DNA of 45,553 nt from Paraglaciecola polaris LMG 21857 (GTDB lineage Bacteria; Pseudomonadota; Gammaproteobacteria; Enterobacterales; Alteromonadaceae), in contig NZ_BAER01000111.1 in the NCBI RefSeq assembly GCF_000315055.1, positions 1 through 45,553 of the forward strand, written 5' to 3'. Made by a program: the position numbers and the translations under genes. The notes under the pieces were generated by a model. The model did no database searches. It was not told the DNA's origin and worked only from the letters and a program-made list of their open reading frames with translations. Below, piece by piece: positions 1 to 45,553 of this stretch. How positions within the stretch are numbered: position 1 is the stretch's first letter; the number at the start of each line of letters is the position of its first letter.

Positions 1-1
1 G

Positions 2-391
2 TGGGTTTCATTCGGCGATGAGCAATTGAATCGGCTTTGGCAGCAATACCCTCAAGACCAATTTGCATTGATGCTAACTCTTGCACCCTCAGTCATTACC
101 ATATTCGCAGGCATATTCTGGCTTCAACGATTGCTATTGGAGCTTAGTCGTGGCCTATTCTATTCGATAAAAAGCATGATCTGTTTGAAATGGTTGGCAT
201 GGTTGTCCCTTTTTGCCGTGATATACCAAATGATCTGGCCATTGCTGCCATCAATGCTGCTCAATGATCTGCAGTCTGTTGATGTGCGTATTCGTCCTTT
301 GACCATAATGGCTGTGCTGTGTTTGCCGGTTTTAGTTCACTTGTTCAGCGCCGCCAAAGAACTTGACCAAGAAAACAACGAGATCGTTTAG
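2..391 (+). CDS. DUF2975 family membrane protein (5' end outside window)
   Basis: The reading frame is open from base 2 to the stop at 389-391, so the true start lies to the left of the window. The visible 129 codons contain three hydrophobic segments: one just after the QYPQDQ stretch, one around WLAWLSLFAVIYQM and one around LTIMAVLCLPVLVHL. That matches the C-terminal half of DUF2975 membrane proteins. The next gene encodes a small XRE-type regulator starting at the base right after this stop codon. This pairing is typical of DUF2975 proteins and suggests a regulator/membrane-protein couple. The function of the family is not established. Confidence 0.75.
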   Translation, partial: WVSFGDEQLNRLWQQYPQDQFALMLTLAPSVITIFAGIFWLQRLLLELSRGLFYSIKSMICLKWLAWLSLFAVIYQMIWPLLPSMLLNDLQSVDVRIRPLTIMAVLCLPVLVHLFSAAKELDQENNEIV

Positions 392-628
392 ATGCCTGTT
401 ATTGTTAATCTCGATGTCATGATGGCTAAGCGTAAAGTCAGTTCAAAAGATTTAGCTAAGTATATTGGTATAACCGAAGCTAATTTATCAATACTGAAAC
501 GTGGGAAAGTTAAAGGTGTCCGCTTTGGTACTCTTGAGGCCATATGCCGCTACTTACACTGCCAGCCTGGTGATATTCTGGCGTTTGAAGATGACACGAA
601 ACCAGACATGCCGCGGCGTATGGAATAA
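392..628 (+). CDS. Small XRE/Cro-type HTH regulator (YozG-like)
   Basis: A 78-residue protein that is almost entirely one helix-turn-helix domain. The segment SSKDLAKYIGITEANLSILK forms the two HTH helices, and LEAICRYLHCQPGDIL is the usual last helix of Cro/C1-type small regulators. Its ATG directly follows the stop of the DUF2975 gene, so the two are almost certainly co-transcribed and translationally coupled. It probably regulates its own operon; no operator could be seen because the promoter lies outside the window. Confidence 0.85.
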   Translation: MPVIVNLDVMMAKRKVSSKDLAKYIGITEANLSILKRGKVKGVRFGTLEAICRYLHCQPGDILAFEDDTKPDMPRRME

Positions 629-646
629 CATGGACGGTGAATAATA

Positions 647-1135
647 ATGCGTCACTTACAGGTTTTTATTGATGGTAGTGTCAATACCCAATTGAAGGTG
701 GGATACGGCGCGTACCTTGTTGTATCTGATCCGAGTGCCTCGATAGAGGCATTGAAATATAGGGTAAAACCCAAGCGTTTTGAGCAAACGAGTTCAACTA
801 AGTTGGAGTTACAAACACTGTTGTGGGCATTGGCAGAAATACGCACATTGGCAGGTAGCGAACCTATCGCGCTGACTATTTATACCGACTCGCAAAACAT
901 TATTAGTTTACCCGACAGACGCGCCCGTCTTGAACAAAATGACTACTTTTCTAGTAACAATAAACGGCTGAATAATTATCAGTTATATCAGGCGTTTTAC
1001 CGTTTAACTTCTGGTATCGAATGCGAATTCGTTAAGGTGGCGGGGCATAAGGTGTCAAGCAATAAGGGGGAAATTGATAGGCGCTTTGCCTTGGTTGATA
1101 AAGCGTCTAGAGGTGCGTTACGGATGGAGTTTTAA
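647..1135 (+). CDS. RNase H-like domain protein
   Basis: A 162-residue protein with an RNase H fold signature. The four acidic residues of the RNase HI active site appear in order and spacing: Asp9 (FIDGS), Glu54 (KLELQ), Asp81 (YTDSQ) and Asp151 (VDKASR). A glycine-histidine (AGHK) sits at the position of the loop histidine. RNase H enzymes cut RNA in RNA-DNA hybrids. It is diverged from housekeeping RnhA, so it is probably a paralogue rather than the main enzyme. It starts 18 bp after the XRE gene and may share its transcript. Catalytic residues look intact; the biological role is unknown. Confidence 0.7.
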   Translation: MRHLQVFIDGSVNTQLKVGYGAYLVVSDPSASIEALKYRVKPKRFEQTSSTKLELQTLLWALAEIRTLAGSEPIALTIYTDSQNIISLPDRRARLEQNDYFSSNNKRLNNYQLYQAFYRLTSGIECEFVKVAGHKVSSNKGEIDRRFALVDKASRGALRMEF

Positions 1136-1280
1136 CGCTTGCCTATTGCTCAAATCCTAACGATAAAAGCGAGTCATGAATAAAAAGCATTTCAATGACT
1201 TGTCGTGGTTCTGATTACAGCGTTTTGTTGAGGTGAATGACTCGGTAGGGGGATTGCCTTTAGGACGTTCATTGTGGCAT

Positions 1281-1781
1281 TTATGTGTTCGTTAACGCGG
1301 CCTGCGCATTAACAAATTCTTGAGCTTGTTCCGATAAGCATCTACCTGACAGATAGTTTTTTTGGCCCTTATGGTAAAGTAACCAGCCCGGAGACGGGTG
1401 ACCAGCCGCAGGCTCTATTTTACTGATCTCTGCCCAAGGGATCGTACTCTCGATATGAATCGATTTACTGCTGACACCAGTGTCATCTATGGTGAGGGTT
1501 AATTCTGTATTGGCGGCTTTACTGATCAATTGCCTAGCGAGCCACCATGATTTTTTAAAGCGGAGACTGAACACTTCTAAACCACCCAGAGCGATAATGA
1601 ACCATGCCACATAGGGGGCTATTTCGGTGAAACTGAGCATAACTAAGCCCGAAATAACCAGAAAAATCGCGATAATATAAGTACGTTTCGCATTGCCAGC
1701 AGACGCTGATGCATCGTAGGTTTCAATAAAGTGGCTTTTATCCAGCATATATGAAGTGGAATAGGTGAAGGGTGTCGTCAT
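1281..1781 (-). CDS. YcxB-like membrane protein
   Basis: A 166-residue protein with two adjacent hydrophobic helices (about residues 34-70), then a soluble C-terminal domain. That domain has the conserved tryptophan motif (IPWAEISKIE) followed by a WLLYHKG strand, as in YcxB-type C-terminal domains. The family has no known function. It stands alone on the minus strand, separated from the RNase H-like gene by 145 bp of convergent intergenic sequence. Confidence 0.6.
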   Translation of the reverse strand: MTTPFTYSTSYMLDKSHFIETYDASASAGNAKRTYIIAIFLVISGLVMLSFTEIAPYVAWFIIALGGLEVFSLRFKKSWWLARQLISKAANTELTLTIDDTGVSSKSIHIESTIPWAEISKIEPAAGHPSPGWLLYHKGQKNYLSGRCLSEQAQEFVNAQAALTNT

Positions 1782-1873
1782 TAATACGTCAAAGCTGAGC
1801 TAAAAATGTAGTGTAGCGAGAAGCGTCCTACCTTGGTAGCGCTTTTAGCCTGATTGTGCTTGCAAGAGATAAC

Positions 1874-1894
1874 AAAAAGGGCCCTAAGGCCCTT
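1874..1894 (-). terminator. Rho-independent terminator of the AsmA-like gene
   Basis: Read on the minus strand, a 7-bp stem AAGGGCC/GGCCCTT with a 4-base loop runs directly into TTTTTGTT. It lies 28 bp beyond the stop of the AsmA-like gene. Confidence 0.8.
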
Positions 1895-1921
1895 CAACAA
1901 TTAAGTGTTTGTAACACGTTG

Positions 1922-2701
1922 CTAATTAAATAAGCCTTTGAGCTTGTCACCTGCTTTTTCGAGCAATTTACCTTTCTGTTTTTCGATCTCTTCGTTCACT
2001 TTCTTCTTAGCTTCTGCTGCCAAGCGTTTTTTCGCTTCCACTTTTGCGGCAGCAATAACGTTATCGAGCATGGTATTAACGACTGCCGCGCCGACTTGAT
2101 TAGCTGGCATGCCATTAGGTTTGCCGATTGGACCCGCGTTGAAGGTGGGTAATGTTACTTCGTAAGCTTTGGTGTCTATTTTTAGATCGCCAGTGGGCAA
2201 TTTTTCAAAATTAAACATCAGGCGCACATTACTTACCGTGACGTTTTCTACTATCACTAAGGGATTAGGTCCCTCTGTGGTTGGTGCTGGTTCATTTGCG
2301 GTTTTTGGCAACTGGGCTTCTAAGTTGCTTTTCAATACCATTAAATTGCCCTGACCATTTGCATCGACTTCATAGAGGATGGCCGGTGCATTGACGCTAA
2401 CGGTCTGAATTACGTATGGCTCATTAATAACGTCGCCTATGTCTAACGTAACAGCAGCAAGACTAAATGCGTTTGCTTCACTGAAACCTTTGGGATTTTT
2501 CACGTTTAGTTCACTGATGGTCATTCGGCCATCGGTCAGCGCCAGCTCAACCTTGCTTACCGCTACTGTGGTTCCTAGGTATTGGCTCCCTTGTTGCTCA
2601 ATTTGGCTGCGAATAAAGTCGCCAGCACCGCTTAACATGTACCATGCACCGCCTGCTATCAGTAGTATGAGCAGACCAAAAATCATTAATCCTTTTTTCA
2701 T
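1922..2701 (-). CDS. AsmA-like family protein
   Basis: A 259-residue protein with one N-terminal membrane anchor (about residues 4-24). A periplasmic domain follows that resembles the short AsmA/DUF748 group: SQYLGTTVAVSKVEL, then repeated beta-strand sequence with LDIGDVINEPYVIQTVSV. The C-terminal 50 residues are rich in Lys, Glu and Ala and predicted to be a long charged helix. AsmA-like proteins bridge or line the envelope, and larger members move lipids between membranes; this short one has no assigned role. A good ribosome site (AAAGGA) precedes the ATG. It has its own terminator and is probably monocistronic. Confidence 0.65.
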   Translation of the reverse strand: MKKGLMIFGLLILLIAGGAWYMLSGAGDFIRSQIEQQGSQYLGTTVAVSKVELALTDGRMTISELNVKNPKGFSEANAFSLAAVTLDIGDVINEPYVIQTVSVNAPAILYEVDANGQGNLMVLKSNLEAQLPKTANEPAPTTEGPNPLVIVENVTVSNVRLMFNFEKLPTGDLKIDTKAYEVTLPTFNAGPIGKPNGMPANQVGAAVVNTMLDNVIAAAKVEAKKRLAAEAKKKVNEEIEKQKGKLLEKAGDKLKGLFN

Positions 2702-3205
2702 GAATTTTTCCTTTCGCTAGTTAGTGAATTTTATTATTGCAACACAGCATATGAATTACTAGCGCACAGGTAAAGCGGGTGCATCATCATTATGATGTTT
2801 TTTATGGGTAAATGAAGATATGCGGCATTTGTATACTGAGCTGTTGGAGTGGGGGGGATGTCATTAAATCACTGAACCCGGCGAGTTTTAATGATGCTTA
2901 ATAGGCAAACTTACTACCCCCCAGATAATCAGCAGGCTTAGTGCTATCTGCTATTTTGCATAGTCCTGCACTGCTGGTTACTGAGTGGTTGCACCAATAA
3001 AGAGGGTGTCAGCGTGGTGATACGCTGATATTAACGGGCAAGGCTTCTGAGGTGAAAAAGGCTTTTAAAGTAAGCTTAGAAATCAACCCAAATAAATAAT
3101 TAAGCTTGTCTGGATTAAACCAGTCGCTCAAGAGAGCGTCATTATTCAATTAAAAAGGGATACGCGCTCTGGGCTGTTAACTCAGCCTTGTCTCAAGCAC
3201 ATGCC
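2702..3205. other. 504-bp intergenic region with a faint coding remnant
   Basis: No intact gene is visible. On the plus strand, 3007-3103 reads without a stop as a short beta-strand-like tail (RGDTLILTGKASEVKKAF and onward) closed by TAA. It may be the 3' relic of a lost gene; no start or family could be assigned. A weak AT-rich hairpin (CATCAT/ATGATG followed by six T) lies at 2782-2803. Confidence 0.3.
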
Positions 3206-4243
3206 CTATTCATCCTCTGGCGTTTCGACGACGCTTTTTATTTCAGAGAGTTCCTGTTGCAACGTGTCTATGCGCCTTTCCATTGCTTTGCGCTGGTCTT
3301 TTTCAGTGTCGGGCATTTGCGCTTCCAAGGATTTTATTTGCTCGAGTATGGCGACTTTGTCGCTGGCTTGCTGCTGAGCTTGTTCGGCTTTATCAAATAC
3401 TACATCTTCTGCTGTGGTCACACTTTGCACTTGATTGAATGCCGGGGAGTGGGCGATTTTACGTTCTACGTCTGGACCTGCGTGCTGGCTAATGAATGTG
3501 GGTGACATAATTTCGATGTCATTGTCGTGTAGGCAATCGAGTACATGGCGATGCAAATTTGAACGTGCGGTAAGCAGGTTTTTTACTTCGACTAATAAAC
3601 CACTGACTTTGTAACTGACTGAAAAATCCCCTAGATGCGTGATATGTACAAAAGGTTCTTCTAGCTCTGTTTGAATGGCTGCTTGTAATAATAAATCATC
3701 AATACGGCTGTGGTGTAAATCATACCCTAGTGATAATTCCACCGAGATGATAGTACCTGAGCGGCGTATCACACTGACGGGTTTTTTGACCAAGGCACTA
3801 TTTGGGATGGATACCAGTTCTCGGGTTTGGGTTTGAATTTCACAGTCGAATAGCCCAAGTTCAGTGACACGGCCAAAGTAGGTATCAAAGCTGATGAAAT
3901 CACCGGTGCGAAAAGGTTGAGTGAAGCGCATGAGTGCCCCAGCCATTAGGTTACTGAATAAAGTGGTAGAGGAAAATGCTAATAATCCAGATAACACCAG
4001 ACCAATTAAACTTAAGATTTGCAGCTCTAAGCTTTCGGATACGGGAAGCATGATCACGACCGTGACTAACCCCACCAGCATAAGCGTTAACATGGCTAAT
4101 TGGCGAGCGAAAATATTCTCATCGCCTGTGTGTTTCAACGTATTAAACAGCAGTCGCTGGGCTATCCAGGTCAGTATTGCGAAGGTTGCGAGTGTGACGG
4201 TGACCGGTAACCAGTCGCTGATAAAATTGTTGCTCATAGGCAT
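3206..4243 (-). CDS. MscS-family mechanosensitive ion channel
   Basis: A 345-residue protein. Three transmembrane helices fall at about residues 10-100. The third is the pore helix, rich in Gly, Ala and Ser (LSGLLAFSSTTLFSNLMAGALMR). The beta domain follows (FRTGDFISFDTYFGRVTELGLFDCEIQT and the IPNSAL motif), then the mixed alpha/beta vestibule. The last 70 residues are a charged coiled-coil tail (about 280-345) that ordinary MscS lacks. MscS channels open on membrane tension and release solutes during osmotic down-shock. No partner gene is close, so it is likely a single transcription unit. Confidence 0.88.
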   Translation of the reverse strand: MPMSNNFISDWLPVTVTLATFAILTWIAQRLLFNTLKHTGDENIFARQLAMLTLMLVGLVTVVIMLPVSESLELQILSLIGLVLSGLLAFSSTTLFSNLMAGALMRFTQPFRTGDFISFDTYFGRVTELGLFDCEIQTQTRELVSIPNSALVKKPVSVIRRSGTIISVELSLGYDLHHSRIDDLLLQAAIQTELEEPFVHITHLGDFSVSYKVSGLLVEVKNLLTARSNLHRHVLDCLHDNDIEIMSPTFISQHAGPDVERKIAHSPAFNQVQSVTTAEDVVFDKAEQAQQQASDKVAILEQIKSLEAQMPDTEKDQRKAMERRIDTLQQELSEIKSVVETPEDE

Positions 4244-4397
4244 ATCCTTTTGTTTTAGCCAATTAGATTAGCCATGAAAAACGGTGTTTCAATATCTTGG
4301 TTATACCTTGAACCTCGGGTGAAATGCCAGCCAAATTCTACGTTTATCTAGGGACTCAGTGCCCTTGATCTAATTTGTTCTGCTCTTGAATGAATAT

Positions 4398-4436
4398 TTG
4401 ACATTCGGAAAAACATATATATGATATTTCGCATGT
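4398..4436 (+). promoter_or_regulatory. ars operon promoter with inverted-repeat candidate operator
   Basis: A consensus -35 box TTGACA (4398-4403) stands 16 bp from a -10 box TATGAT (4420-4425). An imperfect inverted repeat, ACATTCGGAAA at 4401-4411 and TTTCGCATGT at 4427-4436, brackets the -10 region. This placement suits ArsR repression, where the unliganded dimer covers the promoter and arsenite or antimonite releases it. The operator call is inference from symmetry and position. Confidence 0.6.
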
Positions 4437-4455
4437 TAATCTGCAGAAGCCAGTT

Positions 4456-4815
4456 ATGTCAACTCACATGCCGTTACCCTTGTTCACGCCGCTTTCATTT
4501 TATAAGTGTTTGTCTGACGATACGCGACTCAAAGCCTTGTTGTTGATTTATTTGGAAAAAGAGCTTTGTGTATGCGATTTGATTACCGCTCTTGAACTGA
4601 GTCAACCTAAGGTGTCACGTCATTTGGCTGATTTACGCCGTTGCCAAATTTTATGTGACGAGCGCAGAGGGAAATGGGTGTATTACTCACTCAATCCTAA
4701 ATTGCCCCATTGGGTAATGAGTGTGCTTGAAACCACAGCGCACAATACTGAAAGCTATTTAAATGACTGTATCACCAACCTCAATATTGCCAAGCAAAAT
4801 GAATGCTGTGAGTAA
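4456..4815 (+). CDS. arsR: ArsR-family arsenic-responsive repressor
   Basis: A 119-residue winged-helix repressor. The alpha-3 metal-binding motif ELCVCDL places Cys38 and Cys40 as arsenite ligands, with Cys18 upstream and a Cys-Cys pair near the C-terminus. The recognition helix follows (LSQPKVSRHLADL) and then the wing (RRGKWVYYSL). Proteins of this type repress the ars operon and dissociate when As(III) or Sb(III) binds the cysteines. It is the first gene of arsR-arsC-arsH-acr3, and the operator candidate lies just upstream. The stop codon overlaps the first possible ATG of arsC by one base. Confidence 0.93.
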   Translation: MSTHMPLPLFTPLSFYKCLSDDTRLKALLLIYLEKELCVCDLITALELSQPKVSRHLADLRRCQILCDERRGKWVYYSLNPKLPHWVMSVLETTAHNTESYLNDCITNLNIAKQNECCE

Positions 4816-4877
4816 TGTTTTGTGCCGTAAGTCCGTTCTACCCGCAATCGAAATTATCAGCTGAGTCGAGTGTTTCC

Positions 4878-5351
4878 ATGTTAAAAATATTATTTATTTG
4901 TACCCATAATCGTTGTCGCAGTATTTTATCTGAAGCGATAACTAATCACCTAGGTCAGGGCAAATTAGAAGCACGCAGCGCTGGCAGCCAGCCTGTGGGG
5001 GAAGTGCATCCTTTGTCGCTTAAGTACCTGCAAGAAGAGGGTGTTAACACCCAAGGGCTGATAAGCCAATCGTGGGATGAATTCGAAGACTTTGCTCCAG
5101 ATGTGGTGATCACTGTATGTGATAGTGCGGCAGGGGAAGCGTGCCCGTTGTGGTTTGGCGACAGTGTAAAAGTACATTGGGGATTGTCTGATCCGTCTAA
5201 GCTAACTGGCGATGAAGAACATATCGCTCAGGCGTTTCGCACAAGCATAAATGAAATTAGTCAGCGTGTGCATGCCATGCTCACTATCAAGGCTGACGCC
5301 CAGGATGCTGTGGCTCTGCGTCAAGCATTCAACCACTTGGGGGCAAAATAA
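4878..5351 (+). CDS. arsC: Arsenate reductase, LMW-phosphatase fold
   Basis: Reduces arsenate to arsenite in the cytoplasm so that the efflux pump can expel it. The phosphatase-like P-loop [10 protein letters not shown] holds Cys8-(X5)-Arg14. Two more cysteines, Cys81 and Cys89, match the spacing of the three-cysteine relay of thioredoxin-coupled ArsC. The start at 4878 gives 157 residues and places the first strand (LKILFIC) at the N-terminus, as is normal in the family. An earlier ATG at 4815, touching the arsR stop, would add 21 unlikely residues. Its stop overlaps the arsH ATG by one base, indicating tight coupling. Confidence 0.9.
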
Positions 5352-6085
5352 TGTCTGATATCGAATCACGCGTGTGCTCGACCTTACCTGACAATATTGA
5401 TGCTGGGTCGTTCGTTGTGCCGCAATTCAATCAATTTAAAACGGCGTCGTTCGTCCACAAACCACGTATTTTATTATTATATGGCTCGCTGCGGGCTCGT
5501 TCTTTTAGCCGCTTAGTAGTAGAAGAGAGTGCCCGTATACTGCAAGCCATGGGCGCTGAAACACGTATTTTCAATCCGACAGGATTACCGTTACCGGATG
5601 GTGATGACGCCGAAAATACAAAAGTAGCTGAACTACGCGAATTGATGTTGTGGTCAGAAGGCCAAGTGTGGTGCTCACCGGAACGCCATGGTTCGATGAC
5701 TGGCATACTGAAGAGCCAAATTGATTGGGTGCCGCTTTCAATTGGTGCGGTTCGCCCCACACAAGGAAAAACACTTGCCGTTATGCAGGTAAGTGGTGGA
5801 TCACAGTCCTTTAATGCGGTTAACCAGATGCGTGTATTAGGCCGTTGGATGCGTATGTTGACCATACCTAATCAATCATCTGTAGCGAAAGCCTTTATGG
5901 AGTTTGACGACAATGACTGTATGAAACCATCGCCATATTACAACCGTATTGTAGATGTGCTGGAGGAGCTAATGAAATTTACACTATTAACGCGAGATAA
6001 CGCCGATTATTTAGTTGACCGTTATTCCGAACGAGTTGAAAGCGCTGAGCAAGTGAGTCAACGCGTCAATCAACGCTCTATTTAG
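5351..6085 (+). CDS. arsH: ArsH, NADPH-dependent FMN reductase of the ars operon
   Basis: A 244-residue flavodoxin-fold protein. The phosphate-binding loop [13 protein letters not shown] (about residue 43) and the [20 protein letters not shown] stretch (about residues 105-125) are hallmarks of ArsH. ArsH proteins use NADPH and FMN to oxidise trivalent organoarsenicals to less toxic pentavalent forms and also reduce quinones or azo compounds. Its ATG overlaps the arsC stop, and acr3 follows after 13 bp, so it is an internal operon gene expressed under arsenic stress. Confidence 0.93.
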
Positions 6086-6098
6086 CAGGTATTTTAGC

Positions 6099-7124
6099 AT
6101 GGGATTATTTGAACGTTATTTATCGATTTGGGTGGCATTGAGTATTGCTGCTGGTGTGATTCTGGGTAGTTTCTTGCCTGAGTTATTTGCTGGAGTGGCC
6201 GCACTGGAATATGCGCACGTTAATGTCGTGGTAGCCGTACTGATTTGGTTGATGATCTACCCCATGATGATCCAAATCGATTTTTCATCCCTTAAAGATG
6301 TCGGTCGCAAACCGAAAGGCATCTTGCTGACACTGGCGATTAACTGGCTCATCAAACCTTTTACCATGGCTGCATTAGGCTGGTTGTTTTTTAAAGGCTT
6401 CTTTGCCGACTGGGTTGATCCGCAAACCGCAAACGAATATATCGCCGGTATGATCTTGCTCGGCGTAGCGCCGTGCACGGCTATGGTATTTGTGTGGAGT
6501 CAGCTAACCAAAGGGGATGCTAATTATACTCTGGTACAGGTCTCGGTGAATGACATCATTATGATCTTTGCTTTTGCCCCTATTAGTGCGTTATTGCTCG
6601 GCATGAGCGATATTCAGGTGCCTTGGGAAACCTTGCTAATTTCAGTGTTGTTATATGTATTGCTGCCACTGATTGCCGGGGCGCTCACGCGCTCTTGGCT
6701 TAACAAGGCAGGCGACAGTGAGGGGGATAGCAACATTCATCGTTTTGTCGCCACCCTGAAACCTTGGTCGATTATCGGCTTGCTGGCGACAGTGGGATTG
6801 TTGTTTGGCTTTCAAGCACAAACGATCCTCGACCAGCCACAGATGATCTTATTGATCGCGATACCGCTATTGATTCAAACATACGGCATTTTTGCTATTA
6901 CTTATTACGCTGCCAAGCGCTTAAGCTTGCCACATAATGTGGCAGCACCTGCCAGTATGATTGGCTCGTCCAACTTTTTTGAGTTGGCGGTGGCAGTCGC
7001 TATATCGTTATTTGGCTTACATTCAGGGGCTGCTCTTGCCACGGTCGTCGGGGTGTTGGTTGAAGTGCCAGTGATGCTGTCGTTAGTGTATTTTGCTAAT
7101 CGTACACGCCATTGGTTTGTCTGA
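6099..7124 (+). CDS. acr3: ACR3-family arsenite efflux transporter
   Basis: A 341-residue protein with about ten transmembrane helices. The conserved helix-4 cysteine lies in [15 protein letters not shown], essential for As(III) transport in ACR3 proteins, and a second conserved stretch ([11 protein letters not shown]) lies near the C-terminus. It exports arsenite made by ArsC, driven by the membrane potential or a proton gradient. It closes the ars operon. No strong plus-strand terminator follows: the hairpin at 7152-7172 has its T-tract on the other strand, so transcription may run on towards the 3' end of dapD. Confidence 0.93.
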
Positions 7125-7146
7125 TATTGATTTGCCTACTGCCCAT

Positions 7147-7172
7147 AAAAAAGCCAGCAAATTAAGCTGGCT
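7147..7172 (-). terminator. Rho-independent terminator of dapD
   Basis: On the minus strand the 7-bp stem AGCCAGC/GCTGGCT with a 7-base loop is followed by six T. It lies about 30 bp past the dapD stop, between the convergent acr3 and dapD genes. Confidence 0.8.
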
Positions 7173-7204
7173 CTTGGGTTGGCTTTAATGGTCAAAGTAT
7201 TGAT

Positions 7205-8101
7205 TTAGTCGTTGCTGTGCAAGCTCGCGTTTAGCCCGCCCCATTTAGATGAATCTGCCACTATGGCTTCAACGCTACCGTTTTGGCTGTTACGGCGGAA
7301 CAACAAACCGTTCATGCCTGATAACTGACGGGCGGCAACGACTTCGCCGTCTGGGGTGGTTACCTTGGTGCCAGCTGTAACATACAAGCCTGCTTCAACG
7401 ATACAGTCATCACCAAGTGAAATGCCGGTACCTGCATTGGCACCTAACATGCTGTTTTTGCCAATTGAGTTTATGGTTTTTCCGCCACCGGATAAAGTAC
7501 CCATGGTTGATGCGCCACCGCCGATATCGGAACCATCGCCTACTACCACACCTTGAGAAATACGCCCTTCAACCATAGAACTGCCGAGTGTACCTGCGTT
7601 AAAGTTAACGAAGCCCTCATGCATTACTGTGGTGCCAGCGGCTAAATGAGCGCCCAAACGTACTCGGTCAGCATCACCGATGCGCACACCTTCTGGGATA
7701 ACGTAGTCGGTCATACGTGGGAATTTGTCTATAGAAGATATGCTCAGATGATGATGCTCGCCAGCGATGGCGCCGCGTAGTGCTTCGACTTTATTCGGCA
7801 GTACGGGGCCAGCTGAGGTCCAGGCCACATTGGTCAGTAAACCAAAAATTCCCGTTAGATTAATCTTGTTAGGCTGAACACTGCCTTCAGATAATAAATG
7901 TAAACGCAGGTAAGCGTCTTCGATGGTTTGGGGAGCGCCGTCGATCTCTAATTCGATTTCAACGAAATCGCTGTTAATCAAGCCTACTTTTTGCGCAAGG
8001 CAGCTACGCGCAATTTGGGTATTCGCGCGTGGAAACCACACATCTAACGTTTTACCACTCTCGGCATCGATGTAACGATGACCAATACGTTTTACAGTCA
8101 T
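7205..8101 (-). CDS. dapD: Tetrahydrodipicolinate N-succinyltransferase
   Basis: A 298-residue acyltransferase of the lysine/diaminopimelate pathway. It transfers succinyl from succinyl-CoA to tetrahydrodipicolinate. The C-terminal half is a left-handed beta-helix of hexapeptide repeats (VRIGDADRVRLGAHLAAGTTV onward, GISLGDDCIVEAGLYV). It contains the EGRISQGVVVGDGSDIGGGAS segment characteristic of the longer gammaproteobacterial/actinobacterial DapD subtype rather than the 274-residue E. coli type. The N-terminal 110 residues are the subtype-specific helical and alpha/beta cap. A clear ribosome site (AGGA) precedes the ATG. It stands alone with its own terminator. Confidence 0.93.
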   Translation of the reverse strand: MTVKRIGHRYIDAESGKTLDVWFPRANTQIARSCLAQKVGLINSDFVEIELEIDGAPQTIEDAYLRLHLLSEGSVQPNKINLTGIFGLLTNVAWTSAGPVLPNKVEALRGAIAGEHHHLSISSIDKFPRMTDYVIPEGVRIGDADRVRLGAHLAAGTTVMHEGFVNFNAGTLGSSMVEGRISQGVVVGDGSDIGGGASTMGTLSGGGKTINSIGKNSMLGANAGTGISLGDDCIVEAGLYVTAGTKVTTPDGEVVAARQLSGMNGLLFRRNSQNGSVEAIVADSSKWGGLNASLHSND

Positions 8102-8235
8102 TTATTTTTCCTAGTTTCGTTAGTTTTAAAGGCAGAAGCCGAATTATGTCTTGTATTGACACAGTTGGCAGCCCCATTTTACTTATAAATTATAATCAAC
8201 GTCGAATTAAACCTACTGTGCAGACCAGTAGCAGC

Positions 8236-9075
8236 CTACAAAGTGAGGGATAGTTCACTATTTATTTTTTCTGTGGCAGCAATTTTTTTCTGTACAGCAA
8301 AATCGACTAAGGATAATTCAACGCCGCGATTGGCTGCGTTTGCTGCCGCAGGATCGAATGAACACAGGGTGAGAATTTCATTGTAGCTTTGCGTTTGCCA
8401 GATGTAACAACGGTTGAAGCCACTGTGCAGCAACGCATAACCTTTGTCGTCGTTAACTAATTTTGCACTGAGCGAGACGCGTAAATCTTGAAAATAGTCC
8501 GTGACTTGGGCTGCTATGTCTACCCGTGGCTCGAGAGTTTTAATATAACGGTTAAGTGGCACATCCCCTTGTTGGACACCTGCTTGCTGGCGAGCACTTT
8601 CGATACTGAGTGGGTTACCGTATTTTGCAATTGCGGATGTGAGGACATCGTTTAATACGTCTTTGATCCCCACATAAGCACTTTCAACCGTATACAAGCT
8701 AGATATCTTGGTAATAAAACCATTGAATTTGTTGAAATTTAATTCAAGGCGTTGTTCTAAACGCGAATTTTGATAAGGCTGGTAAAAACTCAGGCGTACT
8801 TTATCGCTACGTGTACTGCCGGCGATGTGATGTAATTTAGCCCCTTGATCATACAGGCTCATCGCGCTGGCAAGGGCGTTATCGCCAATATACAGACTTT
8901 TAATATCTAGGGTACTGCGACTATCTTGACTGATTGTTAAACGCTGGGTGGCATCGAAGCGTTTTAATCCTGTGGTTTGCTCTAATGGATGAACATCAGC
9001 AGCATGGGCTAAACCCGAGCCTGCCAACGATAGATAACTAACTAACAAAAAACGTTTTGGGATCTTTATCTTCAT
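8236..9075 (-). CDS. Exported protein of unknown function
   Basis: Using the ATG at 9075 gives 279 residues starting with a clear signal peptide (MKIKIPKRFLLVSYLSLAGSGLAHA). An AGGAACCC ribosome site sits just upstream. Earlier in-frame starts back to 9198 would bury the signal peptide and are rejected. The mature part is a mostly soluble, alpha/beta-looking domain with two late cysteines (FNRCYIW and LTLCSF) that could form a disulfide. I do not recognise the family. It is divergent from the RIO1-type kinase and downstream of no operon partner. Confidence 0.7.
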   Translation of the reverse strand: MKIKIPKRFLLVSYLSLAGSGLAHAADVHPLEQTTGLKRFDATQRLTISQDSRSTLDIKSLYIGDNALASAMSLYDQGAKLHHIAGSTRSDKVRLSFYQPYQNSRLEQRLELNFNKFNGFITKISSLYTVESAYVGIKDVLNDVLTSAIAKYGNPLSIESARQQAGVQQGDVPLNRYIKTLEPRVDIAAQVTDYFQDLRVSLSAKLVNDDKGYALLHSGFNRCYIWQTQSYNEILTLCSFDPAAANAANRGVELSLVDFAVQKKIAATEKINSELSLTL

Positions 9076-9493
9076 GGGGTTCCTAATGGCGTGAACAGCT
9101 ATGCCTAACATGCAGCATAGCACTTCGGGCTGTCCGGCAACACTCATGCAAGGCCAGTGAAAGATATAGTTATGAAAGTGTGATTTACAATCATTCAATC
9201 GACGGGTGGCTTTTGGCTAAAGCTATGAGTCGCGTATGATATGCAAGTTTATATACCGCCGCTATTGAAGCACTTGATATTGCAACACTAGCAGATTAAT
9301 CTAATGCAAAGGGTCGCGACAGTAACCTGCTTTAGGAGCTTAAAATTTGCACCAAATAGATTTAACCAATTGCTGCTATAAATTTCCTCTAGATCCAACA
9401 GTCATGTTTATTTTTAAGGTATTTCGTTGAGTGAATGTATGACAAACTTTTGCGGCTATTCCAAGCACGCCTTAACTGCTGTATAACGACGCC
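9076..9493. other. 418-bp divergent intergenic region upstream of the kinase
   Basis: Holds the promoters of the exported protein (minus) and the RIO1-type kinase (plus). The best visible element is an extended -10, TGC followed by TATAAA at 9374-9382, about 110 bp before the kinase ATG. No gene or strong repeat is seen. Confidence 0.4.
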
Positions 9494-10351
9494 ATGAAAA
9501 TACCAAAACGAATCCAACCACTGGTTGATGATGGCCTCGTAGATGAGGTACTTTACCAGTTAATGAGTGGTAAAGAGGCGACTGTGTACGCCGTGCGTTG
9601 TGGCAACGAAATCCGTTGTGCCAAAGTCTATAAAGAAGCGATGAAGCGCAGTTTTAAAAAAGCTGCGCAATATCAAGAAGGGCGAAAAGTACGTAACACA
9701 CGTCGTGCCCGGGCCATGGAAAAAGGCTCAAAATTCGGTCGTAAGCAACAAGAAGACGCCTGGCAAAATACTGAAGTAGACGCCTTGTTTACCTTGGCAA
9801 AAGCCGGTGTGCGTGTTCCTGAGCCTTACGGTTGTTACGATGGCGTGTTGCTCATGGAACTTATCACAGATGACGACGGTGACGTTGCCCCTCGTTTAAA
9901 CGATGTAGGCATGTCTGCCGAGCAAGCGATGGAAGATCACGCCGTTGTCATGGTTTATGTCATGCGCATGCTTTTAGCTGGGCTAGTGCACGGCGATTTG
10001 TCTGAGTTCAACGTATTAGTTGATGCCTACGGCCCAGTGATCATCGATTTACCCCAAGTGGTCGATGCAGCAGCCAATAATAATGCTTTTAGCATGTTGC
10101 AGCGTGATGTACGCAACATGACCGAATATTACGGGCAATTCGCGCCAGAATTGAAAACCACTCATTATGCCGAAGAAATGTGGGCCTTGTTTGAATCCGG
10201 TGAACTTGAAGCTGATACGCCTTTAACTGGGCATTTTGACTTCCCAGATGATGAGGCTGATGTAGACACAGTGCTGGAGGAAATTAAAGCGGCGTTTGAA
10301 GAAGAACAAGAACGTAAAGCGCGTATTGCTGGCCCTAGCGAAGAAGACTAG
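9494..10351 (+). CDS. RIO1-type serine protein kinase
   Basis: A 285-residue atypical protein kinase. The ATP-binding lysine is Lys44 (IRCAKVYK). The catalytic loop VHGDLSEFNVL gives Asp168 and Asn173, and the metal-binding IIDLPQ gives Asp185, exactly as in RIO kinases. A basic segment (about residues 50-90, rich in Arg and Lys) may contact RNA, and the C-terminal 45 residues are very acidic. In archaea and eukaryotes RIO proteins act in small ribosomal subunit maturation. The bacterial form is widespread in gammaproteobacteria but its substrate is not settled. It is a single gene convergent with the protease gene on the right. Confidence 0.9.
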   Translation: MKIPKRIQPLVDDGLVDEVLYQLMSGKEATVYAVRCGNEIRCAKVYKEAMKRSFKKAAQYQEGRKVRNTRRARAMEKGSKFGRKQQEDAWQNTEVDALFTLAKAGVRVPEPYGCYDGVLLMELITDDDGDVAPRLNDVGMSAEQAMEDHAVVMVYVMRMLLAGLVHGDLSEFNVLVDAYGPVIIDLPQVVDAAANNNAFSMLQRDVRNMTEYYGQFAPELKTTHYAEEMWALFESGELEADTPLTGHFDFPDDEADVDTVLEEIKAAFEEEQERKARIAGPSEED

Positions 10352-10380
10352 CAGCACGCTATTACCCGCTCAGAATACTT

Positions 10381-10416
10381 CAATTATGCGGATAGCGTCT
10401 GTTATCTGCATAATTG
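10381..10416. terminator. Long hairpin between convergent genes
   Basis: An inverted repeat of 14 bp, CAATTATGCGGATA pairing with TATCTGCATAATTG through one G-T wobble, with an 8-base loop. No T-tract follows on either strand, so it is a weak intrinsic terminator at best. Its place between the convergent kinase and protease genes suggests a role in ending or protecting both transcripts. Confidence 0.45.
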
Positions 10417-10463
10417 ACATTGTCGAGAGCAGAATAAACAAAGCTGACCTTATTTAAGATACT

Positions 10464-11657
10464 TCAACGCAGATGCAACAGCGCATTTTTCTGGTCTATT
10501 CTGAAATCAAATTCCCGCAAAAAATTCATTCCTAATAAGCCGTCACTATGAGCAAGTTCATCTAGTGGCAATACCATCACATTAATGTTTCTCACTTTCG
10601 CCTTAGCGATTTCAAGGCTGGCGAATTGATACATGGGCGAGCGTACGGTGCCATTGGCCGTTTGTACGTTAAATTGGCCAACAAATTTGCTTGCTACCGA
10701 TTTAAACAACGCTTTAAATTTCTGCCGAGATATGGCGGTGGTTGATGCGCCGGTGTCGATCAAAAAGTGCACCTGATTGCCACTCAGACTGGTTTCAACT
10801 ACGTACTGATCGCCGTATTTTTGTAGCGGGATCTGAAAGGAATTTGTAAGACCGACTCTTTGAGGGCTGCCATTGGTTGCTTGACTTGTATCACCGTTGT
10901 CAGCATTTATTGACTCATCGATTCGTTGAATGATTTGGCGGATCTCCATCGCTTGTGGATCCTCATAGCGAATGGATGCAAGTACGTTTTCCATCAGACT
11001 TGCTTGTTGCTGGCGAGCATAAGCGGTAGCTAAGGCTAAAATCAACTCACGATCAGTGGGACTCACCTGCAATAGTGGCTCAACGAATTGTGCCAGTATG
11101 TCCCATGAATTCGCTTGTTTCAGCTCGGTGATGGTTTCATTGGTTAAGCGCGCAATGGTATTTTGCACTTGTGTTTGTTGCGCTTTACTCAAGGGTAAAC
11201 TCAGCATGCCATGATAATGAATAATGGCGTCACTGAGTAAGTGTGACTGGGCGATGTATTGGGCTTCCAAGAGCAAAAACTCGACATCTTGCGGGTATTG
11301 GCGCAAATAGAGTGGAAAAAACGCCTCAAGTTTGGCGTATTCCTGCCCCGTAAGCCAGCGACGAGTTTGGGCTAAATAGGCTTGCCGTCGGTCTGGCTTA
11401 AAACGCTTTGTGCCCGAGGCCGATGTTTCGTTTTCGATGTTTGCCTTATTTTCATAGGGCGGGTTCGACGTGTTTGATTGGGGCTCTTGGTTAGCGGGCT
11501 GCATCGGAGCTTGCTTAAAAGGTGCTAGGTTAGTTGTTTCAAATACCGGTTTATGTACCGCGACTGGACGCAGCTCATGAAAACTCAGGTACTGATATAC
11601 ATTGATGCTCAATGAGGCAAAAAATGCCAGGACCAGTGCGCTATTGAGTTTGCTCAT
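10464..11657 (-). CDS. Membrane-anchored retropepsin-like aspartic protease
   Basis: A 397-residue protein with an N-terminal signal anchor (about residues 6-26), a low-complexity linker, then helical TPR-like repeats at about 90-245. The C-terminal domain at about 270-397 is a clan AA aspartic protease: the active-site motif FLIDTGAS, then the GLLGMNFL motif near the end. Retropepsin-like domains of this kind work as dimers, and in bacteria they occur as periplasmic proteins with mostly unknown substrates. It follows the thioesterase gene by 13 bp and is probably the last gene of that minus-strand operon. Confidence 0.85.
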   Translation of the reverse strand: MSKLNSALVLAFFASLSINVYQYLSFHELRPVAVHKPVFETTNLAPFKQAPMQPANQEPQSNTSNPPYENKANIENETSASGTKRFKPDRRQAYLAQTRRWLTGQEYAKLEAFFPLYLRQYPQDVEFLLLEAQYIAQSHLLSDAIIHYHGMLSLPLSKAQQTQVQNTIARLTNETITELKQANSWDILAQFVEPLLQVSPTDRELILALATAYARQQQASLMENVLASIRYEDPQAMEIRQIIQRIDESINADNGDTSQATNGSPQRVGLTNSFQIPLQKYGDQYVVETSLSGNQVHFLIDTGASTTAISRQKFKALFKSVASKFVGQFNVQTANGTVRSPMYQFASLEIAKAKVRNINVMVLPLDELAHSDGLLGMNFLREFDFRIDQKNALLHLR

Positions 11658-11670
11658 GACATCTACGCCT

Positions 11671-12135
11671 TTATTCTGCGGGGTTAATCAGCATGGCGTT
11701 GAAATAAGTCTCGGAAAATATTTTTGGCATGCGCTTAGGCTTGCCTGAGCTAAGAGCGATACAGACAAATTCAGTTCGCGCTTTTAACATGCTTAAGCCG
11801 TCACTTAGGCGAATAAATTGGAAGTGTCTGGCCAGTTTTAACTTGTTATCACATGCGACAATCCAAGTGGCGCACGCCAAGGTGTCACCTAATACTGCTG
11901 CGGCAAGGTAATCAATTTCGTGACGACTAATGGCCATACCCCGGTCTAGTTCTTGATATTGTTCGATACTCAGCCCTAACGCGTTGGAATGCGCCCAGGC
12001 TGTACGTTCAAGCTGACTGACATAAGCCACATTATTCACGTGATTGTAATGATCTATTTGCTCAGGGCTGATGTGCCATTGACAGATAAACGGGCTTGGA
12101 TATTGCCAAGGAAGTTGTTCAACAGAAGTGGGCAT
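11671..12135 (-). CDS. Hotdog-fold acyl-CoA thioesterase
   Basis: A 154-residue single hotdog domain of the 4-hydroxybenzoyl-CoA thioesterase/YbgC type. The segment EQIDHYNHVNNVAYVSQLER includes the usual Asp/His/Asn active-site loop, with Asp-His-Tyr-Asn-His in the catalytic position. It likely hydrolyses acyl-CoA thioesters in the cytoplasm; the substrate chain length cannot be read from sequence. It sits 6 bp downstream of the DUF8198-like gene and 13 bp upstream of the retropepsin gene. Confidence 0.85.
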   Translation of the reverse strand: MPTSVEQLPWQYPSPFICQWHISPEQIDHYNHVNNVAYVSQLERTAWAHSNALGLSIEQYQELDRGMAISRHEIDYLAAAVLGDTLACATWIVACDNKLKLARHFQFIRLSDGLSMLKARTEFVCIALSSGKPKRMPKIFSETYFNAMLINPAE

Positions 12136-12141
12136 AAATGC

Positions 12142-12882
12142 TTACGTCTCGGGTGTTATCTCAATACTGGGTACATAAGGTAACGGGTTATCACCCTGAG
12201 GGGCAAATAATAGTGTTACTAACTGTTCCTCTTTTAACACAATATCTTGTATGAACGTCTCGCTATTAGGGATTTTTTTAAATGCGTTATAGCCGTTTTG
12301 TAAAAACTGATGGAGAGTGTGCAAGCCTTTGGCCCTAGCTGGATGTTTAGACAATGTTAGCATCATAGCGATACCTTTTATGCTGGCCGCTTGATGTAGG
12401 TTGCGACCCAATGTACGCAGCAGGCTAATCTGTTCTAGGCGTAAATCAATATTGTTACAGGCCACATAAGCTTTAGCATAGCTTTGTTGGTCGAGAATTA
12501 TGCAGGCTAAATGCGTTTGTTCAGTTAGTTTACTTGCCAGCGCGTAATCCAGTTCATAAGATAAAGCATGAAGGTGCAGAGCGGCAGCCAAGGATGACAG
12601 TGCTTTTTGTGGCAAGTATTTATGTATTTTGGGTACCACGCGGGCGATATCTGTATCTCGCTGGGTAAAATCTTGTGGACCGTATATTTGCTCAGCGAAA
12701 AAATTTAGGGCAGAGGCGCAGTTGGGGTTGTTATTTTGTGCGTTATGAGTGGCTTGCATACGCAAGGTTTGCCAGGCTTGTACTGCATGAATGAGCGGCA
12801 AGACATGGGTGCCCTGGGCAAGACGCTGAATGGACGCCACCGTATGCAGGTGGCAGGAAATTTGCGTGATAAGATCAGGCAT
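12142..12882 (-). CDS. DUF8198-like helical protein
   Basis: A 246-residue, probably all-helical cytoplasmic protein. The block with FFAEQIYGPQDFTQRDTDI (about residues 62-80) followed by RVVPKI resembles the FFLEDLYGPKDFSxRD signature of the DUF8198 family, recalled rather than searched. I prefer the ATG at 12882, with a GGTGGGG ribosome site upstream, over the GTG at 12891. No catalytic motif is evident. Its tight spacing to the thioesterase gene suggests a shared role, perhaps in lipid or acyl-CoA metabolism; this is inference. Confidence 0.6.
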   Translation of the reverse strand: MPDLITQISCHLHTVASIQRLAQGTHVLPLIHAVQAWQTLRMQATHNAQNNNPNCASALNFFAEQIYGPQDFTQRDTDIARVVPKIHKYLPQKALSSLAAALHLHALSYELDYALASKLTEQTHLACIILDQQSYAKAYVACNNIDLRLEQISLLRTLGRNLHQAASIKGIAMMLTLSKHPARAKGLHTLHQFLQNGYNAFKKIPNSETFIQDIVLKEEQLVTLLFAPQGDNPLPYVPSIEITPET

Positions 12883-12929
12883 ATACCCCACCGTTATCGA
12901 TGACGACCAATTGAAAATAACGACTCACA

Positions 12930-13661
12930 CTACTGAGTCAGAGTGATTTTACCGAAGACATCAGCCGTTATGTACCCTAAATTCTTGCTGCCATTTTGCG
13001 CTGGGAAATCATGGTCACCCATAAAATGCTCGCGAACATCGCTACCATCGTTATCACAATAAGCTAACATGAAACCCATCACATCCTCGGTTTTCAGCGG
13101 GATCGATGCTTTAGGTGATTTATCTGTGTAGTCATTTGGATAACGTTTAATCGCTACCTCCCACAGGATAGTATTCGGCTTCTCTAGCTGACGCTTCCAG
13201 TTGCTGTTGATATGGTCATTGTACAGGTGGGCTTTTTCATCATCGCCAATATCCGCCGCTTGGTTATCAAGACCTATGTGGTAAGCCAATGCGGAATGAT
13301 TAAATTGATGATTACCGCCAGACGCATCACCATCGACAAATATTTCAAGGGCATCGTCATCCCAGTAGCGCTCTAATGGGTCTGCATGGGTATCAATCAG
13401 CATATCGTCAGTGATTTCGGCTTGTAAATAAAGGTAGTTTTTATCCCACAATAAGCGATAGCGACCGTTGAAATCAGATTTTTCAGGCAGGGTACCATCC
13501 ATTAAATATGGCATGTCATGCCATTGTGCGTGCTGCCATACAGCCTCTTGTTGTCCGTCTATGACAGGAGCCGTTGACGTGTGTTTAACATCAAAAGCGT
13601 GGGCGGAAGCCGCACTAAAGGCTGAAACGATTAATAGCGATTTTACGATAGCTTTTAACAT
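12930..13661 (-). CDS. Secreted CBM9-like sugar-binding protein
   Basis: A 243-residue protein with a signal peptide cleaved after about residue 22 (SAASAHA). The rest is one CBM9/DOMON-like beta-sandwich: PVIDGQQEAVWQHAQWHDM at the N-terminus, LLWDKNYLYLQAEITDD in the middle, then the conserved DDALEIFVDGD motif. Such domains bind sugar ends or act as stand-alone periplasmic binding proteins. It has a good ribosome site (AAGGACATAGC) and lies 47 bp upstream of the DUF8198-like start, so it may lead that minus-strand run. No glycosidase domain is attached. Confidence 0.8.
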   Translation of the reverse strand: MLKAIVKSLLIVSAFSAASAHAFDVKHTSTAPVIDGQQEAVWQHAQWHDMPYLMDGTLPEKSDFNGRYRLLWDKNYLYLQAEITDDMLIDTHADPLERYWDDDALEIFVDGDASGGNHQFNHSALAYHIGLDNQAADIGDDEKAHLYNDHINSNWKRQLEKPNTILWEVAIKRYPNDYTDKSPKASIPLKTEDVMGFMLAYCDNDGSDVREHFMGDHDFPAQNGSKNLGYITADVFGKITLTQ

Positions 13662-13787
13662 GCTATGTCCTTGTTGGTGATATGAGATATTTTGCTGCCC
13701 ATAGCTTGGCGTAAAGCGTTCAGTAACACAATAGGCACAGATATGAACTTGAGTTTAGGTGCTCGGGTTAGGTAGAATGCCGCCCTA

Positions 13788-14408
13788 ATGAATACCTTAT
13801 CCCCCACAAAATCACCTATTGGTGAAATCCATTGCAAACCCCATCGTTATCAAGATGTGATGACGTTATTTGATGCTGCCTTTAGTCAAAGTGAAAACAC
13901 CCGCTTGATCAAAGGGCCTGGGGAGCCAGAATACGTGCCTGCTGGGAATGACTGCGCTTATCATCAAGTGATTTTTGCCCATGGATATTTCGCTAGCGCG
14001 CTTCATGAAATCGCCCATTGGTGTATTGCCGGGCCACAGCGGCGGTTGCTCAATGATTACGGGTATTGGTACTGCCCAGACGGACGTAACGAAACACAGC
14101 AGATGCAATTTGAACAGGTCGAAGTTAAACCCCAGGCCATTGAGTGGGCATTTTCTGTGGCAGCCAATAAAACATTTAGGGTCAGCACTGATAACCTCAA
14201 TGGGGCGCAGCCAGATAAGCACACTTTCACCTTAAATGTACATAAACAGGTGATGCGTTACTTACAAGACGGTTTTCCTGCTCGGGCCACAATATTTATC
14301 AAAACGTTAGGCATCTTCTACGGCACCGGTGACCTGACGCCTGGGCATTTTTTGCAGCCAAAGAGACGGGGTCATTGGTCAACGAACGCATTCGAGGAGG
14401 GAGAGTGA
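13788..14408 (+). CDS. epmC: Elongation factor P hydroxylase
   Basis: A 206-residue YfcM/EpmC protein. It hydroxylates the beta-lysylated lysine of elongation factor P, the last step of that modification. The metal-binding motif ALHEIAHWCIAGPQRRLL (about residues 70-87) followed by DYGYWYCPDGR is the family signature. The gene order epmC, ATP-NAD kinase-like, yfcL, mnmC, fabB resembles the E. coli yfcM/yfcL/mnmC/fabB region. The stop overlaps the GTG of the next gene by four bases (GTGA), showing translational coupling. Confidence 0.92.
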   Translation: MNTLSPTKSPIGEIHCKPHRYQDVMTLFDAAFSQSENTRLIKGPGEPEYVPAGNDCAYHQVIFAHGYFASALHEIAHWCIAGPQRRLLNDYGYWYCPDGRNETQQMQFEQVEVKPQAIEWAFSVAANKTFRVSTDNLNGAQPDKHTFTLNVHKQVMRYLQDGFPARATIFIKTLGIFYGTGDLTPGHFLQPKRRGHWSTNAFEEGE

Positions 14409-15547
14409 CGGATAAAGCACGGTTTAAACTTGGCCTTATTATTAATCCATTTGCAGGAATCGGTGGCAGTGTGGCGTTAAAAGGCAGTGATGGTGCTGAT
14501 ACCCGAACGCAAGCGCTAGCACTTGGCGCCCAGAAGCTGGCTAATACTCGCACCCGTTTGGCCCTAGAGGAACTGCTACCATTTAAATCTCAACTGCATA
14601 TTTTTACTGCAGCAGGTGAAATGGGGGAAACGCTGGCCGCTGAGTTAGGTTTTGATTTCACTGTGGTTTATCGCTCGTTGAGTGAGCAAAGCGAAGCGAT
14701 TGATACTGAGCGTTGTGCGGCAGAAGTAAAACAACGGAATGTTGATTTATTATTGTTCGCCGGAGGTGATGGTACTGCACGTAACATCTGCCACGTTATT
14801 GCCGATACCCTACCTGTGCTGGGTGTGCCTGCGGGCTGTAAAATTCATTCGGGCGTATACGCTGTTACGCCACAAGCCGCAGGGCGAGTGGTTAGTATGT
14901 TGATTCAAGGGCAAATTGTTACGCTGCAAGATGCTGACGTAATGGACATTGATGAAGAGCTTTTTCGCCAAGGCAGAGTGAACGCGCGTCAGTACGGTGA
15001 AATGCGTGTACCGAGCGAGTTGCGTTATATTCAGGCCGTCAAAATGGGCGGTAAAGAGTCTGATGAATTGGTGCTTGCGGATATCGCAGCGCACGTTATT
15101 GAGTTCATGGAAGCGCATCCTCAGCGGCTTTTTGTTATGGGCTCAGGCTCTACGGTTGATTTTATTATGCAGGAATTGGGCTTAGCCAATACTTTATTAG
15201 GGGTTGATGTCATTCAACATGGCAGTGTGCTTGCCAGCGATGTGACTGCTCAAGCCTTATTAGCCTATACCGCCAATACTCAGGTGACGTTGATCATCAC
15301 ACTGATTGGCGGTCAGGGGCATATTTTCGGACGAGGTAATCAGCAGTTGAGCCCTCAAGTGCTGCGGCAAATAGGTCGTGAGAACTTCTTGGTGGTCGCG
15401 ACAAAAAGTAAGTTACAAGCCCTGAACGATAAACCTTTAATAGCGGATACCGGCGATATTGCACTGGACGCCATGCTGTCTGGTTTAATTAGTGTCACCA
15501 CGGGTTATAAAGACCAAGTGCTATACCCGATTGCTCAATTCGAATAA
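14405..15547 (+). CDS. ATP-NAD kinase family protein
   Basis: A 380-residue protein of the diacylglycerol/NAD kinase-like fold. Near the N-terminus is LGLIINPFAG, and the nucleotide-binding motif FAGGDGTARNI lies at about residue 120. GGQGHIFGRGNQQLS near the C-terminus is typical of the COG3199-type ATP-NAD kinase-like group. The true substrate is not known; the housekeeping NAD kinase NadK is a different protein. I chose the GTG at 14405 because a perfect AGGAGG lies at 14395-14400 and it overlaps the epmC stop. A TTG at 14375 lacks such a site. Confidence 0.85.
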   Translation: MTDKARFKLGLIINPFAGIGGSVALKGSDGADTRTQALALGAQKLANTRTRLALEELLPFKSQLHIFTAAGEMGETLAAELGFDFTVVYRSLSEQSEAIDTERCAAEVKQRNVDLLLFAGGDGTARNICHVIADTLPVLGVPAGCKIHSGVYAVTPQAAGRVVSMLIQGQIVTLQDADVMDIDEELFRQGRVNARQYGEMRVPSELRYIQAVKMGGKESDELVLADIAAHVIEFMEAHPQRLFVMGSGSTVDFIMQELGLANTLLGVDVIQHGSVLASDVTAQALLAYTANTQVTLIITLIGGQGHIFGRGNQQLSPQVLRQIGRENFLVVATKSKLQALNDKPLIADTGDIALDAMLSGLISVTTGYKDQVLYPIAQFE

Positions 15548-15585
15548 GCAACTTTATATGTTAACAAAGGATATTAGTCACCGTT

Positions 15586-15903
15586 ATGTGTGAATCAGTA
15601 AACAGCGATGTAGCAAAGCAAAAATTTGATGATTTTGTAGATGCCACTCAAGCCTACCTTGATGGTGTAGTGGTCTACGGTAACGATCAGGAGCTATTTA
15701 TTGCCAGCTACCTGACCGGCCATTTTTCTCTGGTCGGCAGCAATGCTCTGGGCTTAGACGATTACTCCTTAGCAGCGTTAAACCGTTACATGCTGGAAAG
15801 CCTTGAAAAAGCCTATGCTAATAATGAAGTGCAAGGACAAGATCAAGTGCAAGTATCGGCTTTGTGGCAACGGCTATTTGTCGAAGCTGACGTGTTAGCT
15901 TAA
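15586..15903 (+). CDS. yfcL: YfcL family protein
   Basis: A 105-residue acidic helical protein matching YfcL. The core FDDFVDATQAYLDGVVVYGNDQELFIASYLTGHFSLV is the conserved part. The function is unknown. In E. coli yfcL is neighbour to epmC and mnmC, and the same grouping is seen here. It follows the ATP-NAD kinase-like gene by 38 bp on the same strand and converges with mnmC. Confidence 0.85.
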   Translation: MCESVNSDVAKQKFDDFVDATQAYLDGVVVYGNDQELFIASYLTGHFSLVGSNALGLDDYSLAALNRYMLESLEKAYANNEVQGQDQVQVSALWQRLFVEADVLA

Positions 15904-15988
15904 ATGTAAACAGCCTAAAAATGTGGGTTTAACGCTTGATGATGCTAAGTGTTAGCCTGCGGATTGGATTACCTGCGTTCTTGTTGTG

Positions 15989-18025
15989 TTAAATTTCTCG
16001 GCGAATGAGCTGCCTGATCAAAAAACGATTCGGATTTAAGGTATTGAGTAAGTCATTTGGCATAGGCAAAGGCTGGCCACAAATTTGACTGGCCAGAAGC
16101 TCCGCCATAAGTGGCGCAGTGGTTAGCCCTCGGGAGCCCAAACCCGTCAACATATATATATTTGGCACGTCACTACCTTGGGGGTAATACGTCGGCGGCA
16201 AGGCTTTATATAAATCCCCAAGTTCGATTTTTTGTTGGGCGATGTTTGCCAGAGACCCTACCAAAGGTAAGTGATCGGGTGAGCTGCAACGCACAGCTGC
16301 ACGGCCAATGCCATTACCTACCACATTTTGTGCCCATGCACATTGCGCAAGTGATTGATAATGAGTGGCTAGGTTTTTAGCTTGCTCTTCAAGTCGGTAA
16401 TCTGTGGCAAGATCATCTTTTACGTAAGTCGAACCCAGGGCATGTTGTCCTTGGTATTCTGGGGTTAAATACCCCTTGTGGCACAAGACGGTGTTCAGTT
16501 TTGTTAATGCGGGTTGCGTGGGAATGGCCTCAACTTGTCCCCGTACCATACGCAGAGGGAAGGGGTGTAAGTCGCTTACGCTATGGCTTTGCGCACCAGT
16601 TGCGTAGAGCACTATGTCTGCATTTACGGAGGAAGGCTGCGAGCTCGAATTTTCACCGACGCCAGCAAAGTTTACCTGCCACTGGTCATTATGTCGTTCA
16701 ACTCTGGTCACCGCATGGTTGTTATGCAAGGTCGTTTGGCTTAAATCATTGGCTGCGCGGAATAGGGCATTAACCAATTGAGTTGGGTCAATCCAGCCCC
16801 CTAAAGGCATAAATAAACCACTGTATGGCACATCACAGTGACTTATTTGCGTGGCTTGCTCTTGGTTGACATAGCGAACTAGGGCGTGTGGCCAAATATC
16901 GTTATCGATTAATTTGGCATAGCGTGCGGCTAGCGGTGGTTTAAAGCCAAGTTGCAGTACGCCGCACCATTGATGAGCAAAGTCGTAGCCTTGGTTTATC
17001 AAGTTTCGATAAAGGCCTGCTGCGTAAATGAAACTATGGGCATTAATTTGACTGCTATGACTGGGATCCACGTTCAACTGTGGATAAAAACCAGCTTGAG
17101 GATTGCCTGAAGCGCCTTGCCCTGGGGTCGAGTCTTTAAAATATACGTCACAAGATATGCCTCTTTTCGCTAAGGCATATGCGGCACTAGCACCCGCAAT
17201 ACCGGCGCCGATAACAACCACTTTAGTTGGGGTTGCTGTATCGGCAATATGCGCAGCACTTCGTTGGAAATAGCTAGCTTGTCCGCGATGACGTTCGGCC
17301 CTTTCAATATGTCCGGCTAACATGTCCCGCTTGCGCCCATGACCTTTACGTTTCTCGACGGTGAAACCCGCCTCACGTAATCCACGTTTGACAAATCCTG
17401 CGGCAGTAAATGTAGCAAACGTGCAATTATCTGTGGCTAATCGCGCCATTTGTTCAAACAGGGCTTGAGACCACATTTGCGGGTTTTTACTCGGGGCAAA
17501 TCCGTCTAAATACCAAGCATCGACCAAACCAGTTTCAGCGGTATGTATTTGCGGCAACGAATCGTGTATATCCCCCAGCCACAAGTCTAACACCACTCGA
17601 TTAGCGCAAAATGTCATCCGGTGACAGCCATTAAGTGGCATGGGATATTGAGCGATAAGTTCGTCTGCGAAGTGATTATATTGAACGAAAGTACTCAGTG
17701 CCTGCACTAAGTCTTGTTGGTTAAGCGGAAACTTTTCAGTACTTACAAAATGCAGGGTCAACTGACTGAGGGGGTTGCGCTGCATAAATTGGCTAAAAGC
17801 GCTAAGGGTTACTAAAAAATTCAACCCGGTCCCGAAACCCGTCTCGGCGATCACGAAGGTATTTTTTGACCACAGTGACCAACGTGCGAGTAATTGATTA
17901 TTTTGCAGAAAGACATGCTCTGCCTCGGCGACACCACCGGCTGCGGAAAAATATATATCGTCAAAATCCGTGGCAAGTGGTGAGCCATCAGAATTAAACT
18001 GAATATCTGCTGTTTTAATAGTCAA
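15989..18025 (-). CDS. mnmC: Bifunctional tRNA wobble-uridine modification enzyme MnmC
   Basis: A 678-residue two-domain enzyme that completes mnm5s2U at the wobble position of tRNAs. The N-terminal methyltransferase (about 1-245) has the SAM-binding AETGFGTGLNFL motif and the WYLDGFAPSKNPQMW loop. The C-terminal FAD oxidase (about 265-678) begins with the dinucleotide-binding VVVIGAGIAGASAAYALAKR. The oxidase removes the carboxymethyl group of cmnm5U to give nm5U, and the methyltransferase then methylates it. Length and domain order are as expected. It is divergent from fabB with a 246-bp shared regulatory region. Confidence 0.95.
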   Translation of the reverse strand: MTIKTADIQFNSDGSPLATDFDDIYFSAAGGVAEAEHVFLQNNQLLARWSLWSKNTFVIAETGFGTGLNFLVTLSAFSQFMQRNPLSQLTLHFVSTEKFPLNQQDLVQALSTFVQYNHFADELIAQYPMPLNGCHRMTFCANRVVLDLWLGDIHDSLPQIHTAETGLVDAWYLDGFAPSKNPQMWSQALFEQMARLATDNCTFATFTAAGFVKRGLREAGFTVEKRKGHGRKRDMLAGHIERAERHRGQASYFQRSAAHIADTATPTKVVVIGAGIAGASAAYALAKRGISCDVYFKDSTPGQGASGNPQAGFYPQLNVDPSHSSQINAHSFIYAAGLYRNLINQGYDFAHQWCGVLQLGFKPPLAARYAKLIDNDIWPHALVRYVNQEQATQISHCDVPYSGLFMPLGGWIDPTQLVNALFRAANDLSQTTLHNNHAVTRVERHNDQWQVNFAGVGENSSSQPSSVNADIVLYATGAQSHSVSDLHPFPLRMVRGQVEAIPTQPALTKLNTVLCHKGYLTPEYQGQHALGSTYVKDDLATDYRLEEQAKNLATHYQSLAQCAWAQNVVGNGIGRAAVRCSSPDHLPLVGSLANIAQQKIELGDLYKALPPTYYPQGSDVPNIYMLTGLGSRGLTTAPLMAELLASQICGQPLPMPNDLLNTLNPNRFLIRQLIRREI

Positions 18026-18094
18026 TCGTGTGGGTCTCCGCGTATGCTTGGGCTAGTCTTCAAAAGCGCGATAGTTTAAGGTAACTGTCTTAAC

Positions 18095-18121
18095 AAACCA
18101 AACAGTCTATATAAACCAAAC
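18095..18121. repeat. Direct repeats in the mnmC-fabB intergenic region
   Basis: Two copies of AAACCAAAC, at 18095-18103 and 18113-18121, start 18 bp apart and are followed by similar but not identical bases. They lie nearer to mnmC than to fabB. They could be a tandem regulator site; nothing in the sequence names the regulator. Confidence 0.35.
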
Positions 18122-18176
18122 TGTATTGCTATTCTAACCGGTGATGATTTGTTGAACAGTGGGCGCTGTGCATGAT

Positions 18177-18203
18177 TTTTGTGCACAAAAGAGCAGACCA
18201 GTT
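18177..18203 (+). promoter_or_regulatory. Palindrome and FadR-like half-site upstream of fabB
   Basis: A perfect 14-bp palindrome TTTTGTGCACAAAA (18177-18190) is followed at once by GCAGACCAGTT (18193-18203), which matches one half of the FadR consensus (AACTGGTC on the other strand). FadR activates fabB in E. coli from a site upstream of the promoter. The match here covers only one half, so the assignment is tentative. Confidence 0.35.
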
Positions 18204-18271
18204 GCAACGTTAAAATCGTTACCATATGCGGCAATTTTATAAGCAGCAATTTTTTGCTTGAAGGGTTCATC

Positions 18272-19486
18272 ATGAGAAGAGCAGTTATCACCGGACTAGG
18301 CATTGTTTCTAGTATTGGTAACAATAAAAATGAAGTCACGCAGTCCTTAAGAGAAGGGCGTTCTGGCATCACATATTCTGAAGAGTTTGCTGAAAATGGC
18401 ATGCGTAGCCATGTTTGGGGCAAAGTTAATATTAACTTAGCGGATCACATTGACCGTAAAACCTTACGTTTTATGGGCGATGCAGCAGGCTATGCGTATA
18501 TTGCTATGCAGCAAGCGGTGGAAGATTCAGGGTTAACACCTGAAATGGTCTCTAACGTCCGTACCGGTATTATCGCCGGCTCTGGTGGCGCTTCGTCTCA
18601 ACATCAGGTTGAAGCGGTGGATATTTTACGTGAAAAAGGCTTACGTCGCGTGGGGCCTTATATGGTGACACGCTGCATGGGCAGTACGGTATCAGCTTGT
18701 TTAGCGACCCCATTCAAAATCAAAGGCGTTAACTACTCAATCAGCTCTGCTTGTTCAACCAGTGCGCATTGTATTGGTAACGCGCTTGAGCAAATTCAAC
18801 TGGGCAAACAAGATATTATTTTTGCTGGTGGTGGTGAAGAATTGCATTGGACTTTGTCGATGGAGTTTGACGCTATGGGCGCGCTTTCCACTAAGTATAA
18901 CGATGACCCAAGCAAAGCATCACGTACCTATGATGCCAACCGTGACGGTTTCGTTGGCGCAGGTGGTGGTGGCATGGTGGTAGTTGAAGAACTCGAACAT
19001 GCCTTGGCTCGTGGCGCTAAAATTTACGGTGAAATTGTTGGTTATGGCGCGACGTCGGACGGTGCAGACATGGTTGCCCCATCAGGTGAAGGTGCGATCC
19101 GTTGTATGCAACAAGCGATGCAGGGCCTTGAAGAGCCAATTGATTATATCAATACCCACGGTACGTCTACCCCAGTGGGCGACGTGAAAGAGTTATGGGC
19201 TATCGGTGAAGTGTTTGGCGATAAAGTGCCGCCACTGAGTGCGACTAAAGCGATGACGGGTCATGCATTAGGTGCTGCAGGCGTAAACGAAGCGATTTAT
19301 AGCTTGTTGATGATGGAAAACGATTTTATCGCCCCGTCTATTAACATCGAAACCCTCGATGAAGCGGCCAACGGCATGGATGTAGTGACCGAAACCCGTG
19401 ATGCTAAATTAAACACAGTCATGTCAAACAGCTTCGGCTTTGGTGGCACAAACTGTACTTTAGTGATGCAGCGTTACAAAGGCTAA
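18272..19486 (+). CDS. fabB: Beta-ketoacyl-ACP synthase I
   Basis: A 404-residue thiolase-fold condensing enzyme. It elongates acyl-ACP with malonyl-ACP and is required for unsaturated fatty acid synthesis. The active-site triad is intact: Cys161 ([10 protein letters not shown]), His296 ([11 protein letters not shown]) and His331 (GHALGAAG). The ATG at 18272 gives the normal N-terminus [10 protein letters not shown]. An upstream in-frame ATG at 18179 is inside the regulatory region and is rejected. It is monocistronic with a strong terminator and divergent from mnmC, as in E. coli. Confidence 0.96.
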
Positions 19487-19512
19487 TTAGCCAAGCGCAT
19501 GTGCGTAAATGC

Positions 19513-19541
19513 AAAAGCCCGCTAAATTCAGCGGGCTTTTT
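19513..19541. terminator. Bidirectional terminator between fabB and the alpha-E gene
   Basis: An 8-bp GC-rich stem AGCCCGCT/AGCGGGCT with a 6-base loop has a T-tract on both strands. It ends fabB on the plus strand and the alpha-E gene on the minus strand. Confidence 0.88.
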
Positions 19542-19562
19542 ACGTTCTGGGAATGAGCGTAT

Positions 19563-20483
19563 TTAAAAGTAAGTTTCTTCTAATTTAATAAAGACTTGGC
19601 TTATTCCAAGTTGTACGTCATCAATAAAGTGATGCAGCTTATCTTGAATAAGTGTTTGCGGATTAGCTGCCATTAACATCTTCTCCACGACTTCGAGCTC
19701 ATGGGATACAGCTGCAAAGTTTGGCAGGTTTTGTACACATCCCTTAACCTCTTGCAAAGTGTGCAGTAATGAACGGGGAAATCGCTCTTCTAGCAATAAG
19801 AATTTCAATACGTCGGGACGACGGATCCTGAGCCGTACTTCTCGGCGATACATCTGATAAGCCGTTAATGATTTAAGCACACTCATCCACTGTAGATTTT
19901 CAAACGCCGACTGTTCTGTTTCCGTTTCTGGTAGTAAAGTGGCTGAGCGCACGTCTATGATCCGCGTGGTCATATCGGCTCTTTCTAAGTTGCGCCCAAT
20001 TTTTAAGAAATTATAGCCTTCATCATGGGTCATGGTACCCGCTAAAATGCCGGTAATCTTCTGTACTGACTCAATAACTTCAGTCAGAAAATCGTATCGC
20101 GAGCGTCTAAACAACGCTTTTTGATGATTTTCATCACCATAAATATACAGTTCGTTGATTTGCTCCCATACCTCTCTAGGAATGATCTCCCGGATAGTTC
20201 TGGCGTTCTCCCGCGCAAACTCTAAGGAGCTGACAATGGATGACGGGTTATTAGGTCCTACAAGTAAAAAGTTTAAAACGCTGTGTTCGTCCGCCATGTC
20301 GTAGTGGGCATAAAAGGTTGTTCTGTCAGATACTATGTCGATTATGGGCTCCCAACCCAGCACAATGCTTTTGGGTAAATCGAGCAGTAGATTCGAGTTG
20401 ACGTTAATCAGTCTAGCGGTATTTTCAGCACGCTCTAGATAACGCCCTAACCAACATAAATTATTTGCGACTCGAGATAACAT
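19563..20483 (-). CDS. Alpha-E domain protein of the Anbu cluster
   Basis: A 306-residue, almost fully helical protein of the alpha-E (DUF403) family. It opens with the typical MLSRVANNLCWLGRYLERAE and carries the conserved REIIPREVWEQIN and FLKIGRNLERADMTTRIID stretches. Alpha-E proteins are found next to circularly permuted ATP-grasp enzymes and transglutaminase-fold proteins and are thought to work with the ligase; no reaction is proven. Its ATG lies two bases past the ATP-grasp stop, with its ribosome site (GGAGGG) inside the end of that gene. The two products are therefore made together. Confidence 0.9.
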   Translation of the reverse strand: MLSRVANNLCWLGRYLERAENTARLINVNSNLLLDLPKSIVLGWEPIIDIVSDRTTFYAHYDMADEHSVLNFLLVGPNNPSSIVSSLEFARENARTIREIIPREVWEQINELYIYGDENHQKALFRRSRYDFLTEVIESVQKITGILAGTMTHDEGYNFLKIGRNLERADMTTRIIDVRSATLLPETETEQSAFENLQWMSVLKSLTAYQMYRREVRLRIRRPDVLKFLLLEERFPRSLLHTLQEVKGCVQNLPNFAAVSHELEVVEKMLMAANPQTLIQDKLHHFIDDVQLGISQVFIKLEETYF

Positions 20484-20485
20484 AA

Positions 20486-21940
20486 TTAGCTTCCCTCCAT
20501 ATCAACAATCCAAGTGTCTTTACTGCCACCACCCTGTGATGAGTTGACCACAGTCGAACCCTTCACTAATGCGACGCGAGTGAGACCACCCATAGTGACA
20601 CACACGTCTTTACTACTGAGTATAAAGGGGCGCAAATCTAAATGCCTGCCTTCTACTTCATTGCCAACCATAGTCGGGGCAGTCGACAGCAGCAACATAG
20701 GCTGGGCCACGTAGTTTCTAGGATCATCTTCTATCAGTTTGCGGAACTCATCATGCTCCTTTGGCGTGGCATGGGGGCCAATCAACATACCGTAACCCCC
20801 TGATTCATTGGCGGGTTTGACGACCATTTTTTCGATATTGGCCAGTACATATGCTTTTTCGTCAGGATTCACACATCGATAGGTAGGTACATTTGACAGC
20901 AAAGGCTCTTCATCAAGGTAATATTCGATAATCTGTGGCACATAGCTATATACCACTTTATCGTCTGCCACCCCTGAACCCGGTGCATTAGCCAGCGCTA
21001 CTTTGCCCGCTTTCCATGCGCGCATGAGGCCAGGCACACCGAGGGTCGACTCGGTATTAAATACTTCAGGATCGATAAAAGCATCGTCGATACGGCGATA
21101 GATAACGTCTACCTGACTGAGACCGTTTATGGTGCGCATATACACGCAGTTATCTTCATCTACGACTAAGTCATCACCCACCACTAACTCGGCACCCATC
21201 TGCTGGGCTAAGTAGGCATGTTCAAAATATGCAGAGTTATAAGTGCCGGGTGTCAAAACCACTATTTCAGGCTCTGGAATATCCCGTGGGGAAAGCGCGG
21301 CTAACATGTCGTATAAGTCCGACGGGTAATTATCTACCGGTAAAATGTCATATTGCCTGAACATTTCTGGGAATACGCGTTTCATCACTTGCCTATTTTC
21401 AAGCATGTATGACACGCCAGATGGGACGCGTAGGTTGTCTTCCAGCACGTAAACAGTACCATTTTGGTCCCGCACTAAATCTGAGCCACATATATGTGCC
21501 CAAATCCCTAGTGGTGGGCTGAAGCCTTTACACTGGGGTAAAAAGTTTTTTGAATGAGTTAACAAATCTTTGGGAAAAATACCGTCCTGAATGATTTTTT
21601 GCTCGTTGTAGAGGTCATCGATAAACATGTTCAATGCTTTGACCCGTTGTTTTAGGCCTTTTTCAATCTGTTGCCACTCTTTGAGTTCGATAAGGCGAGG
21701 AACGATGTCAAACGGCCAAGCTCTGTCGATTGATCCTTCTTCGTCGTTGTATACACGAAACGTTATCCCCATCACTTTTATGGCTGAATCGGCAGCGGCT
21801 TTATATTCTTGCAGTTCTGCATCGGAAAGGTCTTGTATGAAATCACACAAGTCTGTTGCATAAGTCCTCGGCTCCCCAGGACGTTTAACTAACTCATCGT
21901 GAAATGGGCCTGTGTCGTATTTATTCCAATTAATCGGCAT
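20486..21940 (-). CDS. Circularly permuted ATP-grasp ligase of the Anbu cluster
   Basis: A 484-residue protein of the circularly permuted ATP-grasp type 2 family (DUF404/DUF407). Key stretches are LEDNLRVPSGVSYMLENR (about residues 165-185), the nucleotide-binding VVKPANESGGYGMLIGPH (about 373-390), and the Gly/Ser-rich SSQGGGSKDTW at the C-terminus. ATP-grasp enzymes join a carboxylate to an amine or thiol via an acyl-phosphate. Members of this group are predicted amide ligases, possibly forming small peptides. It leads the two-gene minus-strand operon with the alpha-E protein and is divergent from the Anbu protease gene. The substrate is unknown. Confidence 0.92.
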   Translation of the reverse strand: MPINWNKYDTGPFHDELVKRPGEPRTYATDLCDFIQDLSDAELQEYKAAADSAIKVMGITFRVYNDEEGSIDRAWPFDIVPRLIELKEWQQIEKGLKQRVKALNMFIDDLYNEQKIIQDGIFPKDLLTHSKNFLPQCKGFSPPLGIWAHICGSDLVRDQNGTVYVLEDNLRVPSGVSYMLENRQVMKRVFPEMFRQYDILPVDNYPSDLYDMLAALSPRDIPEPEIVVLTPGTYNSAYFEHAYLAQQMGAELVVGDDLVVDEDNCVYMRTINGLSQVDVIYRRIDDAFIDPEVFNTESTLGVPGLMRAWKAGKVALANAPGSGVADDKVVYSYVPQIIEYYLDEEPLLSNVPTYRCVNPDEKAYVLANIEKMVVKPANESGGYGMLIGPHATPKEHDEFRKLIEDDPRNYVAQPMLLLSTAPTMVGNEVEGRHLDLRPFILSSKDVCVTMGGLTRVALVKGSTVVNSSQGGGSKDTWIVDMEGS

Positions 21941-22098
21941 ACTGAGATCTCCATCTTGCTAGTTGCATATTTAGTATACGGATTCAGTTCGTTTTTGATA
22001 CAAAAAGTCTTGACGTTTATGCTGGGTTCTATTCAAATCATAGGCAATTAGTCGATCGTTATAGCTACATCTTTGGTAGACCGTTTGAGTAAAATTAA

Positions 22099-22842
22099 AT
22101 GACATATTGTTTAGCAGTAAGTGTGGACGACGGGCTCGTATTTGCGTCAGATTCGCGGACCAACGCCGGGGTGGATTATGTCGCTACCTATAGTAAAATG
22201 AGTCGTTTTGTTTTTGAAAACAATCGTGTTTTGGTGTTATTGACCTCCGGTAGTCTCGCGACATCACAAGCGGTGGTGAACGGTATTAAGCGGGATTTAA
22301 ACGATCCTAAAGCAGACTTCGATATCCGTCAGGGACAAGATTTACACGAGGTCGCTCAGTACATAGGTAAGTTGAGCCAAAATGAGCAGCGCTTACATGC
22401 CCAAGCAATTGAAAAGTCCAACGCTAATAATGAATCGAGTTTTATTCTCGGTGGGCAAATAGTCGGACAAGCCTGTGAAATATTTCTTATTTACCCACAA
22501 GGTAATTTTATTTCCGCTTCAGCAGAAACCCCATATTTGCAGATAGGGGAAAGCAAATACGGTAAGCCTATTTTGGATCGAATCATTAGCTCAGACTTGT
22601 CACTTTCAGACGCAGCCCGCTGTGCGGTTATCTCCCTCGACTCGACCATGAGAAGTAACGTGTCAGTTGGCCCCCCGCTCGAATTGGCATTACATAAACA
22701 AGGTGTTTTTCAGGCTCCTGAACACTTAGTTTTAGAGGGAAATAGCGCAGACTACCAATATCTGCAAGCTTATTGGAACGAGGGAATGAAGTCAGCGTTT
22801 AATCAGCTACCCAAGTTAGACTGGGATAAATACGACCTTTAA
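22099..22842 (+). CDS. Anbu, proteasome/HslV-like peptidase
   Basis: A 247-residue Ntn-hydrolase of the proteasome superfamily. After removal of Met1 the chain begins with Thr, the expected N-terminal nucleophile (M-TYCLAVSVDDG). The following FASDSRTNAG matches the Asp region of the active site, and KMSRFVFENNRVLVLLTSGS provides the lysine segment. Anbu proteins assemble into open-ring oligomers; native substrates are not known. Its companions here (ATP-grasp, alpha-E, transglutaminase fold) are the classic Anbu neighbours. Its stop overlaps the stop of the convergent metallopeptidase gene by four bases, leaving no room for a terminator. Confidence 0.92.
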   Translation: MTYCLAVSVDDGLVFASDSRTNAGVDYVATYSKMSRFVFENNRVLVLLTSGSLATSQAVVNGIKRDLNDPKADFDIRQGQDLHEVAQYIGKLSQNEQRLHAQAIEKSNANNESSFILGGQIVGQACEIFLIYPQGNFISASAETPYLQIGESKYGKPILDRIISSDLSLSDAARCAVISLDSTMRSNVSVGPPLELALHKQGVFQAPEHLVLEGNSADYQYLQAYWNEGMKSAFNQLPKLDWDKYDL

Positions 22843-23921
22843 TCCTGTTGGTCAGCGATGACTTCATGTACAAACCGAAGCTTGTCTAACGCGGTAATGG
22901 AAATTACGAAGGGGTAGGCATCGTCCATTCCCATGCTGCGATTTAAGCCGTTTAACGCCCTTGTTAGCTGACACCAGTTATCAAATATGTGCGTAAAATT
23001 AGTGGCAATATAAGCCTGGTCGTGCAATTTCTCTGCGGGAATAGGGCTAACAATTTTATTTCCGGCCAGCGAGAAATCAAAATCGTTGGCGGTTTCCAGT
23101 GTGTCTATCATATGCAGATAATGCGCCCAGGTTTCTGCCCAGTCTTCCCAAGGGTGCATACTGGCGTACGCGCTGATCCACACGGTTTGCCAATTTTGGT
23201 TTGGTCCATTTTTGTAATAGTCTTGCATGGACTCAACGTAACCTAATCGTTCATCACCGAACAGTTTTCTAAACTCAAGAATTTTGTCACTTTTGGCGAT
23301 CAATTTGTCCCAATAGTAATGACCTGACTCGTGCCTAAAATGGCCGACTAAGGTACGATAACGCTCCCCCATTTTTTCACGCATATCGATACGGGCACTG
23401 TGATCAGCTTCACTTAAATTGATTGTGATGAGTCCACTGGCATGGCCTGTGGTCACAAAGTTCTTTACGGTGAGTTCATTACCATATTGATCTTCAATTT
23501 CATCTCTGAGGAAAGAGAAGCTAAGTCCCGACGGGTTACTCGATGTCTTACCCTTGATAGGCAGGCCCAGCGTCATCAGGATATACAGTAAACGGCGTTT
23601 ACCTTGCTCCAACCTGAACCACAATGTCATGTTTTCAGGGTCGTCTAGATTCGGAATGATGTCGTTAAGGCGACAAGACAGACAATAATCATGCTCATCG
23701 TCATAACTTACCATCCAATTACAGGCATTATATTGGGAATAGTTTTTACATTTACGGTACAGCTTGCCATTGCATGATGCTTGTAAATTTCCGTACTGGT
23801 TGGTGGTAAAAGCACTTAATTTTACTTCATCGGGGATAAAGCCAAGCATAAGGCCACAGGCGACACATTTAGAATTGGCAAAATGTAATGTGTTAGCGCA
23901 TTGACAGGTAAATGTTTTCAA
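22839..23921 (-). CDS. Zinc-ribbon metallopeptidase (Peptidase_Mx-like)
   Basis: A predicted zinc peptidase of 360 residues. The N-terminal 90 residues hold several Cys pairs (CQC, CVAC, a CNGK/CKNY group, CLSC) that look like one or two zinc ribbons. The catalytic motif FRHESGHYYWD gives HExxH-type ligands, here His-Glu-Ser-Gly-His, with a downstream EDWAETWAHYLH as a likely third ligand. The start is probably TTG at 23921, because GGAG lies 7 bp upstream and the product then begins with KTFTCQC, as expected. An ATG at 23945 would add 8 residues and lacks a ribosome site. It converges on Anbu with a four-base overlap. Confidence 0.82.
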   Translation of the reverse strand: MKTFTCQCANTLHFANSKCVACGLMLGFIPDEVKLSAFTTNQYGNLQASCNGKLYRKCKNYSQYNACNWMVSYDDEHDYCLSCRLNDIIPNLDDPENMTLWFRLEQGKRRLLYILMTLGLPIKGKTSSNPSGLSFSFLRDEIEDQYGNELTVKNFVTTGHASGLITINLSEADHSARIDMREKMGERYRTLVGHFRHESGHYYWDKLIAKSDKILEFRKLFGDERLGYVESMQDYYKNGPNQNWQTVWISAYASMHPWEDWAETWAHYLHMIDTLETANDFDFSLAGNKIVSPIPAEKLHDQAYIATNFTHIFDNWCQLTRALNGLNRSMGMDDAYPFVISITALDKLRFVHEVIADQQD

Positions 23922-24291
23922 ACGGACGCTCCAAGTTTTCGCCATAGGCAATGTTGACGATATTGGATTGTAACAAGCAAATGGATTTATCCTAATAATA
24001 CTTGCTGTAATTAAATTATTATTCAGCCAGTGACAAGACCCCATTTCAATGTGCAAATCTAACCTTGGCTCCTCATGTTATGAAACACGGGGTATTTGTT
24101 AGCATATGGTTAATATTGCTTTATCAAGTTGTTGTTATGCAATAAATCAATCCGCTTACTAAAAATTAGCATTGCACTTAGTGTATTAACTTGGTTACCT
24201 TGCGCCTCCGGCATAGCTTCCAGTCAGGGATCTGAATAAGCTGCGCCATTAATTTTCTGCCTTTCTCATGGGTTTTTATTCTGGAGTGACT

Positions 24292-25482
24292 ATGGATCGC
24301 CGCGCCGCTACGTCCGTTATTTTTGCTGGGTTCTTCTTGCTCGGTATGGTTTTCATCTTGTGGGGAATTCTGTTGCCTGATTTAGCCAAGAGCTTGGCTA
24401 TGAACGAAGTGGTAAGTGGTGCTTTTTTCACTTTAATATCAGTGGGTATGATCCTAGGGGCTATTTTAGGTGGCAAATACGCGCAAAAATTTGATTTTAT
24501 GTCGCTATTTGCCGTTCTGCTAGTGAGCGTTACTCTATTATTACTCGCTATTTCATTGGTGCAACATTGGCTTTGGTTGTTGATAGGCGCGCTGGTATTA
24601 GGTGTTTTCAGCTCAAGCTTGTTTACCATCGGCCATACTGTGATTGCCCGCTTACATGCCGAACGTCGCTCAACCATGATGGGCTTTATGGATTTCATGT
24701 TTAGCTTAGGTACCTTGGCTGCGCCTTTTTATGTATCTGGTTTGTACTTGGTGGAGCATGATTGGCGCTGGCCGTTACGTATTTTAGCCATCGGGCTATT
24801 GATGCTTGCTGCGTATACATGGCGAGTGGCCCATCAAGGTAAGAAACTTGTGGCACCGGAAGAGGCGAGTAAAAATCGTAAGAGTTTGGCTTATGGTGAC
24901 ATTATTCGCCGCCCGGTCTTTATTTTTTTAGCCTTAGCTGCGTTTGGTTACGGTATGGTTGAATTCGGTAACGCCAACTGGTTCGTTAGTTATGCGCAAA
25001 ATGGCCATGGTTATAGTGGTGAGCAAGCACGCTTGGTTTTTGCCTTTTTCACTGCAGGTATGGTGGTAAGTCGTTTGGTTTTTGCTTTATTACTACGTTG
25101 GTTAACCAGTCACCGCTTAATGTTGATCCTAGCAACGATCATGCTCGTTGGCAGTTTTATGATTAAATTAGCGGTTGATCCTGTCGCCATGTCCTGGGGT
25201 AACTTTATGCTTGGCTTAGGTTTAGGCGGCTTATTCCCCTTGATGTTGTCCGCAGCAATGGATGTGGACAGTGACAAAGGCCCAATTATTTCGGGTCTGT
25301 GTGTTATTGGTTCATCCATTGGCGTGCAGGTGGCTTCATTCAGTACAGGATTATGGGCGCATTTTGCACCGCTCACCACGGCATTTTGGGTGATCCCGAT
25401 AGGTGGCGCATGGTTGTGGGTAATGGCATGGGGTTACAGTCGATTCGTTAAACGCCACATTGCCACCCAGGCTCATCCCTGA
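24292..25482 (+). CDS. Major facilitator superfamily transporter
   Basis: A 396-residue protein with about 12 transmembrane helices. Its N-half includes the loop GGKYAQKFDF after helix 2, and the C-half repeats the same topology (GLGLGGLFPLMLSAAMD). Charged and aromatic residues suggest a sugar- or organic-acid-type MFS carrier, but the substrate cannot be read. The ATG at 24292 has GGAG five bases upstream. An ATG at 24268 would add eight residues and has a poorer site. The gene stands between the Anbu metallopeptidase and a dead gene, whose 3' end overlaps this stop on the other strand by 10 bp. Confidence 0.85.
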   Translation: MDRRAATSVIFAGFFLLGMVFILWGILLPDLAKSLAMNEVVSGAFFTLISVGMILGAILGGKYAQKFDFMSLFAVLLVSVTLLLLAISLVQHWLWLLIGALVLGVFSSSLFTIGHTVIARLHAERRSTMMGFMDFMFSLGTLAAPFYVSGLYLVEHDWRWPLRILAIGLLMLAAYTWRVAHQGKKLVAPEEASKNRKSLAYGDIIRRPVFIFLALAAFGYGMVEFGNANWFVSYAQNGHGYSGEQARLVFAFFTAGMVVSRLVFALLLRWLTSHRLMLILATIMLVGSFMIKLAVDPVAMSWGNFMLGLGLGGLFPLMLSAAMDVDSDKGPIISGLCVIGSSIGVQVASFSTGLWAHFAPLTTAFWVIPIGGAWLWVMAWGYSRFVKRHIATQAHP

Positions 25483-25876
25483 GCCAACGGGCTTAGGGCG
25501 TCGTTTATATTATCAGCGACATACATTCGGTTATCCTCAAATAGGATATGACCATCTTCGTGCCAAACGCTGGGTCAGTTGAGGGTTAAAGCAACATTTT
25601 CGATTAATTCACTGTTCAGGGTGGCAAAGAAAGCGGTGGCTTGAGCGTTCTCCTCGTTATAAGGGGTGTTAATGTTGGCGGTTTGGTTAATATCGTTATT
25701 AATAGCCACTAGCCCATCATCTGTTTTGCCATTTTCTTTGAGTAATTTTAAGCCAAAGGTCAGCTCGCTGATGCCCGATTGACTTAAGCCAAGTGTGTAA
25801 CCTTATGCATCTGCTAATGTTTGCGTGCGTAAATCGCGTAAAAACACAGCCGGATTCAAATATGACTCTTGTTTGC
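25473..25876 (-). pseudogene. Degraded gene remnant with two in-frame stops
   Basis: One minus-strand frame reads like protein for about 134 codons but is broken by TAA at 25803-25805 and TGA at 25575-25577. The readable pieces are ESYLNPAVFLRDLRTQTLAD, then GYTLGLSQSGISELTFGL to ENVALTLN, then PSVWHEDGHILFEDNRMY to the final stop at 25473-25475. The TGA could be a mutated TGG (Trp). The frame is constant, so the damage is by point mutation. No start codon or signal peptide remains, so the 5' part is lost. The last 10 bases overlap the MFS stop. I do not recognise the family. Confidence 0.6.
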
Positions 25877-25979
25877 CCACGACTACAAAGACAATACTGA
25901 AACACGATATCCGTGTTAGTTTTAAGCGAAGCACACCTGTATGGTAGTAGTTTAACTCGGCTAACTTGAGAGTAATTTC

Positions 25980-27299
25980 ATGATAAAAAGCAGTGCTGAT
26001 TTTTTTAGTCGTGTCATGCAGCGATGGCTCCCTGACCCTTTCATCATTGCGATTATTTTGACCGCCATTGTATTTATGTGTGGATTGTTTATTGAACGAC
26101 AATCAGTGACCGACATGGCAAATCATTGGGGTAATGGATTTTGGGCGCTATTATCATTTTCCATGCAAATGGTGCTTATTCTCGTTCTTGGCAGTATTTT
26201 AGCGATGAGTGTGGCGGTAAAAAAAGGGCTTGTTTGGGTGGCTAAACTCGCCGCTACGCCCACCCAGGCAATCTTACTCGTAACGTTAGTCTCTATGTTG
26301 GCATCTTGGATTAACTGGGGTTTTGGATTAGTGGTTGGTGCGTTAGTCGCTCGGGAAGTCGCCACTGTCGTTAAGGGCGGGCATTTTCCGTTGTTAATTG
26401 CTTCTGCTTACAGCGGCATGCTGATTTGGCACTCTGGCTTGTCAGGATCCATACCGCTAAAGATTGCGTCACAGGACAGTGATGCGTTAGGTCAATTGCT
26501 TGCCGGTCAGACTATCCCCATGACGGAAACTATTTTCGCTTGGCAGAATTTAGTTATTGTTGCTGCGCTCGTGATCACCGTTCCTATTTTGAATATATTG
26601 ATGCTACCCGATAAACACAAGCGGGTGAGTTTTCAGGTTAAACACAAAAATGTGCCTTCCATCGATAAGCGCGGTCTTACCCCTGCGGAAAAATTAGAGC
26701 ACAGTCCCTTTATTAATTATTTACTTGTGATGCTTGGACTGGTGTTTTTATGGCAATACTTCATCCAAGGCAATGGACTGAGCTTGAACACTATTAACTT
26801 GTGCTTACTACTATTCGGACTGGCGTTACATGTTAGTCCTCATAATTTCTTAAACGCCGCGAAAGAAGCGATTGGCTATAGCAGCGGCATTATTCTTCAG
26901 TTTCCTATCTATGCCGGTGTTATGGGAATGATGGTTGGTTCTGGACTTGCCACTTCGATGTCACAGTGGTTTGTTGAAATATCCAGTGCCCAGAGCTTTC
27001 CCGTATACACTTTTATCAGTGCCGGGATAGTGAATTTTTTTGTTCCTTCTGGTGGAGGGCAATGGGCCGTTCAAGCACCCATAGTGCTTCCTGCCGCCAC
27101 TGAGCTGGGTGTGTCCATTAATCACGCTGCAATGGCGGTAGCGTGGGGGGACGCATGGACCAATATGATTCAGCCTTTTTGGGCGTTACCCTTATTAGCC
27201 ATCGCAGGGTTAAGCTTACGTCAGATCATGGGTTATTGTGCCGTCATTTTAATCTGGTCAGGTGTATTAATCAGCAGCTTGATTTATTTTCTTTATTAA
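25980..27299 (+). CDS. AtoE-family short-chain fatty acid transporter
   Basis: A 439-residue membrane protein with about 11-12 helices. SRVMQRWLPDPFIIAIILT at the N-terminus and FFVPSGGGQWAVQAPIVLPA near residue 350 are hallmarks of the AtoE family. E. coli AtoE takes up short-chain fatty acids such as acetoacetate or butyrate with the Ato degradation enzymes. No ato genes are nearby here. Instead it sits inside the Anbu neighbourhood, between the dead gene and the transglutaminase gene. The start overlaps no upstream gene and lies about 100 bp from the remnant. Confidence 0.88.
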   Translation: MIKSSADFFSRVMQRWLPDPFIIAIILTAIVFMCGLFIERQSVTDMANHWGNGFWALLSFSMQMVLILVLGSILAMSVAVKKGLVWVAKLAATPTQAILLVTLVSMLASWINWGFGLVVGALVAREVATVVKGGHFPLLIASAYSGMLIWHSGLSGSIPLKIASQDSDALGQLLAGQTIPMTETIFAWQNLVIVAALVITVPILNILMLPDKHKRVSFQVKHKNVPSIDKRGLTPAEKLEHSPFINYLLVMLGLVFLWQYFIQGNGLSLNTINLCLLLFGLALHVSPHNFLNAAKEAIGYSSGIILQFPIYAGVMGMMVGSGLATSMSQWFVEISSAQSFPVYTFISAGIVNFFVPSGGGQWAVQAPIVLPAATELGVSINHAAMAVAWGDAWTNMIQPFWALPLLAIAGLSLRQIMGYCAVILIWSGVLISSLIYFLY

Positions 27300-27546
27300 A
27301 GAACACCATCGCCCTTAATGTATTTTCATCGAAAAATCACTACCTCACAGCATCTGTTTTATTGCAGCTATGACGCTGGTGGGCCATCTACGCCAAGCAT
27401 TTTTCGAAAATACCCTAAGCCTTTTTGGATGGACTTTTTGGCCGTTAGCCGGACGCGCAATATAGCCGGCTAGGTTAACGCCATAAACATGCCTATATAC
27501 CGAAACTTTTGGGCTGTGGTTTGTCGGGAGTGCCTTCATTACCCGC

Positions 27547-28389
27547 CTATTGCTTTTCTATTGTTAAGTTAGTGACCAGTCGAGATGTTGCACTGCCTCG
27601 TATGCCACCAGAAACAGGCATAGTGTTTTCAGCAATCGCGCTGGAAGCGACCGAAAAATGCGTATTTCCGGTTAATATTCCATGGCTAGGATCAAAACCT
27701 AACCAACCTGTACCGGGTATAAAGACTTCTACCCAAGCATGTAATTCATAGATTGGCTTTTCCATATCAAAATAGAAATAACCGCTGACAAAACGTGCAG
27801 CAATCCCATAATGACGTAGTAGGTTAACTTGCATCCATGACAAATCACGACAAGAGCCTTTTTTTATTTTAAAGGTCTGATCGGGTGATAGCGGTGGGCC
27901 ATCTTCGCGATATTCTACGTTGAAATCCTGATGAATTTGCGAGGTCAGGTTGGTTAAAAAAGCAATGGTATTAAAGTGTGATGTGTTGAGTATTGCCTCT
28001 GCATACTCGACTAATTCCTCAGTGAGAGGGGATTTTTGTAAAGCAGCAAACAGTATTTGATATTGATGATCTGAATAGGTGAAGGGGATACGGTTAAAGG
28101 CATCCGGGTGAATAATAAAGTTAAACGGGTTATAAGCTTTGTTTTGCACATGGCTTTCTACCTCAATGGTAAGACTGTTTGTTAGTTCTCCAAACCAGCA
28201 AAAGTCGATCACATTATGTTCCTCGTCTTCGATCACACTATGCCCTTCTGGTTCGGACTTTAAGGCTATTGAAAAGTGTGTGACGTCAATGTAGGACGTT
28301 TGCTTCGGGCGAAATCGCAAGTAATGGGGTTCTAAAAAGACTTTGTCATCAAATATATATGTCGTCTCATGGATTATCTTAAAATTCAT
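27547..28389 (-). CDS. Transglutaminase-like protein of the Anbu cluster
   Basis: A 280-residue protein with the N-terminal beta domain typical of bacterial transglutaminase-like proteins (MNFKIIHETTYIFDDKVFLE). The papain-like core has the catalytic triad in order: Cys in KKGSCRDLSWMQ (about residue 170), His in YELHAWVEVF (about 210) and Asp in GWLGFDPSHG (about 225). It could hydrolyse or form isopeptide or peptide bonds. The ATG at 28389 has GGAG six bases upstream; a longer start at 28434 is unlikely. Such proteins are regular companions of Anbu, ATP-grasp and alpha-E genes, though here it is about 5 kb away from them. Confidence 0.9.
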   Translation of the reverse strand: MNFKIIHETTYIFDDKVFLEPHYLRFRPKQTSYIDVTHFSIALKSEPEGHSVIEDEEHNVIDFCWFGELTNSLTIEVESHVQNKAYNPFNFIIHPDAFNRIPFTYSDHQYQILFAALQKSPLTEELVEYAEAILNTSHFNTIAFLTNLTSQIHQDFNVEYREDGPPLSPDQTFKIKKGSCRDLSWMQVNLLRHYGIAARFVSGYFYFDMEKPIYELHAWVEVFIPGTGWLGFDPSHGILTGNTHFSVASSAIAENTMPVSGGIRGSATSRLVTNLTIEKQ

Positions 28390-28901
28390 GTGGCTCTCCA
28401 TAGTTAAGTGAACATCTACGTCAGGTGTTGGCAATTGACGCTACTAGTCGATTAAGTCGCTGTAACACCCACATTCGTTGCAAAGGAGAAAAAGGATTTG
28501 TATGCAGGCCTAAGTAGGGCGATGAATGTGACACATCGTTTCATCCAAACTTGGCTCAGTCATCTCACCTTAGGTCTTACAGGCTATTTTTTGCTGCTTG
28601 GCGCTTAAGTATTTAAGCTCGATTATGGCCTTGTGGCATGGCACGACTATGCAACAATATGAGGTTGAATAATAGCATATATACTAAGAGGGTATCGCTT
28701 AGAGTGTTCAATGTTTGGAGCTGGTGGCCTTTGCCGTCGCATGAATACGATCGTTTGAATAGGGGGTTTGGGCTAGTTTATATGACCCTGGGTAACCGAC
28801 GGTCATTGTGCTAAGCAACAGATTTCAAGCATCGTTAAATGTTGCCCCTGCGTGAAAGCAAACTCTGTTACACTGCGCTTTTTTGTCGGTTGAGAATATG
28901 T
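28390..28901. other. 512-bp intergenic region upstream of rlmA
   Basis: Contains the promoter side of the transglutaminase gene (minus) and of rlmA (plus). A TTACACT box at 28868-28874, about 28 bp before the rlmA ATG, is a plausible -10. A short hydrophobic reading frame at 28522-28608 is listed separately. No other structure is evident. Confidence 0.4.
28522..28608 (+). CDS. Possible 28-residue membrane peptide
   Basis: ATG at 28522 is preceded by TAGGGCG and opens a 28-codon frame ending in TAA. The product has a basic/polar start (MNVTHRF) and a hydrophobic end (HLTLGLTGYFLLLGA), like very small single-pass membrane proteins. There is no homology evidence, and such frames arise by chance, so this is only a candidate. 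Confidence 0.2.
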   Translation: MNVTHRFIQTWLSHLTLGLTGYFLLLGA

Positions 28902-29771
28902 ATGTGGATTTGCCCTGCTTGCCAGTCACCTTTAACGTTAACTGAGCGCACCTATAAATGCATTGCTGGGCATACTTATGATGTGGCGAAGGAAGGGTAT
29001 GTTAATTTACTGCTTGCGCAGCATAAACGCAGTAAAGAGCCGGGTGATAACAAGCAAATGGTTAACGCCCGACGTAGCTTTTTAGAGCAAGGCCATTATC
29101 AACCTTTAGCCCAAAGGATGGCAGAAGTGCTCGCTCAGTTTGCTGATTTTTCAAGGCAAGTTGCAGTGGATAAACCTGGCGCTGAACCCATGGGTAATCT
29201 ATTTGATGCGGGGTGCGGCGAAGGATATTACTTGAACCGTATTCTGACTGAGCTTAACGCGGCTCTAAATTCGCCAGGCATTAATGGCGCCGGGTTAGAT
29301 ATTTCAAAAATTGCGGTGCAAAAAGCGGCAAAAAAATATCCACAGAGTGAATTTTGTGTTGCTAGCAGTTTTGCCATACCTGTGCCTAGCGCAAGTCAGC
29401 ACGCGGTTATTCAGGTCTTTGCACCAAGCAGCGAACAAGAGGTGTTACGGGTATTAGCGGAAGGAGGCATGTGGCTACAAGTCAACCCTGCGGCAGAACA
29501 TTTAGCCGAACTTAAAGCCTGTGTTTATGCCGCTCCGGCTGAACATAAGCCGTCACCGCCAGTGCCTGACGGATTCGAGTTATGCCATGAAGAAACACTG
29601 ACCTTTGAATTCGATTTAACTGAACCTGAGATGCGTATGAACTTATTGATGATGACGCCGTATTATTGGTCTACGTCGGTGGAAAATACCCAAGGTATCA
29701 AGGCTTTTTTGACCAAGGTGAGCGCACACTTTTCTTTGCGTATGTTACGGAAAATCAACCTGGTGGCATAA
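28902..29771 (+). CDS. rlmA: 23S rRNA (guanine-N1)-methyltransferase
   Basis: Methylates guanine 745 (E. coli numbering) of 23S rRNA. The N-terminal zinc knuckle (CPACQ, then CIAGHTYD) lies within the first 25 residues, followed by GYVNLLLAQHKRSKEPGDNKQM, both typical of RlmA. The SAM-binding motif is NLFDAGCGEGYY (about residue 105) and the GLDISKIAVQKAAKKYP acidic loop follows. At 290 residues it is slightly longer than E. coli RlmA (269) because of a small insert before the SAM motif. The ATG at 28902 begins with MWICPAC; the ORF can be read from 28839 but the extra residues have no match to the family. Confidence 0.93.
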   Translation: MWICPACQSPLTLTERTYKCIAGHTYDVAKEGYVNLLLAQHKRSKEPGDNKQMVNARRSFLEQGHYQPLAQRMAEVLAQFADFSRQVAVDKPGAEPMGNLFDAGCGEGYYLNRILTELNAALNSPGINGAGLDISKIAVQKAAKKYPQSEFCVASSFAIPVPSASQHAVIQVFAPSSEQEVLRVLAEGGMWLQVNPAAEHLAELKACVYAAPAEHKPSPPVPDGFELCHEETLTFEFDLTEPEMRMNLLMMTPYYWSTSVENTQGIKAFLTKVSAHFSLRMLRKINLVA

Positions 29772-29797
29772 AAAAGCCTGCAGTTGCAGGCTTTTTT
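29770..29797. terminator. Bidirectional terminator between rlmA and the yejM-like gene
   Basis: The GCCTGC/GCAGGC stem with AGTT loop has six A before it and six T after it, so it works on both strands for the convergent genes. Confidence 0.88.
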
Positions 29798-29821
29798 CAT
29801 GGGGTAATTTTTGTTGGCGCT

Positions 29822-31351
29822 TTAGTGCTTAGCGGCAAAGCTACTTAAGCGTTTAATTGCTTGGCTTAAAAGGCGCGTATCAGCTTCATCAGGCAACTCT
29901 TCACCTGTTTGCAAGTTGTACACTTTACTGTTGCCGTTGCTGGATACTTCAATACGCTTGTTATTTTGTATCACGATAACCATGCGCTCTTGGGTTGTAA
30001 CCAGCCAATCCCGCCCTGGATTACTTAAGTCACGTCCCGTACTGTAGTTTTGCGTCGGCGCGTTGCAGCCCAACATATTAAGCATGGTAGGGGCCAAGTC
30101 TTCACTGCTTGCAAAGTCAGCATAAAGCTCAGCGTTGCTGTAAAGATACTTTTCGCCGGATGCGCTGTCTTTGACAACGAATACTTGATATTGCTGTAGT
30201 ACCGACGGATCAAGCAATAAACTATTCAGTTGTTTACTATCTACAAAGCCTATCGCTAAATTTGTATTACCCGACGTTACGCCCTGCTCAAAATTAGACC
30301 AATCTTGACTGAATTGCTGAGTTTGTTTGCCTGCATCAAGTTCGCTGGCATAAATGCCAACTTGTAAACCGAGAGCGGTCGGCAGGTCGAGCAAGATGGG
30401 TATTTTTTTACTTAACACTTGATGATAAAGCTCAGGTAACCCGAACAAATAACCACGTTGCGCGTCACGCATGGACGAGCGGTCAGCGTAAAGCGGTATT
30501 TTACTGCGTAACTTGGTTTGGCTAGCGAGCTTGGTGACGTCATTATCGACCAGTAGCAAAACTTTTTTCTGAGCCGATACTGAGCAATATAGTGGTGATA
30601 ACGGGTAGTTAATCAGACTAATTCGATCATCAAACTGCAGTTCTAGTCTTTGCTCGTAGTTGTCTCTATCCAGTAGATCATAACGTGACATCAAGGTTTT
30701 TGCTGTCGCGGGGTAAGACAAAGGAAACAAATCATCTTGTTGTACGATAGGGTGATACAAATTAGCATCAGCCCAGATGTGTAGGGCGTGACTAGAAACA
30801 AAGCAGACGACAAAAAAGCTACTAATGGGTAAGGCTAATTTACGCTTTTGTAAGCGAGCAACCCTTTTCCATAGTGCATTTGCTAAGACTAACTGTGCAG
30901 ACAACCAGAATATAAATATGAGGAAGAAGAACGCCCAGCGTTGCCAACTAAATAAGGATATCGCTGTGTTCGCCTCAGTTCTAAGCAATTCGGCTGTTGA
31001 AAAACTCAGATGCACAGCATATTTGTTGTACAACAGTGCATCAAATCCAAGCACAGCTAAAGCTACAGCCGCAAGTACTGCGCTGATTGCTTTAACCGTT
31101 CTGGCGCTGGGGACCAAATAACAAAGCGGCAGAATGAGTATGATAAAACCAAAGAAAGTCAGAAACCCAATATGACTGATCCAGTTGGACAGTAAATAGG
31201 TGAGCCCCAGAGGGGTTTCAGGCGCGGGCGAACTAAATATGTATACACTGGCGATGGCGATCGCCAAAATCATATTTGAAAGCGCAAACCAATGGCCCCA
31301 AGTAACTAACTGTGTGACTAATTTACATCTAGGCGTTTCTGTTAAGATCAT
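29822..31351 (-). CDS. yejM: YejM/PbgA-like inner membrane protein, reduced periplasmic domain
   Basis: A 509-residue DUF3413/sulfatase-like protein. About five transmembrane helices occupy residues 20-190, then a periplasmic domain. In E. coli this protein (PbgA/LapC/YejM) senses LPS and controls LpxC proteolysis through LapB and FtsH. The call rests on topology and on the conserved yejK/yejL neighbours. The periplasmic domain is shorter than the 586-residue E. coli protein. It lacks the usual start of the sulfatase fold: VLLLVDNDVTKLAS replaces the Asp-Gly pattern, although RGYLFGLPELYHQVL and the final LAPTMLNMLGC and GRDL blocks remain. It follows yejL by 8 bp. Confidence 0.85.
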   Translation of the reverse strand: MILTETPRCKLVTQLVTWGHWFALSNMILAIAIASVYIFSSPAPETPLGLTYLLSNWISHIGFLTFFGFIILILPLCYLVPSARTVKAISAVLAAVALAVLGFDALLYNKYAVHLSFSTAELLRTEANTAISLFSWQRWAFFFLIFIFWLSAQLVLANALWKRVARLQKRKLALPISSFFVVCFVSSHALHIWADANLYHPIVQQDDLFPLSYPATAKTLMSRYDLLDRDNYEQRLELQFDDRISLINYPLSPLYCSVSAQKKVLLLVDNDVTKLASQTKLRSKIPLYADRSSMRDAQRGYLFGLPELYHQVLSKKIPILLDLPTALGLQVGIYASELDAGKQTQQFSQDWSNFEQGVTSGNTNLAIGFVDSKQLNSLLLDPSVLQQYQVFVVKDSASGEKYLYSNAELYADFASSEDLAPTMLNMLGCNAPTQNYSTGRDLSNPGRDWLVTTQERMVIVIQNNKRIEVSSNGNSKVYNLQTGEELPDEADTRLLSQAIKRLSSFAAKH

Positions 31352-31359
31352 GAATTTAT

Positions 31360-31578
31360 CTATTTAGCATTGATACTTTTTAAAAGTACTTGTGTAAACT
31401 TATCAGCCATTTCACTGCGCTGACTTGCGTTAACTTGTTGCATAAAAATATTAGTGATGACATTACCCAGCACCATCAGCGATAAATCGCGACTGGTTTG
31501 ATGCTTTTCTAAAGCGATGATGATGTCGTGCATAACGTCTTCAAATTGGGTGTCTGAATATTTAGAATTTTGAGGCAT
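31360..31578 (-). CDS. yejL: YejL family (DUF1414) protein
   Basis: A 72-residue helical protein. The core FEDVMHDIIIALEKHQTSRDLSLMVLGNVITNI is the family signature. The function is unknown; it is almost always between yejK and yejM. It is the first gene of the minus-strand pair with yejM, only 8 bp apart, and is divergent from yejK. Confidence 0.92.
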   Translation of the reverse strand: MPQNSKYSDTQFEDVMHDIIIALEKHQTSRDLSLMVLGNVITNIFMQQVNASQRSEMADKFTQVLLKSINAK

Positions 31579-31751
31579 GTTTTTTCTCGCAAAGATAATG
31601 CCGAGATAGTAACAATGGTCTGCTCAAAATGCGAGTAATGCGCAAGGCTGGCAGGTAAATAGTCAATGATAAGCGGTGAATTTGCCTTACACATTAAATC
31701 TGGTTTGTGGTTTTTAACCTGCAAATCGCTAACTGAATTAAAGGAGCCAAC

Positions 31752-32801
31752 GTGAGCGCACTCATTCGCCACTTTGTGGTACATCAACTTGCGATAAATG
31801 ATCAGCAACAGCTGACACTCGTTCCGCGCAACAGCTGTTTCTCTGTGACAGCGGAAATTGAAGATTTAGCCCAGCAAATTAACCATGCTTTTAATACCAA
31901 ACCAGGTAAAGGGGTAGGTGGGTTTGTCGAACAAGGCGCTGAGCCAGTGCAAGATGAGGACGGTGAAAATGTGCCCGTAAGCCCATTTCAAGATAAACTT
32001 AATGCCATGCTGGCCGATCCTGAGCAGTTCGTAGATTTCAGTATACAAAGCAGCGAGATGCTGAAAAAAACCATGACCGACATGGCGAGCATAGAGACTG
32101 GTTTTGTGGTCTTTAGCCATTACGAGTTTTTGGCGACCGAATATTTGATGATCGCGATTTTAAATACTAAACAACACGTAGAAATCAACCGTGATTTGGA
32201 ACTTAGCAGTAGTGATCACCTCGACTTAGCCAAGATGCAGCTCGCAGTGCGGATTGATTTAACTCAGTTATCAACCACACCAGAACAAAGTCGTTATGTC
32301 AGTTTTATCAAAGGACGTATGGGCCGCAAAGTCTCAGATTTTTTCATGCACTTCTTGGGCTGTGAAGAGTTAGTTGATATTAAACAGCAAAATAAACAAC
32401 TACTTAGCTCCGTAGATGATTATTTGGCGTCTGAGCAGATGGACCCAGGTGAAAAACAGGCCACGCGCAAAACTGTATCTGAGTATTACAAAGAAAAGCT
32501 CGATGCAGGTGAAGATATTCAACTGAAGGAATTAGCCGACAAACTGCCAAAAGAAGCGGATGGTGATGATTTTTATCAGTTTGTTGCCAACAGTGAAACG
32601 CCCATCGAAGAACAATTTCAGGCAGATCGTAGCGCGTTGAAAACCCTAGCGAAATTCAGCGGTCAAGGGGGCGGTATCAGCCTCAGTTTTGAGCGTAATT
32701 TATATGGTGAGCGAGTACATTATGATGCAGGCTCTGACACCTTGATGATTAAAGGGATCCCACCAAATCTAAAAGATCAACTGCTCAAAGCACAAAAGTA
32801 A
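31752..32801 (+). CDS. yejK: Nucleoid-associated protein YejK/NdpA
   Basis: A 349-residue nucleoid-associated protein. The N-terminal IRHFVVHQLAINDQQQLTL, the middle FMHFLGCEELVDIKQQNK and the C-terminal LSFERNLYGERVHYD with LMIKGIPPNLKDQL are all family features. An acidic insert (about residues 55-80) is variable among members. It binds the nucleoid and also touches topoisomerase IV in E. coli. It is divergent from yejL-yejM, which is the conserved arrangement. Confidence 0.93.
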   Translation: MSALIRHFVVHQLAINDQQQLTLVPRNSCFSVTAEIEDLAQQINHAFNTKPGKGVGGFVEQGAEPVQDEDGENVPVSPFQDKLNAMLADPEQFVDFSIQSSEMLKKTMTDMASIETGFVVFSHYEFLATEYLMIAILNTKQHVEINRDLELSSSDHLDLAKMQLAVRIDLTQLSTTPEQSRYVSFIKGRMGRKVSDFFMHFLGCEELVDIKQQNKQLLSSVDDYLASEQMDPGEKQATRKTVSEYYKEKLDAGEDIQLKELADKLPKEADGDDFYQFVANSETPIEEQFQADRSALKTLAKFSGQGGGISLSFERNLYGERVHYDAGSDTLMIKGIPPNLKDQLLKAQK

Positions 32802-32920
32802 GGGTAATTTTGCGTTAATAATACATCTGCTTGATTGCTCAGGCGGGTGTAAACACATGATAAAGTTTTATAGCCGCGATATACTAGGCATCGTCTCAAC
32901 AAAGGTATTCAGTCTGTTTT

Positions 32921-33796
32921 ATGCAATTATTCGTTAACGATTTAACCGTTATGGATTTCTCTTATTTGTGCCCGAAGCGCGGCATGGTGGGAGAAAGTTG
33001 GATAGTCGACGTCATTTTAGATGGCGATTTAAATGAAGAGAGCATGGTGCTCGACTTTTCAAAGGTTAAAAAACAGCTAAAACATCTGATTGATGAATAT
33101 GTTGATCATAAGTTGTTGATCCCCGTTGAGCACGAATATAGTCATATTTTGCGCGATGAGAAAAACGACCGGGTGAGTGTCGATTTCATGCGCCCCGAGG
33201 GGCGTTCACTTCATCTTAATTGCCCATCTGAAGCTTACGCATTTGTGTATTCAAAGCATGTAACCATGTCTTCTGTCAGTCAATATTTAAAGCAAGTCAT
33301 TGCTACCCACTTGCCTGAAAACGTCGCTGGGATTGAACTAACCCTGCGTGCAGAAGTCATTAATACCCCCTATTACCATTACACCCACGGTTTAAAAAAA
33401 CACGACGGCAACTGCCAGCGTATTGCCCATGGGCATCGTTCAAAAATCACTATTGTAGAAAATCAGCACGAAAGCCAAGAGTGGCAGCAATATTGGGCTG
33501 AACGTTGGTGCGATATTTATGTGGGCTCAAATGAAGACTTAGTCAGCCTTGATAAGGTCAATTTCGTTAAAAGTGACACGGATTTAACCCAGCACTATTT
33601 ATTTGGCTACGAATCGTCCCAGGGCTGGTTTGAATTAGCGATACCTAAAGCAGAAACTGAAATGGTCGATACGGACACCACAGTTGAATGTTTGGCGCAA
33701 TACATAGCGGATGAACAAAAACGCCTTGAACCGGAAAGTGATTTTAAGGTTTATGCGTTTGAAGGTGTTGGTAAAGGCGCAATTGCTTATGCATAA
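32921..33796 (+). CDS. 6-pyruvoyl/6-carboxytetrahydropterin synthase-like protein
   Basis: A 291-residue protein with two T-fold (PTPS/QueD-like) units in tandem instead of the usual single one of 120-150 residues. The first unit (MQLFVNDLTVMDFSYLCP, VLDFSKVKKQLKHLI, LLIPVEHEY, then SEAYAFVYSKH) carries the QueD-like Asp-Phe motif. The second begins near residue 135, and its HDGNCQRIAHGHRSKI holds a His-Gly-His zinc pair. This arrangement occurs in several gammaproteobacteria, but the product is not settled; a true QueD would be part of queuosine synthesis. Its 3' end overlaps the next gene by 8 bp. Confidence 0.8.
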   Translation: MQLFVNDLTVMDFSYLCPKRGMVGESWIVDVILDGDLNEESMVLDFSKVKKQLKHLIDEYVDHKLLIPVEHEYSHILRDEKNDRVSVDFMRPEGRSLHLNCPSEAYAFVYSKHVTMSSVSQYLKQVIATHLPENVAGIELTLRAEVINTPYYHYTHGLKKHDGNCQRIAHGHRSKITIVENQHESQEWQQYWAERWCDIYVGSNEDLVSLDKVNFVKSDTDLTQHYLFGYESSQGWFELAIPKAETEMVDTDTTVECLAQYIADEQKRLEPESDFKVYAFEGVGKGAIAYA

Positions 33797-34598
33797 GTTC
33801 TTTTTTGGTGCCTTTGTTAATTTACTTTTTATGGTCGGTGCCCAAGCTGAAATGTTAGAACTACGGGGCGAGCTAACTCAAGGCAGTTTGCTGCGTGGCA
33901 GTGTCCCTGCGGGAAGTGAAATATGGCTCGACGGTAAAACAATTATGATTGGTGACGACGGAAATTTCGCTTTTGGTTTTAGCCGAGACGATAAACTGAC
34001 TCATCAACTTAAATGGCGTGATCCCCAAGGGAAAAACCATGAAAAAAGCCTTATCTTAATTCCTCGTGAGTATGATATTCAGCGCATTGAGGGTTTACCC
34101 AGTAAGATGGTATCGCCGCCTGAAGCAGTACTTACCCGCATCAAACAAGATAACGTACAAGTCGCACAAGCTAGGGCTAAGCGTGATCGGCGAAGTGATT
34201 TTGCCCAGAATTTTATCTGGCCTGCTCAAGGGCCTATTAGTGGAGTATACGGCAGTCAGCGCGTGCTCAATGGCCAACCTAAACGTCCCCACTATGGCGT
34301 TGATGTGGCCGCACCTACGGGAACCCCAGTATATGCTCCTGCTGATGGCGTAGTAACGCTCTTTGTACCTGATATGTATTATTCTGGCGGTACCATGATT
34401 ATTGATCATGGTTTAGGGGTGTCTTCGACATTTTTACACCTAAGTAAAGGTCTTGTTACAGTAGGGGACCACATTAAGCAAGGTCAATTGGTCGCTGAAA
34501 TAGGTGCCACAGGGCGTGTTACCGGGGCTCATTTAGATTGGCGTATGAATTGGATGAATGTGCGATTGGATCCTGCTTTACTCGTGCCCAAACGTTAA
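33789..34598 (+). CDS. M23-family (LytM-like) peptidase
   Basis: A 269-residue exported protein. The ATG at 33789 gives a clean signal peptide (FFFGAFVNLLFMVGAQA), while an earlier start at 33711 would hide it. A beta domain (about 25-100) precedes the M23 core: HYGVDVAAPTGTPVYAPADG supplies the first His and Asp, and FLHLSKG follows. The last motif, GAHLDWRMNW, has Asp where most M23 peptidases have the second zinc-ligand His. M23 enzymes cut peptidoglycan cross-bridges; some inactive ones activate amidases. The 8-bp overlap with the PTPS-like gene shows translational coupling. Confidence 0.87.
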   Translation: MHKFFFGAFVNLLFMVGAQAEMLELRGELTQGSLLRGSVPAGSEIWLDGKTIMIGDDGNFAFGFSRDDKLTHQLKWRDPQGKNHEKSLILIPREYDIQRIEGLPSKMVSPPEAVLTRIKQDNVQVAQARAKRDRRSDFAQNFIWPAQGPISGVYGSQRVLNGQPKRPHYGVDVAAPTGTPVYAPADGVVTLFVPDMYYSGGTMIIDHGLGVSSTFLHLSKGLVTVGDHIKQGQLVAEIGATGRVTGAHLDWRMNWMNVRLDPALLVPKR

Positions 34599-34774
34599 TT
34601 TCAATACAGGCGTATTTGACTCAGGGCATTTAAACTGCCCAAATTATTTTGCATCACACCTGATAACTAATTTCAGGTTCATTTCTCATACCCATGTTGC
34701 AATTCGGGCTAAAGCAATGCGCCTTTTCTGCGATAACCTAAGTAATCCATTCATTTAATCCTGCGGTCTTTTTG

Positions 34775-35308
34775 ATGACGGCGGATATTGGTAGCAAAGG
34801 TTTGCAGCACACCCAACCGACACAACACAGTCAAACGATTAACCCAGCGTCTCAGGATCTTGAATTCAGCGGACAGCTTAATCGTGCGTCTCACCAAGGT
34901 GCTAACTTCGCTTTGCTGTTAGCAAGTTTGCAGCAAGATGTGTTGGCGAGACCCCATGTAGGTAAGGGAAGTGAACCCTCAAACCAACAGGTTGATGACA
35001 TTCAATCTAACTACCCTGAGATACACCTGCAAACTCATGCACAGGACTGGCCTTTAGCAGATACGACGACGCACATATTACACAGTGATGGTATTCGTGG
35101 TGCTCAGTTGTGGTTGGCAATGCACCCACAACCATTATCACTGCATAACGATCCTTTTCATATTGATGACGATATTTATGCAAACTGTAATAGTCATACC
35201 CAAACGCGCTATTCACAGACTGAGGCTGAGGCGGGTAATGAAATCGTCGTGGACGAAACGGGTATTTTCGATTTACTTGAGGAAATAGGCCTGCAAATGC
35301 AGGCTTAA
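34775..35308 (+). CDS. VC2046/SO_2500-like family protein
   Basis: A 177-residue soluble protein. The block LNRASHQGANFALLLASLQQDV (about residues 31-52) resembles the conserved start of the VC2046/SO_2500 family, recalled rather than searched. The C-terminus VVDETGIFDLLEEIGLQMQA is a conserved-looking acidic helix. The middle (about 55-150) is rich in His, Gln and Asp and appears less ordered. The ATG at 34775 is preferred to the TTG just before it. Function unknown. It follows the M23 peptidase gene by about 175 bp. Confidence 0.55.
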   Translation: MTADIGSKGLQHTQPTQHSQTINPASQDLEFSGQLNRASHQGANFALLLASLQQDVLARPHVGKGSEPSNQQVDDIQSNYPEIHLQTHAQDWPLADTTTHILHSDGIRGAQLWLAMHPQPLSLHNDPFHIDDDIYANCNSHTQTRYSQTEAEAGNEIVVDETGIFDLLEEIGLQMQA

Positions 35309-35337
35309 AAAGCGCAAGCCACAACATTGAGGCTTGC
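35307..35337 (-). terminator. Terminator of the DHH phosphoesterase gene
   Basis: On the minus strand the stem GCAAGCC/GGCTTGC with a 10-base loop is followed by GC and then TTTTT. It lies 17 bp beyond the DHH gene stop. Confidence 0.75.
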
Positions 35338-35353
35338 CTTGCGCAGATCGAAA

Positions 35354-36283
35354 TTAACCGTCTTGGTTAATTTTCTGAGTGACTTCTTGCAATACCGCTT
35401 CAGCCTGATCCGTCGCTATTTGGCATGTACCTGCATTTTCGTGACCACCACCACCACGCTGTAGGCAGACCTCGCCAATATTGGTATTTGAGCTTTTATT
35501 AAGAATGGATTTACCGATAGCCAAAACCACGTTCTGCTTTTGGAAGCCCCACATTTTATGAATAGAAATATTACACTCAGGGAACAGGGCGTAAATCATA
35601 AAGCGGTTTGTGGCGTAAATAGGATCTTCGTCTTTTAAATCTAGCACCACTAGGTTGTCTTTAACGGTAGCACAACGTTTTATCTGCTCAATGGCTAAGG
35701 GACGATGCTCTTGATAGATTTTGATCCGCTCTTGCACGTCAGGGAGTTGAATAATTTCGTCAACACTTAGGTCAAGACAACAGTCGATAAGCTCCATCAT
35801 TAGATTATAATTGGAGATGGTGAACTCACGGAAGCGGCCTAAACCGGTACGTGCATCCATCAAGAAGTTCATCAGATCCCAGCCTTGTGGGTCGAGCACT
35901 TCTTGTTGATTAAAGTTGGCTGAATCCCCTTTGTCTACGGCGTCCATTAGTTCATCTGAGATCTTCGGAAATTTATTTTTACCACCGTAGTAATCAAACA
36001 CGACTCGGGCTGCTGAAGGAGCGGCAGGATCGATAACATGATTGTCATGGGCTTTATTACGTACCGTTTCACTGTGGTGATGGTCAAAGCACATATGACA
36101 ACCTTCAACGTACGGTAGGTTCGTTAAAATATCTCGGGGACCCACTTCAATTTTGCCGTCTTGCATGTCTTTTGGATGAACGAATTTAATGTCGTCAATC
36201 ATGTCCATATCTTTAAGCAAAGCGGCGCACACTAAGCCATCGAAGTCGCTACGGGTAATTAGTCGAAAAGTACTATTTGACAT
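35354..36283 (-). CDS. DHH-family phosphoesterase
   Basis: A 309-residue DHH/exopolyphosphatase-like protein. The motifs appear in order: TRSDFDGLVCAALL (about residue 10), CFDHHHSE (about 65), an Asp in AVDKGDSAN (about 114) and a C-terminal GGGGHENAGTCQ (about 280). The first are metal-binding DHH motifs and the last is the DHHA1-like substrate-binding motif. Related enzymes hydrolyse nanoRNA, cyclic dinucleotides or polyphosphate. This one is a distinct gammaproteobacterial group with no proven substrate. It is monocistronic with a terminator. Confidence 0.88.
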   Translation of the reverse strand: MSNSTFRLITRSDFDGLVCAALLKDMDMIDDIKFVHPKDMQDGKIEVGPRDILTNLPYVEGCHMCFDHHHSETVRNKAHDNHVIDPAAPSAARVVFDYYGGKNKFPKISDELMDAVDKGDSANFNQQEVLDPQGWDLMNFLMDARTGLGRFREFTISNYNLMMELIDCCLDLSVDEIIQLPDVQERIKIYQEHRPLAIEQIKRCATVKDNLVVLDLKDEDPIYATNRFMIYALFPECNISIHKMWGFQKQNVVLAIGKSILNKSSNTNIGEVCLQRGGGGHENAGTCQIATDQAEAVLQEVTQKINQDG

Positions 36284-36504
36284 AATGCTCTCTTGGTTGT
36301 GGGTTTGAGTAAACTAAATTGACCTATTCGCCTACTCAATACCGATAATTTTGGCTTACGAGCCAATCTTGGTTTTAAATCAGTCTAAAACGTAACAAAG
36401 GATTATTCAAAAAGTAAATCGCTGAAAAGTATTGATATTTAGTCTAACTATTCGTGCAGTTAAATTACTTTAGGGTAAAAATACTGCCAAGTGCTTGCTT
36501 ATAA

Positions 36505-36646
36505 AGCACTAATAAAAGTGTTTTTTAAAATTTATTTCAATTTCGATTAAACTTTTTGCTATGCAACAACGACTAACTAAATGACAGCGTAGTGAACTGT
36601 CGTATTATCCCTGGGCCGCCTCATGTTTTTCATGTTGCGGCTTTTT
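36505..36646 (+). ncRNA. Candidate small RNA ending in an intrinsic terminator
   Basis: A plus-strand terminator (GCCGC at 36615-36619, GCGGC at 36637-36641, then TTTTT) has no gene that needs it: the DHH gene and the EAL remnant both run on the minus strand. About 15 bp upstream is a second hairpin, GACAG/CTGTC with a short loop. A TATAAA at about 36502 could be a -10. The start is a guess. Confidence 0.3.
36615..36646 (+). terminator. Orphan plus-strand terminator
   Basis: A 5-bp GC stem GCCGC/GCGGC with an inner CATG/CATG pairing and loop TTTTT is followed by five T. There is no T-tract on the minus strand, so it acts on plus-strand transcripts only. Confidence 0.6.
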
Positions 36647-36708
36647 CCGTTTTATTGAGTACGTTTTTCCTCGCGTATGGTAAGCAACTCGCACATTGGG
36701 CATACCAT

Positions 36709-37185
36709 TTACACTAGCTCTGAAGGCTGACAAAAATAGTAACCTTGACCGTAATCAACCCCCAGTTTTTTGAATGCTTGCATCGTTTTTTTATCTTCGA
36801 CAAACTCGGCAATCACTTCTTGGTTTGAAGCAATTGCCATGTCACAAATAGATTTTACCGCGGTGAAATCTAAAGGATTATCCATCATGCTGGTGATAAA
36901 CGAACCGTCGATTTTAATTATTTCTGTTGGTAGTTCTTTAATATATACGTAGGACGAATGGCCGCTACCAAAATCGTCTAAAGCAAAACGACAACCCAGG
37001 TTTTTGATGTTATCCATAAACTGGCGGGCCCTTTTAATATTAGTGATGGCTACTGTTTCGGTGATTTCAAAACATAATTTATGCGCGGGTATACAAGCAT
37101 TTTCAATGGTTTCAATAATAAACCTTTCCAATTCACCGTCATTCAATTTGTCTGCCAGCCCTTTGTTGGAAGAACTGCATTGATG
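36709..37185 (-). pseudogene. EAL-domain remnant (C-terminal part)
   Basis: The intact frame at 36709-37146 gives the last two thirds of an EAL domain: the helix FEITETVAI, then ALDDFGSGHSSYVYIKELP, the lysine strand IIKIDGSFI, the Glu in EVIAEFVEDKK and the GYYFCQPSEL end. The EAL/EVL motif itself and the N-terminal third are absent. The same frame can be read a few codons further upstream to about 37185. Without the first catalytic residues it cannot degrade cyclic-di-GMP normally. It is immediately downstream of the truncated exported-protein gene, with the junction near 37190-37250. Confidence 0.7.
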
Positions 37186-37233
37186 TCTAATATCTCATTG
37201 ATATTTCTATCGAAGGTAAGAGAGCCGTGTATT

Positions 37234-37560
37234 TTATCGGTGAGTTTGAGCATCGCCATCGTCGAAGTAAAAAGGTGCGGCGTTGACGTTATTCAATGTT
37301 ACCAAGTAGGGTTGCAGCATGAGCGTGCCGAGATCCTTATTCCCTCGGCTAAATACTTTATGTACATCTAATCCCAGTGAATAGGTATAGGCGTTATGTG
37401 GTTTATCTGTATTGCGGTTGGCTCTGGCTGATGCGTCAATAGACCAGCGGCTATTATCGCCAAAAAGTGTCGAAGCAAAGGATTCAGCCTGAACAAAGAA
37501 GCTTGAAAACCATAAACCGAAGGTAAGTATTAAATGATTTTTTGTGAAAATATTAGGCAT
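37234..37560 (-). pseudogene. Truncated exported (outer-membrane-like) protein gene
   Basis: The frame encodes 108 residues and begins with a signal peptide (LILTFGLWFSSFFVQA). The mature part (LFGDNSRWSIDASARANRNTD, then YTYSLGLDVHKVFS and YLVTLNNVN) has the alternating pattern of outer-membrane beta-strands. It then stops abruptly after FYFDDGDAQTHR, where sequence leading into the EAL remnant begins. The rest of the barrel is missing, so this looks like the 5' stub of a gene cut by a deletion that joined it to the EAL gene. Confidence 0.55.
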
Positions 37561-37817
37561 AAAATTGCACTTTCCTTGGTTAATCTTATTCAGTAACTAA
37601 TGTGATGGCGGACTAAATAATGACGTCAAATAGCCGTCAGGTGTTTTTAACTTGCTCGGGCCCTGATTTATTTGTGATTATTGGTTTTACTTCGGCGCCG
37701 AACCCTAATGGATTTACTTTAACGGCCTGATTGGATTTTTCATATTAGACATAGAGATATATCTTTCTAAGATTTTGACCGTGTCATCACCGGTTTCGTA
37801 CAACAGAAGAGTCGCGT

Positions 37818-38282
37818 TTGAAATATCATTACACTTGGATTTACCTTTTACTTATTGCCTTAGGCATATCGTTTGCACTGGGTTATGTGCCATTGTTAAT
37901 ACCAATATTTTATTTTTTATTGAGTGTGATGGCATTTATAGCTTATAAAAATGATAAGCAGGCTGCGATAAAAGGCACCTGGCGAGTGCCAGAAAAAACG
38001 CTGCACCTACTGGCCTTAATCGGTGGTTGGCCCGGGGCTATATTTGCTCAACAGCGATTACGGCATAAAACCCAAAAGATGTCCTTCAAGATCTTGTTTT
38101 GGTTAACCCTAGGATTAAATCTAACTTTGTTGGCTTGGTTGCACACGAAACCAGGGCAGATGTTATTAAGAGGAATATTTGAGTTTATCAATCGTCTGCT
38201 TAAAGTCGTTTTTACTGAGACAAGGACGCTGGACGTTATCGATATATTTACCCATTTCTATAATGGGGCGCAGTTTAGTTGA
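37818..38282 (+). CDS. DUF1294 membrane protein
   Basis: A 154-residue membrane protein with about four helices. The signature is AYKNDKQAAIKGTWRVPEKT followed by LHLLALIGGWPGAIFAQQRL and RHKTQKMSF, which is diagnostic of DUF1294. The start is a TTG (37818), with AGAG as a weak ribosome site. No function is known. Its stop is immediately followed by the stop of the convergent Crp/Fnr gene. Confidence 0.85.
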   Translation: MKYHYTWIYLLLIALGISFALGYVPLLIPIFYFLLSVMAFIAYKNDKQAAIKGTWRVPEKTLHLLALIGGWPGAIFAQQRLRHKTQKMSFKILFWLTLGLNLTLLAWLHTKPGQMLLRGIFEFINRLLKVVFTETRTLDVIDIFTHFYNGAQFS

Positions 38283-38975
38283 CTAAATTTGACACAAGGT
38301 TTTAAGCTTTGCGTGATCAAGAATGATTAACTGGCCATAGTGAACCTCAATAACGGCTTGCTGTTGAAGTTCTTGCAGCAATTTATTTACGGTTTGACGA
38401 GAGCTGTGGAGCATTAAGGCTAAGGATTCCTGGGAAATCGATAAACTTGTGCCTCGCTCAATAGGCGCCTGATGCTCTAATCCTTCGGCTAACAAGAGAA
38501 TGCGTCCGCATAGTTTTCCCTTGAGGGATAAACTGCCGGTTTCGTCGATAAATGCAAATGTGGTGCGAATGCGCTGACATAACAAGCGCATAAAATGGGG
38601 GTAAAGATCTGGACGTTGTTTTAACAAGGCCTTGAAATCAACGCTAGATATCTTGAGTAATTCGCAGGGCTCGTCGGCGTGGGCGTCATGTGCTCTAGGG
38701 AGCCCGTCAAACAGTGATATTTCCCCAAACCAACTACCTGGCTGCATCCAAGTTAATATTAACTCCTTACCTTCCAGCGTCACGTTGCTGAGGCGAACTC
38801 TTCCTGATACCACGCAAAATAAGCCATCACCCAAATCGTGTTTTTGATACACCAATTGTCCTGCGTCTAGCCGTTTTAACTTAGCCGCGGTGACCAATTG
38901 CTCAATCACGTCTTGAGGAAGGGATTTAAACCAAGAACTTTGACTAAGGATGGGACGTATCGTATCGAGCTGCAT
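38283..38975 (-). CDS. Crp/Fnr-family transcription regulator
   Basis: A 230-residue protein with the cyclic-nucleotide-binding fold at about 15-130 (VVSGRVRLSNVTLEGKEL, then GSWFGEISLFDGLPRAHDA). A dimer helix and a C-terminal winged helix follow (LSISQESLALMLHSSRQTVNKLLQ as recognition helix). No cysteine cluster for an iron-sulfur centre is present at the N-terminus, so it is not an FNR-type oxygen sensor. It is divergent from the class II aldolase-MEST hydrolase operon and likely regulates it. A candidate operator lies just upstream of its start. Confidence 0.9.
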   Translation of the reverse strand: MQLDTIRPILSQSSWFKSLPQDVIEQLVTAAKLKRLDAGQLVYQKHDLGDGLFCVVSGRVRLSNVTLEGKELILTWMQPGSWFGEISLFDGLPRAHDAHADEPCELLKISSVDFKALLKQRPDLYPHFMRLLCQRIRTTFAFIDETGSLSLKGKLCGRILLLAEGLEHQAPIERGTSLSISQESLALMLHSSRQTVNKLLQELQQQAVIEVHYGQLIILDHAKLKTLCQI

Positions 38976-38992
38976 AAGAATTATCGGTTAAT

Positions 38993-39008
38993 TGTCGTAT
39001 TAGCGACA
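38993..39008. promoter_or_regulatory. Candidate Crp/Fnr-type operator
   Basis: A 16-bp palindrome TGTCG-TATTAG-CGACA lies 17 bp upstream of the Crp/Fnr start and 63 bp before the aldolase gene. Length, symmetry and position in the divergent promoter region suit autoregulation by the adjacent regulator. The match to a known site is not exact. Confidence 0.35.
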
Positions 39009-39071
39009 GTTTGAATGGGGTAGGTAGACTAAGTTGTTGCTTCTAAATTAACAATCAAAAGAAGTAAATAT

Positions 39072-39824
39072 ATGCAGTCAGTTAAGCAGCAGGTCAGTGA
39101 GCAAGAATGGAAAACCAGAGTCGACTTAGCGGCTGCTTATCGTATGGTTGCACACTACGGTTGGGATGATTTGGTTTTTACCCATATATCAGCTCGTGTG
39201 CCGGGTCCTGAACATCATTTTCTGATAAATCCTTACGGCATGATGTTTGATGAAGTGACAGCCTCAAGTCTGGTTAAGGTTGACTTGCAAGGCAATAAGG
39301 TTATGACGTCAGATTACGACATTAATCCGGCTGGCTTTGTTATTCACAGTGCGGTGCATGAAGCCCGAGATGATGCCCAATGTGTTATGCATTTGCACAC
39401 CACAGCAGGTATTGCGGTGTCCACCCAGAAAGGGGGCCTATTGGCGTTAAGCCAGCAGTCTCTGCTTGCTTTGTCATCCTTGTCATACCACGATTACGAA
39501 GGGATCGCTTTGAATCCCGATGAGAAAAAACGTTTGGTCGCTGATTTAGGTACAACCAATTTTATGATCCTACGTAATCATGGCTTGTTGACGTGTGCAG
39601 ATACGATTGCAGATGCGTTTTTAGGTATGTTTATAATGCAGCGTTCATGCGAGATACAACTGCAAGCCCAAGCATCAGGACAGGCGCTAATACCGATTTC
39701 AGAACAGATTTTAGCCGGTATTAAAGCTCAAGCAAAACAGGTGACTCGTTCAGCGGGTGGGGCGTTAGCTTGGCCGGGTATTTTACGTAAACTTGATCGG
39801 TCTAATCCAGGTTACGATCAATAA
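39072..39824 (+). CDS. Class II aldolase/adducin-family protein
   Basis: A 250-residue protein of the class II aldolase/adducin fold. The zinc-ligand pattern is present: a Glu in SAVHEAR (about residue 95), HLHT (about 112-115) and a third His in RNHGLLTC (about 178). YGWDDLVFTHISARVPG at the N-terminus is typical of the group. Related enzymes cleave or epimerise sugar phosphates such as fuculose-1-phosphate or ribulose-5-phosphate; the substrate here is unknown. Its stop overlaps the ATG of the alpha/beta hydrolase by one base, so the two form an operon divergent from the Crp/Fnr gene. Confidence 0.9.
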   Translation: MQSVKQQVSEQEWKTRVDLAAAYRMVAHYGWDDLVFTHISARVPGPEHHFLINPYGMMFDEVTASSLVKVDLQGNKVMTSDYDINPAGFVIHSAVHEARDDAQCVMHLHTTAGIAVSTQKGGLLALSQQSLLALSSLSYHDYEGIALNPDEKKRLVADLGTTNFMILRNHGLLTCADTIADAFLGMFIMQRSCEIQLQAQASGQALIPISEQILAGIKAQAKQVTRSAGGALAWPGILRKLDRSNPGYDQ

Positions 39825-40715
39825 TGAGCTGCTTTCCAAGTCTTGAGCAGTACCAAAAAAGCGCGAGCTATTGCCAAATAGGTAAGCACCAAATCGCCTA
39901 TTGGACTGCTCAAGACGCTAGCGCCTTGGATAAAAATGCGCTCTGGTTGGTGATGATCCATGGATTCCCCAGTGCGGCTTGGGATTGGCACAATCAGTGG
40001 AAGACGTTACGCAAAGACTATCGTTTGCTCAGCATGGATTTACTGGGTTTAGGCCTATCGGACAAACCGCATAAACATAATTATAGTGTGTTAGAGCAAG
40101 CGGATATAGTCGAGGGCTTATTGGCTCACTTAGGCGTGAAAAAAGGTCATATTCTGTGCCATGATTATGGTGATTCAGTTGCCCAAGAGTTGTTAACGCG
40201 GCATGTTGATAAACACACTCAATTCGCTATCTTGAGTGTGTTACTTGAACGGCGGATTGTTTGCGGATCATCATCGTCCCCTGTTTACCCAGAAACTGCT
40301 TAAAAGTCTAATCGGGCCCTTACTTGCTCGCTTGATGAGTCAAAGTAGTTTACAGGAAAGTTTCCGTAAAATTTTTGGACCTCACAGTCAACCCGTTGCC
40401 TCACAGGTGGATATTTTATTCGCCTTGTTAGAGCACAATAGGGGTAAACGCGTGTTGCCAAGTTTATTGGGTTACATAGACGAACGTAAAATACAGTCTT
40501 CGCGTTGGTTAACCGCTATGCAAGGTACTGACGTTGCCCAGTGTTTTATTAATGGTATACACGACCCCATATCAGGCCAGCACATGCTGACGCAATTTGA
40601 GAAAGTTCTGCCGCAGGCCACGACCCACGCATTAGATGTAGGTCACTACCCGCAACTTGAGGCTCCTCAAAAGGTGACTGAGCTATATCAACGGTTTTTA
40701 GCAAGCGTTGATTAA
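39824..40715 (+). pseudogene. Frameshifted MEST-like alpha/beta hydrolase
   Basis: Two overlapping frames together make one full hydrolase of about 296 residues. The first (39824-40303) carries the oxyanion-hole HGFPSAAWDW and the nucleophile region CHDYGDSVAQELL. The second (from about 40236 to 40715) carries VCYLNGGLFADHHRPLFTQK, the catalytic-acid segment INGIHDPISG and the catalytic His in DVGHYPQLEAP. The join falls in a GTGTG tract at 40236-40240, where a 2-bp loss would explain the shift. Related MEST-type proteins read ...SVCFLNGGLF across the join. Unless it is a sequencing error or a recoding site, the gene is inactive. Confidence 0.75.
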
Positions 40716-40938
40716 TTAATGGTCCCCATCGGCCCACTCATTTCGTACGACAGTTCAGTAAGCCTAGGGCTGTTACCCGCATGTTCATAGCCCTACCAGT
40801 AAGTGATTAGACCATTGCTTATTTTCAACAAAAAGTGTCTTTGGGGCATTTCGGTTGTAGCTGCACCGTGGCATACTTGCGCTCTTTTTTTGTCGCGCTG
40901 ATAGCGCGCTTTAGGGTTTTAATTTCGGGTGAAAGCAA

Positions 40939-42063
40939 TTGAAAATATATTATGAAGATAGTTTGCCCTACGCTGCAGAATTTTTTTCTGAGTTAGGCGA
41001 CAGCCGAGTTTTTTCCCATAAAGACGTTAATGCAAAACTAGTCGCTGATGCAGATGTGTTATTGGTGCGGTCGACCACAAAAGTCAATGCGCAGTTACTC
41101 GATCTCAATCAAAATATCGCATACGTGGGCACAGCAACTGCCGGCACTAATCATTTAGACGAAGAATACTTGCGTAGTCGCGAGTTAGGTATTCATTCTG
41201 CTGCAGGTTGTAATGCGGTGGCAGTGGCGGAATATGTACTAAGTGCATTGTTCGTGATGGCACTAGAACATGACTGGCAACTCGTCGATAAAACCGTGGG
41301 TATCGTTGGAGCTGGACACGTAGGTACGCGCTTAAGTGCTAAATTGACAGCGTTAGGCATACGTCATTTGTTGTGTGATCCGCCGCTGGCTGACGCTGGC
41401 GATCCACGGGATTTTGTCGATATGTCGCAGATTATGCAATGCGATATTATCACTTTGCACGTGCCATTAATTAAGGGCGGCCGCTATAACACTGGCCATA
41501 TGTTCGATGCCAAGCGTTTAGACGCGTTAAAAGAAACACAATTATTAATTAATGCCTGTCGTGGTGAAGTCATCGATAACAAAGCATTATTAGCGTGCTT
41601 TGAGGCCGGCCGAGCACTCAATGTGGTATTAGACGTCTGGGAAAACGAACCGGATATTGATCAAGCACTGGTACCTTACATTGCACTCGCCACAGCGCAT
41701 ATTGCCGGGCACACTGTTGAAGGCAAGGCTAGGGGGACTGAAATGCTATATCAGCAAGTCTGCGGGCAATTTGGTTTTACGGCGACGAAAAAATTAAGTG
41801 ATTATTTGCCCGTCCCGCAACCGGATCGTCTTTATGTGGATGAAACTCTGCGTGGACAAGCACTACTGAGTGCTTTAGTGCTGAGCGTGTACGATATTCG
41901 TAACGATTCAAAACAGTTCAAAGAAAGTATTCATTTGCCTGATCAGTTTAGATATATCCGAAAAAACTATTCTATTCGAAGAGAATTCGCTGCACTTAGC
42001 GTAAATACTGGAAATAATCCCGGATCAGAGGCAATCTACGCACTCGGATTCAACCGTAAATAA
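40939..42063 (+). CDS. pdxB: Erythronate-4-phosphate dehydrogenase
   Basis: A 374-residue D-2-hydroxyacid dehydrogenase that oxidises 4-phosphoerythronate in pyridoxal phosphate synthesis. The Rossmann motif is TVGIVGAGHVGTRL (about residue 118). The catalytic Arg (NACRGEVID), Glu (VWENEPD) and His (TAHIAGHTVEGKARG) appear in order. The PdxB-specific C-terminal dimerisation domain is present (about 285-374). It starts with TTG at 40939, preceded by GGTGAAAG. It is followed by asd and fimV, the conserved order in Alteromonadales. Confidence 0.95.
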   Translation: MKIYYEDSLPYAAEFFSELGDSRVFSHKDVNAKLVADADVLLVRSTTKVNAQLLDLNQNIAYVGTATAGTNHLDEEYLRSRELGIHSAAGCNAVAVAEYVLSALFVMALEHDWQLVDKTVGIVGAGHVGTRLSAKLTALGIRHLLCDPPLADAGDPRDFVDMSQIMQCDIITLHVPLIKGGRYNTGHMFDAKRLDALKETQLLINACRGEVIDNKALLACFEAGRALNVVLDVWENEPDIDQALVPYIALATAHIAGHTVEGKARGTEMLYQQVCGQFGFTATKKLSDYLPVPQPDRLYVDETLRGQALLSALVLSVYDIRNDSKQFKESIHLPDQFRYIRKNYSIRREFAALSVNTGNNPGSEAIYALGFNRK

Positions 42064-42103
42064 TATACATAAATAATCATTCACTTTTTAGGAGTTACGC
42101 TAC

Positions 42104-43120
42104 ATGTCTCGGTCTTTTGATGTCGCTGTGTTGGGTGCTACAGGTTTAGTAGGACAACATATGATAGAAATTCTTCAGCAACGAGGATTTCCAGTCAATA
42201 AACTTTACCCACTAGCGAGCTCACGCTCAGCGGGTGGTACGGTGACGTTTAAGGGTGAAGAGATTACTGTGTTAGACGCAGATACCTTTGACTGGAGTTT
42301 AGTGCAACTCGGTTTCTTCTCAGCGGGCGGCAGTGTGTCTGAAAAGTTTGCCCCGATTGCCGCTGAAGCAGGTTGTGTGGTTATCGACAATACATCCCAT
42401 TATCGCTATGAACCTGATATTCCACTCGTGGTGCCGGAAGTAAATCCGCACGCATTGGCTGATTTTCGTAATCGCAACATCATTGCTAACCCTAATTGTT
42501 CAACCATTCAGATGATGGTTGCGCTCAAACCTATACACGACGCGGTAGGAATTGAGCGTATCAATGTGTGTACCTATCAGTCGGTATCAGGGGGCGGTAA
42601 AGAGTCGATGGATGAACTCGCTAAGCAAACAGCGGCATTATTAAACGGCCTTGAAGCTAAACCTGAAGCGTTTAGTCGCCAGATCGCCTTTAACGTTATC
42701 CCGCAAATTGATGTGTTTTTAGATAACGACTACACCAAAGAAGAAATGAAAATGGTCTGGGAAACCCAGAAAATTTTAGGTGATGAGAGCATTCGCGTAA
42801 ACGCTACGGCTGTGCGGGTTCCTGTGTTTTATGGGCACGGTGAAGCGATACATATTGAAACTCGCACACCCATTGATGCACAAGATGCCAAAGCATTATT
42901 AGCCAATGCCCCCGGGATAGTATTGAAATCTGAACCGAGTGAATTTCCTACCCAAGTAGGTGATGCAAGTGGCAAGGACGAGGTTTTTGTTGGCCGAGTT
43001 CGCAACGATATTAGCCATCCTAATGGTTTAAATATGTGGGTTGTATCAGACAATGTACGTAAGGGTGCAGCTACTAACAGTATTCAAATAGCTGAAGTTT
43101 TAATTCGCGATTATATGTAA
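42104..43120 (+). CDS. asd: Aspartate-semialdehyde dehydrogenase
   Basis: A 338-residue enzyme that reduces aspartyl phosphate to aspartate semialdehyde with NADPH, the branch point to lysine, threonine and methionine. The NADP-binding GATGLVGQHM is at residues 11-20. The catalytic Cys132 lies in NPNCSTIQMM, and the catalytic His in FYGHGEA (about 245). The intact Cys and His show it is a functional enzyme, not the inactive Usg-1 paralogue found in this position in some relatives. It follows pdxB by 40 bp with an AGGAG ribosome site and ends at a strong terminator. Confidence 0.95.
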   Translation: MSRSFDVAVLGATGLVGQHMIEILQQRGFPVNKLYPLASSRSAGGTVTFKGEEITVLDADTFDWSLVQLGFFSAGGSVSEKFAPIAAEAGCVVIDNTSHYRYEPDIPLVVPEVNPHALADFRNRNIIANPNCSTIQMMVALKPIHDAVGIERINVCTYQSVSGGGKESMDELAKQTAALLNGLEAKPEAFSRQIAFNVIPQIDVFLDNDYTKEEMKMVWETQKILGDESIRVNATAVRVPVFYGHGEAIHIETRTPIDAQDAKALLANAPGIVLKSEPSEFPTQVGDASGKDEVFVGRVRNDISHPNGLNMWVVSDNVRKGAATNSIQIAEVLIRDYM

Positions 43121-43137
43121 TCGTAAAATACCTTCAC

Positions 43138-43177
43138 ATCAACCCACAGGATGCACACTCGCACCCTGTGGGTTGAT
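43138..43177 (+). terminator. Strong terminator of asd
   Basis: A perfect 13-bp stem, ATCAACCCACAGG pairing with CCTGTGGGTTGAT, with a 14-base loop and then TGTTTG. It starts 17 bp after the asd stop. Confidence 0.8.
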
Positions 43178-43189
43178 TGTTTGTAGGCT

Positions 43190-43208
43190 CATTGTTTGTC
43201 AAACAATG
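43190..43208. repeat. Perfect 19-bp palindrome CATTGTTTG-T-CAAACAATG
   Basis: Nine bases on each side of a single central T match exactly. A loop of one base is too small for a normal RNA hairpin, so a protein-binding site is more likely than a terminator. Its ATTGTTTGT also recurs 16 bp upstream at 43175-43183. Confidence 0.5.
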
Positions 43209-43480
43209 CCGATACTATTTGATAGCGCAATATTAAATCATTAGGCATTTGCAGGTTTTTATCTGTCACGCGCAGAGCTATCAAAGACCAAAAATACCTT
43301 TCTAGATCATCTTAACCTTCTGGTTTATAGTAAGATACGCTGGCTTTAGCCCACGCAAGTTATGAATTTATGGAATACTTTTTGCTGTTTTATTCAAGTG
43401 CGTGTATCGATAAATAATAATGACGTTGTAAATAACCTCATGACAGCTTATTTACCCCAATTTTGAGGCATAAAGGATCA

Positions 43481-45553
43481 ATGAATTTGCGAACGCTAGC
43501 CCTATTGCTTGTAGCGAGCCTCAGTTTAACTTTCTCTTTTGGCCTGCAATCGGCCGATTTTCAGCAAGTACGGATTAAAGGCCCTAAAAGTGCGGACTCT
43601 GATTATTCGGGGCAAACCTATGGTCCTATCACTGCAGCCGACACGCTTTGGCGCATCGCCAGTCAATCTCGTCAGAATAAAAGCCAGTCTATTTATCAGG
43701 TTATGTTTGCAACTTATGAGCTTAACCCTGATGCTTTCGAACGCAATAACATCAATTTACTTAGAGATGGGGCTGTCCTGCGCTTACCAGCCACACGATA
43801 TATTGGCCGAGTAAATGAAGGGCAAGCCATTGCTAAGGTTCGGTATGATAATCAATTACTTAATTTGGGCGGTGAAGGTTCAGATCCTAACGTTAATAAT
43901 GGCACCAGTAAAAAATTAGCCAGTAAAGACGATTTAGCTGAAACCAAAGAGGTCATTGAAAAGCGCCTTGGTGCAATCGATGAGGAACAAAATCGCCAAT
44001 TCCAAGAAATACGGCAGCAATTTGCCGAGTCAATTCTCAGTGTACAAAGTATCTTAAATGAAAATCAGCGAGTATTCGAAAGCCTTGATTCGGTTAATAA
44101 AGATTTGGCTGAAATTCGCAGTCAAGAAACATTGCGTGATGAGCAGATGTTACAAATGGGCAAGAGCATCGAAGAGTTGCTTGCCAAGTCTCGTCAAGAA
44201 GAAGCTGACGCGTTAGCCAAGCAGCAAGCTGGTGGATTCACTGATTGGTTAATGAAGCCCCTGACTTTAATTATTTCTTCGATATTGATTTCATTATTGA
44301 TACTGGGTGGTTTTGCGTATTGGTTGGTTAAACGTAAGAAACCGGCGGAGATGGATCTTGATTTACTCGCTAACAAAGATGAACCTGCAGATACCTATGT
44401 CGCCAGTGAAATGGACGATCTTTCTGATGCCCTCAGTGAAGAATTAAGCTCTGAATTAGATGACGACAACTTATTTGGTGAGCAGGATGTACCGGATGAT
44501 GTGTTGGCGGAAGAGCTCAAAGAGTCTTTTGATGAAAACAAAGAAGAGTTTGATGATCTGGGCGACGATATGTTGGTGCCAGATAGCGAACTTAACCCCA
44601 CTGAAGATTTTGAAGCAGGCAGCGATGAGCTTGATCAAGACGACTTAGACAATCTATTCGAAGATGAAGATGATCTGCTCGCTGAAATCGATGAGGAGAT
44701 GGACAGCATCAACTTGTCTGATGATGCTAACCAAGAAACATCAGCAGATACCCAAGATGAAGATGTTGCTGTTAAAGACGAAGCTGCGGAAGCGCAAGAT
44801 GTAGACCTTGATGAGGACGACTTCGATTTAGAGAACATCGAGACAACCACCTCGAATGAAGACAGTATAGATACGGAAACTGCTCAGGATTTAGGCAAGG
44901 TTGCTCCAGAGGAAGAAGTCGAACCGCAGGCAGAAATGGCGCCTGAACTGCCCCTTGATAGCGCTGATATGTCTCCTGTGGAAGATGCGGATGCACAGCC
45001 AGAAATCAGTATTGATGATTTATTGGTTGATCCCAAACCTGAGCTACCAGCGTCGTCTGAAGTGAATGCAGACGATCCCATCAATGAAGATATGCTGCAG
45101 CAACTCGATAAAGAGATTGCATCTCAAAGTGAAGAGTTAGACAACTTAACCAGTAATCTTATCGACGAGCTTGAGCAAGTTGAAATGATGCAAGGGATGT
45201 TGCCAGAAGGTGACGAAGAGTCAGAGCCAGAATTTACCGGAACCCCTCAACACGATATCCAGCAATTGGATAAAATCACCGAAGATTTAGGGGATATTTT
45301 TGATGAGGATGAAGACAGTAATATTGAGTTTGAGCCAAGGGATGACATAGCCTTAGCCGAGGACACTGGCGGCACCTCAGGGGGAAATGAAAGCGAGAGC
45401 CTAGTATCCGAAGCTGAAGAGGAAGCAGAAACACCTGAGCAAGACGAGCCTGCCAGCGATGAACAAGAAAATGACATTTCAGCGCTCGGCGATAGCGAGA
45501 ATTTGCTATCAGAGCTTGCAGATGAAGATGAAACCGCGGCCTTTGAGCAAGGC
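43481..45553 (+). CDS. fimV: FimV-like polar peptidoglycan-binding protein (3' end outside window)
   Basis: The frame is open from ATG 43481 to the end of the window (691 codons) with no stop. It has a signal peptide (about residues 1-25), then the FimV core with a LysM-like fold (YGPITAADTLWRIASQS to NLLRDGAVLRLP, about 47-105). A coiled coil follows (about 145-240), then one transmembrane helix (about 261-284). A long, very acidic region starts at about 290, with repeated Asp/Glu-Leu motifs (for example DDLDNLFEDEDDLLAEID). FimV organises the cell pole and type IV pili, and its C-terminal TPR-like domain must lie beyond the window. It follows pdxB-asd in the conserved order. Confidence 0.93.
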   Translation, partial: MNLRTLALLLVASLSLTFSFGLQSADFQQVRIKGPKSADSDYSGQTYGPITAADTLWRIASQSRQNKSQSIYQVMFATYELNPDAFERNNINLLRDGAVLRLPATRYIGRVNEGQAIAKVRYDNQLLNLGGEGSDPNVNNGTSKKLASKDDLAETKEVIEKRLGAIDEEQNRQFQEIRQQFAESILSVQSILNENQRVFESLDSVNKDLAEIRSQETLRDEQMLQMGKSIEELLAKSRQEEADALAKQQAGGFTDWLMKPLTLIISSILISLLILGGFAYWLVKRKKPAEMDLDLLANKDEPADTYVASEMDDLSDALSEELSSELDDDNLFGEQDVPDDVLAEELKESFDENKEEFDDLGDDMLVPDSELNPTEDFEAGSDELDQDDLDNLFEDEDDLLAEIDEEMDSINLSDDANQETSADTQDEDVAVKDEAAEAQDVDLDEDDFDLENIETTTSNEDSIDTETAQDLGKVAPEEEVEPQAEMAPELPLDSADMSPVEDADAQPEISIDDLLVDPKPELPASSEVNADDPINEDMLQQLDKEIASQSEELDNLTSNLIDELEQVEMMQGMLPEGDEESEPEFTGTPQHDIQQLDKITEDLGDIFDEDEDSNIEFEPRDDIALAEDTGGTSGGNESESLVSEAEEEAETPEQDEPASDEQENDISALGDSENLLSELADEDETAAFEQG

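What the first reader, a model, noticed from the sequence alone, without database searches (positions are those of the whole stretch)
19563..28389. Anbu proteasome-like system with ligase, alpha-E, transglutaminase and an extra metallopeptidase
The window shows all classic Anbu neighbours: the N-terminal Thr protease, a circularly permuted ATP-grasp, an alpha-E protein and a transglutaminase-fold protein. Known comparative genomics links these families, but no substrate or pathway is proven. I infer a cycle in which the ligase and alpha-E protein build an amide- or peptide-linked product and the peptidases and transglutaminase act on it. The promoter region 21941-22098 faces the two halves of the system away from each other, allowing joint control.
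Basis: partly seen in the sequence, partly recalled or inferred. Interest (0 to 1): 0.72.

Follow-up and report, generated by a model that had tools for sequence, protein, structure and literature searches.

The report
Anbu ligase-peptidase cluster with metallopeptidase partner
This marine bacterium carries the known but unexplained Anbu gene cluster (a small proteasome-like protein plus a bond-making enzyme), and comparison of many genomes suggests that the extra zinc peptidase beside it is a genuine partner that can stand where other bacteria have a transglutaminase-like protein, which hints at what the cluster does.

Summary
The window has alpha-E (19563-20483), a circularly permuted ATP-grasp (20486-21940), Anbu (22099-22842), a zinc-ribbon Peptidase_Mx (22839-23945) and a transglutaminase-fold protein (27547-28389). 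The first four are contiguous; the fifth lies 3.6 kb away behind two transporter genes. The four-gene Anbu system is published, without a known substrate. What I add concerns the metallopeptidase. In 185 gammaproteobacterial genomes, all 25 with Peptidase_Mx also have alpha-E and ATP-grasp (55 of 185 do; p 5e-16), and in 17 of 25 it lies at the system locus, often as ATPgrasp-alphaE-Mx or tail to tail with Anbu. In that sample a locus-linked Mx goes with absence of the system-type transglutaminase (13 of 17, against 3 of 30 genomes with alpha-E but no Mx; p 7e-6; split made after seeing the data). This suggests that Mx can take the transglutaminase's place and that both are hydrolases. It is not a rule: this genome has both, and so do 5 of 7 linked loci in a wider phylum sample. 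Alpha-E is an internal duplication with an 'ER' motif in each half (profile E 5e-20). The make-and-break cycle stays inferred; no substrate is known.

The parts
19563..20483 (-). Alpha-E protein (PF04168), 306 aa; internal tandem duplication with an ER motif in each half
20486..21940 (-). Circularly permuted ATP-grasp (CP_ATPgrasp_2, PF14403), 484 aa; solved relative 3n6x (E 6.8e-157)
21941..22098 (.). 158-bp divergent intergenic region between ATP-grasp and Anbu; one weak sigma70-like match (21995-22023), no sigma54-like site found
22099..22842 (+). Anbu, proteasome beta-like Ntn hydrolase, 247 aa; Thr1, Asp17, Lys32 (mature numbering) present; Anbu-1-like S1 pocket
22839..23945 (-). Peptidase_Mx (PF15887) with N-terminal zinc ribbon (PF10005), 368 aa from the chosen start; HExxH plus distal Glu; tail to tail with Anbu
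27547..28389 (-). Transglutaminase-fold protein (Bact_transglu_N + Transglut_core), 280 aa from the chosen start; Cys-His-Asp present; 3.6 kb from the rest

Best explanation
A make-and-break amide-bond module of the Anbu type. The circularly permuted ATP-grasp, found in the same genomes as alpha-E, uses ATP to form an amide or peptide bond on a small molecule or protein (ATP turnover is published for a homologue; bond and substrate are inferred). Alpha-E, an internally duplicated all-helical protein with an ER motif in each half and in some genomes fused to the ligase, is its partner or acceptor platform (inferred). Hydrolases reverse or trim the product: Anbu, plus a second one, which is the transglutaminase-fold cysteine enzyme in many lineages and the zinc metallopeptidase Mx in others, this one included. 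Because locus-linked Mx in Gammaproteobacteria goes with absence of the transglutaminase, I read the transglutaminase-fold protein as a hydrolase rather than a cross-linker. The window keeps both. By analogy with P. putida and B. cenocepacia the module probably serves nitrogen limitation (not shown here).
For: Same 185 gammaproteobacterial genomes (family labels up to f163 seen): ATP-grasp and alpha-E in the identical 55; Mx 25 of 25 within them (p 5e-16), transglutaminase 40 of 40, Anbu 45 of 48. Phylum sample: Mx in 29 of 200, 28 of them with alpha-E (112 of 200; p 2.5e-7; a few genomes are in both samples). Synteny (40 regions): ATPgrasp-alphaE-Mx runs in 9 genomes, two (G053, G171) without an Anbu match; the window's layout in 7 genomes of other families and in 14 Alteromonadaceae-type loci. 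System transglutaminase missing in 13 of 17 genomes with linked Mx, 3 of 30 without Mx (p 6.6e-6). Mx HExxH and distal Glu invariant in 51 of 51. Alpha-E halves align at 99.3% probability, E 4.7e-20, against at most 0.6% in 20 shuffles. Alpha-E and ATP-grasp share long frames of about 830-1000 aa in several genomes. Published, passages read: NtrC-dependent cluster in B. cenocepacia (PMC5491218); nitrogen-limitation response in P. putida (PMC7801951, PMC3325844); Pi release (PMC6376114).
Against: No activity or substrate is shown for any member except ATP turnover; Anbu was inactive on the peptides tried (PMC5666114, PMC6376114), and no specific interactions of the Yersinia operon proteins were detected (PMC6376114). 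Replacement is not strict: the window and 11 of 25 Mx genomes (the window's among them) have a system transglutaminase, and of 7 system-linked Mx loci in the phylum sample 5 (G207, G227, G271, G318, G337) carry a transglutaminase at the same place (transglutaminase was not searched genome-wide there). In 50 Anbu-positive genomes the contrast (10 of 20 with Mx, 26 of 30 without; p 0.009) vanishes without the 15 Alteromonadaceae-type ones (4 of 5 against 26 of 30, p 0.56). The linked/unlinked split was made after seeing the data; 4 of 8 unlinked Mx genes are near contig ends or on short contigs (p 1.4e-4 if counted as linked). MtfA, a control zinc peptidase, also shows an excess with alpha-E (33 of 74, p 5e-4). 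No sigma54-like site in the gap. In P. putida the Anbu gene PP_2685 itself changed only 1.12, 4.81 and 1.45-fold in the three strains of PMC7801951, while PP_2686-2688 rose 11- to 37-fold.
Confidence: 0.42

Rival explanations
1. Protein-tagging and degradation system: the ligase attaches a peptide tag to proteins, and Anbu, perhaps with Mx, degrades or de-tags them, like a minimal ubiquitin/Pup-proteasome pathway.
For: Anbu is a proteasome homologue with the catalytic residues in place; Pseudomonas Anbu binds epoxomicin and MG132 at Thr1 (PMC5666114, section 13); tagging was proposed before (as told in PMC6376114).
Against: No AAA+ domain among the seven proteins scanned (short ORFs under 120 aa were not examined for a tag); Mx with the ligase/alpha-E pair occurs without an Anbu match in G053, G155 and G171.
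Confidence: 0.2
2. Small-peptide metabolite synthesis: the ligase and alpha-E make a nitrogen-rich peptide or polyamine conjugate (as glutathionylspermidine synthetase does) that is stored and later cut by the peptidases.
For: The closest solved relative of the ligase is annotated as a putative glutathionylspermidine synthase (3n6x); regulation beside urea transport genes in P. putida and B. cenocepacia; association with urea-metabolism domains in marine metagenomes (PMC3597751).
Against: The 3n6x name is putative; no product is known; a multimeric proteasome-like enzyme is an odd tool for small conjugates. It overlaps with the best explanation and differs in the substrate.
Confidence: 0.3
3. 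Mx and the transglutaminase are neighbours without a functional link; co-occurrence reflects genome size and shared ancestry.
For: MtfA, a control peptidase, also shows an excess with alpha-E (33 of 74); 8 of 25 class-sample Mx genomes and 8 of 15 phylum-sample Mx genes looked at have Mx away from the system; one Mx genome (G263) has no alpha-E match; no correction for phylogeny was made.
Against: 25 of 25 against MtfA's 33 of 74; 17 of 25 within 10 kb of the system, where about 0.7% per genome is a rough chance figure for 3 Mb; tight gene runs in several families; G263's Mx belongs to a separate divergent clade (100/100).
Confidence: 0.1

Closest known systems
Anbu four-gene operon (ATP-grasp, alpha-E, transglutaminase, Anbu), e.g. 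the Yersinia bercovieri and Pseudomonas operons
   Same: All four families are present with conserved catalytic residues; ATP-grasp and alpha-E are adjacent as usual.
   Different: Split into divergent halves; the transglutaminase is 3.6 kb away; a Peptidase_Mx lies tail to tail with Anbu. No word beginning with 'metallo' occurs in the main text of the two Anbu structure papers.
RloABC (Pseudomonas aeruginosa) and RimK/RimB
   Same: An ATP-grasp protein paired with a peptidase, plus a transglutaminase domain in RloB. Deleting rloB or rloC rescues growth of the triple rloA protease mutant under hypoosmotic stress and partly its other defects (PMC12239564, passages): make-and-break logic.
   Different: Another ATP-grasp protein, a retropepsin instead of Anbu or Mx, an inactive membrane-bound transglutaminase. 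Works like, not a member.
Glutathionylspermidine synthetase/amidase
   Same: A ligase coupled with an amidase that reverses it (recalled, not from a call).
   Different: A single bifunctional protein with a known substrate (recalled); no Anbu, alpha-E or Mx.

Membership tests
Anbu (Anbu-1 type) | N-terminal catalytic Thr directly after Met, no propeptide; Asp17 and Lys32/33 | tested here: met
   T2, D18, K33 in 29 of 29 aligned Anbu, window included
Anbu (Anbu-1 type) | Anbu-1 S1 pocket (T20, F30, T48, L52, S55), not the basic Anbu-2 pocket | tested here: met
   Window has T20, Y30, T48, L52, S55, compared with PMC5666114 section 13; position 30 is Y in 18 of 29 and F in 10 of 29
Anbu (Anbu-1 type) | Open split-ring assembly through a C-terminal helix | not testable with these tools
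   Needs structure work; the profile matches solved Anbu chains
Anbu four-gene operon | All four families in the genome | tested here: met
Anbu four-gene operon | Four genes in one operon in conserved order | tested here: not met
   Divergent halves; transglutaminase separated by two transporter genes
Anbu four-gene operon | NtrC/sigma54 control as reported in P. putida and B. cenocepacia | tested here: inconclusive
   No TGGCAC-N5-TTGC site with up to 2 mismatches in 21941-22098; NtrC sites were not scanned
Peptidase_Mx (PF15887) | HExxH zinc motif with distal Glu; N-terminal zinc ribbon | tested here: met
   Family matches; HExxH and Glu284 in 51 of 51. That Glu284 binds zinc, and catalysis, are inferred
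Bacterial transglutaminase-like protein of the system | Cys-His-Asp triad | tested here: met
   C183, H220, D236 of the aligned stretch; Cys 22 of 22, His 21 of 22, Asp 22 of 22
CP_ATPgrasp_2 | Full-length family match and solved relative | tested here: met
   PF14403 positions 1-374 of 374; 3n6x over residues 12-479

The most novel reading that the evidence does not exclude
The Anbu system exists in interchangeable forms. In one, a transglutaminase-fold cysteine enzyme is the second hydrolase; in another, a zinc-ribbon gluzincin-like metallopeptidase (Mx) takes its place in the ATPgrasp-alphaE run, sometimes without any Anbu. That would make the transglutaminase-fold protein a peptidase of a shared product, and the ligase/alpha-E pair, not Anbu, the core of the system, with alpha-E a two-repeat protein whose paired ER motifs form one pseudo-symmetric site.
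Probability: 0.3. Interest if true: 0.65.

Novelty: new variant of a known kind. Interest (0 to 1): 0.48.

Why it matters
Anbu was identified in 2008 (as told in PMC5666114), and the papers I saw show no substrate for it. If a metallopeptidase can stand in for the transglutaminase, the two should act on the same kind of bond, which narrows the chemistry and gives a simple genetic test: does loss of the ligase rescue loss of the peptidases, as loss of rloC does in the Rlo system? It also suggests that the core is the ligase plus alpha-E, and that in many species a further partner was not part of the published Anbu assays that I saw.

Tried and rejected
Mx adjacency as a quirk of Alteromonadaceae: the first survey (80 Anbu loci) found Mx only in L001-L015 (14 titled Alteromonas, Paraglaciecola or Alteromonadaceae, and the unnamed gammaproteobacterial MAG L006, which groups with them). 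The Mx-centred surveys showed it in many other families, so rejected. The first profile pass was blurred by fused proteins and redone with trimmed domains.

Mx as a partner of Anbu itself: rejected for the class sample (p = 1).

The two transporters as system members: the fatty acid transporter shows no tie; the MFS gene was found near the cluster only in L001 and L002 of the 80 loci (single-sequence search).

Structure: the alpha-E model is good (pLDDT 93.4), but Foldseek gave no significant match in the PDB (best E 0.07). The Mx model is mediocre (pLDDT 69.7, 14 close sequences); its top hit 4l7a, a putative zinc-binding metallopeptidase, is not significant (E 0.53).

Recurrent neighbours of unlinked Mx: none convincing. 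Conserved operator in the divergent gap: none seen. The metallopeptidase link did not turn up in paper searches (listings) or in the passages read, but Iyer 2009 and Valas and Bourne 2008 are not held, so it may already be in print.

Full report
What is there. The window, whose Anbu is 86% identical to that of Paraglaciecola sp. 20A4, holds five genes of the Anbu type: alpha-E 19563-20483 and ATP-grasp 20486-21940 on the minus strand, Anbu 22099-22842 on the plus strand, Peptidase_Mx 22839-23945 and a transglutaminase-fold protein 27547-28389 on the minus strand. Starts of the last two are my choice. Anbu keeps Thr1, Asp17 and Lys32 and an Anbu-1-like S1 pocket. The ATP-grasp matches the solved 3n6x over residues 12-479 of 484. 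Mx keeps HExxH and a distal Glu, invariant in 51 of 51 aligned sequences, and the transglutaminase keeps Cys-His-Asp. Two transporter genes lie between Mx and the transglutaminase; I do not count them in.

What is already known. The association of Anbu with ATP-grasp, alpha-E and transglutaminase is published and discussed in PMC5666114 (passages and section 13) and PMC6376114 (passages). There, Anbu showed no peptidase activity on the substrates tried, the ATP-grasp released phosphate from ATP, and no specific interactions among the operon proteins were detected. In P. putida, PP_2685-2688 are likely under NtrB/NtrC; PP_2686-2688 rose 11- to 37-fold under nitrogen limitation, while the Anbu gene PP_2685 changed 1.12, 4.81 and 1.45-fold in the three strains (PMC7801951, passages); another study lists PP2685 at 11.1 and 4.0 (PMC3325844, passage). 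In B. cenocepacia a cluster with DUF403, DUF404/407 and transglutaminase-like proteins is NtrC-dependent (PMC5491218, passages; no proteasome is named there). Marine metagenome correlations tie these domains to urea metabolism (PMC3597751, passages). So the composition without Mx is not new.

The metallopeptidase is a partner. I searched one set of 185 gammaproteobacterial genomes for each family. ATP-grasp and alpha-E occur in the same 55. Mx is in 25, all within those 55 (p 5e-16); Bact_transglu_N in 40, all within; Anbu in 48, 45 within. A control zinc peptidase, MtfA, is in 74, of which 33 are within (p 5e-4), so genome size or lifestyle gives some excess, but far from 25 of 25. In 200 genomes of the phylum, Mx is in 29 and alpha-E in 112; 28 of the 29 overlap (p 2.5e-7). 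The two samples share a few genomes. The exception, G263, belongs to a divergent Mx clade of four (with G025, G171b, G227b; support 100/100), none of them at the locus in the regions fetched. No correction for phylogeny was made, but the class set is spread over families (labels up to f163 seen).

Where it sits. In 17 of the 25 class genomes Mx lies within 10 kb of alpha-E, ATP-grasp or Anbu (rough chance 0.7% per genome). Regions fetched around 40 Mx genes (25 of the class sample, 15 of the phylum sample) show recurring layouts: ATPgrasp-alphaE-Mx runs (G010, G033, G044, G053, G079, G093, G140, G171, G361); Anbu tail to tail with Mx and divergent from ATPgrasp-alphaE (G055, G081, G124, G127, G132, G156, G278), which is the layout of the window and of the 14 Alteromonadaceae-type loci with both flanks (L001-L015 less L007); and Mx next to large transglutaminases and a fused ATPgrasp-alphaE in G207, G271 and G318. 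Of the 15 phylum-sample genes, 7 lie near system genes and 8 do not. G053, G155 and G171 have no Anbu match. In the Mx tree the window groups with Alteromonadaceae, G278, G124 and G127 (99/98).

It can replace the transglutaminase. With a profile of system transglutaminases (cut at 200 bits), the transglutaminase is in 11 of 25 Mx genomes and 27 of 30 alpha-E+ genomes without Mx (p 3.4e-4; with PF08379 13 of 25 against 27 of 30, p 0.002). Divided by locus linkage, after seeing the data, it is in 4 of 17 linked, 7 of 8 unlinked and 27 of 30 Mx-absent genomes (linked against absent p 6.6e-6; with PF08379 5 of 17, p 3.5e-5; 1.4e-4 if four Mx genes near contig ends or on short contigs count as linked; 2.3e-6 without the window's genome). 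Against this: of the 7 linked phylum-sample loci, 5 (G207, G227, G271, G318, G337) have a transglutaminase at the same place; and in 50 of the genomes behind the 80 Anbu loci the contrast, 10 of 20 with Mx against 26 of 30 without (p 0.009), lies in the Alteromonadaceae-type genomes (6 of 15 have one); the rest give 4 of 5 against 26 of 30 (p 0.56), where Mx was not within the fetched Anbu flanks. The window and two other Paraglaciecola keep both near each other. I read this as overlapping function in part of the lineages, so that the transglutaminase-fold protein acts as a hydrolase; this is inference.

Alpha-E. The AlphaFold model is confident and all-helical, with no significant PDB match by Foldseek. 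The two halves of the family alignment match each other at 99.3% probability, E 4.7e-20 over 138 columns, against at most 0.6% in 20 column shuffles and 0.4% for the reversed half. Both halves carry the motif GRYLER or GRNLER at aligned places (window residues 13-18 and 163-168), so alpha-E is a tandem duplication. I made no paper search for this point. I could not measure whether the two motifs face each other.

How it most likely works. Shown: gene content, co-occurrence, synteny, conserved residues; published: ATP turnover and nitrogen control in relatives. Inferred: the ligase with alpha-E makes an amide-linked product; Anbu and the transglutaminase-fold enzyme or Mx break it; nitrogen limitation is the occasion. 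The closest working analogue is RloABC, where loss of the ATP-grasp RloC or of RloB rescues growth of the protease mutants (PMC12239564, passages).

Regulation. The divergent 158-bp gap is real and the layout recurs, but its sequence is not conserved (9 sequences, mean column identity 46%), no sigma54-like site was found in it, and promoter-like matches in the region are below the shuffles, so joint control is possible but unsupported.

Verdict. A real, mostly known system. The added value is evidence that Peptidase_Mx is a fifth partner that in part of the Gammaproteobacteria takes the transglutaminase's place, and that alpha-E is a duplication. Whether the founding comparative paper already noted the metallopeptidase I could not check.

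Noticed in passing
window 19563-20483: Alpha-E is an internal tandem duplication with an ER motif in each half (profile comparison of halves E 4.7e-20).
   Followed up: yes
window 10464-11657: A retropepsin-like aspartic protease (PF13975, 3.8e-19), about 8 kb from the cluster; the Rlo system uses this class of protease.
   Followed up: no
window 4815-7124: Three adjacent genes with LMWPc, FMN_red and SBF domains, looking like an arsenic resistance operon (that reading is recalled).
   Followed up: no
window 39824-40715: An alpha/beta hydrolase seems split over two overlapping frames; the second ORF has no Pfam match. Left as it is.
   Followed up: no
window 13788-15547: EpmC gene overlapping an NAD-kinase-like gene.
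   Followed up: no
G422 (genome of L077), contig C4 473503-475106: Mx followed about 100 bp on by a weaker transglutaminase match of 122 bits.
   Followed up: no
G022 and G170: Half-length Anbu matches (profile 1-126) in genomes without an alpha-E match: remnants or another homologue.
   Followed up: no
G263, G025, G171, G227: A divergent Mx clade, none of the four at the Anbu locus; G263 has no alpha-E match, so this clade may have another role.
   Followed up: partly
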